Of a stretch of DNA of 64,000 nucleotides, positions 1 to 64,000 are shown piece after piece. Position 1 is the stretch's first letter; each line of letters opens with the position of its first letter. The notes below the pieces were generated by a model. It worked only from the letters and a program-made list of their open reading frames with translations, searched no databases and had not been told where the DNA came from. Origin of the DNA: Theocolax elegans. Lineage: Eukaryota > Arthropoda > Insecta > Hymenoptera > Cerocephalidae. Location: assembly GCA_026168455.1 (NCBI GenBank), contig CM047426.1, forward strand, positions 37,201,175-37,265,174. The letters are read 5' to 3'. A program made the translations under genes and the position numbers.

Positions 1-418
1 CTCTTTTTCCTGGCACTTCCTACCGTTTATCCCCCTGGGGACTTTAACGGTGTCCACCTACCACCTATGTGTGGGTGCTTTGTCCCTCCCTTAAAAACCC
101 CACCATCTCGCATTCGCCCGGGGTTATGCCCGTGGATGAGGGAAACCTGTGAAGCAGGGGAAAACCTCACCCGAGATGGCCGGTGTATTCGAAACATTCT
201 TTTTGGGTGTCAAACTCACATTGCGTAGGCCTTGACACCGAAACCGAATGTTTCACACCTCCCGCTCACGTTGTGAAGTGTGAAAAAAACACCTAACCCG
301 CCACGAAAGCCCAGCGACCGAGAATGTCACCCATCCAAGTGCGAACCGCACTCAGTGCTGCTTAACTTCCGTGACCGGTCGAGGTGCGTCTCCGCCAGTC
401 CGGTACCGTGTCGGTTCT
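1..418 (-). mobile_element. Fragment of a 5S-related retroposon, cut by window start
   Basis: This is a moderately GC-rich block, sharply different from the AT-rich DNA after 420, and it surrounds the 5S-like core. It contains short inverted repeats around a 'gaatgtttc' motif (195-260). No ORF of note is present. Which family it belongs to cannot be told from the window. Confidence 0.4.
325..376 (-). ncRNA. 5S rRNA-derived segment (SINE-like, not a full 5S gene)
   Basis: Read on the minus strand, this stretch contains GAAGTTAAGCAGCA followed about 20 nt later by CTTGGATGGGTGAC. These are the two best conserved blocks of eukaryotic 5S rRNA, which include the internal promoter region. The flanks (1-324 and 377-418) do not continue as 5S, so it is a 5S-headed retroposon (SINE3-like) or a 5S-like segment in a LINE tail. 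The element runs off the window's left edge. The internal promoter and family are inferred. Confidence 0.65.
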
Positions 419-777
419 TTAAATTAAATAATATTTAAAGTATATTGTTTGTACGAATCTTTTATGGTACCTACTTTTAATCTAATACGTAGAATTACAC
501 GCATTATTTATAACATTTCAAGTAGATCGTTTAAAATAGATAAGTAATTGTCGATATGAAAATCGGGCTGAAGAGAATAAGAATCGGTAACGGAATGCGG
601 TATCAGCCTGGATTAATTTAAGCCTCAATTATTAATTTTAACATTAAGCTTATTTATTATTGTTTATTTGACATTTTTATATTAAGCACACCATCTATAA
701 TAATAATAATAATAATACAGGAGGCACGTGCTAAAAGATTCGTACAAACAATATACTTTAAATATTATTTAATTTAA
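419..777. mobile_element. MITE / foldback element with 46-bp perfect terminal inverted repeats
   Basis: Positions 419-464 and 732-777 are exact reverse complements of one another (46 bp, starting TTAAATTAAATAATATTTAA). The interior of about 270 bp is AT-rich and non-coding with a short (TAA)n run near 700. The size and perfect TIRs fit a non-autonomous DNA transposon. The superfamily is unknown; the TTAA inside each tip makes a piggyBac relation possible but unproven. Confidence 0.7.
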
Positions 778-1060
778 AAGTTATAAATAATTATGAAAAC
801 ATCAGTAAATAATGCTTGACACAAAATTATGATTAATTGATTGTTAGAAAGAATAAAAATTTCTTTTAACTATAATACCCCCATGTGGAAAAATTTTATA
901 AGTTTATATAAAATTTTTATATAAATCACTTTATAAAACTTTTATATAAATTTGGTTCTATAAAAATTTTACAAAATTTTTATAAAAACATTATATATTA
1001 TGATAAATTGCTTTTTTTATGTATTTATGTGACAAATAATAAACTATTTTCTGGGAAGAT
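778..1060. other. AT-rich spacer, no gene
   Basis: Non-coding, with repeated tracts of the type 'ataaaattttta' resembling the arms of the large palindrome at 14843-15819. A 22-bp string around 858-880 recurs near 16132. No ORF or RNA gene is visible. Confidence 0.5.
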
Positions 1061-2093
1061 TGTGACGTGTCCACTGGGGATTAGGGTGGAGTCACGGTTA
1101 AAACACAAATTAAACAACTTCGTTAAAAAGAGATTGCAGGTTTATTGCACTTAATGTGCACGTAAGTATTACACGGCAAAGCAGCGGCTTTGTCGTTCAA
1201 AAATTGCCAGTCACGTTGGCCGCGGTCGCTCGCGTTCGCGCGATTGCGGGCCGTCCCGCACCTAACCACGCGTCGCGCACACACACTTAAAGGAAGCTGG
1301 ATTTGGGAGGAAGGAGCACGGCTCACCTGGACGCTCGTCTCCTGGATCCCTCGGACACACACGTAGTTTGTAAAATTGCCGTATCTCGTGCTACACGATC
1401 GGTGGTCGGTCGCAGTCTCTCGATTATCGGCACGCACGAAGCGAGAGAGTTTTTCCTCGGCGTATTGCGCAGGCGCGCCTACTCTCGCGTCTCGAGTCGT
1501 GCGCGCTCGGCTCAGTTCGTACTGGCCGCTCGGGCCGTGATTTCGCTGCCTCGACGGAGATGTCGTCGACGACGTTGACTTCGTGGTGCTGGATGGCGAT
1601 TGAGTAACTGCGGCCCTGCTGAGAATACTATCTGCGAGGTAAGCTCTTAAATCGTTCCTTTTTACCTCGATTTTAAGCTAAATCGAGCCCCTCGAGTTTC
1701 TTTATTGCAGGTGCCGTATATTGTCAATACGGGATCTTCGGCTCGGAGTGTCCGGACAGCTGGAGAGGGTATTCCAGGCTGGATGGGACCTGGGGATACA
1801 GTACGGGTCATTCCTGGTGCTGGAGAAGGCATTAGGATGCTGGATCGACGGAGCAATGTGTGTGTGTGTAATTGTGCGCAGTCAGGAGTCGCATCTCCTT
1901 TGCTTCGAGTTCTCCTGCTTACTACGCACTGTAAGCCTATATCGGTTTCACACATTCGCATATGTGTGTCTATTAGGACTAGATTGGTATGTATAGCACG
2001 CTTACTTCGCATAGTAAGCTTGACAGGTGCTATACTATACCTTGTCTCGCTAGTTTATTTCTAAGTGACATGTAGTATAACTACAATGTCACA
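1061..2093 (-). repeat. 3' LTR of the gypsy element (1033 bp)
   Basis: It begins TGTGAC and ends GTCACA on the plus strand and is almost identical to 13795-14819. It carries an 8-bp segment (around 1530) missing from the other LTR. It contains two copies of the GGTGCTGGA 9-mer (1585, 1816). ORFs on both strands inside it are mirrored in the other LTR and are not genes. Confidence 0.95.
1639..1710 (+). other. Antisense intron-like segment inside the LTR
   Basis: On the plus strand, opposite to the element, GAG|GTAAGC at 1639 and a pyrimidine-rich TTTCTTTATTGCAG ending at 1710 bound a 72-bp intron-like segment. The same signals occur in the other LTR (14365-14436). No coding potential surrounds it. 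It would fit a spliced antisense transcript started in the GC-rich upstream half of the LTR; transcription is inferred only. Confidence 0.4.
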
Positions 2094-2107
2094 ACTCCCC
2101 CCTCCCA
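2094..2107 (-). promoter_or_regulatory. Polypurine tract (plus-strand DNA primer)
   Basis: Directly inside the 3' LTR, the element-sense strand reads TGGGAGGGGGGAGT up to the LTR's TGTGAC. An uninterrupted purine run abutting the 3' LTR is where retroelement plus-strand synthesis starts. Confidence 0.85.
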
Positions 2108-2960
2108 AACCGAAGTTATACCTTACTTCGATTTAGAATACGCAAGGGGATGCACAATGCACACAGAAGTATGAATACAATACTAGCGATCAAAACGATT
2201 CTAAATAGATCCTAGTACGTAAAAACTTAACCTAAGATAGCCGGTGCTATCTACAGCGGTGTAAAGTGTAACTGTCTGTGTTGTTTGTGTCGTAAAATAA
2301 ATAACACAAAAAAAGAATTTTCCAATTGATTAGTGTAATGGGTTTCTTGAATTCTGGAACACTGGAATCTGGAACAGCTGTTCTTTAGAGTTAATCTGTG
2401 TAACCGTGTAACACGCTGAGTGTGTAATTATTATTTTTCCGATAACTAAATTACTTTATTCGATTCGAATTACGTGTGACTGGCTTACAAACTCTTATCA
2501 CGCTCGCTTTCCGACCAATTCCGAAATTCGCGACATTCATAACCCAAACTAACATGAAACAATCATTCCAAAAAAAATGTATTAGAATAGAAAACTTTCA
2601 TTCATTGCTAACCTGGTGAGTTGCTCTCCTCTTTCGAAAGTGGCTTTACGTCGAGATTAAATAATGACATGAATTTGACTATAATAATGAAACTATTATG
2701 AGTAACTAATAGTGAATCAAACACATTATTTGGTTTTCTTAATTAATTCATTTTTTAATAATTAAAAATTAATTCATTATACTTTGTGAAGTTTGTATGT
2801 AATTCGAAATAATTAATTATTGTATTAACTAACATTGTGTGTACATTTTTCTCTATATCTAGGAATGGTGTGGGTCTTAAGGGAGTAAAATGCAAGTCAT
2901 ATTTCAATAGTTTTATCAATTTAATGAAATAATAAGAAAAAAAAACAATTTTACAATTCC
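2108..2960 (-). other. 3' untranslated region of the gypsy element
   Basis: About 850 bp of AT-rich DNA between the last pol codon and the PPT. No ORF with recognisable homology is present; the 120-aa ORF at its border is in a non-coding frame. Confidence 0.6.
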
Positions 2961-5411
2961 CTATTTGGGATGAAGCCTCAGGGCTTGTACCCATTCTTCC
3001 TGGCACTCCGGACAGGCCTCGATGGTCGTCCCGGTCCTGCCACATCCGCGGCAAAACTTGGTCCTTGCCTCCGGACACCTCTGCCAACTGTGGTTCCTGC
3101 TTCCACAGTTCCAGCATCCCTGCCTTCTACGGCCACTGTACGCCGTTGGACGGGGGGCCAGGGTGCTGGACACGGCAAGGTTCTGGGCCGGAAGCAGGTT
3201 CGCTGGGATCGTCGGGGGGGTGTTAGGGATCTGGTGCGGGATGGTGAGGGTAATTGGGGTGGTGGGGAAATTTTCAGGGACAAGAGGGATGGAATAGCTG
3301 GGGAAACCGGTCCCGTACGGCGTTCTTCGGGAGGTGGGGTGGTTTGACGGGGTGCTGGAGGAGCGTTTTGGATAGGGGCCAATAGGGGTGGGGGCAATCC
3401 GGAAAGGGTAAGGGAAGGGGTATACGGGATAGGGATAGGGACAAAATGCACAATGCGCATTGCATGGTCTTGGGAGGGATCGTGGTATACTTGGGTAATG
3501 GGTCTGGGGAATGCGGGAAGGGGGTCGGGAGATTGCGGCGCAAGGGGTTGGGGACGGGTCACAGGGAATGGTGCTGGATGGGAATGGGACTGGGAAGTTG
3601 GTGCTGGATGGGGTTGGTGAGATGGTGCTGGAGGGGGCTGTGAAGCTGGATGGGGTTGGGGTTGAGGGACTGGTGCTGGAGGAGGCGGTGGATTCACCGG
3701 GACCTGCGATTGCTCGCATGGCGCAGGCGGCTTTCCGTGGCCGACCTCGGTGCCTTGGAGGTCTCTCGCCACCGGCTCCCTCGTCTGGCTCCTTCCTCTT
3801 CCCCGTGGTTGCGGGGGCCTGTGCCGCGGGACGCTTTCGCCGTAGTGGCTCGGCGTCTCCGTCACATCCGCCCGGTACGGCACGTAACCCCGGTACCGAT
3901 ACCCTTCCGGACTCTTTTCTTTCTTCGGAAGCGTCCGTTGAGGCACCGGGGATGGTGGTGCTGGAGGTGTCACTGGGGTGGGTAGCGTTGCTACGTTTTG
4001 GGGAGGTGGGTAGATCGGCGCCTCGCCTATCAGAGGACGTTGCACTGCCGACGTTCCGCCTCTTCCTCCCCTTCCTCGTAGGCTGCTTTGCCGTTGTAAC
4101 ATCTGGAATAGAAATGGGATTGATATTTACCTTTCGGGGCGGAATGTATCGCTTAATATCCTCTATGGATATTTCAGTTCTTTTCTTTGTATCGTCATCT
4201 TCTACGATATATACAGTAGGGGATTTAATTTCGACTACTGTTGCTGGACCTACAAATTTCGGAGCCTGTTTGGCTGCAAAATTTCCTTCTGCAGAAGATT
4301 GGACACGATTTAATCTAACTATTATATCTCCTATCTGGTAAGTAATATCCCTTCTATTCCTGTTATAATATTTGGCTTGCCTAGCAGTGGCTTTATCCAT
4401 ATGATGTTTAACTAAATCGTGAAGAGCTGGAAGTCTCTTCATACGATCTGACCACTTTTCTGAGTCTTCAGGAAGGATAGGAATGGGATTCTCGAGGTGC
4501 TTTCGGATTAGGATGGATGGTTCCGGATTTCTACCCAAATTCATAAACGCTGGTGTTGTTTTAAGCGACGAGTGAATCGTTGTATTTAAAGCGAAACAAA
4601 ATTCCTTTAAATGCAGATCCCACTCTTTATGATCTTCAGCTAAAAAGCTGTTAATCATAGGCTTTAAATTACGGTTTACTCGCTCTACCGGATTCGCTTG
4701 GGGTCTATAAGGCGGTGTGGTAGTTTGTTTAATACCGTAAGCATCTAAGCGTTCAGACATTAATTTATTGGCAAATTCAGTCCCATTATCTGTCAACAAA
4801 AACTTAGGGCATCCCCATCGGTTTATGATCAAATCTTCAAAAGCTTGCCATACACTTTTAGCGTCTGCCTTCCTAAGTGGCTGAATTTCTACGTAACGAG
4901 TGAATAAATCTTCAAAAACAATTACGTATCTGAAACCTCGTTTAGATTTTGGCTTCAAGCCCATAATATCGGCAGCCACAACTTTCCATGGTCCCTCGAT
5001 ATTTCTTTCGTCCATTAGCCCTGCCGGGGGCAATTGGCAAATTTTGTGGATTTGACATTCATGACACGATCGGACATAACAAGAGGTATCGTAAAAAAAA
5101 CCTGGCCAATAATAATAAGTCGCAAGACGTGCGTAAGTTTTTTCTATGCCTAAATGTCCTGATTGAGGAGTATTATGGGCTTCGAAAAGAGCTTGGGGTC
5201 TGTTTGATGCTGGAAGAACTAATTTCCACGCATCCAAATCAGGGAACAATGGATCGACTAATGGGTTTGGACGATGTGCGTAAAGAAAACCACTCTCGAT
5301 TTTAAAATCGGGATACTTAGCTGGAAATTTCCGTACGTTCTCCATTTTTCGTATGTACCATGGATCATCTATGTGGTCGGAACTACAGCTGCTACTTCTG
5401 ACTCTTCCCAC
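2961..5411 (-). CDS. pol: Integrase with long proline/serine-rich tail ending in zinc knuckles
   Basis: This 816-codon ORF begins inside the end of the RNase H frame. Residues about 60-120 hold the HHCC zinc-binding domain (HLGIEKTYARLATYYYW, CHECQ). The DDE core follows (VAADIMG, LLTDNGTEF, ANPVERVNRNLKPM), then a C-terminal DNA-binding part (QIGDIIVRLNR, KFVGPATVVEI). About 370 low-complexity P/S/T-rich residues follow. The tail ends with CWNCGSRNHSWQRC, a classical CX2CX4HX4C knuckle, and CRGCGR...CPEC, a second zinc site. A second zinc pair after IN is unusual because nucleocapsid knuckles normally sit in Gag. The IN frame is -1 relative to RT-RH, so it needs a shift or a lost base; no slippery site is visible at that overlap. 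Confidence 0.85.
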   Translation of the reverse strand: MGRVRSSSCSSDHIDDPWYIRKMENVRKFPAKYPDFKIESGFLYAHRPNPLVDPLFPDLDAWKLVLPASNRPQALFEAHNTPQSGHLGIEKTYARLATYYYWPGFFYDTSCYVRSCHECQIHKICQLPPAGLMDERNIEGPWKVVAADIMGLKPKSKRGFRYVIVFEDLFTRYVEIQPLRKADAKSVWQAFEDLIINRWGCPKFLLTDNGTEFANKLMSERLDAYGIKQTTTPPYRPQANPVERVNRNLKPMINSFLAEDHKEWDLHLKEFCFALNTTIHSSLKTTPAFMNLGRNPEPSILIRKHLENPIPILPEDSEKWSDRMKRLPALHDLVKHHMDKATARQAKYYNRNRRDITYQIGDIIVRLNRVQSSAEGNFAAKQAPKFVGPATVVEIKSPTVYIVEDDDTKKRTEISIEDIKRYIPPRKVNINPISIPDVTTAKQPTRKGRKRRNVGSATSSDRRGADLPTSPKRSNATHPSDTSSTTIPGASTDASEERKESGRVSVPGLRAVPGGCDGDAEPLRRKRPAAQAPATTGKRKEPDEGAGGERPPRHRGRPRKAACAMRAIAGPGESTASSSTSPSTPTPSSFTAPSSTISPTPSSTNFPVPFPSSTIPCDPSPTPCAAISRPPSRIPQTHYPSIPRSLPRPCNAHCAFCPYPYPVYPFPYPFRIAPTPIGPYPKRSSSTPSNHPTSRRTPYGTGFPSYSIPLVPENFPTTPITLTIPHQIPNTPPTIPANLLPAQNLAVSSTLAPRPTAYSGRRRQGCWNCGSRNHSWQRCPEARTKFCRGCGRTGTTIEACPECQEEWVQALRLHPK
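2978..4102 (-). other. 374-codon ORF overlapping the integrase tail in another frame
   Basis: Across the whole low-complexity tail of the integrase ORF a second frame stays open for 374 codons. It gives a Pro/Arg-rich product with repeated PAP motifs. The motif TCCAGCACC reads PAP here and SST in the integrase frame. PAP motifs also recur in Gag and the protease leader, which makes this frame worth considering. However, the zinc knuckles at the end lie only in the integrase frame. It may be an accessory overlapping gene or a composition artefact. Confidence 0.3.
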
Positions 5412-6404
5412 GCTCTTGATAAAGCGTCCGGAACTTGATGCAAAGCACCTTTACGATGTACAAATTTGATATCGTAATTTTGTAGCGCTGTATTCCATCG
5501 TGACAGTCGGCCTGCAGGGTCTTTGAGATTATTTAACCATAAAAGACTGAAATGGTCTGTTATTACGGTAAACTGTTCTCCTTGAAGATACCCTTTAAGC
5601 CTATCTGCTGACCACAGAACCGCTAAACACTCTTTTTCAGTTACAGTGTAATTGCGTTCTGCTTTGGTCATTGTTCTACTCACATAGTAGATTGGATGTT
5701 CCTCCCCATCAATTACCTGCGTAAGCACACCTGCTATCGCGTAATTGCTTGCGTCCGTCTGCAACGTAAAGGGTAAGGTGAGATTGGGGTCGTGCTAGAA
5801 TGGGTGCTTGAGTAAGGGATATTTTCAGTTTTTCAAAGGCTGTCTGTTGCTCTGCATCCCAGTGCCAACGAACACCTTTTCTAGTTAACTGAGTAAGGGG
5901 GTTTTTTATTTCGGATAGATTCGGAATAAACCGGGAATACCATCCGATCATCCCTAGAAATCTGCGGAGTTGCTTGAGGTTTTTGGGTGCTGGATATTCG
6001 ATTACGGGTTTAGTTTTGTCGGGATCAGTACACAGACCATGTTCATTTACAACATAACCAAGATATTTTACTTCGGCACAGCAAAATTCTGACTTATCTC
6101 GATTAAGTTGTAAAGTCACTTCTTTTAACGCCTTCAGTACTTTACTTAACCAGAAAACATGATCTTTGAACGTTTGGGTTACATATAGTAAGTTTTTCCA
6201 TGATCTTTGGAAAGTAGCTGGAGCGTTTGTTAAGCCGTAGGGCATTCTCTTGAAGTGGTGTAGGCCTCGTCCCGGTATGCCAAATGCAGTTATTTCTTTA
6301 CTGCCTTCTTCCAGTAAAATCTGATGATAAGCTTGCGACAAATCTAATTTTGAGATATACTTTGCTCCTCTTAACTTATCTAGTATATCATCCATATTTT
6401 TCAA
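5369..6404 (-). pseudogene. pol: Duplicated RT / RNase H segment with the catalytic YLDD deleted
   Basis: Two ORFs (5709-6404 and 5369-5764) repeat the RT from SYPLKNMDDIL to the RNase H end. The sequence jumps from the TNAPATFQ box to VTQTFKDH, skipping the segment with the catalytic aspartates. A one-base insertion near 5785 moves RNase H (QTDASNY, KECLAVLW, ITDHFSLLW, PDALSRA) to another frame. The RT here cannot be active. It is the downstream half of the pol tandem duplication and links to the only full-length integrase. Confidence 0.85.
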
Positions 6405-6406
6405 TG

Positions 6407-6989
6407 GATCAAATCTTCAAAAGCTTGCCATACACTTTTAGCGTCTGCCTTCCTAAGTGGCTGAATTTCTACGTAACGAGTGAATAAATCTTCAAAAACA
6501 ATTACGTATCTGAAACCTCGTTTAGATTTTGGCTTCGGGCCCATAATATCGGCAGCCACAACTTTCCATGGTCCCTCGATATTTCTTTCGCCATTAGCCC
6601 TGCCGGGGGCAATTGGCAACTTTTGTGGATTTGACATTCATGACACGATCGGACATAACAAGAGGTATCGTAAAAAAACCTGGCCAATAATAATAAGTCG
6701 CAAGACGTGCGTAAGTTTTTTCTATGCCTAAATGTCCTGATTGAGGAGTATTATGGGCTTCGAAAAGAGCTTGGGGTCTGTTTGATGCTGGAAGAACTAA
6801 TTTCCACGCATCCAAATCAGGGAACAATGGATCGACTAATGGGTTTGGACGATGTGCGTAAAGAAAACCACTCTCGATTTTAAAATCGGGATACTTAGCT
6901 GGAAATTTCCGTACGTTCTCCATTTTTCGTATGTACCATGGATCATCTATGTGGTCGGAACTACAGCTGCTACTTCTGACTCTTCCCAC
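6407..6989 (-). pseudogene. pol: Truncated, frameshifted integrase N-terminal segment
   Basis: ORFs 6594-6989 and 6401-6637 repeat the start of the integrase (zinc-binding domain and first catalytic stretch, VAADIMGPKPKSKRGFRY). Relative to 4827-5411, the A-run at about 6672 is one shorter and a T is missing near 6591, giving two frameshifts. It ends abruptly at the duplication junction at 6407, after AFEDLI. Confidence 0.85.
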
Positions 6990-9288
6990 GCTCTTGATAA
7001 AGCGTCCGGAACTTGATGCAAAGCACCTTTACGATGTACAAATTTGATATCGTAATTTTGTAGCGCTGTATTCCATCGTGACAGTCGGCCTGCAGGGTCT
7101 TTGAGATTATTTAACCATAAAAGACTGAAATGGTCTGTTATTACGGTAAACTGTTCTCCTTGAAGATACCCTTTAAGCCTATCTGCTGACCACAGAACCG
7201 CTAAACACTCTTTTTCAGTTACAGTGTAATTGCGTTCTGCTTTGGTCATTGTTCTACTCACATAGTAGATTGGATGTTCCTCCCCATCAATTACCTGCGT
7301 AAGCACACCTGCTATCGCGTAATTGCTTGCGTCCGTCTGCAACGTAAAGGGTAAGGTGAGATTGGGTCGTGCTAGAATGGGTGCTTGAGTAAGGGATATT
7401 TTCAGTTTTTCAAAGGCTGTCTGTTGCTCTGCATCCCAGTGCCAACGAACACCTTTTCTAGTTAACTGAGTAAGGGGGTTTTTTATTTCGGATAGATTCG
7501 GAATAAACCGGGAATACCATCCGATCATCCCTAGAAATCTGCGGAGTTGCTTGAGGTTTTTGGGTGCTGGATATTCGATTACGGGTTTAGTTTTGTCGGG
7601 ATCAGTACACAGACCATGTTCATTTACAACATAACCAAGATATTTTACTTCGGCACAGCAAAATTCTGACTTATCTCGATTAAGTTGTAAAGTCACTTCT
7701 TTTAACGCCTTCAGTACTTTACTTAACCAGAAAACATGATCTTTGAACGTTTGGGTTACAATAATTATATCGTCTAAGTACACGAAAACATGTGGTTCCC
7801 AATCTGGTTTGATTAGTTTTTCCATGATCTTCTGGAAAGTAGCTGGAGCGTTTGTTAAGCCGTAGGGCATTCTCTTGAAGTGGTGTAGGCCTCGTCCCGG
7901 TATGCCAAATGCAGTTATTTCTTTACTGCCTTCTTCCAGTAAAATCTGATGATAAGCTTGCGACAAATCTAATTTTGAGATATACTTTGCTCCTCTTAAC
8001 TTATCTAGTATATCATCCATATTTTTCAATGGATAAGAAAATCTTTTTGTTACTTTATTGACCTGCCGATAGTCAATACAAAATCGGTATTTGCCGTCAG
8101 CTTTTGGTACTATTACTGGGCAACTACACCAAGGACTCTCTGATGGTTCTATTATGTCTTCTTTTAACATACGGTCTACCTCTTCTTGCCCTGCTTTCAA
8201 CATTTTTGCTGAGTATTTCCTCACCCTTTGCCTTATAGGCTCGTGACCCTGGACATCTATTTTGTGGTAAGCCAAAGTTGTCGCACCAAGTGTTTTCGGG
8301 GTTTTCGGGATAAGACTGTCTAGGACCTTTTTTATTTCTTTTTCCTCTTCTTCTGACGCTTGACGAAGGCCATCTATACTAGCTAGTGCTGGAAGGTAGC
8401 TGGGATCTTGCCCATAGGGATAAAACTGATGAACTTCCCCTGCTGGTGTCCACCATGTGTCGTTTCCGAAGTCTATCTTGAGTTCAAATAAACGTTTGAA
8501 ATCAATTCCCAAGATACACTCGTACTGTAGTCCATCTGCTACTCGGAAAGGTAAGGTTTTCTCAATTCCATCGATACTAACCGTTACGTCTAATTTTCCT
8601 TCCACAGGAACTGATATCCCATTGGCTACGCTTACGGCGCCCTTGCAAGGTTTAAATTTCCCGCTAAACTGTTTTCCTAAACCTTTTCCTATATAGGAAT
8701 AAACAGATCCGGCGTCTAAAAGTCCTATCATCTTTCTTCCGTTTAGTTCTATCGAGAAAAACAACCTAGGCTCAAGCTTACCTAACGGATGCCTTTGGAT
8801 GAGTGAATCTGGTGATAGGACAGCGGTTGAAAACATATTTTCTACTACGCTGTTATTCGACTTATCTCCCGATTCATCCGACAGTTTAACTATTTTTACC
8901 ATTGGTGCTGGAGAGGAATTTTTCCTTTTCTTTTTGGGTGCTGGATGGGAATTTTCTTGGGTTGTGGAGGGTGCTAGAGAGGAATTTTTTCTGTTCTTTT
9001 GGGGTGCTGGATGGGAATTTTCTTGGATTATGGAGGGTGCTAGAGAGGAATTTTTTCTTTTCTTTTGGGGTGCTGGATGGGAATTTTCTTGTTTTTTGTA
9101 TGGTGCTGGATGGGCTTGTCCGGTATTCATAATTGGTGCTGGAGAGGAAATTTTTAATCTTTTTGGATTCATGGAACCTGTTTTCTTTCTCTTATTTGGA
9201 TTTGCTGGAAATTTGGTAGTTTTGGAGTCTACTATAACGTTTTCTACCAAGGAGGACACATCGACTCCTACTGGTTCCTCCGCGAGTC
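6947..9288 (-). CDS. pol: Pol: protease - reverse transcriptase - RNase H
   Basis: An open frame of about 780 codons. The N-terminal 130 residues carry 11-residue repeats (HPAPQKKRKNS, SLAPSTTQENS and similar). The aspartic protease has LLDAGSVYSYIG near residue 181. RT boxes run from FCIDYRQVNKV through LDLSQAYHQI and PYGLTNAPATFQ to the catalytic YLDDIIIV near residue 493 and FLGMIGWYSRFI. RNase H has QTDASNYAIAGVL, EKECLAVLW and ITDHFSLLW, and the frame ends after PDALSRA. No internal ATG starts it; the frame is entered from gag by a -1 shift at 9289-9295. It stops at 6947, while integrase lies in the -1 frame. This RT copy looks catalytically intact. Confidence 0.92.
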
Positions 9289-9295
9289 GTTTCCC
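9251..9295 (-). promoter_or_regulatory. Programmed -1 ribosomal frameshift signal between gag and pol
   Basis: In the gag frame the codons read gcG GGA AAC, a canonical X-XXY-YYZ slippery heptamer (GGGAAAC, plus-strand 9289-9295). After a 7-nt spacer, GGAGGA (9281-9276) can pair with TCCTCC (9256-9251). GACTC in the spacer can also pair with GAGTC in the loop, giving a possible pseudoknot. The heptamer lies in an overlap of about 35 nt: the pol frame opens after a TAG near 9303 and gag ends at TAG 9268-9270. Slipping -1 joins gag to the PR-RT frame. The sequence facts are direct; function is inferred from retroviral precedent. Confidence 0.75.
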
Positions 9296-9549
9296 GCCGG
9301 TCTAGGAACTTTACATGCGGGACAATTCCGTTTCAGAGTGTTTTTCCTACCACACCCTCTGCAAGAATTGTCTGGGCAATCATAAGACCAATGACCTGTG
9401 ATGCCGCATGTGTGGCAAGTGTCTGTTTCCTTATTCCTTGTTTTGCCATTATTTTCCGTAGTGGGGCTATCTGTCCCGTTTTCCTGTTTTCCATTATTAC
9501 CATTTCCAGCTGGGGCCTGTTTGTTTTTCTCATTTGGCCCTATTCCATT
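9268..9549 (-). CDS. gag: Gag C-terminus: nucleocapsid zinc knuckles
   Basis: In the same frame as the main gag ORF but after an in-frame TAA (9550-9552), the sequence reads 30-40 hydrophilic residues, then CHTCGITGHWSYDC (CX2CX4HX4C) and CRGCGR...CPAC, ending at TAG 9268-9270. The same two-site layout appears after the integrase. The TAA separates this nucleocapsid part from capsid, so either it is a disabling mutation or it is read through. No sequence here decides between them. Confidence 0.75.
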   Translation of the reverse strand, partial: NGIGPNEKNKQAPAGNGNNGKQENGTDSPTTENNGKTRNKETDTCHTCGITGHWSYDCPDNSCRGCGRKNTLKRNCPACKVPRPAGNDSRRNQ

Positions 9550-11322
9550 TTAATTTGTTCCGTTTCGCTTTTTAATAAATGATCTTTTATTATTTCCTTT
9601 GGGGTTATACGACGTGGGGTTTGGGGGTGCTGGAGGTTGCTGTAAGGCGGCAGCAGGTGCCTCTTCGTGCGTAGTGCCTGCATCACTGGCATTCCCAGCG
9701 ATTGCAGCAGTTTTACCAGACTTTTTCACTTTTACTGGTTCGTACGCGGAGTTGAAGAGTTGCTCGTCGTCTTCTACTGGCGGAGGACGGTAGAGTGTGT
9801 CTTGGCGTTTGCGTGCTTCTTCCTTCTTTCCTAGCAGCTGCAATTCCAAAAACGATGAAAATTGGTCTTTGTCGATTCTTCGCCTATAATCTGGATGTAG
9901 ATTATCGTATGTGATCGCTAGTTGTTCTCCAAGGGGCATTGGAGGCTTCAACTGATCCAATAAGTTGCGGAATTTCGAAAGATATGTCGAAATCTCTTCT
10001 TGCGGTCCCTGCGTTCTTACCATTATCCTTTTTCTTACTTGATATTGTAAGTCTTCTTTACAATATTGGAGTCTAAATGCTTGTTGAAAGTCTTCCAATA
10101 TCAACCAATTGCGATGTTCTCTGCGAAACCAACACCAGACATCTTCATCCAGTACTACTGGCAATGACCTAGTGATGTCATCCATAGTCAATTGGTATGA
10201 GCGTGCACATTCCGTCAAATTTACTAGGAATGACTCTGGATCGTTCCTTTTATCACCTTTAAATTCAATATGCCATTGTTTTAGAATTTCGCTGACACGT
10301 TTTTCTCTTTGGAAGGTCGAATTATCCAAAAGTGATCCTTCTCGCCTGGTGCTTGACTGGGGGTAGGGTTGGGAATAATTGTAGGGATATTGTCTAAAAT
10401 TATTTTGTGATGGTGCTGGAGGGATATTATATTGGGATTGTGGCATAACTGGAGGCTGTCGTTCGAGGTTAGGATTAGATGAACTAGTATAATTTCGTGG
10501 GAATTGCTGGACGGTTCTAGGATTTTCCTGTTGCTGGAAGGAATTGTTTTGGGTGTAAGAAGGCTGCTGGATCAGTTTACGCTGATCGTAATACTGTCGT
10601 TCATTTCCGATTCGGTACCTCGTTTCGTTCGAACTACTCGTTGCAGGTATTGGTCTTTCACAATTTCTCGTGAATTCATCACTAAATCTCACTCTTTGTG
10701 TCCTATTACCCGCCTGAGTGTAGATTGGAAATGTTCTATTCTCCAGATCTTCCTCCGTTATCTGTGGAACATGTGATTCATGGCTTTGAACATTTCGCGG
10801 AAGATTGATTGTATTTGGATTTCTCGGCCTCGGGGTTGGTGGTGATCTCATGTTATCTGTGTTTGTGTTAGTTGCCACAAACTGTCTAATTTGCAAATAC
10901 GATGTTTGATCATATCCGCCTGCATTTCCCGAATTAAAACTCGCACTTAAAAATTGTCTATCTTGAAATCTAAATTGAACCTGATCTGCCGCGTTTTGTT
11001 CATTTTGTCTATGTTCTATCACATTTCCGTGTGCTGGATGTTGGGTGGATTGCGCGCATGGGAGATTAATACTATTACTATTTAAATTATAATTATTATC
11101 TGGGTGCTGGAGGGGTTCTGACGTTGAAGTGGGCAATGGGAAGTTGAAATGTAATCTAACATTAGCATTTGTCGTTACCACATTTTCTCCGCCAATCAGT
11201 GCTGTCGAATTCCGCGAATTGCTGAAAGTTAACGGATCTGCATATGGTCCCAATGTTTGACCTGTCGGCAATTGCCCATGAATACGTGGGTAAGCACCAC
11301 TGTGCACTTCCATGTTATCCAT
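9550..11322 (-). CDS. gag: Gag (capsid region)
   Basis: A 590-codon ORF. The first 350 residues are Asn/Gln/Pro-rich and probably disordered. Residues about 360-470 look like a retrotransposon gag domain (WHIEFKGDKRNDPESFLVNL, WFRREHRNW, FQQAFRLQYCKEDLQYQVRKR, STYLSKFRNLLDQL). A basic, Ala/Pro-rich end follows with PAP motifs. It binds element RNA and builds the particle. The upstream ORF 11229-11726 overlaps in the +1-related frame and probably belongs to the same protein. The frame stops at TAA 9550-9552 just before the zinc knuckles. Confidence 0.85.
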   Translation of the reverse strand: MDNMEVHSGAYPRIHGQLPTGQTLGPYADPLTFSNSRNSTALIGGENVVTTNANVRLHFNFPLPTSTSEPLQHPDNNYNLNSNSINLPCAQSTQHPAHGNVIEHRQNEQNAADQVQFRFQDRQFLSASFNSGNAGGYDQTSYLQIRQFVATNTNTDNMRSPPTPRPRNPNTINLPRNVQSHESHVPQITEEDLENRTFPIYTQAGNRTQRVRFSDEFTRNCERPIPATSSSNETRYRIGNERQYYDQRKLIQQPSYTQNNSFQQQENPRTVQQFPRNYTSSSNPNLERQPPVMPQSQYNIPPAPSQNNFRQYPYNYSQPYPQSSTRREGSLLDNSTFQREKRVSEILKQWHIEFKGDKRNDPESFLVNLTECARSYQLTMDDITRSLPVVLDEDVWCWFRREHRNWLILEDFQQAFRLQYCKEDLQYQVRKRIMVRTQGPQEEISTYLSKFRNLLDQLKPPMPLGEQLAITYDNLHPDYRRRIDKDQFSSFLELQLLGKKEEARKRQDTLYRPPPVEDDEQLFNSAYEPVKVKKSGKTAAIAGNASDAGTTHEEAPAAALQQPPAPPNPTSYNPKGNNKRSFIKKRNGTN

Positions 11323-11726
11323 TGGTACCGTAGGATTTCCCGCTGTAATTCCCTACTTACTGGCCTCATGATGGACGGATTCCTCCATGTGCCAGCTAAG
11401 TAATTTTCCCCTTCCGAGGTTAAATTCAAATTTCTATTACCGGGTATATCCAATGGAACGAAATTCGCCTCGTCTACTTCAGGATCCCAATATGCCGCCG
11501 CTAACCCAAAACATTTCCGTGTTTCATATCTTTCAACTCGGTTTCTTATATTATACATGGAATCTGTGGCGTTTAAATTTTTTAGATCGGCATATTGTAG
11601 GATTTCTTGGTTACTACAATGAAAAACATTTTGCCGTATCCGCTGGATGCCCTCTTCCAACGATAACCTAGTATAATCCTCCTCTGCCAACGTATGCAGA
11701 GTCAAACTACCATTTAGTTCTGACAT
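11229..11726 (-). CDS. gag: Gag N-terminal segment, frameshifted from the rest
   Basis: A 165-codon ORF beginning MSELNGSLTL with an ATG about 2.07 kb downstream of the PBS. It overlaps the main gag ORF by about 95 nt. The overlap has no X-XXY-YYZ heptamer in phase, so a single-base indel is a simpler reading than programmed shifting. No recognised domain; the N-terminal 130 residues are charged and possibly helical. It is likely the true Gag start. Confidence 0.6.
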   Translation of the reverse strand: MSELNGSLTLHTLAEEDYTRLSLEEGIQRIRQNVFHCSNQEILQYADLKNLNATDSMYNIRNRVERYETRKCFGLAAAYWDPEVDEANFVPLDIPGNRNLNLTSEGENYLAGTWRNPSIMRPVSRELQREILRYQWITWKCTVVLTHVFMGNCRQVKHWDHMQIR

Positions 11727-13781
11727 TTTGAGGATTTCTTAGGACACGTAAATTAATTCACGCTATTTCGTCAAAAAAAAATTTTAATACTACGTGCAGC
11801 TCAATACAACTTGTAGTCAATCAAAAAAAAATTAAATTTATTTATAAACAGCTCAATTGTAGCTTAATTTCTTAAAAAAAACAAAATTTTGACTTAATAA
11901 TTAATTAAAATTATGCAAGCATGAAATTATCAAATTGCTTTAATTTTAAGCAAACTAATTTATGAGCAAGCCAATAAAAATGATAACAAAACTTAATTTT
12001 AGTTATTAAGCAATTAAAATTATATAACACACTAACAAGTCAGTATTGTTGATTTAAGCGCACAAAAAGCCAAAGCAAAAAAAAATTGTTAAATTATTTT
12101 TGTCGATACCGTTATGACAAAATTTATCAACAAAACTAATTGAGTACCTACGCAAGAATTCACAAACAACTAACTTGAGTGAAAGGCAAGCGTATAAGTA
12201 AATGATTTACAAGCCAAGCTTGAAATATTTAAGCGTATTGGGTATATATGGGTATATATGGTGCTGGATTAAAAAGATATATATACAATGCAAATAAATA
12301 GTGAAATGTTACTTGTTAATGCAATTTCAAAATTAATAAGCGTACAGCAATTAAATATTACTATCTTAACACTGTATAACTGTATATACACTTGGTTGGC
12401 TATCGTTCTCAATATTTGAAGGGTCGAATTTTGTTCAAAAATAAATTAAATTGAATATAATTTTGGTGGCTAAAGGTTCTAATTAACTGAAAGAATGGTT
12501 ATTTATAATAAAAATCTCAATTTAATTGTAAACAAAAATTTTCACAAAAATTACTTGTTGAGTAAATCAAGTAACTGCGATATTTGCTATTTGTCCCTTG
12601 AATTTATAACTACCCTGTCAAAAATATACAGCTGTAAAAATAACTGGAAATACAGGTGTAAATCCATGTCATAATACAGCTGTATTGAATTTGCCTGGAT
12701 TTATTAACTGGATTTACATGTGTAAATCCATGTAATAATAAATGGATTTTTTAATTTTACAAATGTTTTTTTATTTAGATTAACATACAACCTTCGATGA
12801 GATTAATTAATCTAAATGAAAAAACATTCGTAAAATTAAAAAATCCATTTAATAATACGTGGATGTGTACCTGTAAATCCATTTATTATTACATGGATTT
12901 ACACCTGTAAATCCAGTTAATGAATCCACGCAATCTCACTCCAATACAGTTGTATTACATGGATAATTTGTCGAATGGGGCACTTTCTTAATAATAATAT
13001 CGCTGTAAATTGCGTTTAAAATCCATCAAAGGTTGTATGTTAATCTAAATAAAAAAACATTTGTAAAATTAAAAAATCCATTTAATATTACATGGATTTA
13101 CACCTGTAAATCCAGTTAATAAATCCAGGCAAATCCAATACAGCTGTATTATGACATGGATTTACACCTGTATTTCCAGTTATTTTTACAGCTGTATATT
13201 TTTGACAGGCTACAGGGTACAATATTAACTTTGACTGCTAATTTTTAACAATAATTAATTGTAATAAACTTAAAAAAAAAAACATTTTCCTTACTTTTCT
13301 TTTTCTAAGTTGAGAACGTAGCTTGAAATGAAAATTTACTACGTACTTACTCGTACTCCAAAATTCTCATACTCATTTAACTTTTAATGTAATTTAATTT
13401 CACAAACTTCAAAAAGCCTTTAAGCAAAATCAAATATTTTGGAGCTAGAAGGGAATAAAACTAATTGCAAAATTTATATTTATAAAGGGAAAAATAAAAC
13501 TATTGCTATTATATACAAAAAGAACAATATGCAGAAAAAAATTTCAAACCAAATAATATTGAATAGACTCACCGAATTTTGTAGATAATTCACTAACATC
13601 AACAATTTCAATTAACCAAAATTGAATTTATTACAAAAAATCAAAATCTGGTTACACGTGGTCGAAAGAAAATGGCCGTCCAAAACCACTTTCGACGCTT
13701 CCTTCGTGTGTGCGCAATATGGCGGATTAATACTTGAAGAAATCCCGAAGTCCACGATCACAATTTTTTTCGGATCAAAAA
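11727..13781 (-). other. Gypsy 5' leader, about 2 kb, AT-rich
   Basis: An untranslated region between PBS and gag. It holds a nested MITE (12614-13209), many A/T runs and one GGTGCTGGA 9-mer in purely non-coding sequence (12260-12268). No long ORF is found. The leader would contain the packaging signal if one exists; none can be pointed to. Confidence 0.65.
12614..13209. mobile_element. 596-bp MITE nested in the gypsy leader, with CTAC target duplication
   Basis: The left end CCTGTCAAAAATATACAGCTG and the right end, its reverse complement, are flanked by CTAC (12610-12613 and 13210-13213). The TIRs extend over more than 150 bp with multiple sub-repeats of 'ggatttacacctgtaaatcc' type, so the whole element folds back on itself. 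It is non-coding. It inserted after the retrotransposon family formed, or was carried as part of its leader. Confidence 0.8.
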
Positions 13782-13794
13782 GTCACGGTCGCCA
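13782..13794 (-). promoter_or_regulatory. Primer binding site (tRNA-Arg type)
   Basis: Directly inside the 5' LTR the sense strand reads TGGCGACCGTGAC, complementary to a tRNA 3' end of ...GTCACGGTCGCCA. There is no spacer between LTR and PBS. From memory this matches the tRNA-Arg primer used by 412/mdg1-type gypsy elements; the tRNA identity is the less certain part. Confidence 0.8.
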
Positions 13795-14819
13795 TGTGAC
13801 GTGTCCACTGGGGATTAGGGTGGAGTCACGGTTAAAACACAAATTAAACAACTTCGTTAAAAAGAGATTGCAGGTTTATTGCACTTAATGTGCTCGTAAG
13901 TATTACACGGCAAAGCAGCGGCTTTGCCGTTCAAAAATTGCCAGTCACGTTGGCCGCGGTCGCTCGCGTTCGCGCGATTGCGGGCCGTCCCGCACCTAAC
14001 CACGCGTCGCGCACACACACTTAAAGGAAGCTGGATTTGGGAGGAAGGAGCACGGCTCACCTGGACGCTCGTCTCCTGGATCCCTCGGACACACACGTAG
14101 TTTGTAAAATTGCCGTATCTCGTGTTACACGATCGGTGGTCGGTCGCAGTCTCTCGATTATCGGCACGCACGAAGCGAGAGAGTTTTTCCTCGGCGTATT
14201 GCGCAGGCGCGCCTACTCTCGCGTCTCGAGTCGTGCGCGCTCGGCTCAGTTCGTACTGGGCCGTAATTTCGCTGCCTCGACGGAGATGTCGTCGACGACG
14301 TTGACTTCGTGGTGCTGGATGGCGATTGAGTAACTGCGGCCCTGCTGAGAATACTATCTGCGAGGTAAGCTCTTAAATCGTTCCTTTTTATCTCGATTTT
14401 AAGCTAAATCGAGCCCCTCGAGTTTCTTTATTGCAGGTGCCGTATATTGTCAATACGGGATCTTCGGCTCGGAGTGTCCGGACAGCTGGAGAGGGCATTC
14501 CAGGCTGGATGGGACCTGGGGATACAGTACGGGTCATTCCTGGTGCTGGAGAAGGCATTAGGATGCTGGATCGACGGAGCAATGTGTGTGTGTGTAATTG
14601 TGCGCAGTCAGGAGTCGCATCTCCTTTGCTTCGAGTTCTCCTGCTTACTACGCACTGTAAGCCTATATCGGTTTCACACATTCGCATATGTGTGTCTATT
14701 AGGACTAGATTGGTATGTATAGCACGCTTACTTCGCATAGTAAGCTTGACAGGTGCTATACTATACCTTGTCTCGCTAGTTTATTTCTAAGTGACATGTA
14801 GTATAACTACAATGTCACA
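13795..14819 (-). repeat. 5' LTR of the gypsy element (1025 bp)
   Basis: Same termini as the 3' LTR, with an 8-bp deletion near 14262 and about six substitutions relative to it. It contains the GGTGCTGGA 9-mer at 14311 and 14542 and the antisense intron-like segment at 14365-14436. The sense promoter has not been pinned down. Confidence 0.95.
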
Positions 14820-14842
14820 GAAAAAAGGAAAAGAAAAATTCC

Positions 14843-15819
14843 CAAGTCAAAATAATTTATAAATTTTTTATAAAAATTTTATAAAATACATTTTATATAG
14901 TTTTTATAAAAAATTGGCCATATAAAAATTGTATAAAAAATACACTTTATAAAATTTTTATAAAAAATATATAGAAGTACTGTTTAAAAACTAAATTAAA
15001 CGTTTCAAATGAGCTGCACCATCCTGCAGTAACGGATAAAAAAATTTAGATGGCTCGACCGAGAGGTTATGGACACCAAAACTATTAGTATTTCAGCGCG
15101 ACGAAGAATTACTGCTGCCACCGACGATATTGATAAAAAAGTCCACATATTATTATTATTATTATTGATAAAGAAGTTCCTTCTTCGATTTGGCTGAAAG
15201 TTTTGAACGCCTTCTTGCTTTTTTCGAAGTTGTTGCATCCGGCGGACTCTTTAACATCGACTTGGACATCGTGAAGGTTAGACGGGGTCTGACCAAATGT
15301 TTTGTTCTGTGGTAGGCAAGTCAATATTCAATTTTTTCTTTGGTTGCTAATGAAAAAGTTGAATATTGACTTGACAACCGCAGAACAAAACATTTGGTCA
15401 GGCCCCGTCTAACCTTCACGATGTCCAAGTCGATGTTAAAAAGTCCGCCGGATGCAACAACTTCGAAAAAAGCAAGAAGGCGTTCAAAACTTTCAGCCAA
15501 ATCGAAGGCGTAACTGTGGACTTTTTTATCAATATCGTCGGTGGCAGCAGTAATTCTTCGTCGCGCTGAAATACTAATATTTTTGGTGCCCATGACTTCT
15601 CGGTTGTGCCATCTAAATTTTTTTATCCGTTACTGCAGGATGGTGCAGCTCATTTGAAACGATTAATTTAGTTTTTAAACAGTCCTTCTATATATTTTTT
15701 ATAAAAAATTTATAAAGTGTATTTTTTATACAATTTTTATATGGCTAATTTTTTATAAAAACTATATAAAACGTATTTTATAAAATTTTTATAAAAAATT
15801 TATAAATTATTTTCACTTG
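14843..15819. repeat. 977-bp near-perfect palindrome (foldback element)
   Basis: The two arms (14843-15335 and 15345-15819) are inverted copies with small differences, including a local (ATT)n expansion in the left arm near 15150. The centre lies at about 15340. The tips are AT-rich and the inner arm parts are ordinary-complexity sequence. Short ORFs in both arms mirror each other and are not genes. A transcript would fold into a hairpin of about 480 bp. Confidence 0.9.
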
Positions 15820-16774
15820 AGCCGTGTTAATTTTGAAAGTCACCTGTAATATTAACATGATATTATAAAATACGAGGTTTATTTTAAACCTGCAGTAATA
15901 TGTTTAAGCTTTGACACTTTTTACAATTCCATAAAATCAGTTTTTGTACAAAAATCCCAAAATCTGTTGTGCCAAATTAAAAAACGTAAATACATAAAAT
16001 GTTTGTCACGCAATCACAAACCTTTTTCCTATTATACAAATGACAAGTTTTTCGACGCATTGTAATGATAAATGTACAAAAATGAGTAAAATAGCGAAAA
16101 CAGGCCAAAAATTGTCATAAAAAAATAAAAATAAAAATTTCTTTTAACTATATTCCTATTAGTTTTAAAAGTTACCTATAGCATGGATGTTACCTGTGAT
16201 AACACTCAAAATACAAGACATTTTAGACCTTGCAGTAATCCGATAAGTCTTGCGCAAGAATGCAAAAAAAAATTTCAAACGTTAATAAACGTGTACCAAG
16301 GTCAAATATCCATTGCAGTAACTACGGGATCATTTTCTATCTACAAAAACCGAGTTTCACCCAAATTTTGGTAAAAAGGAATTTAGGTAGACCGACGTTG
16401 TAAGCATTAGAAAATACCAAAAAACGTGTTTTTTGAGTTTTAGGTCAAAAGAAAGAAAGCTTATACCAATACAAATCTAACCGCATTGGTTTTTTTTTTA
16501 AAATATTAAAAACTGTTAAATTGGTAGCATTTAGAAAATGTGCAAAATTTGAAAAAACAAGTGTTTATATTTAGCTGTGTCAAAATTTTTGATTACAAAA
16601 TAATTGTATTCTATATAGCTAGATTTAAAGTCTATAGTAATACGAAGACTTTGCCTTGGACTGGATAAAAAAATACTAATTTCTCAAATTTTGGTGCTAC
16701 TTTGAAAAATGTTAAAAAATGATGAAAAATAGCCTATTTTTGAATGTTTAAAATCGCATACCTAAAAGGGATTG
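15820..16774. other. Intergenic AT-rich stretch, nothing recognised
   Basis: Non-coding DNA with several 'aaaaat' runs and no ORF above 63 codons that looks real. It shares a short string with the flank of the first gypsy element near 858. Boundaries of any mobile element could not be set. Confidence 0.4.
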
Positions 16775-17281
16775 GTTGAGTCTCTTAAATAATCCATTAG
16801 CCTGCGTATGGTGACTTGAATTAAGTGTGTGCCTTATCCCGCACTTAACGCAAAACTCTTGAAACGCTTGTGAAGTAAAGCACGAGTCTCTATTCGAAAT
16901 TATTCTTCTCGACGCTCCGAACTTATAGATAAATTCTTCTAAACGCTTAATAGTTACTCGAGAAGTTACATTACTTAAGTACTAAAGGCCTTTTACCTGG
17001 CGGTATCGGGTGCAATTCGCTCTCTGACCAGGTCCAGGTTTTCTTTTTGCTAAAATGCATTCCAAACAATTACGAGTATGCATACGCACGTAACGTCGTA
17101 GTCTTAGAAAATAATAATAATTTTCAATTTGTGTAGCTGTCTTTTCTACTCCGAAATGACTCGAAAGATCGTGGTATTTGATAACTAAGCTTTTCCTTAA
17201 AGCTTTAGGAACAAAATACAAAATATTTTCTTTAGCATCGCGTACAATTTTTTTTATAAAGCATACCGTTATGCAAAACAT
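16775..17281 (-). pseudogene. Integrase remnant of the older gypsy element
   Basis: 16982-17281 gives the HHCC zinc-binding part (KYHDLSSHFGVEKTATQIENYYYF, NCLECILAKRKPGPGQ). 16775-16978 in another frame gives the later core (RIISNRDSCFTSQAFQEF, HTLNSSHHTQANG), where the usual SDRGTCF aspartate is Asn. The first catalytic aspartate region between them is deleted, and the C-terminus is missing. Inactive. Confidence 0.75.
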
Positions 17282-17341
17282 AATCTTTTACTAATCGTTT
17301 TTCTACATTATCTCTTTCTGTTTCAGTTTTCAAAAGAAATG

Positions 17342-18466
17342 CTATAATTTCGTGAATTTCTGGATCCGCTCGCTGAAATAAAAGGATTTCTTCATCCCGA
17401 GTGTCAATTTCATAATTGCATCGTCTTCTAATTCACACGGCTTTGAAACTGGAGTTCGAGACAGAGCATCAACATGCTTCATAGATTCATCGCTTTTATG
17501 CCTAATTTCTAAATCAAATTCGGATAACTCGCTCATCCATCTCGATACCTGCGAATTTTTCGTTTTCCAAGCGTCTAAATGTATTAAATTTAGACAGTCC
17601 GTTTTTACTATAAATCGCAACCCAATTAGTAAAGGTCTGAATCTCGAAAGAGCCCACGCAATTGCTAACAACTCTAAACGACCCGAATGATATTTCGATT
17701 CCGCTTCCGTCGTGCATCTGCTAATAGTATTAACCATTAGGGAATCTTGTTCGTTATCAGCTTGCAGTAACATAGCTCCCAACCCTATAGCAGAAGCGTC
17801 TGTGTGAAGCTCAGTTACAACTTCTTTAGGATTATACATTTTAAAGATTGGTTTGCTGACCAATTTTTGCTTAACTAATTCAAAAGCTTCTCTTTGTTCG
17901 GAATCCCATTTAAAATCTACATCTTTCTTTAATAACGATGACAAAGGTCGAGCAATTTTTGCGAAACTCGGCACAAACCGCCTATAGAAACTTGCCAGTC
18001 CTAAAAATCTTTGTATATCATGTTGATTTTTAGGTTTCGGAAATTGCTCTATAGCACTAACCTTTCGACCGCCCGGTTTTATGATATTTAAAGTTAGCCC
18101 GGCTTCATTTAAAAGACTTAACATCATCTCGAGATTACGTAAAAATTGCGTCCAATTTTTTGCAAACATGAAGAAATCGTCAAAAAAAATTAATCAAAAT
18201 TCCCTCTCTACGCACATTCCCGAAAATCGTATCGATAAGTTTAGCAAAGTATCGTGACGCATTACATAAACCCAACATCGCGCGCGTAAACTCACCCGTT
18301 TGCGTCTCTGTAATAAATGCCGTTTTCGATCTCGTCTTTTCCGACAATGGCATCTGTAAATAACCGGAAGCTAAATCAAATGTTCCGAAAATTTCTGCTT
18401 TGTGAACGTTTTTGAACATATTGTCAAATTGTGGAATAGGATATGATATTGGCTTAGTAATTTTAT
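17342..18466 (-). pseudogene. RT C-terminal half and RNase H of the older gypsy element
   Basis: 18180-18419 carries GTFDLASGYLQMPLSEK and the palm region. A T-run frameshift at about 18182 falls at the catalytic site (sense FFDDFFMFA across the shift). 17342-18169 carries FLGLASFYRRFVPSFAKIA, TELHTDASAIGLGAMLLQ, AESKYHSGRLELLAIAWAL and VKTDCLNL: connection domain and RNase H with D, E and D present. Coding sense ends at the TTAA at 18467, where the 6.9-kb insertion starts, and resumes at 25373. Confidence 0.85.
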
Positions 18467-18552
18467 TTAAAGGGGTGCCATACTGGATTATTACCGACTG
18501 AGTAAGATAGATGCATTATTGCATTTAACGGAGATATTTTGGTTTTATTTGC

Positions 18553-18765
18553 AAAACGCAAATACAGAAGCACTAGATAATAACATAAAACGTATTTATA
18601 CAAAGTTTGAAGTCAATATGAAAAGGACACCCTAAAAAAAGTTTGCACGGAAAAAATAGTCATTTTTCCGTGCAAACTTTTTTTAGGGTGTCCTTGTTGT
18701 ATTGACCTGAAACTTTGTAGAAAGACATATTATACCATTATCTAGTGCTTCTGTATTTGCGTTTT
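18553..18765. repeat. 213-bp hairpin inside the TTAA element
   Basis: The left arm starts AAAACGCAAATACAGAAGC and the right arm ends with its complement. The inner stem, around 'ggacaccctaaaaaaagttt' and its inverse (18625-18700), is nearly perfect. Probably a small foldback MITE. Confidence 0.7.
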
Positions 18766-19120
18766 ACATAATATTAACAAAAAATAAATAGTTTATATTA
18801 CTAATAAAGTTTTCTTAGTACCAATTTCGTCGATAGAGTGCGCGACGCGCTTAGTCTGTGGTATTATACTTAGAGTGGAAGCACTTGCGCAAATAGTTGT
18901 TGCAACATGGCGGTAAATACCATAATTAATATACCGGGCTTACGTCAATAAACAGAATTATAATAAATATCGTGTTTATGTTTTGTAGAAAGACTAATTT
19001 GTTTTGCCAGTGCATCCGTTAATGTACATATATATATACATATATACATATATACATATATGTATCAAGATAAATGCTTGATATCATCATGTACTGCTAC
19101 GTGTGCCCACGTCATTGTGA

Positions 19121-19149
19121 CTCTCCCTCTCTCTCTCTCTCGCCCTATC

Positions 19150-19219
<70 letters not shown>
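19121..19219 (+). repeat. (CT)n microsatellite
   Basis: About 95 bp of nearly pure CT dinucleotide, preceded at 19025-19060 by a (TATACA)n-like run. The LSLSLS ORFs across it are translation artefacts. Confidence 0.95.
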
Positions 19220-19222
<3 letters not shown>

Positions 19223-19610
19223 AAGAGTATATATGCGCTTGCGCATTCGCACCGTTTGCGTCACCACTGACGAAGTTCACGTGGATCGTGTCCCGTTACA
19301 GGTTTACCAATGTCTCAGTAAAAACAGACTTGTAAACATTACCTCAAATAACTACTAGCTATCTAACGAGTTTTATTTTTAAAATATATCACACTTACAT
19401 GTTCATTTTATCTTTATTATAAATATGGGAATATGTTAAAATTATTATACAAATATTAGTATAGTCGCGAATATAACTACCAACTGCATATGTATCTTAT
19501 TTCCAATATTCACGTATAACCAATTATAAATTATAATCAGAATTATAATCAGTACCATCAAACACGTGTGCTTTTTGGCCTGTTTTATTTATATTTAAAA
19601 TATTTCCTTT

Positions 19611-21110
19611 TTACCGTAGAAAATATAATCGACACCACGCGGCACGCTCCCGCGAATGAGCGAACGCGGGAGCGTGCCTCGTAGTGTTCTCGTTGGGAAT
19701 TTCGACTAAATCGGCAATTGCAAACGGTCTAAAATTTGTTAAAAATGCTAGAAAGTAAATTTTGAATAGTTAAGACAAGAATATATGTCCTCTCGCTCAT
19801 TTTAGTGGCTCAAAATATTTATTTTTTACCGTAGAAAATATAATCGACACCGCGCGGCACGCTCCCGCGAATAAGCAAACGCGGGAGCGTGCCTCGTAGT
19901 GTTCTGGTTAGGAAATTACGGCTAAATCGGCAATAGCAACCGGTCTAAAAATTGTTAAAAATGCTAGAAAGTAAATTTTGAATAGTTAAGACAAGAATAT
20001 ATCTTCTCTCGCTCATTTTAGTGGCTCAAAATATTTATTTTTTACCGTAGAAAATATAATCGACACCGCGCGGCACGCTCCCGCGAATAAGCAAACGCGG
20101 GAGCGTGCCTCGTAGCGTTCTGGTTAGGAAATTACGGCTAAATCAGCAATTGCAAACGGTCTAAAAATTGTTAAAAATGCTAGAAAGTAAATTTTGAATA
20201 GTTAAGACAAGAATATATCTTCTCTCGCTCATTTTAGTGGCTCAAAATATTTATTTTTTACCGTAGAAAATATAATCGACACCGCGCGGCACGTTCCCGC
20301 CAATGAGCAAACGCGGGAGCGTGCCTCGTAGTGTTCTGGTTAGGAAATTACGGCTAAATCGGCAATTGCAAACGGTCTAAAAATTGTTAAAAATGCTAGA
20401 AAGTAAATTTTGAATAGTTAAGACAAGAATATATCTTCTCTCGCTCATTTTAGTGGCTCAAAATATTTATTTTTTACCGTAGAAAATATAATCGACACCG
20501 CGCGGCACGTTCCCGCCAATGAGCAAACGCGGGAGCGTGCCTCGTAGCGTTCTGGTTAGGAAATTACGGCTAAATCAGCAATTGCAAACGGTCTAAAAAT
20601 TGTTAAAAATGCTAGAAAGTAAATTTTGAATATTTAAGACAAGAATATATCTCCTCTCGCTCATTTTAGTGGCTCAAAATTTTTTACCGTAGAAAATATA
20701 TTCGACATTGCGCGGCACGTTCCCGCCAATGAGCAAACGGGGGAGCGTGCCTCGTAGTGTCCTGATCATCGATTTTACCTGAATCGGAATTATAAACAAT
20801 AAAAAATTTTTTTCTTGGCTTGGATGTAACATGTGATTAATGCCATCATATACGTATGTTTATTTGCCCATTTTATATACTAAATGCATTTTTATTTTAC
20901 CGTAGAAGACATATTCGACACCGCACGGTACGCTCCCGCGAATAAGCAAACGTGGGAGCGTGCCTCGTAGTATTTTGGTCGCTGTTTTCCGCTATATTGG
21001 AATTATAAACGATTAAAATTCTCGTTTTTGGAAGTAACATTTGAGTAGTGGCATCGTACACATATGTTTATTGGCCATTTTATTTTTAATATGTATTTCT
21101 TTTATACCAT
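19611..21110 (+). repeat. Satellite array, about 216-bp units, each with a GC-rich hairpin
   Basis: Units start (at 'ttaccgtagaaaat') at 19611, 19826, 20042, 20258, 20474, 20684 and 20897, with a decayed eighth at about 21103; periods are 210-216 bp. In an AT-rich background each unit has GGCACGCTCCCGCG, a 10-nt loop, then CGCGGGAGCGTGCC (19641-19678 in unit 1). Units 2-5 are almost identical; the outer ones diverge. Changes in the stem are mostly C to T or G to A at CpG. Confidence 0.95.
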
Positions 21111-21296
21111 AGAAAATTCGAATATGAATTAAACTCCTTATATACAATAACGTGTATATTATATTACAATACTCACGTGTTCCCCCACTACTCGCGTTCC
21201 GAATTCTCTTTACTCGATATACGCAATCTTTGTGCCAATACAAGCGCGGACCGCGTGTATTCAGTGTGCGCGCGCTTGTATCTAGTTAGATTTAAG

Positions 21297-22931
21297 ATGG
21301 CGACAGCTGAGCGCGGGTCAGCACGTAAACAATGTGCTTCGAGTAAGTTTCACCATGTGCACGGGATCCTTACCGTCTGGGACATTGGCCGGGCACTGAC
21401 GTGGAGTGGTGCGCGAATGTGTTCGCATACGCAAGTAGACGGCCCCTGGTGACGCAGTCCACTACGTACAAAGGACTTCGACGCGGTCAACAACGCAGCC
21501 GATCCCGGTGAAATTTTAAATGTTTTTCATTTATGCAGTATGCACTATCTTAGTGCACTTGTAAGTATACTTTAATTTTGCGACTCGCTGAAAACATGTT
21601 ATAAATATTATTATTATTTTTTTAAAATATTTTTCCCCCAAATAGTTTTTTTTAAAGACAATTTTCGTTATTGTATAATTAATTTATGGGTTGACTATTT
21701 ATATTTATTAGTGTTTTTGTTATTTAAAAAAAAAAGATTTTTTTTAATTATTTAGTTTTTTGGAAATTAATCAGTTAAATGAGCTAACAATATTTATGAT
21801 GAAGGAACCTTATAAAAGTCATAAAATATAAAAATTTCAAGTAATTATATCCATTAGTTTTGATTTGAAAAATTAAAATGTGAAAAATTTGGGTTTTTAT
21901 GTCGACACGTTATCGTGAAAATAGTAAATATTAATAGCATTATGCTGTAAACATTACAAAATCTTTAATGGATTAGTTTTTCAGAAAACATTATAATCTA
22001 AAATGTAATTTTTATTAAAATATGTTTACTTTTAAAGTAGTTTAATCTGGAACTAACCATATTTTTGGAAGAAAATATTTATAGAAAATCGAAAGAAAAG
22101 CAAAAAAAGATTATTTTCTATATTTTTAATTGATCCATCTAAAGCGTTCTATGTCAGTCTCTATTTAGTCAATAACTTATACATATGCAAATATGAATAA
22201 TTTGTTTTTATGTAAATCATATTTGAATATTGAACAAAATTATAGGAATATTCTTTATGTTTGTGAAAAGATGTAATGTTTTTTAAAAAAACAGGCTAAT
22301 ACAGAAGTATTCGTTTAACCTTTTTAATATACTTTTTAAACAAATATAAATAATTTTAGATATATCGTAAAATATTATTTATTTATAAGAAAAGGAAATA
22401 TTTTTAGATATTATAATATTATAACATTTTTTTTATATAATTAAATAATACTATATTTGAGTAATGTATTACATATAGGATCGACATTTTAATTTGAGGA
22501 AGTTACATGTCAATTAATTGGCAGCTGTTTTTTCATTCCGTTGATAACTCCCGTTTGAATTTCATAAATTGAATATCCACTCTTCGATTACTTCTTCCAA
22601 AACGTCTGTTCACTTGTACATTATTTTCCTTTTATATTCTATATTATATATTCTATTTACTTCCTACCTATTACATATATGTTCCTACCAACCAATAAAT
22701 AATTTCTATTATGCAATATTAACATATTTCTTATTTCAGATGCAGCGTGCCAAGGAGTAGCTAACAACGATAAACCCCACGGACACGCTGACACCGTACA
22801 ACGTTCTGGACGTTCACGTTATCACCTTGTCAATACAGATAAGTATATTTACATGATATTACCTCTTACTATTGAATACTTATTGATTAATATATATATT
22901 TTTTATTTTCAGGTATCGCCTAGTGATGTGA
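21297..22931 (+). CDS. Candidate spliced small gene (55 aa), three exons, unproven
   Basis: ATG at 21297 opens 15 codons (MATAERGSARKQ...) ending at a perfect donor A|GTAAGT (21343). An acceptor TTCTTATTTCAG precedes 22740-22842, which stays open for 34 codons and ends at a GTATAT donor. A TTTTTTATTTTCAG acceptor precedes 22913 and the frame stops at 22929-22931. All three phases match, giving 55 aa with no known domain. A 22-nt alternative exon (about 21537-21558) would shift the frame. It could equally be a non-coding spliced RNA or chance. It sits inside the TTAA element. Confidence 0.25.
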
Positions 22932-23492
22932 CTACATCACAGATGAAAGTGTGATTAAATCTAGATTTTAAATTCGCTTGTCATATATTTATATTTTCTG
23001 TTTTAAAGATACTTATGTTTCAAGAGATCAGCGTAGACGTATATCTGTGTTTAACCAAAGATATTTTCCACAATTTCAATATTAATCTCAAGAGAACCTA
23101 CCACATATTATACGCATATGGACTTACTTCAAGGTTGGAACGTACAACCTGTCTAGACACTCTTGAAAATTATTTATTTCATCTACTGCTTGATGATCCA
23201 TCTATGTTAACACCTTACGTATCTGCAAGCGTTTCCGCGATTCAGATATATACACACCAGGTCAGTAAAGTTGAAAGTATGATTTATGCTAGATTTTGAA
23301 ATACTGTTGTCCTATATTTATTTTTCTTGTTTTACAGATACTTTTCTGTATCCAGAGATCGGCGTAGATGTATATGCTTATGGACTTAATTGGACCTATA
23401 TATAACATAGAAAAATTCAGAAATATCGGGTTCCAGATGGTCTAACACAAAAATTAAGAGATTAATACTATTCACTACACGTGTTCAAATGT

Positions 23493-24690
23493 GAAGCAAA
23501 ACGAATACGACGAGTACTTGCATAACGAAATGCAAGGAATGTATTCAATAAAGGTAAAAAAGGTGAAGCAAAACGAATACGACGAGTACTTGCATAGCGA
23601 AATGAAGGAATAATTCAGAAAAGGTAAAAGGTTGAAGCAAAACGACTACGATGAGTACTTGCATAACGAAATGCAAGGATGTATCAGTAATAGTCAAAAA
23701 AGTTTGAAGCAAACGAATACCACGAGTACTTGTATAGCGAAATGCAAGGAAACGTATACCACGAGTACTTGCATTGCGAAATGCAAGGAATGTATTCAGT
23801 AAAGTCAAAAAAGTTTGAAGCAAAACGAATACCACGAGTACTTGTATAGCGAAATGCAAGGAACGTATTCAGTAAAGGTAAAAAAGTCTGAAGCAAAACG
23901 AATACCACGAGTACTTGCATAGCGAAATGCAAGGAATGTATTCAGTAAAGGTAAAAGGTTGAAGCAAAACGAATACGACGAGTACTTGCATAGCGAAATG
24001 CAAGGAATGTATTCAGTAAGGTAAAAAAGTTGAAGCAAAACGAATACCACGAGTACTTGCATAGCGAAATGCAAGGAATGTATTCAGTAAAGGTAAAAGG
24101 TTGAAGCAAAACGAATACGACGAGTACTTGCATAGCGAAATGCAAGGAATGTATTCAGTAAAGGTAAAAAAGTTTGAAGCAAAACGAATACCACGAGTAC
24201 TTGCATTGCGAAATGCAAGGAATGTATTCAGTAAAGTCAAAAAAGTTTGAAGCAAAACGAATACCACGAGTACTTGTATAGCGAAATGCAAGGAACGTAT
24301 TCAGTAAAGGTAAAAAAGTCTGAAGCAAAACGAATACCACGAGTACTTGCATAGCGAAATGCAAGGAATGTATTCAGTAAAGGTAAAAGGTTGAAGCAAA
24401 ACGAATACGACGAGTACTTGCATAGCGAAATGCAAGGAATGTATTCAGTAAAGGTAAAAAAGTTTGAAGCAAAACGAATACCACGAGTACTTGCATTGCG
24501 AAATGCAAGGAAAGTATTCAGTAAAGGTAAGAGGTTGAAACAAAACGAATACGACGAGTACTTGCATAGCGAAATGCAAGGAATGCATTCAGTAAAGGTA
24601 AAAAAGGTTGAAGCAAAATGAATACGACGAGTACTTACATAGCGAAATGTAAGGAATGTATTCAGTAAAGGTAAAAGGCTCTAGCTGCGT
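23493..24690 (+). repeat. 71-bp minisatellite with higher-order structure, about 17 copies
   Basis: Core unit: 'gaagcaaaacgaatac', 'gagtacttgcatagcgaaat', 'gcaaggaatgtattcagtaa', spacer. Two variants (cgacgag and ccacgag) alternate in a block of about six units that itself recurs (near 23785-23970 and 24215-24400), so a higher-order repeat of about 430 bp is present. Reading frames on both strands are artefacts because unit length is not a stable multiple of three. Confidence 0.9.
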
Positions 24691-25372
24691 TTTAGATGGT
24701 ATAATCCGCTGCATAGAGAAATGCAGAAATAAGTGTATTTACAGTATTATTCACTGCAGTGTAGTAAATAAGTATAGTAAACGGTACAAACCACTACATT
24801 GCATAATCAAAAGTAATATTTTAAATGTGACGCAATCTGCTGCGCGAAAAGCAGACGTTCGCGAAAAGGAAACGTCGTACTCAGAAAAGGGTCACTTTTT
24901 ATTATTTCGTTTTCGTTTGGGTTGAAAATATATGCCTTTTTTAAGTAATACCTACCGACTACAAATTGTTTCATCAATTATTAAAAAAATCGAAAAATCG
25001 AAAAGTTAAGATATTTCTAGTGTTTTAAGCAATCCGCTTTAAATTTTTCAGATATTTAATTTATTATTATAAATATCATTTTTATTTTGAAAGATGCAGA
25101 TACTAGTATTATCATCTATTTAGAGGATATATTATATTACCGATACCATTATTGATAATTGTTGAGGATGCAACAATGGTTTTTGTAAAATAATGCAGGC
25201 TTAAAAATTTACTGGTAAATGAATATGATAGCTGGAATGTACGATTAGCGCCATCTACTGTAAGCTTATATCGTAATTTAATGTTACAACGGATGATGGC
25301 GCTGCTAGCACATTACAGCTTACTACATTACCTACGCTTCGTCGTTAGTTTTTCGCTATGGCACCCCCTTAA

Positions 25373-26260
25373 TCTACGGTAGTCAACTACCATACGCGCC
25401 GTGCCATATTTCTTACGAACCACAAATGCTGGACTTGCATATTCTGAACTTGTCTCGGTCACGATTCCCACGCGCTTATATTCATTTATAATTTCATCCA
25501 AATCATTCCGGTCCTTGGCATTAAATTTATATGGCTTAGCTCTTATCGCAACATTCGGTTCAACCTCAATTTCCATTGTTAACTTATCTGTTTTTCCCAA
25601 GTCGTCGACGTTTTTAGCGAAACAGGTCCTATATTTATTAAGAAGCGTCACTAACTCGGTTTTTTGTTCACGCGTGACCGATTCATCTATACTAACCTCA
25701 TCACTTGAAATCACTTTCCCTCGCGCAACATTGTTATTATCTGCTCCTTCTATCGACAAAATATTTCTTCCGACTACCTCTCCGATTCCGCTCTTTATAC
25801 ATTTCTTACTCATATTTGCTACCGGCATAGAAATATTTACAGAATCAACCTTCAAATTAATAAAATTCACCGTTCCTGGTTGTAAATTTGCATTTTCGCG
25901 TGATATGAGCTTACTCGACAGATCTTCATTCAAACCATCTACATCGATATCAGCAAAGGTTAATCCACGTTTCACTCGATTATACATTAAATTTAACGTC
26001 TCTGTGAAAGGCCTTCCTAAAATTACATCGAGCTTTTGCGCGGTATCCGGTATTACTCGCAATGTTAATTTTCGCGGTTTCAAGTCACCCATAGCTACTG
26101 CCTCGTTCCCGGTGATTTAACGAAGTTCGAACCGAAACCTTCCAATATAGAACTTTTTTTTCTAAAACATAACCTTCGTGCAACACTATCGTAGATTTAA
26201 TGGTGCATACGGATGCTCCCATATCTATTTGCGCCGTTAGTTTTCTCGAAGCTATTTTTA
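25373..26260 (-). pseudogene. Protease and RT N-terminus of the older gypsy element
   Basis: Sense from 26260: TAQIDMGASVCTIKST is the protease site with DMGA for DTGA. Then (ORF 25328-26092) LDVILGRPFTETL, the linker to RT, and RT motifs AIRAKPYKFNAKDRNDLDEII, SSEYASPAFVVRKK and ARMVVDYRRL. Coding sense stops at the TTAA 25369-25372; the last 14 codons of the ORF belong to the insertion. A frame change lies between the protease and 26092. Confidence 0.8.
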
Positions 26261-26285
26261 TTTCACGGATAAATTTCTTTCCCGA

Positions 26286-26736
26286 CTATGACATCTCAGT
26301 AGAACTCACTACGGATATTTCTTTAATCTCGACATTCGACGGCTGATCACTAATACGAACTCTCGAATTTTCCGGACATCGCGAAGATATGTGCCCTATA
26401 CGCTTACACAAATAACAAGTTATTTTACGCTTACCATTTTTACATCTTCGCAATAAATGACCATTCAGTCCGCATCGAAAACATTTTCTTGATTTTCGCG
26501 ATAAATCATGCTGATCTGTCGAAGTAGATACCGTAGAATCTTCTCGAACTGGAATTTCATCAAAACGCGACGATTTTATATTCTTCGAATTGACGGTGCC
26601 ACGCCATACATCTTGAATTTTATCAAACCGCACGATATCTTGCAGCATTTCGTCAGTGGATTTGTATGTGCGTCCTAATAAATACTGTGCAACATCTCGT
26701 GACCAGAAACCAGACGCGATTTCATCCCGAATGTCA
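26286..26736 (-). pseudogene. Gag capsid end and two CCHC zinc knuckles, older gypsy element
   Basis: The element's Gag resumes here after the piggyBac insertion (DIRDEIASGFWSRDVAQYLLGRTY). It ends with two nucleocapsid knuckles, CFRCGLNGHLLRRC and CYLCKRIGHISSRC. The first 18 codons of the ORF (26737-26792) are piggyBac sequence. It stops at 26286 just before the protease region. Confidence 0.85.
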
Positions 26737-27557
26737 TTAACCTTTTGACTCCGGGGGTGGTCGATATATCGACCACTTAAAATACACAACATATTTAATG
26801 TTTTTAGATCAATTTTGATGTTTTGAATGTATATAAAATAGTTTTATAATTCCTCAAAATATTATTTACCTTGAAAATAAGTATTTCAAGGTCAAATTTC
26901 ATCCCTAGTAGAAGCGAGAATTTTAGAGTGATTTCTTTCGTAATTTTATATACTGTTTATAAAAAATACTTTCACAAATCACTGCGGTATCCTTAACCTT
27001 GAAAATTTAAAGTCAAGGTCATATTGTATTTTATTTGCATAAGCGAAAGTTCGATCTAGCTTTTTAGCGTTATTGATGAGGTCAAAACGGGAAAAAAGTA
27101 AAAAATCCTAAAATTATCTTTGTTCATGAAAATGTCTATTTCGCGATGAAATTTTAGTTTCCGAAACAAAATACGAGCTTCAACCTTATTTTTGAAGGTT
27201 ACATAAAATGCTGCGGCATTCATTTTCAGCGTGATCTAAAATCAATGACGTAAACACAAAATCTGTTTTTTACTTTTTCGGTCTGGGAGTTGATATATCT
27301 TTGTTGTTCGTCAACTGGGTACGAAATAAATGTCATAATTTATTGCAGAAACTCGTCTAATCTTCAAAAATATTTTAATCTCAAAAAATTAATTTATTTT
27401 TTATTCATTCATATTTATAAATTTATAATACAATGCAGATTGGTACTTCTCATTCATAACTTATTAGTCTCCAGGATTTGCACAGTATATAATTTTTGCT
27501 CTTTTCACTTTTTGAATATTACACTACTGAATAGTGTAATATTCTATCTTCGATAAA

Positions 27558-29115
27558 ATGGCTGAACAAGAAGCTTGGAGTAGTGGCGAGACCGAACCAG
27601 AAAATGAAGTATTAGAAAACGAGGTTTTAGACAATGGAGCAGAAAATGAAGACATCGGGGAAGTCAATTTGGAAGACTTTTCTTATAAGGAAACTGAATT
27701 GTCTGAGGACGCGTATTTTTATTCATTAATCAAAGATTTTCAAGGTAGCTCCGAAATAAATTCGAATATCTCTTTTTTAGAAATACACCAATTGATTATT
27801 TAAATTACTTTTGTGATTCTTCTTTGCTCAAAAAAATTGTAGAGGACACCAATCGTTACGCAACTCAAAATTCCATAACTCGTTCTTCCCACGTGAAAGC
27901 TTGGTCCCCTGTCACAAAAATAGAATTGGAAACTTTTCTAGGCTTTTCCATTCTAATGGGCCATGTTTGTAAAGGCGATTTACAAAGTTATTGGTCCACA
28001 GAGCTTTTGCTACACACTCCAATTTTTGGCCAAATAATGCCTCGCGATAGATATATTCACATTCTACGATGTTTACATTTTCATAATAATGAAGAAATCG
28101 AAAATCATCCTTTAGTGAAAATAAAGCAGGTAATAGAACATGTGCAAAGCAAATTTTCAGCAGTTCTTACTCCAGGAAAAAATCTGTGCATAGATGAAGG
28201 TCTATTATTATGGAAAGGTAGGCTTCGATTCAAGCAGTACATTCCTTTGAAGAGAAATCGCTTTGGCATCAAGCTATTCATGATTGTAGACTGCGAGACG
28301 GGATTCGTGTTGGGTTTTACTGTTTATACTGGCGCAGACACTGAGTATCAAAAGTTTGATTTGGGTGTTACTGGCGATATTGTAGCTCACTTTTTACAAT
28401 CTTATTTTTATAAGGATCATGCTGTATATATAGACAATTGGTATACATCTCCCACTTTGGCAGAATTTTTACACGATCGTGATACAGGTATGTGTGGTAC
28501 AGTGCAAGCAAATAGAAAGGGAATGCCAAAGCTTGAAAGCAAGTTAGTTGGAGGTGAAGTACAAGTCTCTCACAACGATGTGTGGATGGCAGTGAGGTGG
28601 AAAGATAAACGTAGCGTTCGTATGCTTACAACTGTGCACGAACTTGAATTCTGTGCAACTGGAAAAAAATGTTACCTAACAAATAAAGATATTATAAAGC
28701 CAAGGTGTGTCCACGATTATAATCAAAATATGGGTGGTATTGATAATGTTGATAGACAATTATCTATAACAGAAACAGTGCGAAAAACAATGAAATGGTA
28801 TCGAAAGCTTTTTTTCATCTTATTGATCTTAGTCTATCCAATGCTCATGCGTTGTATAAAATGAGAAACGTGAAAGCTATATCATTTTTTTCATTTAGAT
28901 TACAGGTTGCTAAATCATTACTGAAACTTGATCCTTCTGCAAGCATCTCTCCTTACAATGACTCTCCCATTCGGTTAGTTGGCCGCCATTTCCCGAGGCA
29001 AGGTACAAGTCGAAGATGCCACTTGTGCTCTTTGCGTAAGACTCCACGTAGAACGACATACATTTGCCCTAGTTGTGAAACTCCTCTATGCGCAGCACCA
29101 TGCTTTGAAGAGTAA
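27558..29115 (+). pseudogene. piggyBac transposase, two frameshifts
   Basis: Three consecutive ORFs: 27558-27803 (acidic N-terminus), 27824-28864 (core) and 28795-29115 (C-terminus). The core carries the catalytic aspartates in LCIDEGLLLWKGR (D124 of that ORF), VYIDNWYTSPTL (D204) and MGGIDNVDRQ (D307). The C-terminal cysteine-rich domain reads CHLCSLRKTPRRTTYICPSC...CAAPCF. The first break is near a T-run at about 27775, the second in a seven-T run at about 28808. Both look like one-base indels. All catalytic residues are retained, so decay is recent. Confidence 0.9.
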
Positions 29116-29156
29116 CACACAAAAGAGACATTACCGTAGAGCCAATCATTCCTACG

Positions 29157-29280
29157 TGAGAGGTAAGGGGACTCACGGAAATCAAGCACCCCGAAACGTG
29201 AGAGGCAAGGGGACTCACGGAAATCAAGCACCTCGAAACGTGAGAGGCAAGGGGACTCACGAAAATCAAGCACCCCAATG
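29157..29280 (+). repeat. Three tandem 41-42-bp repeats near the piggyBac 3' end
   Basis: 'gtgagaggcaaggggactca' plus about 21 bp is repeated at 29157, 29198 and 29240. Located just after the transposase gene. A subterminal transposase-binding array is possible but unproven. Confidence 0.75.
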
Positions 29281-29814
29281 GGATCACTTTTTCGCCACGT
29301 CCACGCCGTTGATCCTGGGTTATGCTAAGAGCGAATGTCAGAATATTTCTTGACATCTTGACAAATGTAGCAGATGTTTGTTGCACTTGTTTTAGAAGTG
29401 AATGCGACCTTGAATCTAAATTTTTAAGATCAATGATACCTCAGCTTTTTTTCAGAATTTTTTTTATTCAGACCATGACACTATGTACGAAAATCTTCAA
29501 AAAATTCTATCTATGCTAGAAAAAAAATTTGACCTTGTAAAATAGATTTTTAAGGTCAAGAGTATCTCTAGGATTTTTTTACTATTTTTTTCATGTTCAG
29601 CGCGAGAAATTACATAGAAATACCCTTTAGAGTTTTCCTAGAAAATGAGAAAAAAATTTTACATTGTACGTTACGTTGCCTGCGGGGGTGGTCCATTTAT
29701 CGACCAGCAGTCAGGGTGGGGACTCTACCTGAAATATCCAATGATCTCATGTATTCATTTTGCATTTTATAAAAGGTCGTTTAGTACTAAAATTTTCCGT
29801 AGCCAAAAAGTTAA

Positions 29815-30431
29815 TGCGCAATTCTAAACCTTGACACAACCAAGTTTTATCGAGGAAGTAATCTTGCACATTTTCACGTGGACCTTGAGTACTCGCCACC
29901 ATCCTATTTAATATTTCGCTGCGCGTTGCGATTTGCATGAAAGCTGTTTGAAAACCTTCTTGAATTCCGAGAAATTAGTTACAGTCTCCGCCTTGCCTGG
30001 TAGCCATTTGTACGCTCCATTACGCGATCTAGATTTTGCTACACTGAAAGCTGTGATATTATCCCAATTATACAACGTCTTAGTATTCTTCAGTTCGTTT
30101 AACCATGCGCGTGCTTGCTCGGGTCCTTCGCTCCCGTGAAATTCACGTATAAAACTATGCACACTCGTCAGCGTCTTTGATTGTCCTTGATCGCTCGAAG
30201 ATTCTGATTCACTATCGCATCTCCTAAGTGCTTGATAGCGCGAGCAAATGCCTCTTGAGAATTAGTTCCCTCACGAATCTGTACCTCAAAATTTTGTCCT
30301 GCTGCCTGCTGAATTTGCGATAATTGAGCTTGCATTTCCTGCAATTTTCGATCCCACGCTTCCTTTTCTTGTTTACGTCTTACTTCTTGCCTTTTAATTT
30401 CGGCAAGTGCCGCCTGAAAATTCTTATCCAT
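29815..30431 (-). pseudogene. Gag N-terminal part of the older gypsy element
   Basis: 30168-30431 starts MDKNFQAALAEIKRQEVRRKQ, a strongly coiled-coil, Gln/Lys/Glu-rich start. 29908-30162 continues as gag (HGSEGPEQARAWLNELKNTKTLYNWDN, AYKWLPGKAETVTNFSEFKKVFKQ), then 29815-29938 (GPRENVQDYFLDKTWLCQGLEL). Frames change between pieces. Coding sense ends at the TTAA 29811-29814. Confidence 0.8.
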
Positions 30432-30634
30432 TTTATATAAATCTTCGTGTTAAACTAATTAAATATCGGAATCTCACGAATCACTCAACACTTGCGTCAC
30501 AGTTCCTTTAATATAATACTTTTACACTTATCCCACTTCTGAATTGTTAAGAGTGTATAAAGAGGAGAAATAATTGTTCCTTATAATATAATTTTCCAAG
30601 TAATTAAGAATATATTTAATAATGAAGATATAAT

Positions 30635-30907
30635 AGTAGTAAGGGTACCTTATAGCGCGCCGACATGGGCGTGGCCTAACAACAATGGTGTCTGGCGCGA
30701 ACAATGGGAACAATGGGATTGTCTAGCGCGAACAATGGGAACAATGGGAACAATGGGAACAATGGGAACAATGGGAACAATGGGGAACAATGGGGTTGTC
30801 TAGCACGTACAATGGGGTTGTCTAGCGTGGACAATGGGGTGTCTACCCCGGTGGTGACGTCACGGTGGGGGCCCGCGCGTGCCAGAGAGGGAGTGAGAGG
30901 GAAAGCT

Positions 30908-30943
<36 letters not shown>

Positions 30944-31463
30944 TTATGTATAGGTGGGGTGGAACGGACTCTGTGACGTCACAGCGGGCCCCGTCGGAGT
31001 ACATTGGTGCGAGAGAGAGAGGTAGAGGGAGTGCGCGCGCAGTGCGTCTCTCTCGTGCTGAGGTTGCTCCGGCGTCATAGACGCCCCGATGCAGTGCGTG
31101 GGTGTGAGAGAGAGAGGTAGAGGGAGTGCGCGCGCAGTGCGTCTCTCTCTCGTACTGAGTGTGTTCTGACGTTACAGCGGGGCCGAAGGCCCGCGCGTGT
31201 ATGTGTGAGAGAGAGAGCAAGAGGGGTTGCGCGCGCAGTGCGTCTCTTGCAGTAAGAAGAGTGACGCATGTAAGAGAGAGAGAGAGAGAGAGCACTACTG
31301 CGCGTACCCACGCTCTCTTCCTCTACCTCTCTCTCTCGCACTCACGCAGAGATACTGATGATGCGCTAGGGTATTCTGACGCCGTGTTATAATAGCTGAG
31401 CCAGAGCGTCTATGTTGGTGTGAGAGAGAGAGAGAGAGAGAGTGTGTGTGTATACAGTATGCG
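30635..31463. repeat. Left terminal inverted repeat of the Polinton (about 829 bp)
   Basis: Contains (AACAATGGG)n, CT/GA-rich runs and GC-rich segments with 'tgacgtcac' sites. It is inverted relative to 49187-49853 but longer: a block of about 120 bp with 'gagagagaggtagagggagt' and 'gcgcgcgcagtgcgtctc' is present twice here (near 31012 and 31110) and once on the right. LSLSLS ORFs are artefacts. Confidence 0.93.
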
Positions 31464-31901
31464 TATAGACTTATATTTAGCATGGTACGAATGGGAGTTG
31501 GAGGTGAGAGGGTTAAATAATTAAATGTACGTAATTTGTAGATAAATTCCCAGATGTTTATTCAAGTATTATAATATAAAAGGAGAGAACGAGACATAGA
31601 ATGAATAATTACGCACGCAGAGATATACATATAGATGATTATACAATACATAAAATTAAAACTAGATTTGACACTCGGTTAATATTAAGTATAAGAGTAG
31701 CTTAAGAATAGACGCAAAGACACTCACACACATTTTATTATACGAAACTTATAAATAGACAGTGATTCCGGTTGACCTGATAAAACTTATAGTAATTCAC
31801 ACACTTAGATATAGAGTAAATAAGAGTAAAATTATACGTGTTTTGCATTCGGTTAAATATATATTACGTTAATAATAGAAACTTACACCTAATGTACCTG
31901 T
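31464..31901. other. AT-rich spacer between left TIR and the protease gene
   Basis: No ORF; contains poly(A)-signal-like motifs suitable for the end of the minus-strand protease transcript. Nothing else seen. Confidence 0.5.
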
Positions 31902-32456
31902 TTATATATTATAATTAAAATTATTATTATTATTATTATTATGTATTCTTTTACATGTTTGCAAATGAGTTATACAATGAACATTCTTCTTACAATTATT
32001 ATTATAATGAAAATTATTGTTGATATTCTTATAAAATAATTTTAAATTTAATTTATCGTTGTATGCAGTATCGTCGGTGAACAATCTCCAAAAACTGTCC
32101 ATGCAATGACCGTGAGACATGTGATGAATGAAATTAACGCAATACTGACCACACAGGATAGAAGCGAAATCTTGTAGCTGCTTAGGACTCCAGGTGTAAA
32201 CCTTACAGTTTCTTCGGAGACATTGAATATGTTGTGGTACGGTGGGTGGTCGACCGAAACTGTCAAAGAAGTATCCGATTCCGCGTTTATCGATGTAGAT
32301 GGCCAGCCAATGCTTACCGGGTTTTCGGTGGTCCTCATTGTTAACAACAATTGCAGTCGGCTTCGTCAGAATCTGAGGAATCTTGTCCGCAGGGTACACT
32401 CCCACTGTCTGCAGAGGCAAAATTTTTATTGCGTTGAGTATTTGCAACGTGTTCAT
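31902..32456 (-). CDS. PRO: Adenovirus-type (Ulp1-like) cysteine protease, PRO
   Basis: 184 aa. Catalytic order H49 (KPGKHWLAIYI), D65 (FFDSFG), Q95 and C102 (LQDFASILCGQYC) matches the C48/C5 protease group that matures adenovirus-like capsids. The last 60 residues are a low-complexity Asn-rich tail produced by an expanded (ATT)n. The first 116 nt overlap the end of the 329-aa gene in another frame, so the two are tightly packed. It looks intact in its catalytic core. Expected role: cleavage of capsid and core proteins during virion-like assembly. Confidence 0.9.
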   Translation of the reverse strand: MNTLQILNAIKILPLQTVGVYPADKIPQILTKPTAIVVNNEDHRKPGKHWLAIYIDKRGIGYFFDSFGRPPTVPQHIQCLRRNCKVYTWSPKQLQDFASILCGQYCVNFIHHMSHGHCMDSFWRLFTDDTAYNDKLNLKLFYKNINNNFHYNNNCKKNVHCITHLQTCKRIHNNNNNNNFNYNI

Positions 32457-33330
32457 GCTTTGCAGCGGCTTCCTCCTCCTCGCGTACTATGTCGTATAAA
32501 TGATCGGCATCGATCGTATCTTGGGAGATTGTGGAAATACTTGTGTTGCTAGCATCTATAGGAGTTGAGTATGCAGTACAAGTTACGGTTATCGGAGTGC
32601 TCTGTCTTGATTTGGTTGGTGTTGGCGTTTTTTGTCGTGGTTTCCCAGACGGAGTTCCTTGTCTCGTAGACGCAATAATTGTATGTCGTCTTTTGTCCTT
32701 GTTGATGTCCTCTTTTTCCGTTTCCTTCTTTTTTTCTTTTAGATCGATGACTTTGCTGGTTGAAGGGCGATAGGCTAATGTTTTATGCAGCCAAATACGT
32801 AGTTTATATGCATATGTCAATGCACAACTCATGTACTCCCTTTTCCGTCCATGTAAAAAACAAAAGTGGTCGTTAACGCGTGGAAGGTTTCTAAACGACG
32901 GACAGTTGAACTCCTCCAAATTGATTATTTGTCTAGCGAGAAGGTTTTGAAGGAATAAAACTTTAGGTATTCCCCTAACGTAGATCCTCAAAGCGTTTCG
33001 TGCAACTTCTCGTAGACTGTTGTACACGTCGACACTGTTGGATTCACCGTCGAACCATTCTATGCCATGGTGATAGCACGTTAAGTAACTGCTAGTGGCT
33101 ACGATACCCTTGGACAGTTCTGTGTAGTCGTATGGAGCCTTGATCAGCCAGTGCGCTATGAAATTGCAATCTACGCCGAGAACAGCAATTTCTTTCGGTA
33201 GAAAGAGACCTTCCTTGTCGTGAAACGCTTGAATATCGATTATATAATCGAGCTTCTCCATGCCGTTTGAGTTGCGGAGAACTTGAGTCACTTGTACTAC
33301 ACCACTCAAGGTAACAAGCTGAACTGACAA
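32341..33330 (-). CDS. Polinton protein of unknown function (329 aa)
   Basis: The N-terminal 180 residues look globular (GVDCNFIAHWLIKAPYDYTEL, GIEWFDGESN, CPSFRNLPR, CALTYAYKLRIWL). After residue about 200 it turns low-complexity: Lys/Glu-rich, then Ser/Thr/Pro, then an acidic helix and a Cys-rich end. I recognise the N-terminal half only as a Polinton-associated protein without known activity. It lies between capsid and protease genes, so a structural or late role is plausible. It overlaps PRO by 116 nt. Confidence 0.7.
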   Translation of the reverse strand: MSVQLVTLSGVVQVTQVLRNSNGMEKLDYIIDIQAFHDKEGLFLPKEIAVLGVDCNFIAHWLIKAPYDYTELSKGIVATSSYLTCYHHGIEWFDGESNSVDVYNSLREVARNALRIYVRGIPKVLFLQNLLARQIINLEEFNCPSFRNLPRVNDHFCFLHGRKREYMSCALTYAYKLRIWLHKTLAYRPSTSKVIDLKEKKKETEKEDINKDKRRHTIIASTRQGTPSGKPRQKTPTPTKSRQSTPITVTCTAYSTPIDASNTSISTISQDTIDADHLYDIVREEEEAAAKHEHVANTQRNKNFASADSGSVPCGQDSSDSDEADCNCC

Positions 33331-33448
33331 AATGTTTTTCCTTGGCTCAGCAGAATACCTTTAAGACCTCCTTCTTCTCACTGAATTGAAAAGAAAAGTT
33401 TTCAAAGAAAATCCCTACCATTTTTTTTTGACTCCTCCTACTTTGAGT

Positions 33449-34765
33449 TTAAGAATGAAAATCTGTTACGACCTGTCTAGCAGAGTCGATTTCAAGAACG
33501 TTGTCAAACTCGGCATAAACGATACAATTAATCGTTTTATTCAATGCACTTTGAAATTTAACTTCGATTCTGAGACTTCCAGATTTTACTAAATTCCAAT
33601 GAGAAAAACTATTTGCCGAAAAATCTGGTGTAAGATCGAAAGCGAATAGACAATAACCATTAGGGTAATTCTCTCTACTGATAGAATTTCCTTCGTTAAG
33701 AAAATGTATACCAGTACCTGAGAACAAGGTGTGATATGCGTCAACGTACATTGGTCTTGTATTCGAAAACGTAGGTTGTAAAGGTTTCGAAGGTACTTGT
33801 ACACCATCTACGTAGAGAGACAAGTAATTTATACCGTAATTTTGAAAATTGAAAGGATTCAAAGTTTTGTTTCCATTGAAAGCCTTATTATCAACAAATC
33901 CCAGTATCACTCGTTTCGGTAGTTGTCCTAAAATCACGTTGTCGAGTGTTTCACCCAAGACACCGCTATGTATCGTGAATGTTTTGATTTCCACTCTGGT
34001 TATGGGATATTTAGCGGTTGTAGTTGCGAGAGTTTTTGCATGGGCCAATAGAATTCCAGGACTTATTTTCACGCGTCTTACGAGTAAATTTGCTTCGGTG
34101 ATGTTTACGGTGTATGAGCCTGCGGCTGACGAATCCATTAGACAAAATGAATCCTTTGAACGTACAAGACGTATTTTCATTTCGACGCCATTGATGAGTA
34201 ATTTATCCTGATTAAAAATATCGCAATGCAAATGTCCAATGAGATCGACGGTTTTGCCATCGGATGTAAAATTTTGTCTGTTTGCAAGTCCTGCGTTTGT
34301 ACCCTCGTCAGGGGTGCTGTCCATCTGTCTAGGTGTATCTGCGTACCACAAAATCGTCGATAGATGCGATTCTTTAGCTGCTGGGCCGTAATTCAAGAGT
34401 GTTTCTATGTACGCTCTGTACGGATAAGCGTTATTCGGAGGAGTGATTGGTTTCTGATTAAAATAAATATCGATTTGATTAAATAACGAGTGTAAGAAAT
34501 TATTTACAGGTCCTACGTGTTTGTCATCGTCTTTCGAATAAGGCTTGATTTTTACACAAACTTTGAGAAGTGTATGCGCAAGATCCAGGTAATCTTCTCC
34601 TTGATTTTGAACGCAAAATTCGATGGGCGAATCGTCGTTTAACGACGAAATTGGATTATAAGTAGTCCAACAACTCGATTCGATACTGGTTTGCGTTTGA
34701 GGGAGTGAAAATATATCCAACTCGCTTTTGAGACACTCTGAGCTGTGAGAATGTAAAAACGCCAT
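33449..34765 (-). CDS. MCP: Major capsid protein (double jelly-roll, PY)
   Basis: 438 aa, uninterrupted. The N-terminus MAFLHSHSSECLKSELDIF and the block SLNDDSPIEFCVQNQGEDYLDLAHTLL are hallmarks of the insect Polinton PY family (often annotated F54H12.2-like), which forms the double jelly-roll major capsid. Other conserved parts are PVNNFLHSLFNQIDIYFNQK and YPYRAYIETLLNYG. Length is normal for the family. It starts 3 nt downstream of the basic-protein gene. It would build the icosahedral shell, supporting the view of Polintons as potential viruses. Confidence 0.92.
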   Translation of the reverse strand: MAFLHSHSSECLKSELDIFSLPQTQTSIESSCWTTYNPISSLNDDSPIEFCVQNQGEDYLDLAHTLLKVCVKIKPYSKDDDKHVGPVNNFLHSLFNQIDIYFNQKPITPPNNAYPYRAYIETLLNYGPAAKESHLSTILWYADTPRQMDSTPDEGTNAGLANRQNFTSDGKTVDLIGHLHCDIFNQDKLLINGVEMKIRLVRSKDSFCLMDSSAAGSYTVNITEANLLVRRVKISPGILLAHAKTLATTTAKYPITRVEIKTFTIHSGVLGETLDNVILGQLPKRVILGFVDNKAFNGNKTLNPFNFQNYGINYLSLYVDGVQVPSKPLQPTFSNTRPMYVDAYHTLFSGTGIHFLNEGNSISRENYPNGYCLFAFDLTPDFSANSFSHWNLVKSGSLRIEVKFQSALNKTINCIVYAEFDNVLEIDSARQVVTDFHS

Positions 34766-34767
34766 TT

Positions 34768-35370
34768 TTAATTGAAAACGTCAAAATTATTCTTTGTCTT
34801 CTTTTTTGTTTTCGATATTTTCCTCGATTTCTTCTTTTTATTCTGTTTCTTACGCTTCACTTTTGGTTGTAACCGTTTTAAAGACTTGGTTTTTTTTGTA
34901 CGTTTCCTTTTCTTTATACTTTGACGACGTTTGTACTTTTTACGAGGTTTAAGCTGTTTGATACGTACACTTTCACCGTTCCACGGAAACTGTAGAGCTC
35001 TCCTTTTGTTGAATGTTTTATATCCAGACCCCTCCATCATTTTATTAATTTTGTCTACGGCTTTACGTTTCAAATTTTTACCAGATTCGTTCATACGATT
35101 ATTAAACGATTCTTTGAACGACAGATTTCCATCCGACACGTCATCTAATATGTTGACGCCTGCTCGGACTGCTTCTTTACCAAGGGCGCGAGCACCTTTA
35201 GCAATCAAAGGCACCGCTCTTCTAAATAAACCTGCGAGCCAACTACCCACACCGTGTCCTCGTTGCGATGTTGAACCTGCATAAACGTGATGTACGCCCC
35301 GTCCGCTTCCAATTTGACTATCGTAATAAAGAGAGTAATAAGCCATGCCAAACGAACGACACTTAATCAA
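34768..35370 (-). CDS. Basic virion core / minor structural protein (200 aa)
   Basis: The N-terminus has a Gly-rich GSGRGVHHVYAGS stretch, then an amphipathic helix (GSWLAGLFRRAVPLIAKGARALGKEA). The second half is extremely Lys/Arg-rich with nuclear-localisation-like clusters. The GLFRR helix recalls the membrane-active or core precursors of adenoviruses (pVI/pX-like), an analogy rather than a demonstrated homology. It sits between penton-like and major capsid genes; its start overlaps the preceding gene by 8 nt. Probably binds DNA in the particle. Confidence 0.7.
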   Translation of the reverse strand: MIKCRSFGMAYYSLYYDSQIGSGRGVHHVYAGSTSQRGHGVGSWLAGLFRRAVPLIAKGARALGKEAVRAGVNILDDVSDGNLSFKESFNNRMNESGKNLKRKAVDKINKMMEGSGYKTFNKRRALQFPWNGESVRIKQLKPRKKYKRRQSIKKRKRTKKTKSLKRLQPKVKRKKQNKKKKSRKISKTKKKTKNNFDVFN

Positions 35371-36157
35371 TCCTTTTAAAATGTAACGCTGCGGTCAACG
35401 TACCAAACTCGAATGGTATTGGATGACCATATTGATCTCTTATATCAATGTCGATAACTTGAAAACAATTGTAAAGTATGGGTGTATAACTGACGGGTGC
35501 AAAACGTTTAACTACAGTGTTTCCATAATTAAAGTGTTTCGATTGAATATTCACTATGCGAAGCAGTGGTGCGTGAGAATCTCCTACTATACAAGGTTCA
35601 CACAGATTTGAATAAACAAAAAGTTGATCGGGTATGGCTCTCGAGAGGCTGGCGGGAAAATTTGCTACTTGAATCGTCGATCCATCGTAACTTTCAAATT
35701 CTAACGTTTCGTTCAAATCGAAACCTAAAATACGATTAACCGTCGTTGAAAATGTAGCAAACGGTTTCGTACGATTTTCATTTTCTTTGAATTTTATCAT
35801 TTGTACGAAACCTCCGTTTTCGTTATAGACTAATTTTTCAATTTCAGTGTTGCCGTGATATTTGAATAAACTGTCGTTTATACAATCGACAACGTTTATA
35901 CAATCGACAAGCTGATTAATATCATCGTATATACCGTGTTGAAAATAATAGTTTTCCGTTGCCGATAATTTTGATTCCTCTCTGCTCAAGTGCAGGGTAG
36001 TGCAGGGTACGTGTATCTCGGATAGTCCAACCATCCATCGTCCTTGTAAAGCTATCTGCTTTGGTAATTTAGTTGAAAAGCACGTCGTTGTATTGTCTGG
36101 AAAATATTTCATACTACTGTTGCTCGGTAAAACAATGGTAAAATCGTCGGAATCCAT
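35363..36157 (-). CDS. Minor capsid / penton-like protein (single jelly-roll, PX)
   Basis: 264 aa. The pattern DDFTIVLPSNSSMKYFPDNTTTCFSTKL at the start and QLFVYSNLCEPCIVGDSHAPLLR plus FEFGTLTAALHF at the end match the Polinton PX minor capsid family. Residues about 83-96 carry a small direct duplication (VDCIN twice), from an 18-21-bp tandem repeat near 35880-35915. The gene is otherwise intact. It ends 8 nt inside the next gene and begins 2 nt after INT ends. Confidence 0.88.
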   Translation of the reverse strand: MDSDDFTIVLPSNSSMKYFPDNTTTCFSTKLPKQIALQGRWMVGLSEIHVPCTTLHLSREESKLSATENYYFQHGIYDDINQLVDCINVVDCINDSLFKYHGNTEIEKLVYNENGGFVQMIKFKENENRTKPFATFSTTVNRILGFDLNETLEFESYDGSTIQVANFPASLSRAIPDQLFVYSNLCEPCIVGDSHAPLLRIVNIQSKHFNYGNTVVKRFAPVSYTPILYNCFQVIDIDIRDQYGHPIPFEFGTLTAALHFKRID

Positions 36158-36158
36158 T

Positions 36159-37262
36159 TTACAATGCTTTTAAATCGTTGACAGAGACCCACGAATTAAA
36201 TTTTTCAGGATATCCAACCCAACTGACGAAATACTGTTTACGTTTACCTTTGCCTTTACTACGTAAAATTTTATCTATTTTGTGTTCACGATTTTCTACG
36301 CGACAACTATCAACGGCCGTGAGTTCTTCGGGATAAAAGAATCCTTCAATGCTTTCACCGTCCAAATCGGTCAAAGTATAAACGTAAATGTTTTGTTTTT
36401 TCGCAACACTTTTAATTATAAAAATTTCCTCTTGCCATCCTCTGACGTAACCTTTTTCAAAAGCGTTCTTGTCTCTACTGATTCGAACGTAACTACCGAC
36501 TTTGTATATATTCTTTTTCCGTTTCGGTAATTTGTTTCTGCACAGACGTTCTAAATTTTTTCGCACAATCTCTTCGTTGTGAATAGTTACCGAAGCCGGT
36601 GTCATTTTAATGCTAGAATGTCTTGTGTTATTGTAAGCCTTGACGATGTGTTGTAATACGTCAATGTACCTACGAGTATTTTTATGTGTGAAATAACGCC
36701 ACATACGTTCTTTCAGAGTTCTATTTACTCGTTCAACCACCGCAGCCTTCACATCCGGATTACGCACAACGCGAAATCGAATGTCGTTACGTTTTAAAAA
36801 ATTTTGCATAAATTTACCGAGAAACTCCTTTCCTCGATCGCTTTGAACCATGTACGGAAAACGTTCTCCGCTTCGTTTTAAAATTTTTTTGAATGCCTCG
36901 GTTACTTGGTCACTCGATTTGTCTTTCAAAGGTTCCACCCACACAAATTTACTTAAAACGTCGATCGCCACCAAAACGTAAGACACTCCGTCGTTGTAAT
37001 TTTTGATTGAGCGCAAGTCCTGTAAATCGACCTCCCAAACTTGATCTAAATACGACACGTTGTAACACAATCTCTTAAACTTTCTTCGTACAGGACGATG
37101 TAAAGTATAAGCGTCGTATTTTTCCAACCATTTATAGATCTGTTCCCGCGGTACATCTTTATTCAATCTGATTAAATTTCTTGCACCCGAAAACCCTGCT
37201 TCGTGCGAAGGATCAAAATACTGAGACTCTAACCTTTTATTTACATATTTAGACTGAGCCAT
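36159..37262 (-). CDS. INT: Retroviral-type integrase with C-terminal chromodomain, INT
   Basis: 367 aa, intact. DDE catalytic residues D79 (WEVDLQDL), D142 (QSDRGKEFLG) and E177 (KAAVVERVNRT). An SH3-like or linker part follows (YKVGSYVRISRDKNAFEKGY), then a chromodomain at about 322-367 (KIDKILRSKGKGKRKQYFVSWVGYPEKFNSW). It catalyses insertion with 6-bp staggered cuts, consistent with the TATAAT TSD; the chromodomain would steer it to histone marks. The start overlaps the end of the neighbouring ORF by 22 nt. Confidence 0.95.
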   Translation of the reverse strand: MAQSKYVNKRLESQYFDPSHEAGFSGARNLIRLNKDVPREQIYKWLEKYDAYTLHRPVRRKFKRLCYNVSYLDQVWEVDLQDLRSIKNYNDGVSYVLVAIDVLSKFVWVEPLKDKSSDQVTEAFKKILKRSGERFPYMVQSDRGKEFLGKFMQNFLKRNDIRFRVVRNPDVKAAVVERVNRTLKERMWRYFTHKNTRRYIDVLQHIVKAYNNTRHSSIKMTPASVTIHNEEIVRKNLERLCRNKLPKRKKNIYKVGSYVRISRDKNAFEKGYVRGWQEEIFIIKSVAKKQNIYVYTLTDLDGESIEGFFYPEELTAVDSCRVENREHKIDKILRSKGKGKRKQYFVSWVGYPEKFNSWVSVNDLKAL

Positions 37263-38029
37263 TTTTTTTTAATTTCCTTTTTTTTCGAAGACGGTTTTTG
37301 GACAATGGTACTGTTTTTAAGACTGTCGAAACTATTATTAAACATCGAGTTATATTCGTCACTGTCGGATTGATGTACATCTTTTGATTTCGGAGTGTCT
37401 GAAAAACTTAACTTTCGAGTCACATCGTCAAACATTCTTCTATTACCGATATACTCTTGAGGTGTCAAGACATCCTTTAAAAACTTGGTAAATTCTCTTT
37501 TTCCCTCTGGATTGGTCGTTTTTCTGTGTCGTGCAGCAAAATTGATTAAATCAATGATATTTGAATTTTTGATCGTCTTACCGTCAATGGTCACCAGTCC
37601 CTTTCTGTTCCAAAAAATTCTAGTCTTAAAATTATTCAAGTGGTTCAACAAAAGTTCTGATTTTCTTTTATAAACGGATGGAACACTGTTTATTATTTTA
37701 TCGTAAGTAATTTCGTTTTCAATCTCTTAAAATGTATCGTTTGTCAGTGGGTTTGGATATTTTTTTTCAGATTTAAAAAATAAGTAACGTTGTAACAACT
37801 GTATATATTGTTTTAAACGATCTCTGTCATCTAAAATGTTTGTAGAATCTAAAACTCTTTTCATTTCATCGTCGAGTCTGGAGAGATTATCGCCGACAGT
37901 TTGCGTTGTTTGTAAGTTTGAAACATTTTCGTTGGGTTTACCGTCCGTAGAGTTTGATGTAACTGATTGCTTTTGAATTCTTTCCATATGTTCGGCGGGG
38001 ACAAGAATCATTTTCTTTGTTCTTTCCAT
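37241..38029 (-). pseudogene. Conserved Polinton protein, interrupted by one in-frame stop
   Basis: One reading frame of 262 codons runs from MERTKKMILVPAEH (38029) to the stop at 37241, broken only by TAA at 37727-37729. Upstream (100 aa) has LDDRDRLKQYIQLLQRYLFF; downstream (EIENEITYDKIINSVPSVYKRKSELLLNHL, then GLVTIDGKTIKNSNIIDLINFAARHRK) continues in the same frame. I know this layout as a widespread Polinton and insect-repeat protein without assigned function. The stop is either a recent nonsense mutation or a read-through site; the downstream half could restart at Met 37651. Confidence 0.75.
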
Positions 38030-38031
38030 TA

Positions 38032-38406
38032 TTACTGTAAAAGCGTGGAAAAGAGCGTCGATATTATAGGCTGTAGTAGAAACGGTAAGAAACTACCACC
38101 CTTTTGCACGATTATACACTTCTTTTTTTTCCAGCAGCCGTTAGTCTTGTTGCATAATTTTCTGAGAATATTTTTGTGACGTTTTAATTTTTTAAATTGA
38201 CAATCTTTCAAAGGTACTACACCTTGTAAAGTATTTAAAGCGCACTCACAAATATATTTAATTAATTTTTTATCGGCGGTTTTTAATATTGCTAAACGTT
38301 GCTCTTTGTTTGCTCGTGCTAAAGCGTGCAACAGAACAACGTACCTTTGTTCAAATACTTTTGATTTATTTTTTACTCGGAAAGATTTCGATGTAGTCTT
38401 TGCCAT
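38032..38406 (-). CDS. Small conserved Polinton protein (124 aa) with hydrophobic C-terminus
   Basis: A basic protein: a helical first half (FEQRYVVLLHALARANKEQRLAILKTADKKLIKYICECALN), a Lys-rich middle, then VQKGGSFLPFLLQPIIST, a short hydrophobic segment. This arrangement recurs in many Polintons next to the ATPase and is of unknown function; a membrane-associated virion role is possible. It ends 3 nt before the next gene starts, as in a tightly packed transcription block. Confidence 0.7.
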   Translation of the reverse strand: MAKTTSKSFRVKNKSKVFEQRYVVLLHALARANKEQRLAILKTADKKLIKYICECALNTLQGVVPLKDCQFKKLKRHKNILRKLCNKTNGCWKKKKCIIVQKGGSFLPFLLQPIISTLFSTLLQ

Positions 38407-38459
38407 TATCGTTCTTAAACTGAAGTATCATCTGCTTGATACTTTTATTTATTGTATTT

Positions 38460-39123
38460 TTAAATATATTTTATAAATGTACTACTACGATTTTTAGGCA
38501 CATAGACGTAATGAAACTCGTCGTCTGGAAATATACAGCTTCGAAATCGAAACTCGTCGGGTGTTGCCTGCGTCAAATCTAATAAAAGATAACCGTATGC
38601 CTGTTTTACAGCATCTAGATATGCTTCCTGCAAAAATTTAGCGTCTTCGGGGTACACTTGTCGCGCGAGATATCGAATTTGAGCTTGGTCCCGAGGATTT
38701 TTAAACAACACTATGTAATTTGAGTTTAAGCTGACGTCGCGTTGACCCTGTCCTTGATGAAAAATATTTTGAGTTATAAAAATAACACTTATATTTTTAT
38801 GATGACATCCTTTGGTAAATAAATCGATTATAACACTGTTTGACGATTCACGCATCAAGTCGTCGATTATAATTAATTTTTTCAAATGTGGATCGTTTGA
38901 ATAATCTTCGGGTCTCGGTAGACCCTCGCGAAATTCAACACACGAAAACTCTTGACTTTTGTAACCAGTCTTGCCACTCTCCGTAATAAAAAATAATCCT
39001 ATCGAAAACAACGTCGGTCATTTGAGTACGAAACTTTATGAATTTTCGAACCCACACCGATTTACCACAACTCGTAGGACCGGAAATCGTACAAGTCCAC
39101 GGATGACGCCAACGCGTATCCAT
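38460..39123 (-). pseudogene. Genome-packaging ATPase (FtsK/HerA-like), one frameshift
   Basis: 39123-38935 gives DTRWRHPWTCTISGPTSCGKS with the Walker A motif GPTSCGKS. 39011-38460 gives Walker B (KKLIIIDDLM), the downstream VIFITQN sensor-type stretch and FKNPRDQAQIRYLARQ. The pieces overlap in different frames; a single-base indel near 38950-38975 (sense QKSQEFSCVEF) separates them. Upstream of the ATG the same frame has a poly-proline run from a (CCG)n tract at 39149-39171, but a TGA precedes it. Would pump DNA into capsids if intact. Confidence 0.88.
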
Positions 39124-39262
39124 TTTGTGATAAGGTCGTTCCGCGTTCGGCGGCGGCGGCGGCGGCGGCGGTCAACGCGCTGCTAGAGTTTTAGTGTCGT
39201 TTTATTTAATTAGCTAAACGCGGAATAAAAAGCATATTTAGCGGACGCTGCGCAATGTTAAT
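39124..39262. repeat. (CGG)n tract and GC-rich upstream region of the ATPase gene
   Basis: Seven to eight CGG triplets (39149-39171) in a 72% AT setting, just upstream of the ATPase start. A set of degenerate 30-bp repeats of type 'acgcgg..aaaaaccttttttga' continues to about 39390. They could be a promoter-proximal element; nothing firmer can be said. Confidence 0.5.
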
Positions 39263-39263
39263 T

Positions 39264-39605
39264 TTACAGCGTTGCGCAGACCAGCTGACCCAGCGACGTA
39301 CGCGGGAAAACCTTGCTTGTACGCGGACGCTGAAAAAAGCTTGTTTGAACGCGCACGCGGAAAAACCTTTTTTGAACGCGTTCGCTTAGAATAGCTGATT
39401 TATGAGCGCGGGTGAGCGGACGAGGTACTATTTCACTAAAACTATTATTATGTAACGCCATCTGTTCAAAATCACAACCATTAAGCGTATAATTTATCGA
39501 TTTTTCCTTTTTTTGAATCCAATATTCTCCCACGATAGGATGACTGCGATTTAACAAATTAACAAAGGAAGGCGTAGTTTTTATTACGAGGTATTGTTGA
39601 CTCAT
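39264..39605 (-). CDS. Hypothetical Polinton ORF (113 aa)
   Basis: MSQQYLVIKTTPSFVNLLNRSHPIVGEYWIQKK is a plausible globular start. The second half is Arg-rich and is encoded by the degenerate 30-bp repeats upstream of the ATPase, so it may not be the true C-terminus. No family recognised. Position before the ATPase suggests it could be an early or accessory gene, or an exon spliced onward. Confidence 0.4.
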   Translation of the reverse strand: MSQQYLVIKTTPSFVNLLNRSHPIVGEYWIQKKEKSINYTLNGCDFEQMALHNNSFSEIVPRPLTRAHKSAILSERVQKRFFRVRVQTSFFQRPRTSKVFPRTSLGQLVCATL

Positions 39606-40429
39606 CTACAAAGGAAGATGCGTTGTCCTTTTTCCTTTTTTACAGAAAGAAATGTAATAAAAAATTTTGACTACTTTTCTATTGTACGTTTTCTAAATTT
39701 ATATCTGTTTGTCAATTTATTAGTTTGTCAATGTATTAGTTTTTCAAATATTTAAAAATAGAATTCCGCGAAGACAAGGTGTCCAAGAAGAATACATGAA
39801 AAAATCTTTTGAGTACACGTAACGTATAAAATTTAATTTACGAGATTGAGTAAAAGCTTGAGCATACGATTGTTAAACTTTTTTTAAATAACAATATTCA
39901 AATATTAGATTCCCACACTTTTAGAGAATGACATCTGTTCAAAGATTATCGTTAAATGAATTATTTATAGAATTTTCTTTATACTCTCAAAATTATTCCA
40001 CGACTCTATAAAAATTTATGTAATTCTTAAAATTTTAAAAATTTACAAAAGAAGTTTTTATTTATTACGCGTATTGTTCATTTACCGACAAACGTAGACG
40101 CGTGAACTTTCTTTATAGTAAGAAATAAATAATCTTTACGACTTTTTATTGTATATTTTTAAATTTATGACGTTTCATCCGTTTCTTACTTTGTCAACTA
40201 CACAAAAACGTACACGGAATAAAAATCTATTCAAACTTTTCTTGCGATATTGCGAGAAAAATAATTTTTACGTATACGCACCTTCCCACGATATCCTCCC
40301 TTACAACTTACCCTCGATTTTCCTTGGAGGTGGTACCTAAGTAACGCTGCAACCTCACCATTGGCCAAAATTTTTTCCTATTTTATTTTACTCCCTCTGC
40401 TAATTTTTCCACCTCTACTCGTCGTCGAC
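39606..40429. other. AT-rich spacer upstream of the Tudor-like gene
   Basis: About 820 bp without supported genes. It divides the minus-strand structural block from the plus-strand Tudor-like gene and probably holds promoters for both. Confidence 0.5.
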
Positions 40430-40464
40430 TTAAATATCGAAACTTTGTGTAGGGAGAGTCAGTC
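40430..40464 (+). promoter_or_regulatory. TATA + initiator core promoter of the Tudor-like gene
   Basis: TTAAATAT at 40430-40437 and TCAGTC at 40459-40464, which matches the arthropod initiator TCAKTY with +1 at 40461. The spacing of TATA at -31 to -24 is the textbook distance. The ATG at 40503 would follow a 42-nt leader. Confidence 0.6.
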
Positions 40465-40502
40465 ATTTTTTAAAACTACAGCTAAAATAGAATTTTGGCA
40501 AA

Positions 40503-41326
40503 ATGTCGAGTAACTGTAGGATACACGTTTTGAGAGATTTAAAACATCGCGACATGAGAAGAATAATTAATTCGAAACAAAGTGTAAGAGTGTCAACGTT
40601 TCATACCCCTTCGTCTTTCTACGTACAAATAATCGACGAAGACGAAGCGTACAGTGCTCAACAGAAGGAAATCAACGAGTATTACGAAGTAGTACCGAAA
40701 TACATTCACACCGAAAAAATTGTGTCTGAAAATAATCAAGAAAGAGTAGTCATTGTACCTGTGACTAGTAAATTAAATTATGCAGACCTTTATGTAAGTA
40801 TACAAAGAAATTTAAACAATGACAATGAAAATTAATTTAATAATTAAATAATTTATTAATATTATTTTTTCAGCCAAGTCAGTTTATTGCTATAAAGGTA
40901 AACGGTGAATGGGGACGATATATCACGGATGACGTCATCGAACGTTGCAGATCGGTAGACACTGGAGATAGTATCGAGCTTACCCAAGACGTAATAGAAA
41001 ATGGGATCTATGACTTGGACGATCGTTTCATGCTGCTACCCTCGAGAGTCATACTATGCGGACTTTCAAACATATTACCAAAAACTGATAAACCGCATCG
41101 ATGGACCGTCAAAGCTTGTAAAATTATGAAGGACGTAATGACTGATCGAAAGTTAACCGCAATTTTTCAGCATAAAGGACTATTTCACGACTCTGCGTAT
41201 ACTTGCTTAACGTGTCAAGATAATACCGAGATACATTTAGGTTGGTTACTCGTAGCGTTAGATTTAGCGATATTCGATGCAAGCGGAATTCATCATCCAC
41301 TCTGGCCAACCGATACACCTTGTTAA
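40503..41326 (+). CDS. Tudor-domain (eTud-like) protein carried by the Polinton, two exons
   Basis: Exon 1 is 40503-40793 (97 codons), intron 40794-40873 (80 bp, GTAAGT...TTTTTTCAG), exon 2 is 40874-41326; phase 0, 247 aa. Exon 1 has HTPSSFYVQIIDEDEAYSAQ, the SNase-like entry strand of extended Tudor domains (SPSEFYVQ type). Exon 2 has PSQFIAIKVNGEWGRYITDD, VDTGDSIEL, DDRFMLLPSRVILCGLSNILP and WTVKACKIMKD, in the same order as eTud domains (GxWYRA, VDYG, F..LP..A..C.L..I.P, W...A). Some aromatic-cage positions look changed (VDTGD for VDYGN), so methyl-arginine binding is uncertain. It is not among the canonical Polinton genes. A role in the piRNA pathway or particle assembly is inference. Confidence 0.75.
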
Positions 41327-41585
41327 TATTAAAAATAAAAACTCTTACCTTGGAAATGTTATATTATTGTTATTAGAATTTAAAATTTGATAATAAATAT
41401 ATGTTTGAAATATAATTGATTGTACGTTTATTTAAATACCTGAAAATAAAAATAAAAGGATAAGGAACAGAATAGGGGAAAAAAAGTAAATTGCAAATGT
41501 TTAATTTTTAAAATAAATATTTAATTATCATTAACGTTATATTTATATACATATATACATAGAGTTATAATTGAACGCAGGATAA

Positions 41586-44500
41586 TTATATATGACCGAA
41601 CGGAAGAGACAAAGTATTTGAAACAAATCTTCGTTTTTTCAAAACGACGCTACAAGTTTTTGTTTCTTCGCGAGTGATAACTTCGTGGAATCGGGTCCTT
41701 GCAATCGAATTGAACTGCAATTGTATTTTATTTTTATCGTCATCGTTTCTATTATTAATAAGATTTACGATACTGTCAAAATTAATCTTTTTTGAATTTT
41801 CATAATTTAATTTTATTCCTTTAATTTTACAAATTTCAAATGTTTCATTTTTACTATTTCTTACCTTGAAAGCATAAAATTTTGGACCTCCTGAAACAAA
41901 TTTTTCAATATATGAACCTTTACCGTAAATTTCCAATTCGCAGGTTAATTCGCCTAGCATGGACCCTACCTTTGGTTCGTACGTATCACTCGGTTTACTT
42001 GTAAAAATAATTGAGTCGGTGTCGTAGTAAAGTACGCGTCTATCTAGTTTTTCTAAATACGAGTACAATAACAAACGAGCCTGTGCTGTAGTGTAGGCGG
42101 CGATCGCTACGTTACTACCCCCCGACTCAGTTTCTGTTTCTTTAATGTATTCTATAGAGACATAGAGTACCTCGTCGTTCGCTATAACGATTTGTTTCAC
42201 ATTTATCTCGGGGTCTGAAAAAAGTTTGAGCAAGCTTTGATAATCTTTGACGATTTCCGTTCTCGTCAGATTATCGCGTTGCCCAAACTTTCCCCAGAAT
42301 GAATTTAAACATAATTTAGCTACCGAGCGTAAACCAGGGTTTTTTTTAATTAATTTCGGATCTAAATTTATACCCTCTTTATTTTTATACTCTTCTATAA
42401 ATTGTTTTTCTTTTATGTCGTCTGTACATTCACTGGGATACCCACTGGCCTCTTGCTTTAATTTTAAAAAAGTATTAATATATTCGTTAAAAAGACCGTC
42501 TGTATTGGCTGTATATTGACAAACACTATACTGCCAAATCGCGTGAATTTTTATTAATTTATAGCCGCGTTCTAAACTTTTTTTTATTTCATCAGACACC
42601 CATGTACCGGTAAAAATACGTTCTTCCTCCCGGTCGTGCGTACACTCTTGCTCATTTAGCATTTCTGTACACGTACGACACAATGGAAAAAGTAATCTTT
42701 CGTGCATTTTTACCGGTAACACGGGATGAAATAAATTTCGCGGAGGTAAAATGTCGCATTTTACTAAACCTTCGACATTATTGAAATTTTTAAAATCGGT
42801 ACCTGCTAATTCGTTACAATTTTGACCAATATAAATTTTTGGATGACCTAGCGGGTATTTTCCGTACTTGTTAATGTACGGATACAGCGAACATACGTCT
42901 AAATATTTAATTTTTTCGCTGTCTTTCGTCTCGTACATAATTACGGTATTACCTGTACGACCACCGTAAAACGCATCCCTCGGTTCTATTTTAATCCCTT
43001 TTAAAAGAGGATGTGATTTTAAAAAGTTATTTAAATCGGTATTATCTGATAAATATTCTTTGAAATCACACCCCCACATTTCTATTACAATATATCCGAA
43101 GCTTTCAATGTTTTTAGTTTTTAAAACGGTTTTTTCGTAACGACTGTTAAAAGTCGAACCGTCTGTTAAAATTTTATCACGACTCGACGAAAAACAGCGA
43201 GGACACCCGTGGTAAAAACAACCGTGATATTCATAAACGGTACCCTTATGGTTTACGCTCGGTAAAAAACCATCAACTCGGAAACCTTCGGTTAAAATAT
43301 ATTCTCGAGCGCGTGCGGCGTGTATAATTTCGCGACCGATTTTTTTTTCTTCGCACAGAAGCCACGAAATAGCTTCTTGTGAATTTTGTCCCGTTTGCGC
43401 ATAGCCAGTTGACGGTATTATACCTATTGTATCTTTTTTTAAAAAATTTTTACGGTATAATATCGAACAGGCTGAAGCTATCGTTACAGCTTCTTCAAAT
43501 GGGCAAACGTTATATTTTTTAAATATTTCGCGAAAATTTATACACGCCTCTCGCAATATATTTACATCGTCTATACAATATTTTATTATTTCGTTGCGTA
43601 AATTATATACATTATTTTTGTCAATACTATTGTACCAATTATAGAAGGTTTGTCGATCTTCGTTCGACATCGTTTCGGGGGAAAAATATTTATCATCCGG
43701 AATCGAGCCTACATAATTTATATTTTCTTTTGTATTAAAAAGATGTGGAAAGTAGCCTTTCTTTACATCAACTGAAAGCCCAAATGCTTTGGGTAAATTT
43801 GCCAATTTCATTGGCATGTAATTGATACTATCAATAAATTTTGTATTTTTTAATTGCAATTTTATAATATTTCGACCGTTCATAATAACGGTTGGCGAAA
43901 CATTTTCATTCAAATAAATTTTAGAAAAATCGATTAAATATTTTAAAATAAATTGAGAATCGAAAGCCCGTGCGTTATGCGCAATACAAATAATATCATT
44001 AAAATTCGTTTTTCTTCGAATGACTAAATTTAAGAAATCACGTATCGAATTATCACCTTCGAATACGTGTTGACGAACACCGCAAAACGAACACAAATTT
44101 TTCAAATCGGTTTTTTTACAATCGTCGCAACATAATTGTGCGACACATAAATTAACACTATGTTTCAAAGATTTTTCTCCGTAAATTTCATCTTGACGGG
44201 TCTCAAAATCATAAAAAATAAATTGAGTAGTCGGATGATAATTATTTTTCCTCCTTACACGCGTTTCTTGAATTGGTTCAATATTACATAATTTATTTAT
44301 AGAATGTCTCGAACGACATCTACTACAATATTTTTCACCGCAAATGTGTAATTCTTTTCTTAAATCTACAATAAGGTTACATGTAGAACAATATTTTAAA
44401 CTATCGCATACGCTTTTTACAGTTTTTTTTGATGCTTTGCAGCTTATCGAGCCGGGTCGCTTGTGCATTTGAAAACACGCGTCATTATAAAATACGCGCT

Positions 44501-46792
44501 TACAATCAATGCACGAAATTTCGTTTAATTTTTCACAATTTGAATCATTTAAACATTGAGTGCATTGTTTCGTACACTTGTGAGACAGAACGTTTTTGTA
44601 TGCTACATTGCAATTTATGCAATATCGAAATTTTGACACGATACCTAATATATTTAAGATTAAATCAAAATGTTTATTATTAAAATTATACAATAAATAA
44701 ATTGTTTTAATATTTATACTTTCGTCAGAAAAATACGATGTTCCGTCAAAAATCGGTTTTGCGCCTTTTCCAAAATTATTTTCTTCAAAAATTATTAATT
44801 TTATATTTTTTTCAAGAAAATAATTTTGAAATAACCTAAATTCATCAGGACCACATCCGTTTTCTGGAACTTTTATTTTCGCAAGAGTGCACAAGTTTCG
44901 TGCACACTCTGTTTGTCGAAAACGCATGTGGTGAGAAATAGCCTTCCATTCGCTTCGCCATTCGGGAGTGTCTACTTTCCTCGAGTAGACTTCACCGCAA
45001 GCAAGAGCGCGGGGTAGACATAAATTATCTTTATTTTTTATTCTGAGAATTGATTTTTTATGAAAATCAACCTCTTTGTTCTCAACACCCGAATTTCCCT
45101 TTCCGACGGGCATTTCAACGTAAACAACACTGATATTCAACGATTCATCAATTGAAAAATCGGTATTGCTTTGACAGACCTTGCCAAACAATTCCCATAT
45201 TTCTTTTGATCGAAAATCTTGTACGCGTGTAAAACGCGACCCGGCACTTCCTAACGCAAATTTGTCGGAACTTAAAGTTATTCCGATCATATCACTGTTC
45301 GAGCGATCTTTTAATATATAACGAGTTATTTCATGAAACGCGTCTTCGACATATTTAACAGGATTTTCGTTTCCTGCATAATCTGTAATCTTAAATTTTA
45401 TCTCGCGACCTAATGTACGAAAACGGGGCACGTATCGTTCGCTATTTGCCTGAAGATGTACACGTTGAAATTCAGCGGTACGGCCTCCACCTATTTGTTT
45501 TTCACACGAAGACGCTAAATAAAAATATAATATTATTATTACTATATAATTCGCTTACTAATTTTATAAAAATTTAAAAGTTATTATTTTAATTATTTTT
45601 CAACGCGATGCCGTAAAGAATCGAATGCTCGTAAAATTGAATCGGCTGTTGGCGGATATAAGTGAGGGGACAGCTCGTACTCCTCGCTTATCCATACCCC
45701 GACTCGCCAAGCCGTCGACAGATATTCTCGATTGTCGAAAAACAATCGTCTTCGAGCTTAAATATATATTATTAAATTAATATTACTTTTAAACCTATAT
45801 ATGTTTAGAATTATAGAATTATTTTAACACGTTTTATTATTTTCATTATTTTAATTTTTAATTTTCAATACAGATTATTGTAGTGTTGTATTGAACAAAA
45901 AGTGTTAAAATATTTCTATATCTATTGTAAAAAGTAATAAAGTGTTACTCACCGATTTGCGATATCTGACCTAATGCGTAATCATTTAACGCATATTCTG
46001 ATACTTTAGGAGTTTTGCAACATATCCATCCAGATCCAAGTGGCCTCTCGTCGCGACCCGATATCCTCCTTTTACGACTACAATTTGGGGCTGCTTGGAC
46101 AACATAGTCGTCATCTTCATCGTCCGAGAGATTTTCATTTCGGCTGGACATTTGAATTTCCATCCTCTCGATAGCTTGTTTGGAATTTCGCGCAAGCTTT
46201 TTGTCGATGCAAGCAGCCTCGCGCTCGAGTTCACTTAGCGTCCTCTGCCCTCGACTACGTATCTCCGCTATACGTTCTGCTTGACGAATGGTTGGTTCGG
46301 GTATTTCTCTCTGAACCGCTATGTCGCCTAACTGCCGACGTAATCGAGGAATACAGCTGTCCTCCGTATCCGTTATAATTTCTAAAATTTATTTAAGATA
46401 AATAATTAAAAAATTGTATAATTATTATTTGTATTTATATTTTTAAAACCGAAATAACTACCTAATCTTTCGTAATGTTTAAAAAATTCGTCCAATAACA
46501 TATGGTTTCTAAGACCGCGAGAAATTAATATATCACCCGCGATCAACGTTGCAAACTCTTCGTCATGTAAAAACATTTTATAAATTAAAATAAACTGTTC
46601 TACACTTAAAATTCGGATAATTTCGATCATACAATCGCGAGCCTGATTTAACGTCATGTTGCTCCCTAAGAAAATAAAAAAATCGCGATCGAACGTTTCC
46701 GTTAATGACGGTATAAAAACCGATAAAAATCCAATAATGCGAGATAAAATTAATATAAACTTATTATAAATTTTTCCTTCCATTGCGAACAC
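41586..46792 (-). CDS. PolB: Protein-primed family B DNA polymerase, three-exon model
   Basis: Main exon 45514-41586: Exo I FIFYDFETRQDE, Exo II IAHNARAFDSQFIL, Exo III YCIDDVNILRE, motif A DVCSLYPYINKYGKYP, motif B KLCLNSFWGKFGQR, motif C YYDTDSIIF; all catalytic acids present and no stops. Extending upstream of the first Met (45431) the frame runs to an acceptor (TTTTTATTTAG). Exon B 46381-45953 (donor G|GTGAGT) and exon A 46792-46462 (donor G|GTAGTT) join in phase, giving 331+429+3929 nt = 1562 aa. Exons A and B add helical and acidic, basic-patched sequence (ENLSDDEDDDYVVQ), perhaps part of the terminal-protein region. It replicates the element from protein-primed ends. The main exon is certain; the two upstream exons are inferred. 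Confidence 0.9.
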
Positions 46793-47516
46793 TTGTTTTA
46801 TTTAGCGTTGCGCGATTTCTATTTTTAATAATTATTTTAAACGTTCGTTTTTTGCAGTTTAAAATTTTTCCTGCGTTAATTTGCGAATGTGTGTACTTTT
46901 TTATTCAGTGTCACTTTTTTCAGTACATTCACAAATACACTTTCACAGTTTTATAATATATAGTTTTTATAATAGAACTCGAACACGAAATTATATTTTT
47001 ATGTACGCGTTAAGGTTCTTTCGCGTCGAGAGCAAGATTTGGACTAACTACGATCTCCAATTTTTCCTAGCAAATTAACTTTTTCTATGACAACCCCACT
47101 CTTACTTTTTTTTTTGTAAATTTCTAGACACAACGAAAAACCTCAAAGACGTTTAGAAAAATCTTTCGAAAAACGTTACCTACGATTGATTGAAAAAGAA
47201 GGAAACATAAATTTTTTGCGTTTCGCGTTACTTTACCAACGCCTTACAAATTTTCAATAATTGGCAGAATTTTACGATCAGGGTTTTCTTTTGAAATTTG
47301 TACGAACAAAAATTTTCTTTCGAGACATCGTCGTCTTTTGCCTTATGCATTTTCGTTCGAAACAAGTATCTTTACGCGTTTTCCTTCTCTTCTAAAATAT
47401 GTAAAAGAACCTCTTTCTTAATACATGTGACTTTGAAGTTACTTGTACAAACCCGTAACCCTCTAACTAGACCCCCTCCTATTTTACGAGCGACCTTTGC
47501 GCGGAACCGGCCAGGG
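46793..47516. other. Divergent intergenic region between PolB and the right-end gene
   Basis: AT-rich, no supported ORF. Likely holds the PolB promoter on the minus strand. Confidence 0.45.
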
Positions 47517-47552
47517 TTTAAAAGGGACACACCGTTCACCCTGAATGCAGTA
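47517..47552 (+). promoter_or_regulatory. TATA + initiator-like core promoter of the 279-aa gene
   Basis: TTTAAAAG at 47517-47524 and GCAGTAT with +1 near 47549, about 32 nt from the start of the TATA box. The ATG follows at 47633. Same layout as the promoter at 40430. Confidence 0.5.
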
Positions 47553-47632
47553 TTACAGCATCTTTTCTGTAAACTAGTTTTCCTATAATCGGTAAACTCG
47601 TCGAGACCTGTGCGACATAAAGTATTACAAAG

Positions 47633-48472
47633 ATGACTCAAGCATTGTTAGAAACTGATTTTATTTTTACCGAAGACGAAACCTTCAAACAAATGGATAG
47701 TGAGAAAAAAGTGTCTGTGAATTTAGAAGATAAAAGACATACGCTGCATCGAAATTTACTCGAAACTTCGTACTCGCTAAATAAATCGGCTACAAAAATA
47801 ATAAATGTCAGTGTACAAGTTTTTCATAATCAAAAAATGGAACCCGTTATTCAATTGTTAAATCAAACTCACTCGACAGGACTAGTAATCGATTCGGATA
47901 CTTGGGTAGAACTACAAAATAAACTCGACGAAATATCGGAATATTTTAATAACGACAATGACTTATCTTATAAAAGTCGAACAAGAATCTACATCAACGA
48001 TTTGGAAATAATTTTTGCTACTTCGTATGGAGGAAAATCTATTATTTTGAATAAAACGTCAAAATTATCCAACGGAAACAAAACAGAAAAGAAGAGAAAA
48101 TGTTTTCAACCAGCTATAGTTATGCAAAAATCAACTTTCGAAGGACTAAAGGATAGTATTTTTTGTGTGGAAGAACGATATCGTCGACTCGAACGCTATA
48201 TCAACGATATTGAAAAATGTAAAAATTTTATTTGCGATATTGTGAAAGAAAAAGTTACCGATTATAATTTAAATTCACGCGAAGGACGAAATTTCTTTAA
48301 AAGTTTTGTGATCGGTAATTATGACATAAAATCGAGAGTAAAAGATCGATTTAATTACGAAGAGTCTAAATTTTTCTTAGAATATTACTTTGATATTGTA
48401 TACTTGGAGTTAACATGCTTTCATTCTAATTATATTTGTGATGAAATAATACGTATGTATTACAATGTATAA
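47633..48472 (+). CDS. Polinton right-end protein, unknown (279 aa)
   Basis: A complete ORF. Residues about 60-105 (INVSVQVFHNQKMEPVIQLL, STGLVIDSDTWVELQNKLDEI) show two strands then a 'GLxIDxxTWxxL' strand-helix, a pattern faintly like PC4/p15 single-strand DNA-binding proteins. Residues 180-279 are helical and rich in Tyr, Phe and Lys. I recognise it only as a common type of Polinton right-end gene. It is transcribed alone away from PolB. Confidence 0.65.
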   Translation: MTQALLETDFIFTEDETFKQMDSEKKVSVNLEDKRHTLHRNLLETSYSLNKSATKIINVSVQVFHNQKMEPVIQLLNQTHSTGLVIDSDTWVELQNKLDEISEYFNNDNDLSYKSRTRIYINDLEIIFATSYGGKSIILNKTSKLSNGNKTEKKRKCFQPAIVMQKSTFEGLKDSIFCVEERYRRLERYINDIEKCKNFICDIVKEKVTDYNLNSREGRNFFKSFVIGNYDIKSRVKDRFNYEESKFFLEYYFDIVYLELTCFHSNYICDEIIRMYYNV

Positions 48473-48900
48473 TATATATTGCCTGTAATATCTCGTAAAA
48501 TATTTAAATAAATCGGCACTTACCTCGTACATAATTTTGTATTTCGTATTTACTTACCTAACATTTTTCCTTCCTGCTACAACATGAAAATAAAAAGAAA
48601 ATCTTCTCACGCGTTTATTCTATTTTCTTAAATACGCTCACCTTACGATAATTTATTGCTTCTCTTTCGTACTAACCGCAATACTTACTTTACCTATTAA
48701 GATAAATAGCTTCCCGGTAAACCAAAATCCTCCGGTCACCCTCGCCTCTATTGTCTGCACACCTGCACTTTTGGGTATACGACCTTTTCTCACGACGAGT
48801 CGACTTTTAACCTTTTTGAATACACCTACGACATTTATATTTTATAAAATAAGCTTACGTTCAAATTTTATTTCATTTCCGTTTGATTATTCAAACACGA

Positions 48901-49067
48901 TGGGTCCAAACCAAAGTTCAGATCGAGTTCCTCTCATCGATAAAAAATCCAATACTAAGGATAACAGTAATCATCATTCAATGTCGTCGCAATGGAAAAA
49001 ATATACGGAAAAAGTTTCAATAAATAATAAATCATTGCCACAGAAAGACGGTTACAAAAAATTGTAA
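48901..49067 (+). CDS. Small polar protein beside the right TIR (55 aa)
   Basis: ATG at 48901 (acacgATGGG) opens 55 codons, very hydrophilic (Ser, Lys, Asn) with no recognised domain. An upstream in-frame Met (48771) exists, but the extra sequence is AT-rich and looks non-coding. It could be a real short gene near the terminus or a chance ORF. Confidence 0.35.
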
Positions 49068-49186
49068 ATTTATATTTAATAAATAATAATAAACGGCCCT
49101 TTTTAGGGCCACCAATAATAAACGTAAATAACATATTCGTTCAATATCTAAAATTGTCACCTATCATTTCCTCTCTCTCTTACAAA

Positions 49187-49853
49187 TGCATACTCTCTCA
49201 CACACACACACCAACATAGACGCTCTGGGTCAGCTATTATAACACGGCGTCAGAATACCCTAGCGCATCATCAGTATCTCTGCGTGAGTGCGAGAGAGAG
49301 AGGTAGAGGAAGAGAGCGTGGGTACGCGCAGTAGTGCTCTCTCTCTCTCTCTTACATGCGTCACTCTTCTTACTGCAAGAGACGCACTGCGCGCGCAACC
49401 CCTCTTGCTCTCTCTCTCACACATACACGCGCGGGCCTTCGGCCCCGCTGTAACGTCAGAACACTCTCAGTACGAGAGAGAGACGCACTGCGCGCGCACT
49501 CCCTCTACCTCTCTCTCTCGCACCAATGTACTCCGACGGGGCCCGCTGTGACGTCACAGAGTCCGTTCCACCCCACCTATACATAAGTACTCTTTCCCTC
49601 TCACTCCCTCTCTGGCACGCGCGGGCCCCCACCGTGACGTCACCACCGGGGTAGACACCCCATTGTCCACGCTAGACAACCCCATTGTACGTGCTAGACA
49701 ACCCCATTGTTCCCCATTGTTCCCATTGTTCCCATTGTTCCCATTGTTCCCATTGTTCGCGCTAGACAATCCCATTGTTCCCATTGTTCGCGCCAGACAC
49801 CATTGTTGTTAGGCCACGCCCATGTCGGCGCGCTATAAGGTACCCTTACTACT
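49187..49853. repeat. Right terminal inverted repeat of the Polinton (about 667 bp)
   Basis: Inverted copy of 30635-31463, ending AAGGTACCCTTACTACT. It has fewer 9-bp AACAATGGG units and lacks the duplicated block of about 120 bp of the left TIR. TSD TATAAT follows at 49854-49859. Confidence 0.93.
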
Positions 49854-49859
49854 TATAAT

Positions 49860-51876
49860 AATCTATGAACAAAAAGAATTAATATTTTTTTTAATAATTT
49901 CAAAACGAAACGCTATCGTTCGCAGTTAACTGCCTTTTAAAAATCGCACACGGTCCCAACAGCTCAATACAACTCAACGTCCGCTTCATGATTGTATCAA
50001 GATATGGTAGATGTTATACTGAATAAAAATGCTATACAGTTAAGTATTAAATTAATTTTAATATGACAGGGAGTACATGATCGTTAATTTCTTCTCTTTT
50101 AAAAATTAGATTCGTTGATTTGTTAGAATTGACTTGTGCATTTGCCAATATGTTTGTCACTGCGATTACCGGTGGAACGATTACTTTGGTTGAATTTCAA
50201 GCAAGTATAATTATAATTTGTGACAATGTGCTTTGCACATGTCAAGAACGAGCTATAGAGTCCCTAGCTACACCTACTTACCCATATACCTTTCCTTAGC
50301 TACCTACCCGCACATCAGTGTTCAAAATCATAAAATCATTACACATGTATACGTGAATTTTTCTTGCTATTGGGTACAAAATTGTGAATATTATCATAAT
50401 AAATAGTCTTCTTTTTCTGTTTTATTCTGGTGTTATATCACTGATATAAAAAAATATAATATTAATAATAAACATCTGATTGCTATTTATCGAAATTATT
50501 GTTATTTAATATATAATCAGTAGCGCATATGATTTATAAACCTTCATATTAAAAGAAAAACAATGCTAACTGTAGAGGGATCGAAATATGTAAGAACTAT
50601 ACGCTTTTACATTCCAGGCACGATCGATAAATGTTTAAAATTTAAACTATTATAATATTTAGAAGTTATTATAAAAAATAAATTTTATTTAAATCAGTAG
50701 GTATTGACTAAAATTTTCGATTAGCTTGTTTACATATATATTATTTACAAGCATGTATAAATTCTCAAATTGCATTTCAAGGAATGAAATTAGACATTTC
50801 TCTTTCTCATTTTTATTTATACGTATAAGTATATATAAGAGACATACGCTATAAAAGTTACAATAGCAGGAGGGCTAGATTTAAAGTTCCCAGACAATAA
50901 TAATATAATTATTATAATTATCTCGTTAAAGCACACCTCTATAAATCAACAATAGTTGCGCTGATGAGTTTTTTTCCATCTTTATTTCTTAAATCAAAAA
51001 ATGATTGTGACAAACAAAAAAGAACAATACTACGATGGACAAAATTACAGATCACATGCACGGATTTGTATAAATATATATACACATATACACACGTGTA
51101 CATGTATATTCGTAAGGATATTCGCAGTTAGCTTAAGGAAAATAAATAAATCATGCATGTATCTGTGCGAACTACTGTTAATAATACTAAACCATCCAAT
51201 CACCATAGGTCTTGGTTGAAAAAAAAAATTAAATAAATAAAAAAAAAATGCATTTTTGTACCAAGAAAACACAGCATTGCTATAAATAACACACGTGGTT
51301 TACAGAGGGTGAATATTATAATATAATGTTATTTTTTCTTTGTTTACAAAACTTATATAATACTATTAAATTTTACTTTTATGAATAAAAAATCATTTAA
51401 TCCCTAAATGTATCATTTGTCTTGTAAATCGTAATGATAAATAATTGCAAAAAAAGTATTTTTTTCCACCATTAGTATAGTATTCCTTTAAAAGCAATTA
51501 GCGTGTTAGCATTTGTAATAGAACATTCAAAAATAAAATAAATAACGTTCCTTATTATTATTGTATTAAATATCTTTACGAAACCTACATTAGCAGAATA
51601 TCAATATCATATTGCACCTAAACATTTCCTATCATTAGGATAATCTCAAAAAAAAAAAGAAAAAAGAGAAAAAAAAACAAAAATAAAAAAAAGTATAAAA
51701 GAGACAGAACTAAAAAGGAAATAGGAGAAAAACTCTAAATTAAAATTAGTAAGAGTAGCAAAAATGTATACATATACGAATAAAATACATATATAAATGA
51801 ATGTCATTGTTAAAATACAGTAGGAAAGACTTTTATACAATAAAAATAAATATATAGAGATACAACATATATAGAT
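49860..51876. other. AT-rich region right of the Polinton, mostly anonymous
   Basis: The first 150 bp may be the continuation of the older gypsy leader or LTR, since the Polinton split it, but no PBS or LTR end could be fixed. Apart from an exon-like segment at 50110-50204 no gene is visible. Confidence 0.4.
50110..50204 (+). other. Exon-like segment, membrane-protein character
   Basis: Bounded by an AATTAG acceptor and a GCAA|GTATAA donor. It reads without stop as FVDLLELTCAFANMFVTAITGGTITLVEFQ in two halves, a hydrophobic segment. It is reminiscent of insect chemoreceptor transmembrane exons and an odorant receptor lies 10 kb away, but 31 residues do not allow a family call. It could be a decayed receptor exon. 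Confidence 0.25.
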
Positions 51877-53400
51877 TGTAACAGTTTGGTTGCCGCACGG
51901 ATGTTTATGTTAATATCGCGGCTACGTATATTTCCCGCGTTGTAGCGGCGGTTACCTGTCCGCTCTACCAAATCTGTTAAATGTTAATCTGAAACCGAGG
52001 TACTGTTTCAGATAACAACCAGGTAAATCAATCAAATCTGAAATTGACCGCGAAACAGGGATATCGCGTCGAGCACTTGTCAACCAGAAATATACGAGCT
52101 CTTAGGATTACGGAAGGAATCGTTAAAATTCAATTCTTCGAACACCGGATTGAAATGTAATAATAAATTGAATTTATTGAAATAAATATAAAGAGGGGGA
52201 AAAATATCGCGGACTAAAATAATATACCCCGTCAACGGGACTGGTATAACGCAATAGATTGTGCCTTCTTTCGACTCGGCCTTCCCGAGGGAAGTAGTGT
52301 CTAGGGGGGGGGGGGGGGCTTTGTGACGGAAATCGTCACACAATCTATTCGCGGCAGATGAAGTATTTAAATTCATTTTAATTGTAAGTCGTCGGAGCCT
52401 TTGGTATATCAAGGCCAACCAACGACATTTGTTTACTTGAACAAATGTGTACAATTACGCGCGCAATAGTACGTAGGGCTGAGAGCGCGAGAGAGTGTGT
52501 GTGTGAGTTTCCCATTCTCATCCCTTTTTCGAAACATTAGACAATTGCCTATAGTCAGTACGTCCCGATCTGCCGCTCGAGGCGGACGAATCTATCTGAT
52601 GCCGATCGAGTATATTGTTTACGGCTAAGGAAAAGGCGCGTGAGGCGCAAAGCCGTCGGTATACGGATCATCCTCGCGAGGTGAACCGCGAGTGAGTTTG
52701 GTGTGCGACGGTTTGCGAAGCACTCACCGCGGCATTGGGCCGCCTTTTCACCACCGCAGCCGACGTCGGTCCTCCGTTGCCCAGGAGGCCGCAGGGACAG
52801 GGATCGGCTGCGCCATCCACGGGGCGCATCCCGGTAAGTTTTATCTATACTACCGCGCGTTCCCCCCCCCCTTCCCGAGTGTATGTGAGTGTGTGAACTC
52901 GGGAGTGTATTCGGGTACGCCGGTACCCGAATAGCGGGGATCGGGGTACAGTAAACCGCAGGCGAGTAACTCGATCCGGTTGACTCCCGATACTTCCGCC
53001 CGCGCGAAACAACCTTTGTCGCGACACACGGCCTGGATGGCCAATTGTTAACCAATTCAATTAAAATAAATATTCTTATTATTTTTATTTTTATTTCTGT
53101 GTGTTTATTGTTTTCCCCACTCCCGCCGACATCCTCTAAATTATAATAATCATGTCGAGGCAAGGAGGATCGGCCGAATCCTCCACACCGTTCGTCCCAG
53201 CGAACTCGTGTTCCTGGCGACAGTCCGCAGTACGCGATAAATAAATTACTCGTGTACGCAGTATTCGGCAACGCGGCCAACGGTTACTTTTAATTACTTA
53301 ACCTAATTAATTTCAGCGGGGTGGACGAATAATACGTCACAAGTGATACCACTTACACGTAAGGAGGCTATCTCTCTTCGCAGCGCGCGCGAATCTCCTT
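51877..53400. other. GC-rich LTR-like or promoter-like block
   Basis: It starts near TGTAACAG and contains CpG-rich stretches, a G13 run (about 52306-52319), a C-run (about 52863), a donor-like CCG|GTAAGTT at about 52832, an AATAAATATTC signal at about 53068 and an acceptor-like CTAATTAATTTCAG at about 53316. Composition and signals resemble an LTR or the 5' end of a retroelement, but no second copy, TSD or defined ends are seen. Long ORFs on the minus strand look like composition artefacts. Confidence 0.35.
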
Positions 53401-53904
53401 CTTTCACCTCTCTAATCAGGTGTAGCAGGAAATATTAATAGAAATGTATATTTGTTACCTTATAACGATGAATCTATTAGCATGATCATTGTAAAAAAAT
53501 TTATGCACTTACCTTGGAGTGGTAGAAAAGTATCTCCACTTGTTTCAGTATCCATCTAATCTCCTGTAAGCTGCTAAATCTACAAATATTATTATACAGT
53601 TATAAAAAATTAATTTTTAAATCACATTAAGAATTATTATACTAATCTGAAGGATTACTATAAAAGTATCAACATTATTATTTTTATTATTATTATTATT
53701 ATTATTCAGCAATACAGTGTTTGAATTTCACAAACTTGTCACTGTCACGTAATCATATTACTCATTATAATGTCAGATCTGATTTGTTTATATATTTTTT
53801 GTATTAAATACGTATATTCAGTTATTGTAATAATGATGTTTATATATTTATAGTAATCCTTAAGTTTCTTTACTTTTGTCTTTTGGAACAAGAATTTTAT
53901 TGCA

Positions 53905-54115
53905 ATCAACAATGACGTTAAACGAAATAGACACTTAGCTGAATGTACAAACTCCATACGGAGAGGATAAATGTTCTTATAACGTTCATCAACTTTCTCA
54001 TATGGCTACATCGGTAAAACAATGGGGTCCTGTATGGGCATGGTCTGCTTTTCCGTTTGAACATGCTAATGGTTATTATAAAAGATTAAATCTTTGGCCA
54101 AATAAGGTAAAATAA
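53905..54115 (+). pseudogene. Relic of a DUF4218-type (CACTA-like) transposase
   Basis: A frame near 53965-54107 reads CSYNVHQLSHMATSVKQWGP then VWAWSAFPFEHANGYYKRL, followed by a GTAAAA donor-like site. The 'NVHxLxHLxxxVxxWGPLWxxSxFPFE' pattern is typical of the DUF4218 part of CACTA/EnSpm-type transposases and animal relatives. The upstream part (LAECTNSIRRG) is frameshifted with stops. Possible further remnants at 54185-54350. Inactive. Confidence 0.55.
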
Positions 54116-55244
54116 TACGATTCACTAAATAATTGAATAATTGAAATTAATAAATACCTTTTTACTTCTATTAATTTACATGTGGACATCGAAATAGTGA
54201 AAATTTCAAAAATGATAAACGCTTACTACATTTTAAAGATAAATTATCTGTTGAATTTGAATTGAATACCCATCAAAAAAATTTAAAACATAGAACAGTG
54301 CTTGGTCGATTAAAAAGTAAAAATTTAACCAAAATGATAGAAGTGGTCTAAAGGATTTAATTAGCACTCATAATATAAGCCTTAATGACAATAGATTATA
54401 TTGGTATACACTAGGATAAAGATAAACAAAAAAATGTATACGTCAAAAATGTATGCAGCGCAGAAAAAAGAAATAATTCATGTATTTGCTGGAACAACAG
54501 AAATTCATTTGGTATTATACAATTTTTCATTGTTGTTGATGATTGTATATATACGCGTATGTTCAAGAATTTTCAAGAATTGTTAAGAATCCACAACTTA
54601 TTCATCCTCGTATACGAATTGAATTAACTTCGATTTTTATTCCGATTCGATTAACATATTGTTTTACAGTATAAAATATAACTCGATTAGAAAACAATGT
54701 GTTATTAGTTGATGATTGTAAATTGCTTTCCGCCAAACGTTTATGAAAAGAAACTTTAAATAATTAATAAGATACATAAATGTATTTAAATTGCTATTCG
54801 TATCTAACTTTCTATGTAATTTCAAGTTCAAATGATACGTATAATCTAATTCTAAATTATGTGTATAATTCAATATTAATATACATCATATATAGGTATG
54901 TCATAACTAATCTTTGCATAATTCTATAGTTCAAGAACTGACTGTTTATAATTTGCACATATTCTTATATTGAAAATACTCAATTTTAGACATAATTTAA
55001 ATGAAAATTAAATTTAGATACAAATTATGTATAATTGTGAAAGTATAATTTGTACATTATCATACAATTTTGCATATTTCTATACATTTCCGTACATTTC
55101 TGTACATTTTTGGTACATTATTGGTACTTATTAGACTTTTGTACAGAAATGTACAAAAATGTACAATAATGTACGGAAATATACGAAAATATTTGATATA
55201 AATTAATTATTAATTTGAATAAATATATACATTATATTTTATTA
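54116..55244. other. AT-rich spacer with a small inverted GTAC-rich repeat
   Basis: Around 55055-55200 repeated 'tgtacatttctgtacatt' motifs occur in both orientations about a centre near 55130, forming a weak hairpin. No genes. Confidence 0.5.

Positions 55245-55302
<58 letters not shown>
55245..55302. repeat. (ATT)n microsatellite at the LINE 3' side
   Basis: Nearly 19 ATT units, followed by a T-run that is the minus-strand element's poly(A). Paired with a like tract at 57222-57272 on the other side. Confidence 0.95.
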
Positions 55303-57221
55303 TATTTTTTTTTTTTTTCGTGGGAAACTGGAGAAATCTTACATAAGACGACGACGAGGGTCCGCACTCGTCGCCAGTGCCGGATTCTTACCGGCTAAAA
55401 CTCCAAACCCAGCGCTTTCACCTGCCCAGCCCGGAACTGTTTTTCACATTACTTCAAGCTGGGAGGCGTGTCTTGTGACATGCGTCAATTCGGTCGGTCC
55501 CGTTTCTTCTTTCCTCCCTCGATGAGACTGCCACTTATCGTGAAGCGGCCTTTCTGGCGGTAGCGAGCGCGCGCCTAAAGGTGGCACAGGCTCCGGACCC
55601 CGCCATGTGAGACACTCCCTCAGCATCCTTTGATGGACAAAGAAAGCATTTGGGAGCGCTCTTGCAATTCTTAAAGTTGTGTCCAGGCTCGCCGCACTTT
55701 TAGCACGACGAGGATCTGTCCACTGTCTCACACTTCCTTTTCGTGTGGCCGAAGTCTAGGCACCGATAGCACCTCTCGACCAAGACTCGATCCCGAACGC
55801 GACAGCTTACGAAGCCGACGCAGAGATGCCGCATCGACTTCAGCTTGTCAGCGCTCTCGTGATCCAGCTTTACGATGGCTGTCTTCTGTTGACTGCGGTT
55901 TAGGCCCAAAAGCGTCACCTCTCGGCTCTCAGAAGGAGACGCGAGAACTTTGTTTAGGGCCGCCACCACTTCGTCCCTCGTTGTGAGAGCGTCCAGGTCT
56001 CTGATCTCCAGGGTCACCCTTCGATCTCGGACTCGAACTTCTCCCATTCCTTGGGTAGCAGTACGCACTTTCTCCGCGAATGCTGCTGCGTCCGTCTTCT
56101 TGCCCAGCCGGAGCAGGACATCTCCCCGCCCTGTCGGCCGTACGCTCAGATCCTGGGCGCCGCTGTCGTCCGGGTTGACTTCCTTCCGGAGCTTCCCCAA
56201 GACTTCAGCAAACGTACGGTCCCTCGCGATTGTGACCACCAGGGTGGATACCGGCGCCTTCTGGCGCTTTCTCCTGTCAAGAGGCGCCTGTCCCGACTTA
56301 ACCGTCGGCTTCTTCTTTTCCACCACAGGCTTGGACTTGGATTGCTCCTTGTCCTAACCAGGTGGTGGCACCTCCTTGCGAGGTTTCTTCTTCTTACGGC
56401 TTTTAGAGGCCTCGGGTGGGCTTTGAGGGCCCTCCCTACTCCTCTTTTGAGCCTGTATCTTGGCTGTAGCCACGATGACGGCTTTAGCAATGATGCCTCT
56501 TCTCTTAGGCCGCCGACGATTCTCGTGGCCAACTCGATAATCCTCGACTTGGCACTTGTAATCATCGACTGCTAAAGACATCTTCTTCGTTTTCCCGTAG
56601 AGCTCTTGTACAAGAGCGTCTACGGTTTTCAGCCCTGTTTTGACGACCATGGAAATGTTAGGCTGCTTTGCACAAGCTGCCAACATTACCTGAAGTTCTT
56701 TTTTCAGATGGTCGTAAGTGGAGTCGATCTCCTCCTGCGCCTTCTCCACCTTCTTGTATTCCTTACGGAACACTTCTATCTCCTCTTGAGATTCTCTGCT
56801 ATAGGCAGAGATGCCGCTGATGGCGCTACCAATGCTGGTAACGCTGCCGCTTCGTAACCTGCTTGCAGAAGCAAGACTCAGCATCTGGGATAGCGGCTGC
56901 TGTTGGGGGTTTTCTTTCGAGGACCCCGCCTCTGACGTGATGTTAGAACTAAGCGGTTTGTGGCCTCCCCCAAAATCCATGAGGCCAGCGCCGGCCACCG
57001 GGGCTTTCACCCGATCGGAACCGACGACGGGATTCACTCCTAGTTTGGAGTTGCCCGCTTGGGGTAGTATGTTTTCATCTCGCTTGCTCATACTTCTGGT
57101 TGTACTGTTTGGTCCACGGAGATTATTTTATTTCACCTCTACCCTTCACGCTAGAGTGACGAGCATTCCCCCATCCGCCACCCGGGGGACGCGCCGCATA
57201 CGGGGACAGGACACCCCGCGC
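55303..57221 (-). mobile_element. ORF1-only non-LTR retrotransposon derivative (R1-like), 1.9 kb
   Basis: The minus strand starts CCGCGCGGGGTGTCCTGTCC directly at a (TAA)n tract. It has a leader of about 130 nt, ORF1, a GC-rich 3' UTR of about 230 nt and poly(A) abutting another (TAA)n tract. No ORF2 (endonuclease/RT) is present between ORF1 and the 3' UTR, so it is a half-LINE, made by internal deletion or template jumping. Both ends in the same microsatellite suggest a microsatellite-targeting R1-clade relative. Confidence 0.75.
55535..57091 (-). pseudogene. LINE ORF1 (Gag-like) with two in-frame stops
   Basis: 518 codons in a single frame from MSKRDENILPQAGNSK, interrupted by TAG at 56354-56356 and TAA at 55700-55702. 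Parts: a Ser/Pro-rich start, a coiled coil (EEIEVFRKEYKKVEKAQEEIDSTYDHL), a basic stretch, an RRM-like region (VRVRDRRVTLEIRDLDALT) and zinc knuckles CYRCLDFGHTKRKC, C[stop]KCGEPGHNFKNC and CFLC. The second stop sits exactly at an expected knuckle residue between the two Cys. No frameshifts. R1/Jockey-type ORF1 organisation. Confidence 0.85.
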
Positions 57222-57223
57222 GG

Positions 57224-57272
<49 letters not shown>
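57222..57272. repeat. (ATT)n microsatellite at the LINE 5' side
   Basis: About 16 ATT units directly preceding the element's 5' end on the minus strand. Confidence 0.95.
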
Positions 57273-57277
<5 letters not shown>

Positions 57278-60160
57278 CTAGAAGATATGCTTTTCATTCT
57301 ACACTATGTACAGCTAAGTATATATCTATTTTAGGATTATTTTATATGTTATTTTTTTACATGGATAGTCAAAATTTGTTTTGTTTTCTCTTTCCGTGTA
57401 GATTCTATTAGATACGAATTAGGATTTTGCAATAAAAAATTACTACTGGCTTGTAATTTTTAATTTATTATTTTGATTACAGGAAAACGATTGTACATGG
57501 CCCCTTTTTACCAAAGAATTTATTAGTGTAGGCGAAAACAGTTACTAATATTAAATAAAAATAAACATTTCATAAATAACTTGGCAGATATTTGAATAAA
57601 ATTAGTAAATGTGTTCAAATATTAGAATGTGAAGAATTACAAATCATCTACGATAACAAATATAACAAAATTTGAATATTTTTTTTCTGCTTTAATGGAA
57701 TAACCTAGAGGACTTGACAAAACGTGACTTCAGAAAGACAATGCCCATCGAAGCGTCATTTGGGTGCTCTACTGTAACAAACGGATTTCTGGACCTTTTA
57801 TGAGGATTTATAACTAATATATTTTTTGAAAATTTTATTTTTATACAATTATTCATATTTATATTTATTTATATATACATTTATTTATATTTATTTATTT
57901 TATAAATTTCATGCAATTTTAATTATTGTTATTTATTTCAATATATATTCTACATGATAAAAAATTAAATTTGAATAGATTATAATTATTACTAATTTAA
58001 TAATATAAAGGTGAACAAGCAAATGCTATGGAGGTAATGTTGTGTGCTTTATGAACGTTTATAAACATATATATGTTTATACACAGTAAAGGCTAAATTT
58101 TGCACTAAAGTTCAGAAGAAACATTTTTACTCAAAGTATAATAAAACATGTTTCATGTATTTATATCATCTTTTAGATGCATTTATTAGAGTTTAATTTA
58201 ATTCCACGTTTAAGCACTATCTCATGGTACATAAATTCATCCAATTATAATTGAACCAAAAATCTTCTTAATTACTTTTGCTAAGTTTCACTAATCATGT
58301 ATTTTACCATATACTCAAAATTGTATCATTATATTGTCATTGATAATTGCTTATTTCGAACAGAATTCTTCTTAAATATGACCTAAAAAGAAATGAGTCC
58401 TCTATAATCTGATGTATTAAGAAGTTATTAAAATTATAAAATAACGTTCAATGGACAGAAAAAATTTGAAAAGAAACATAATGTACCATAATTTAATAAA
58501 AATCCTATTTTTTGCGGTATTGGCAATATCTTAGCCAGTAATTTGTAAGTTTTTGACACTGGAGAGTCACTATTGAATTAACTATCTGAATTGGTTTATT
58601 TTTTCCGGCGTTGGTAATATAATTACACAGTTACAATTGTGGATGGTACGGCAAAAATTTTTCTGAAAAGTGGAAAAAATTAATATGTTTGATATGATAC
58701 TTAGAAGTCAAAGGTCAAGTTGCTTAACCGTAGGTGGACTTTACATACTTTACTAGGAATGGAAAATTATTCAACGGTAATCATCTTCTCCTTTTTCTAC
58801 CTTTGTAATATTACCTATGTATTTATATATTTAACTGGTGGAAATGATTGATTTGCAGCTGCGTCACAACAAATACAATAATATTATGTGAATAATATTA
58901 TATCAATCTCCAATAATTATTAATAATACACTATATATCTTAATTTCAGGATTTGAAAGCTTCACTTTCCTACTTTACCTTCTTGTCATCGGATATAGAC
59001 TTCATTACAGTACAATGTTTATTTGTTATAATAAATAACGCGTAGAAAGTAACCTGCACATTGTTTAACATTTATAGCCTAGATGAACAATTTTTTAATA
59101 CTTGCCTGTTTTGAATAAATCAACGATATACGTGATTACTGTCACGTACGCGTCTATGCAATAGAATAGTGAAATAGAAAATATATTTAACAACAATGTG
59201 GATATTTTATTAATTATAAGGTATAGCAATCTATCCTTTGTATACATATAACAATAGATATAAGTGACCGTATACTTGTATACTGGTTCTTTTTACCCTT
59301 CCGACAATAAACATAACCCAAGGTTTCTTCTTTTTTTATCGCGGTAATTACATAGTCGAGTGGCATTAAATAAACATATTGGTTCGAAGAGTATATTGTT
59401 TGATTTATTCTTTCCTTCCTTTGTTTTCACTTATGTTTATATTTCCAGAGTAAATTGTTGGTTCTAGACTTATAGAAACCTTATGTCCACACATGAAATC
59501 AAATCAATAATTAAGCCATTTGAATCTCCCTGAATACCCAGTATAAGTATAACGGTATTTGAATAAGTTAAAAGCATCAGAGCCTGCAATTATATGGAAG
59601 CTACGTGTACAAGCGATTTCTCGCCTATACACGTACAAAGGGTATCAAAGAGATACGATAATTATTAGATTTTAATGAACCTCCAGGAAAAAAGAACCTT
59701 CCTTCGGTTCGACATTCGATCAAAAAACCCAACTGTTATATGCACGTAATTAACAATGTAATACTTCTTATGAACACAGCTGCTGTGATATATTGGTGTG
59801 GGTGCAGTGCATGCAAAGGTACATGTATACACAATGCCAAAATGATCCGTACCGCAACTAAAACTTTTATCATTCATAATTCCCTCTAGTTTCTGGAACT
59901 TTGCAATCTCGTGCACATATATAATATTGATTTATCGTAACTTTTTGTTTTATCGGGTACGATCCGCAGCGACTCGTGAGCATTGATTGCGCGAGAGAAT
60001 TAACATTACGTTGCGTGCTATGGCTCTATGTATTCTACCTACACCTAATCTAAGCTTTTCGCTTTTTTGATTTTTCGCCCAGTATTTTAACAGAATACTA
60101 CTCACGAGTATCAATTATCATTTGAGATCATCTGACAAAACATAGTTAATTTATGAAAAA
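57273..60160. other. Intergenic AT-rich DNA upstream of the odorant receptor
   Basis: No supported gene. An acceptor-like TTTGATTACAG at 57481 precedes about 60 open bases, too short to interpret. A small hairpin ('acgtgtac...tacacgt') lies at about 59602-59637. The receptor promoter should lie near 59950-60140. Confidence 0.5.
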
Positions 60161-60879
60161 ATGCTTGGTGAAGAATCAAAATACGCGGTGCAAATGAGCC
60201 GTTACTTTCTCATACCGATTGGTATCTGGCCGATAGCTAAAGACGCTCCAATAGCATTAAAGATATGGAGATGCGCGACAGTCATTGCGTGCTGTTTCTT
60301 AATTTGTTTTTTGCTTGTACCTTGTGGTTTACATACCTTCTTGGAGGAACCAAACCCAGCGATTAAGCTCAAGCTTATTGGACCTATGAGTTTTTGTTTC
60401 ATGGCGATTGGCAAGTATTACTCGTTAATTGGAATGACTAAAGAAATCCGGACTTGTTTCGAACACGTCGAGCAAGATTGGAAAACCTACCGTGATATCA
60501 ATGCATTTGTAAGTATAAGTAATTTTTTAGAATTTTTAGATTATTTATACTTTTTAGCATGAACATCTAAAAATACTTGTTTTGGGTAAACTAGGCAATG
60601 GTGAAACGTGCGGTCTTGTCAATACTTCCTTAAAATATTACATTATATTAAATATATGATGCTACGTTACATGCGCTTTACAGGCGGAATTGGAGGTGAT
60701 GCGGAGGAACGCGAAGCTAGGCAGATTTTTAGCTCTCGTCTGTGCTGCATTTATGTACGGAGGTGGTTTCTTTTATCACACTATAATGCCCTTATCGTCC
60801 GGCAGAATCGCTACTACAGATATTACCGAAAAAATGTTACGTTTTGATGCAGAAAACTACACGATTAGCCAATCACATG
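60161..60879 (+). CDS. Odorant receptor (7tm_6), first two exons only
   Basis: Exon 1 is 60161-60508 (116 codons, donor TTT|GTAAGT); exon 2 is 60684-60879 (acceptor CTTTACAG, donor ATG|GTATGC); the phases agree. Product start MLGEESKYAVQMSRYFLIPIGIWP is the cytosolic N-terminus of hymenopteran ORs. TM1 is ATVIACCFLICFLLVP, TM2 SFCFMAIGKYYSLIGM, TM3 RFLALVCAAFMYGGGFFYHT. The remaining four TMs and the conserved C-terminal exons are not found in the 3.1 kb that follow, which contain two large palindromes. So either the next intron is long and continues beyond the window, or the gene is truncated. Ligand unknown. Confidence 0.85.
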
Positions 60880-61103
60880 GTATGCATATACCTATGATAT
60901 ATATATTCATTGATTTATTTATTTATTAACAAAATTCATGGGATTTGACTCTTTATACAATAGTAAACATCTTCCACAATAGTTTCATACGATATTTCAC
61001 ACGATATTTTATAGCATTAGAACTTCAAAATCTGAAATGAAATTGAGACTTTGAGGTTAAAATGTTATAAAAATCATTATAACATAATATCATTAGTTTT
61101 GCA

Positions 61104-61395
61104 TAGTCGGGTTCTTTTTCGATTTTAATGAACTAACCAATTTATTCATTTGGCGACGTTTCGATGGATATTCTCCATCTTCATCAGGCTATTCTTCATT
61201 TTTTACTTAAATCTGCCAATCTCTTCAGTAACTGAGTAGTACATCTACGCTACGATGCACTTCTCAGTTGCTGAAGAGATTTGCAGATGTAAGCGAATAT
61301 TTAAGAATAGCCTGATAAAGATGGAGAATATCTATCGAAACGTCGCCAAATATGTAAATTGGTTGGTTCATTAAAATTGAAAAAGAACCCGACTA
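61104..61395. repeat. 292-bp inverted-repeat element with hammerhead-like motifs
   Basis: Ends TAGTCGGGTTC and GAACCCGACTA; arms of about 120 bp, with a centre of about 50 bp of lower similarity. Each arm holds 'agatggagaatat' flanked by CTGATGA (left arm, minus strand) or CTGATAA (right arm) and GAAACGTC. Lies in the receptor intron or 3' region. Confidence 0.8.
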
Positions 61396-62200
61396 TATTA
61401 AATAAACTGCATGGACGACTAAATCACTTAATAATTATAATATAATTAGATGTGCATGATAAGCGGTAACAATCTCAGTTATATTTATATACTTCCTTCC
61501 TAATATTCGTTTTAAGCAAACTAATCGAGCAATCAAACCAGTCCACATTCACACTTAAATTATTTGCCAATTTACATGATTTAGCCGCATAAGATCTCGA
61601 TGAATACTTTGACGGATTAACATTCACCATAAACGTATCATTTATTGCACGCAGCACTCTTCCAGGAACCCGCAATCCAATTAAAGGTAGTAAAGACGGA
61701 GAATTCATTAACCCTTTTAAGGTTTTAAATAAAAACAATAAATCTTGATAACTTCTGAAAGACCGTAATGAGGCAACACTAAAACGCTATGCAATGTCTT
61801 CATAGTCATGAGAGAATCTCGACAAAGGTATCGCCGCATTAAAAGAAAGAGCACATAGGTATCTGTGTTAAACAGATTCAATCTTATCTGAATACATATT
61901 AAATATAGCATAGCGAAGAATTGGTATAACAAGGGATCTTATATAAATGTATATAAAGTTAAATAAGTGGTTGGGATTTTAAAGTCTCTAGAACATCACA
62001 GTATAAAAGATAATACCCTCCATGCTTTCTTACAAAATTAACGTGTAATAAAAACTCTCGCACACGCACATTCACATGCACGCACACGGAGAAAAAAATT
62101 TTTAATAATCACTAGATTTTCTGCGACTCTATACTAAACATTTTATTAAATTCAAGATGACGGGAAAAGTTTATCAATAATTAAGAAGCATACTTATACT

Positions 62201-62880
62201 CACAAGGGGAGTACATGACCTCCGGGAAACGGATCTCATCCTAACTTTGGTATGTCTTTTATAATATAAAAATATGAAGAAAGCCAAGTTATCTCTTGCC
62301 AATGGCCACTTTTACGGAAGTTATTCGACATCCAATAATAATAGCAGTAAAAAATACTTCCGATTCGGTCGCTTATAACTCGGAAACAAATAAAGATAAA
62401 CAATCGAACCAAAAACCAGAAGAAAGTTGAGTTCAAGTAGATATGGTTTGAAAAAAAAAAGCTCAAATTGCTTAATTTGAAGCAAAGTTATGAAGAAAAT
62501 AAGAAATTGAAGACTATTAGGCCAAAAGAAACAATAAATTTTTCATATTAAATTTTGGCCTAATAGTCTTCAATTTCTTATTTACTTCATAACTTTGCTT
62601 CAAATTAAGCAATTTGAGCTTCTCTTTTTCAAACCATATCTACTTGAACTCAACTTTCTTATCTGGTTTTTGGTTCGATTGTTTATCTTTATTTGTTTCC
62701 GAGTTATAAGCGACCGAATCGGAAGTATTTTTTACTGCTATTATTATTGGATGTCGAATAACTTCCGTAAAAGTGGCCATTGGCAAGAGATAACTTAGCT
62801 TTCTTCATATTTTTATATTATAAAAGACATACCAAAGTTAGGATGAGATCCGTTTCCCGGAGGTCATGTACTTCCCTTGT
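62201..62880. repeat. 680-bp near-perfect palindrome
   Basis: Arms 62201-62530 and 62555-62880 are inverted copies with a few small indels. The centre around 62543 has a short loop. The two mirrored ORFs (62236-62466 minus and 62595-62798 plus) are the same sequence read in each arm and are not genes. Confidence 0.9.
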
Positions 62881-64000
62881 CAGTAAATAGCTTTTTTACG
62901 TGCTGAACTTAAATATATATAGTATTGAATAAATATATAGTACTGAATATAAAGTATTATAAATCATGATCTGATTTCTCTTTGTGCTTAAAAAGTCTAT
63001 TTAACGATGACGTGCAATGATGGTTAAAAAAATTGGTGGTTTAAATGCAACGTGAATCGCGGGTTAGCTAGGTTATGTTTACCGGGAATCGCACTTACGC
63101 GCGATATAGCCAAATATGTATGTATACACATATAAAAATAAACTTAGGTTGTTAGGATCTGACCGTTTGTTGGTAATCGTTGTATCTTTTTGTTGATTAG
63201 TCAAAACTCATAGTCAGATGCATAGGCACACTTGCAATACATACGTATACTTACATATATATGATTACTCGTGCATAAGTACGGGTTTTACTCGGTTTTG
63301 CTATTTACTAATAATAATGTACATGATACTAATTCAATACTTTTTCTTAGCTATTTATTTGTTTGTTGATTTTTTCTATTATTTTAAAGTACTAAAGATA
63401 TATTAAATAAAAAACTATAAGGTTATCTTTCGACTGAGTATAAAATATCATTATACTCTGTCACAGTCGATTGGAGACCAAATAATTTTTAAAAGATTAC
63501 GCAACTTTTTAGTACTCGCAGTACAAAATCTTATACCTAATCAGTCAAAAGTGTATCCGATATATTGAATTTAATATAAAATCTATTAACCATTACTAAT
63601 TTTCTAGTAACCATTAATATTTTTTTTCTCCGTGCACACATATTTCTACATTATATATACCTACAGATATATGTGGGTGGTTGTCCGTGAAATCGAAGAT
63701 GAAAAAAATTAATATTGTTATAACTATGGGAATATGTTTTAGAGGTATCCAGTAGTTATCCAGAATTTTTTCAGATTTTATCGGGGCCATTAATTTAAGT
63801 TGCAGAGAGTCAAAGTTGACATTATAGCACTTTTTTGCATTATATGCCCATTTTCATGAATTTGTGGCTCCCAGGGAAAGCATTTTTCACTAAAACATAA
63901 ATATGACATTTTTGTAAAATTTTCTGAATTTTTCATTAAAAATACTTTTAAAGTCATAAATGTATGCTGTCACACTCTTGTAAGCCATTTAAACCTTAAA

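Follow-up and report, generated by a model that had tools for sequence, protein, structure and literature searches.

A Polinton in the genome of Theocolax elegans carries a gene, predicted to be spliced, whose product would be a stand-alone extended Tudor (eTud) domain. The identity of the product as an eTud, its presence in one Polinton family and its maintenance by selection are, taken together, very probable. The best explanation of the whole, which comes near an even chance but falls short of it, is that eTud DNA was captured, kept under selection and used to interfere with the PIWI scaffolds of the host. Regardless of mechanism, the element shows a germline-defence domain captured by a Polinton and retained under selection. 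The window analysed was a stretch of 64,000 nt (assembly GCA_026168455.1, contig CM047426.1, positions 37,201,175 to 37,265,174, forward strand), to which unprefixed coordinates refer.

The Polinton and its predicted spliced gene

The Polinton spans 30635-49853 (19.2 kb). Its AGTAGT ends read AGTAGTAAGGG, the arms of its terminal inverted repeat (TIR) at 30635-31436 (+) and 49193-49853 (-) pair with each other, and TATAAT is found on both flanks (30629-30634 and 49854-49859) as a 6-bp target-site duplication (TSD), as in Polinton/Maverick elements. AGT twice repeated is reported as the commonest vertebrate Maverick end (PMC8097293). The DNA polymerase B gene (PolB) was located at 41586-45554 (-) (DNA_pol_B_2, Pfam E = 7.8e-47), convergent to the Tudor gene. 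Its nearest named relatives were proteins of ants and wasps, and 2186 relatives were found in a search of 5.8 billion proteins. An rve integrase with a chromodomain was located at 36159-37268 (-) (Pfam, rve E = 9.8e-17, Chromo E = 6.3e-6). No relative of PolB or of the Tudor protein was found in viral contigs.

The putative A32-type packaging ATPase (38460-39171, -) is frameshifted and lies in two reading frames in this copy. We take 38938-39171 to be its Walker A part; the remainder, at 38460-39017, is in another frame and matched Pox_A32 weakly (17.9 bits, below the Pfam cut-off of 22.8). The ATPase was 54-65% identical over 50-52 residues to the ATPase ORFs of nine sister loci. The window copy is thus partly decayed, with the ATPase split over two frames and the Tudor gene and PolB still open. 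A possible cysteine protease was seen at 31902-32486 (-) (weak Peptidase_C5, E = 0.046, below cut-off). ORFs of 443 aa (33449-34780, -) and 268 aa (35363-36169, -), of fitting size, had no Pfam match and are presumably the major and possibly the minor capsid protein, respectively. The element also contains a very basic ORF of 208 aa (34768-35394), and further ORFs of 283, 147 and 131 aa (47621-48472, + and 45945-46801, -) had no Pfam match. To our knowledge, the canonical Polinton gene set does not include a Tudor gene.

The initial annotation had described a TIR-bounded Polinton with the gene well inside it, between ATPase and PolB. The paired TIRs, AGTAGT ends, TSD, PolB and rve bore out the element, and the position of the gene (40503-41326 within 30635-49853) agreed. 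The reading frame starts with ATG at 40503 and gives a predicted spliced product of 247 aa. Exon 1 (40503-40793, +, 291 nt) would encode residues 1-97, which make up the N-terminal SN-like part of the eTud and its linker. It is followed by a predicted phase-0 intron of 80 nt (40794-40873, +, GTAAGT...TTTCAG) and by exon 2 (40874-41326, +, 453 nt), which would encode residues 98-247 and the stop, with the Tudor core and the C-terminal SN-like part. Forty copies were fetched from the genome and aligned with that of the window, giving 41 rows. A TATA-like box, TTAAATA (40430-40436, +), an initiator-like TCAGTC (40459-40464, +) beginning 29 nt past the start of the box, and a polyadenylation-type signal AATAAA (41334-41339, +) were identical in 34, 38 and 37 of these rows, respectively. 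The intron had GT..AG in 38 of 41 rows and a length of 80 nt in 33. These motifs are consistent with the TATA/Inr promoter of its own and the short phase-0 intron that had been proposed for the gene. Exon 2 was 459 nt long in most copies and 453 nt in the window and in copy L009 (difference at ~41215-41230); these two are close sisters, since both have the exon shorter by 6 nt.

Other features were seen elsewhere in the window. What we take to be a piggyBac-like transposase ORF lies just outside the Polinton at 27749-28864. A tandem duplication of ~1.58 kb with 99-100% identity (4827-8034) lies in a stretch with ORFs that are presumably retroelement-like. Tandem repeats of ~72 bp and 216 bp lie at 23469-24677 and 19569-20979, respectively, and an ORF at 60146-60562 resembles part of an insect odorant receptor.

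Relation of the product to extended Tudor domains

Pfam alone gave weak evidence of Tudor identity, but comparison with host eTuds, both by profile and in pairs, gave strong evidence. In the HMM search for a Tudor domain, which the initial annotation had proposed as a check, the spliced protein passed the TUDOR cut-off narrowly (23.6 bits against 23, E = 5.7e-5), and the match covered residues 23-75 only. Exon 1 alone scored 21.8 bits, and exon 2 alone had no Pfam match. A scan of the whole genome with PF00567 (TUDOR) yielded 26 matches, none of which was a Polinton copy. A PDB sequence search with the Tudor protein returned nothing at E<=10. The two exons were folded apart with single-sequence AlphaFold, producing unusable models (pLDDT 37 and 39). 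In the search of 5.8 billion proteins, where a word filter limits the meaning of an absence, the spliced protein had 272 candidates, none at E<=1, and exon 2 had 2 candidates, neither a relative.

Profiles were compared using hhalign. The query comprised 20 near-identical Polinton proteins, which the program treated as a single effective sequence, and the target was an alignment of 12 host eTud stretches, in which one row (L074) was spliced out of frame. This comparison gave a probability of 95.6 and a score of 48.9 over columns 12-246, which cover both exons, and the best of 60 column shuffles scored 11.8. The single window protein scored 62.8 against the same 12-row alignment (probability 96.06), and seven other ORFs of the element scored 9.2-15.4 (probability <=0.27). 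Pairwise comparison was done with 13 host domains (L074 excluded; row L054_eTud_b joined at ORF ends, not splice sites). The nearest was one eTud of a multi-Tudor gene at C3:61.03 Mb (L054), with a local score of 97, while none of 300 shuffles exceeded 50 (z = 12.8). Second came the eTud of Papi (z = 7.8), third the neighbouring eTud (z = 7.5), and six of the 13 had z<=1.3. BLASTP aligned the L054 eTud with the Polinton protein over 220 columns at 23% identity (E = 4e-8, this being a single comparison). By sequence, a Tudor core would lie between two SN-like halves (hhalign columns 12-246, pairwise residues 14-233), and the eTud-like arrangement first proposed for the 247-aa product was borne out by the profile alignment over both exons. 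A chance similarity to Tudor would fit the marginal Pfam score, the empty PDB search and the unusable exon models, but it is very improbable given the shuffle-controlled profile and pairwise comparisons, the controls with other ORFs and the collinearity over both exons. Separately, the host multi-Tudor gene (C3:61028357-61040995) has a seeming internal duplication of ~3.23 kb, with pairs of equal-score TUDOR matches at that spacing, which may belong to the gene itself or come from the assembly.

Introns were compared at the boundary of linker and core by aligning FIAI, VIAV and IVAV, with the host splice sites read by eye. The phase-0 intron of the Polinton gene precedes PSQFIAI. In the L054 eTud, a phase-0 intron separates ...EPLK from VGSSVIAV and is offset by one codon from that of the Polinton gene; the L061 eTud, which is of TDRKH/Papi type by its PDB matches to TDRKH structures, has one between ...ILDN and ISVGQIVAV, offset by two. 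Papi had been considered as the nearest host eTud for its intron, and ranked second by its z of 7.8 against 12.8. The other long ORFs listed for the element were intron-free as far as they were read. Host introns near the same place, together with intron-free ORFs in the rest of the element, suggest that the Polinton captured a piece of eTud DNA with its intron. The match could also be coincidence, because introns near this boundary are common in host eTuds and some, those of L068 and L074, are in phase 1.

The positions that we take to form the methyl-arginine cage were read from the same alignments. At the positions of the canonical WYR and F/Y-x-DYGN, the Polinton protein has W-G-R and S-V-D-T-G-D by the profile register, and VDTGD aligns with VDYGD in BLASTP too. 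All 20 distinct intact proteins have K105, G111, S124, T127 and D129. hhalign and BLASTP place the first core strand in different registers; G111 and K105 belong to the profile register only, and are less certain as cage positions than S124, T127 and D129. In the nearest host eTud, too, D takes the place of the expected cage asparagine. As aligned, the Polinton protein does not have the aromatic cage and asparagine of eTuds that bind symmetrically methylated arginine (sDMA). Because the residues aligned to the cage are replaced, a simple decoy acting through sDMA binding appears unlikely.

Copies, sister families and selection

The genome (658 Mb) was searched with the Tudor gene, yielding at least 170 matches at E<=1e-3 (150 of 220 candidates scored). 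Among the matches listed, only the near-identical family was found, with at least 56 near-full-length exon-2 places. A convergent PolB end lay within 2.5 kb at 39 of these 56, using PolB ends from 63 of 107 PolB rows (>=68% identity, minus three short pieces). The order and orientation ATPase - Tudor - PolB were kept in 31 of the 40 fetched copies. The spliced frame was intact in 25 of the 41 rows, which gave the 20 distinct intact proteins. The Tudor gene is present twice in tandem at one locus (L026, C3:28643200-28647030), with a third copy at C3:28656232.

Other Polintons were found in the same genome by a PolB search at 49-56% identity (104 scored among 1284 candidates). Of 41 such places, ten were read beyond the PolB end; by likeness they make up about four families. 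Between the PolB end and the ATPase start, nine of the ten have 235-481 nt, and the window has 2466 nt; the tenth (L082) is disrupted and has no recognisable ATPase there. The ten stretches beyond the PolB end had no Tudor match (best 3.7 bits, E = 0.86), and none by tblastn. The initial annotation had allowed for a gene absent from all related Polintons, as a private chance insertion. The gene was found in many copies in one family and was absent between ATPase and PolB in nine of ten sister loci; the idea of a private insertion was not upheld, as the gene belongs to a repeated family. In a locus of another Polinton family (L079, C2:10280500-10283000), an ORF on the minus strand (1-429) has a stretch, CGPGTKL...NPLDEGCRRHDIAYAD, that we take to be phospholipase A2-like. 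Such a stretch is known from parvoviruses and adintoviruses.

Variants in the 41 rows were divided into those private to a single row (152 nonsynonymous, 53 synonymous, 10 stops) and those common to at least two rows (5 nonsynonymous, 21 synonymous, 1 stop). The two ratios differ (Fisher p = 7.5e-8). The neutral N/S expectation is 2.3-3.0, and private variants of the Tudor gene look neutral, as for decay after insertion. The 25 intact rows alone gave 61:24 for singletons against 3:10 for shared variants (p = 0.0011), and the window with 16 broken copies gave 94:46 against 2:10 (p = 0.0009). An earlier count on a different alignment (40 rows, without L047) had given 166:52 against 7:17. The PolB end of the same loci, used as control, gave 137:61 against 19:25 (p = 0.0016). 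Shared variants were counted without a tree, and their number could be raised by recurrent hits or by whole loci duplicated later; such additions should resemble singletons and would therefore weaken the contrast. Since shared variants are mostly silent and private ones near neutral, the Tudor protein was under purifying selection while the Polinton family multiplied. A host gene fragment carried along by chance, without function, would agree with the presence of the gene in only one of the families tested. With 25 of 41 rows intact, shared variants strongly silent, and conserved motifs of promoter-like, splice and poly(A) type, we give this very little credence.

Possible roles of the captured domain

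In the proposed mechanism, a Polinton lineage would have gained one eTud, most like one of the multi-Tudor gene of the host, with the intron at the boundary of linker and core, and would have carried it between ATPase and PolB. The protein would be expressed from its own promoter as a stand-alone domain of 247 aa and would bind RG/RA-rich tails without methylation, as Krimper eTud1 binds Ago3. It may then compete with or redirect host PIWI-Tudor scaffolds, so that piRNAs would silence the element less strongly. Binding independent of methylation is suggested because the residues aligned to the cage are replaced. Krimper eTud1 is reported to bind unmethylated Arg70 of Ago3 through a pocket of Asp373, Thr380 and Leu397 with no aromatic cage, and unmethylated arginine to be preferred by TDRD2, in which one of the cage residues is replaced (PMC8249470). 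Our best guess is a similar methylation-independent grip on PIWI or another RG-rich partner.

An anti-piRNA mechanism in general is a tentative reading, and eTuds serve partners other than PIWI, which counts against it. The more specific proposal, that the Polinton encodes its own piRNA antagonist, a cage-less eTud drawing PIWI off host Tudor scaffolds independently of methylation, is less likely than not. The eTud might instead act as an adaptor of localisation, docking RNA, proteins or particles of the element on germ granules (nuage) or germ plasm and favouring germline transmission, with silencing unblocked. Tudor proteins of the nuage are scaffolds, the protein is under purifying selection, and an eTud can hold a partner by a surface that is not the cage, as reported for BmVreteno eTD1 with BmGtsf1L (PMC10711660); we regard this role as unlikely, and no evidence here favours it over interference. 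It is more improbable that the eTud serves within the element, binding arginine-rich tails of element proteins (e.g. that of the highly basic ORF at 34768-35394) and aiding assembly or packaging. Such a use would agree with the uptake of unmethylated arginine by cage-less eTuds (PMC8249470), but the sister Polinton families read in the same genome do without such a gene at that place.

If interference with PIWI scaffolds is the true role, the gene would encode a transposon protein aimed at piRNA silencing, of which we know no other in animals. One genome offers a natural comparison of the family that carries the gene with sister families where none was found at that place, and this makes the effect of the eTud on the silencing of its own family directly testable. 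In titles and the starts of abstracts of the open-licence literature, no mention of a Polinton with a Tudor gene was found; the one Tudor passage of PMC11244446 concerns KDM4.

The element resembles Polinton/Maverick (adintovirus-like) elements in its AGTAGT-ended TIRs, 6-bp TSD, PolB, and rve integrase with chromodomain, and its ATPase gene lies on the side of the Tudor gene away from PolB. It differs in having an extra, intron-bearing eTud gene between ATPase and PolB, where nine of the ten sister loci have none and the tenth is uninformative. The predicted protein resembles the eTuds of insect piRNA proteins (multi-Tudor, Papi/TDRKH) in the collinear order of an N-terminal SN-like part, a Tudor core and a C-terminal SN-like part, in an LP..I.CGL.NI.P stretch, and in a phase-0 intron at the boundary of linker and core. 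It differs from them as a single domain standing alone, with a longer linker, replaced cage residues and low identity (23%) to the nearest host eTud. Its polar, non-aromatic residues at the cage positions are a point of likeness to Krimper eTud1.
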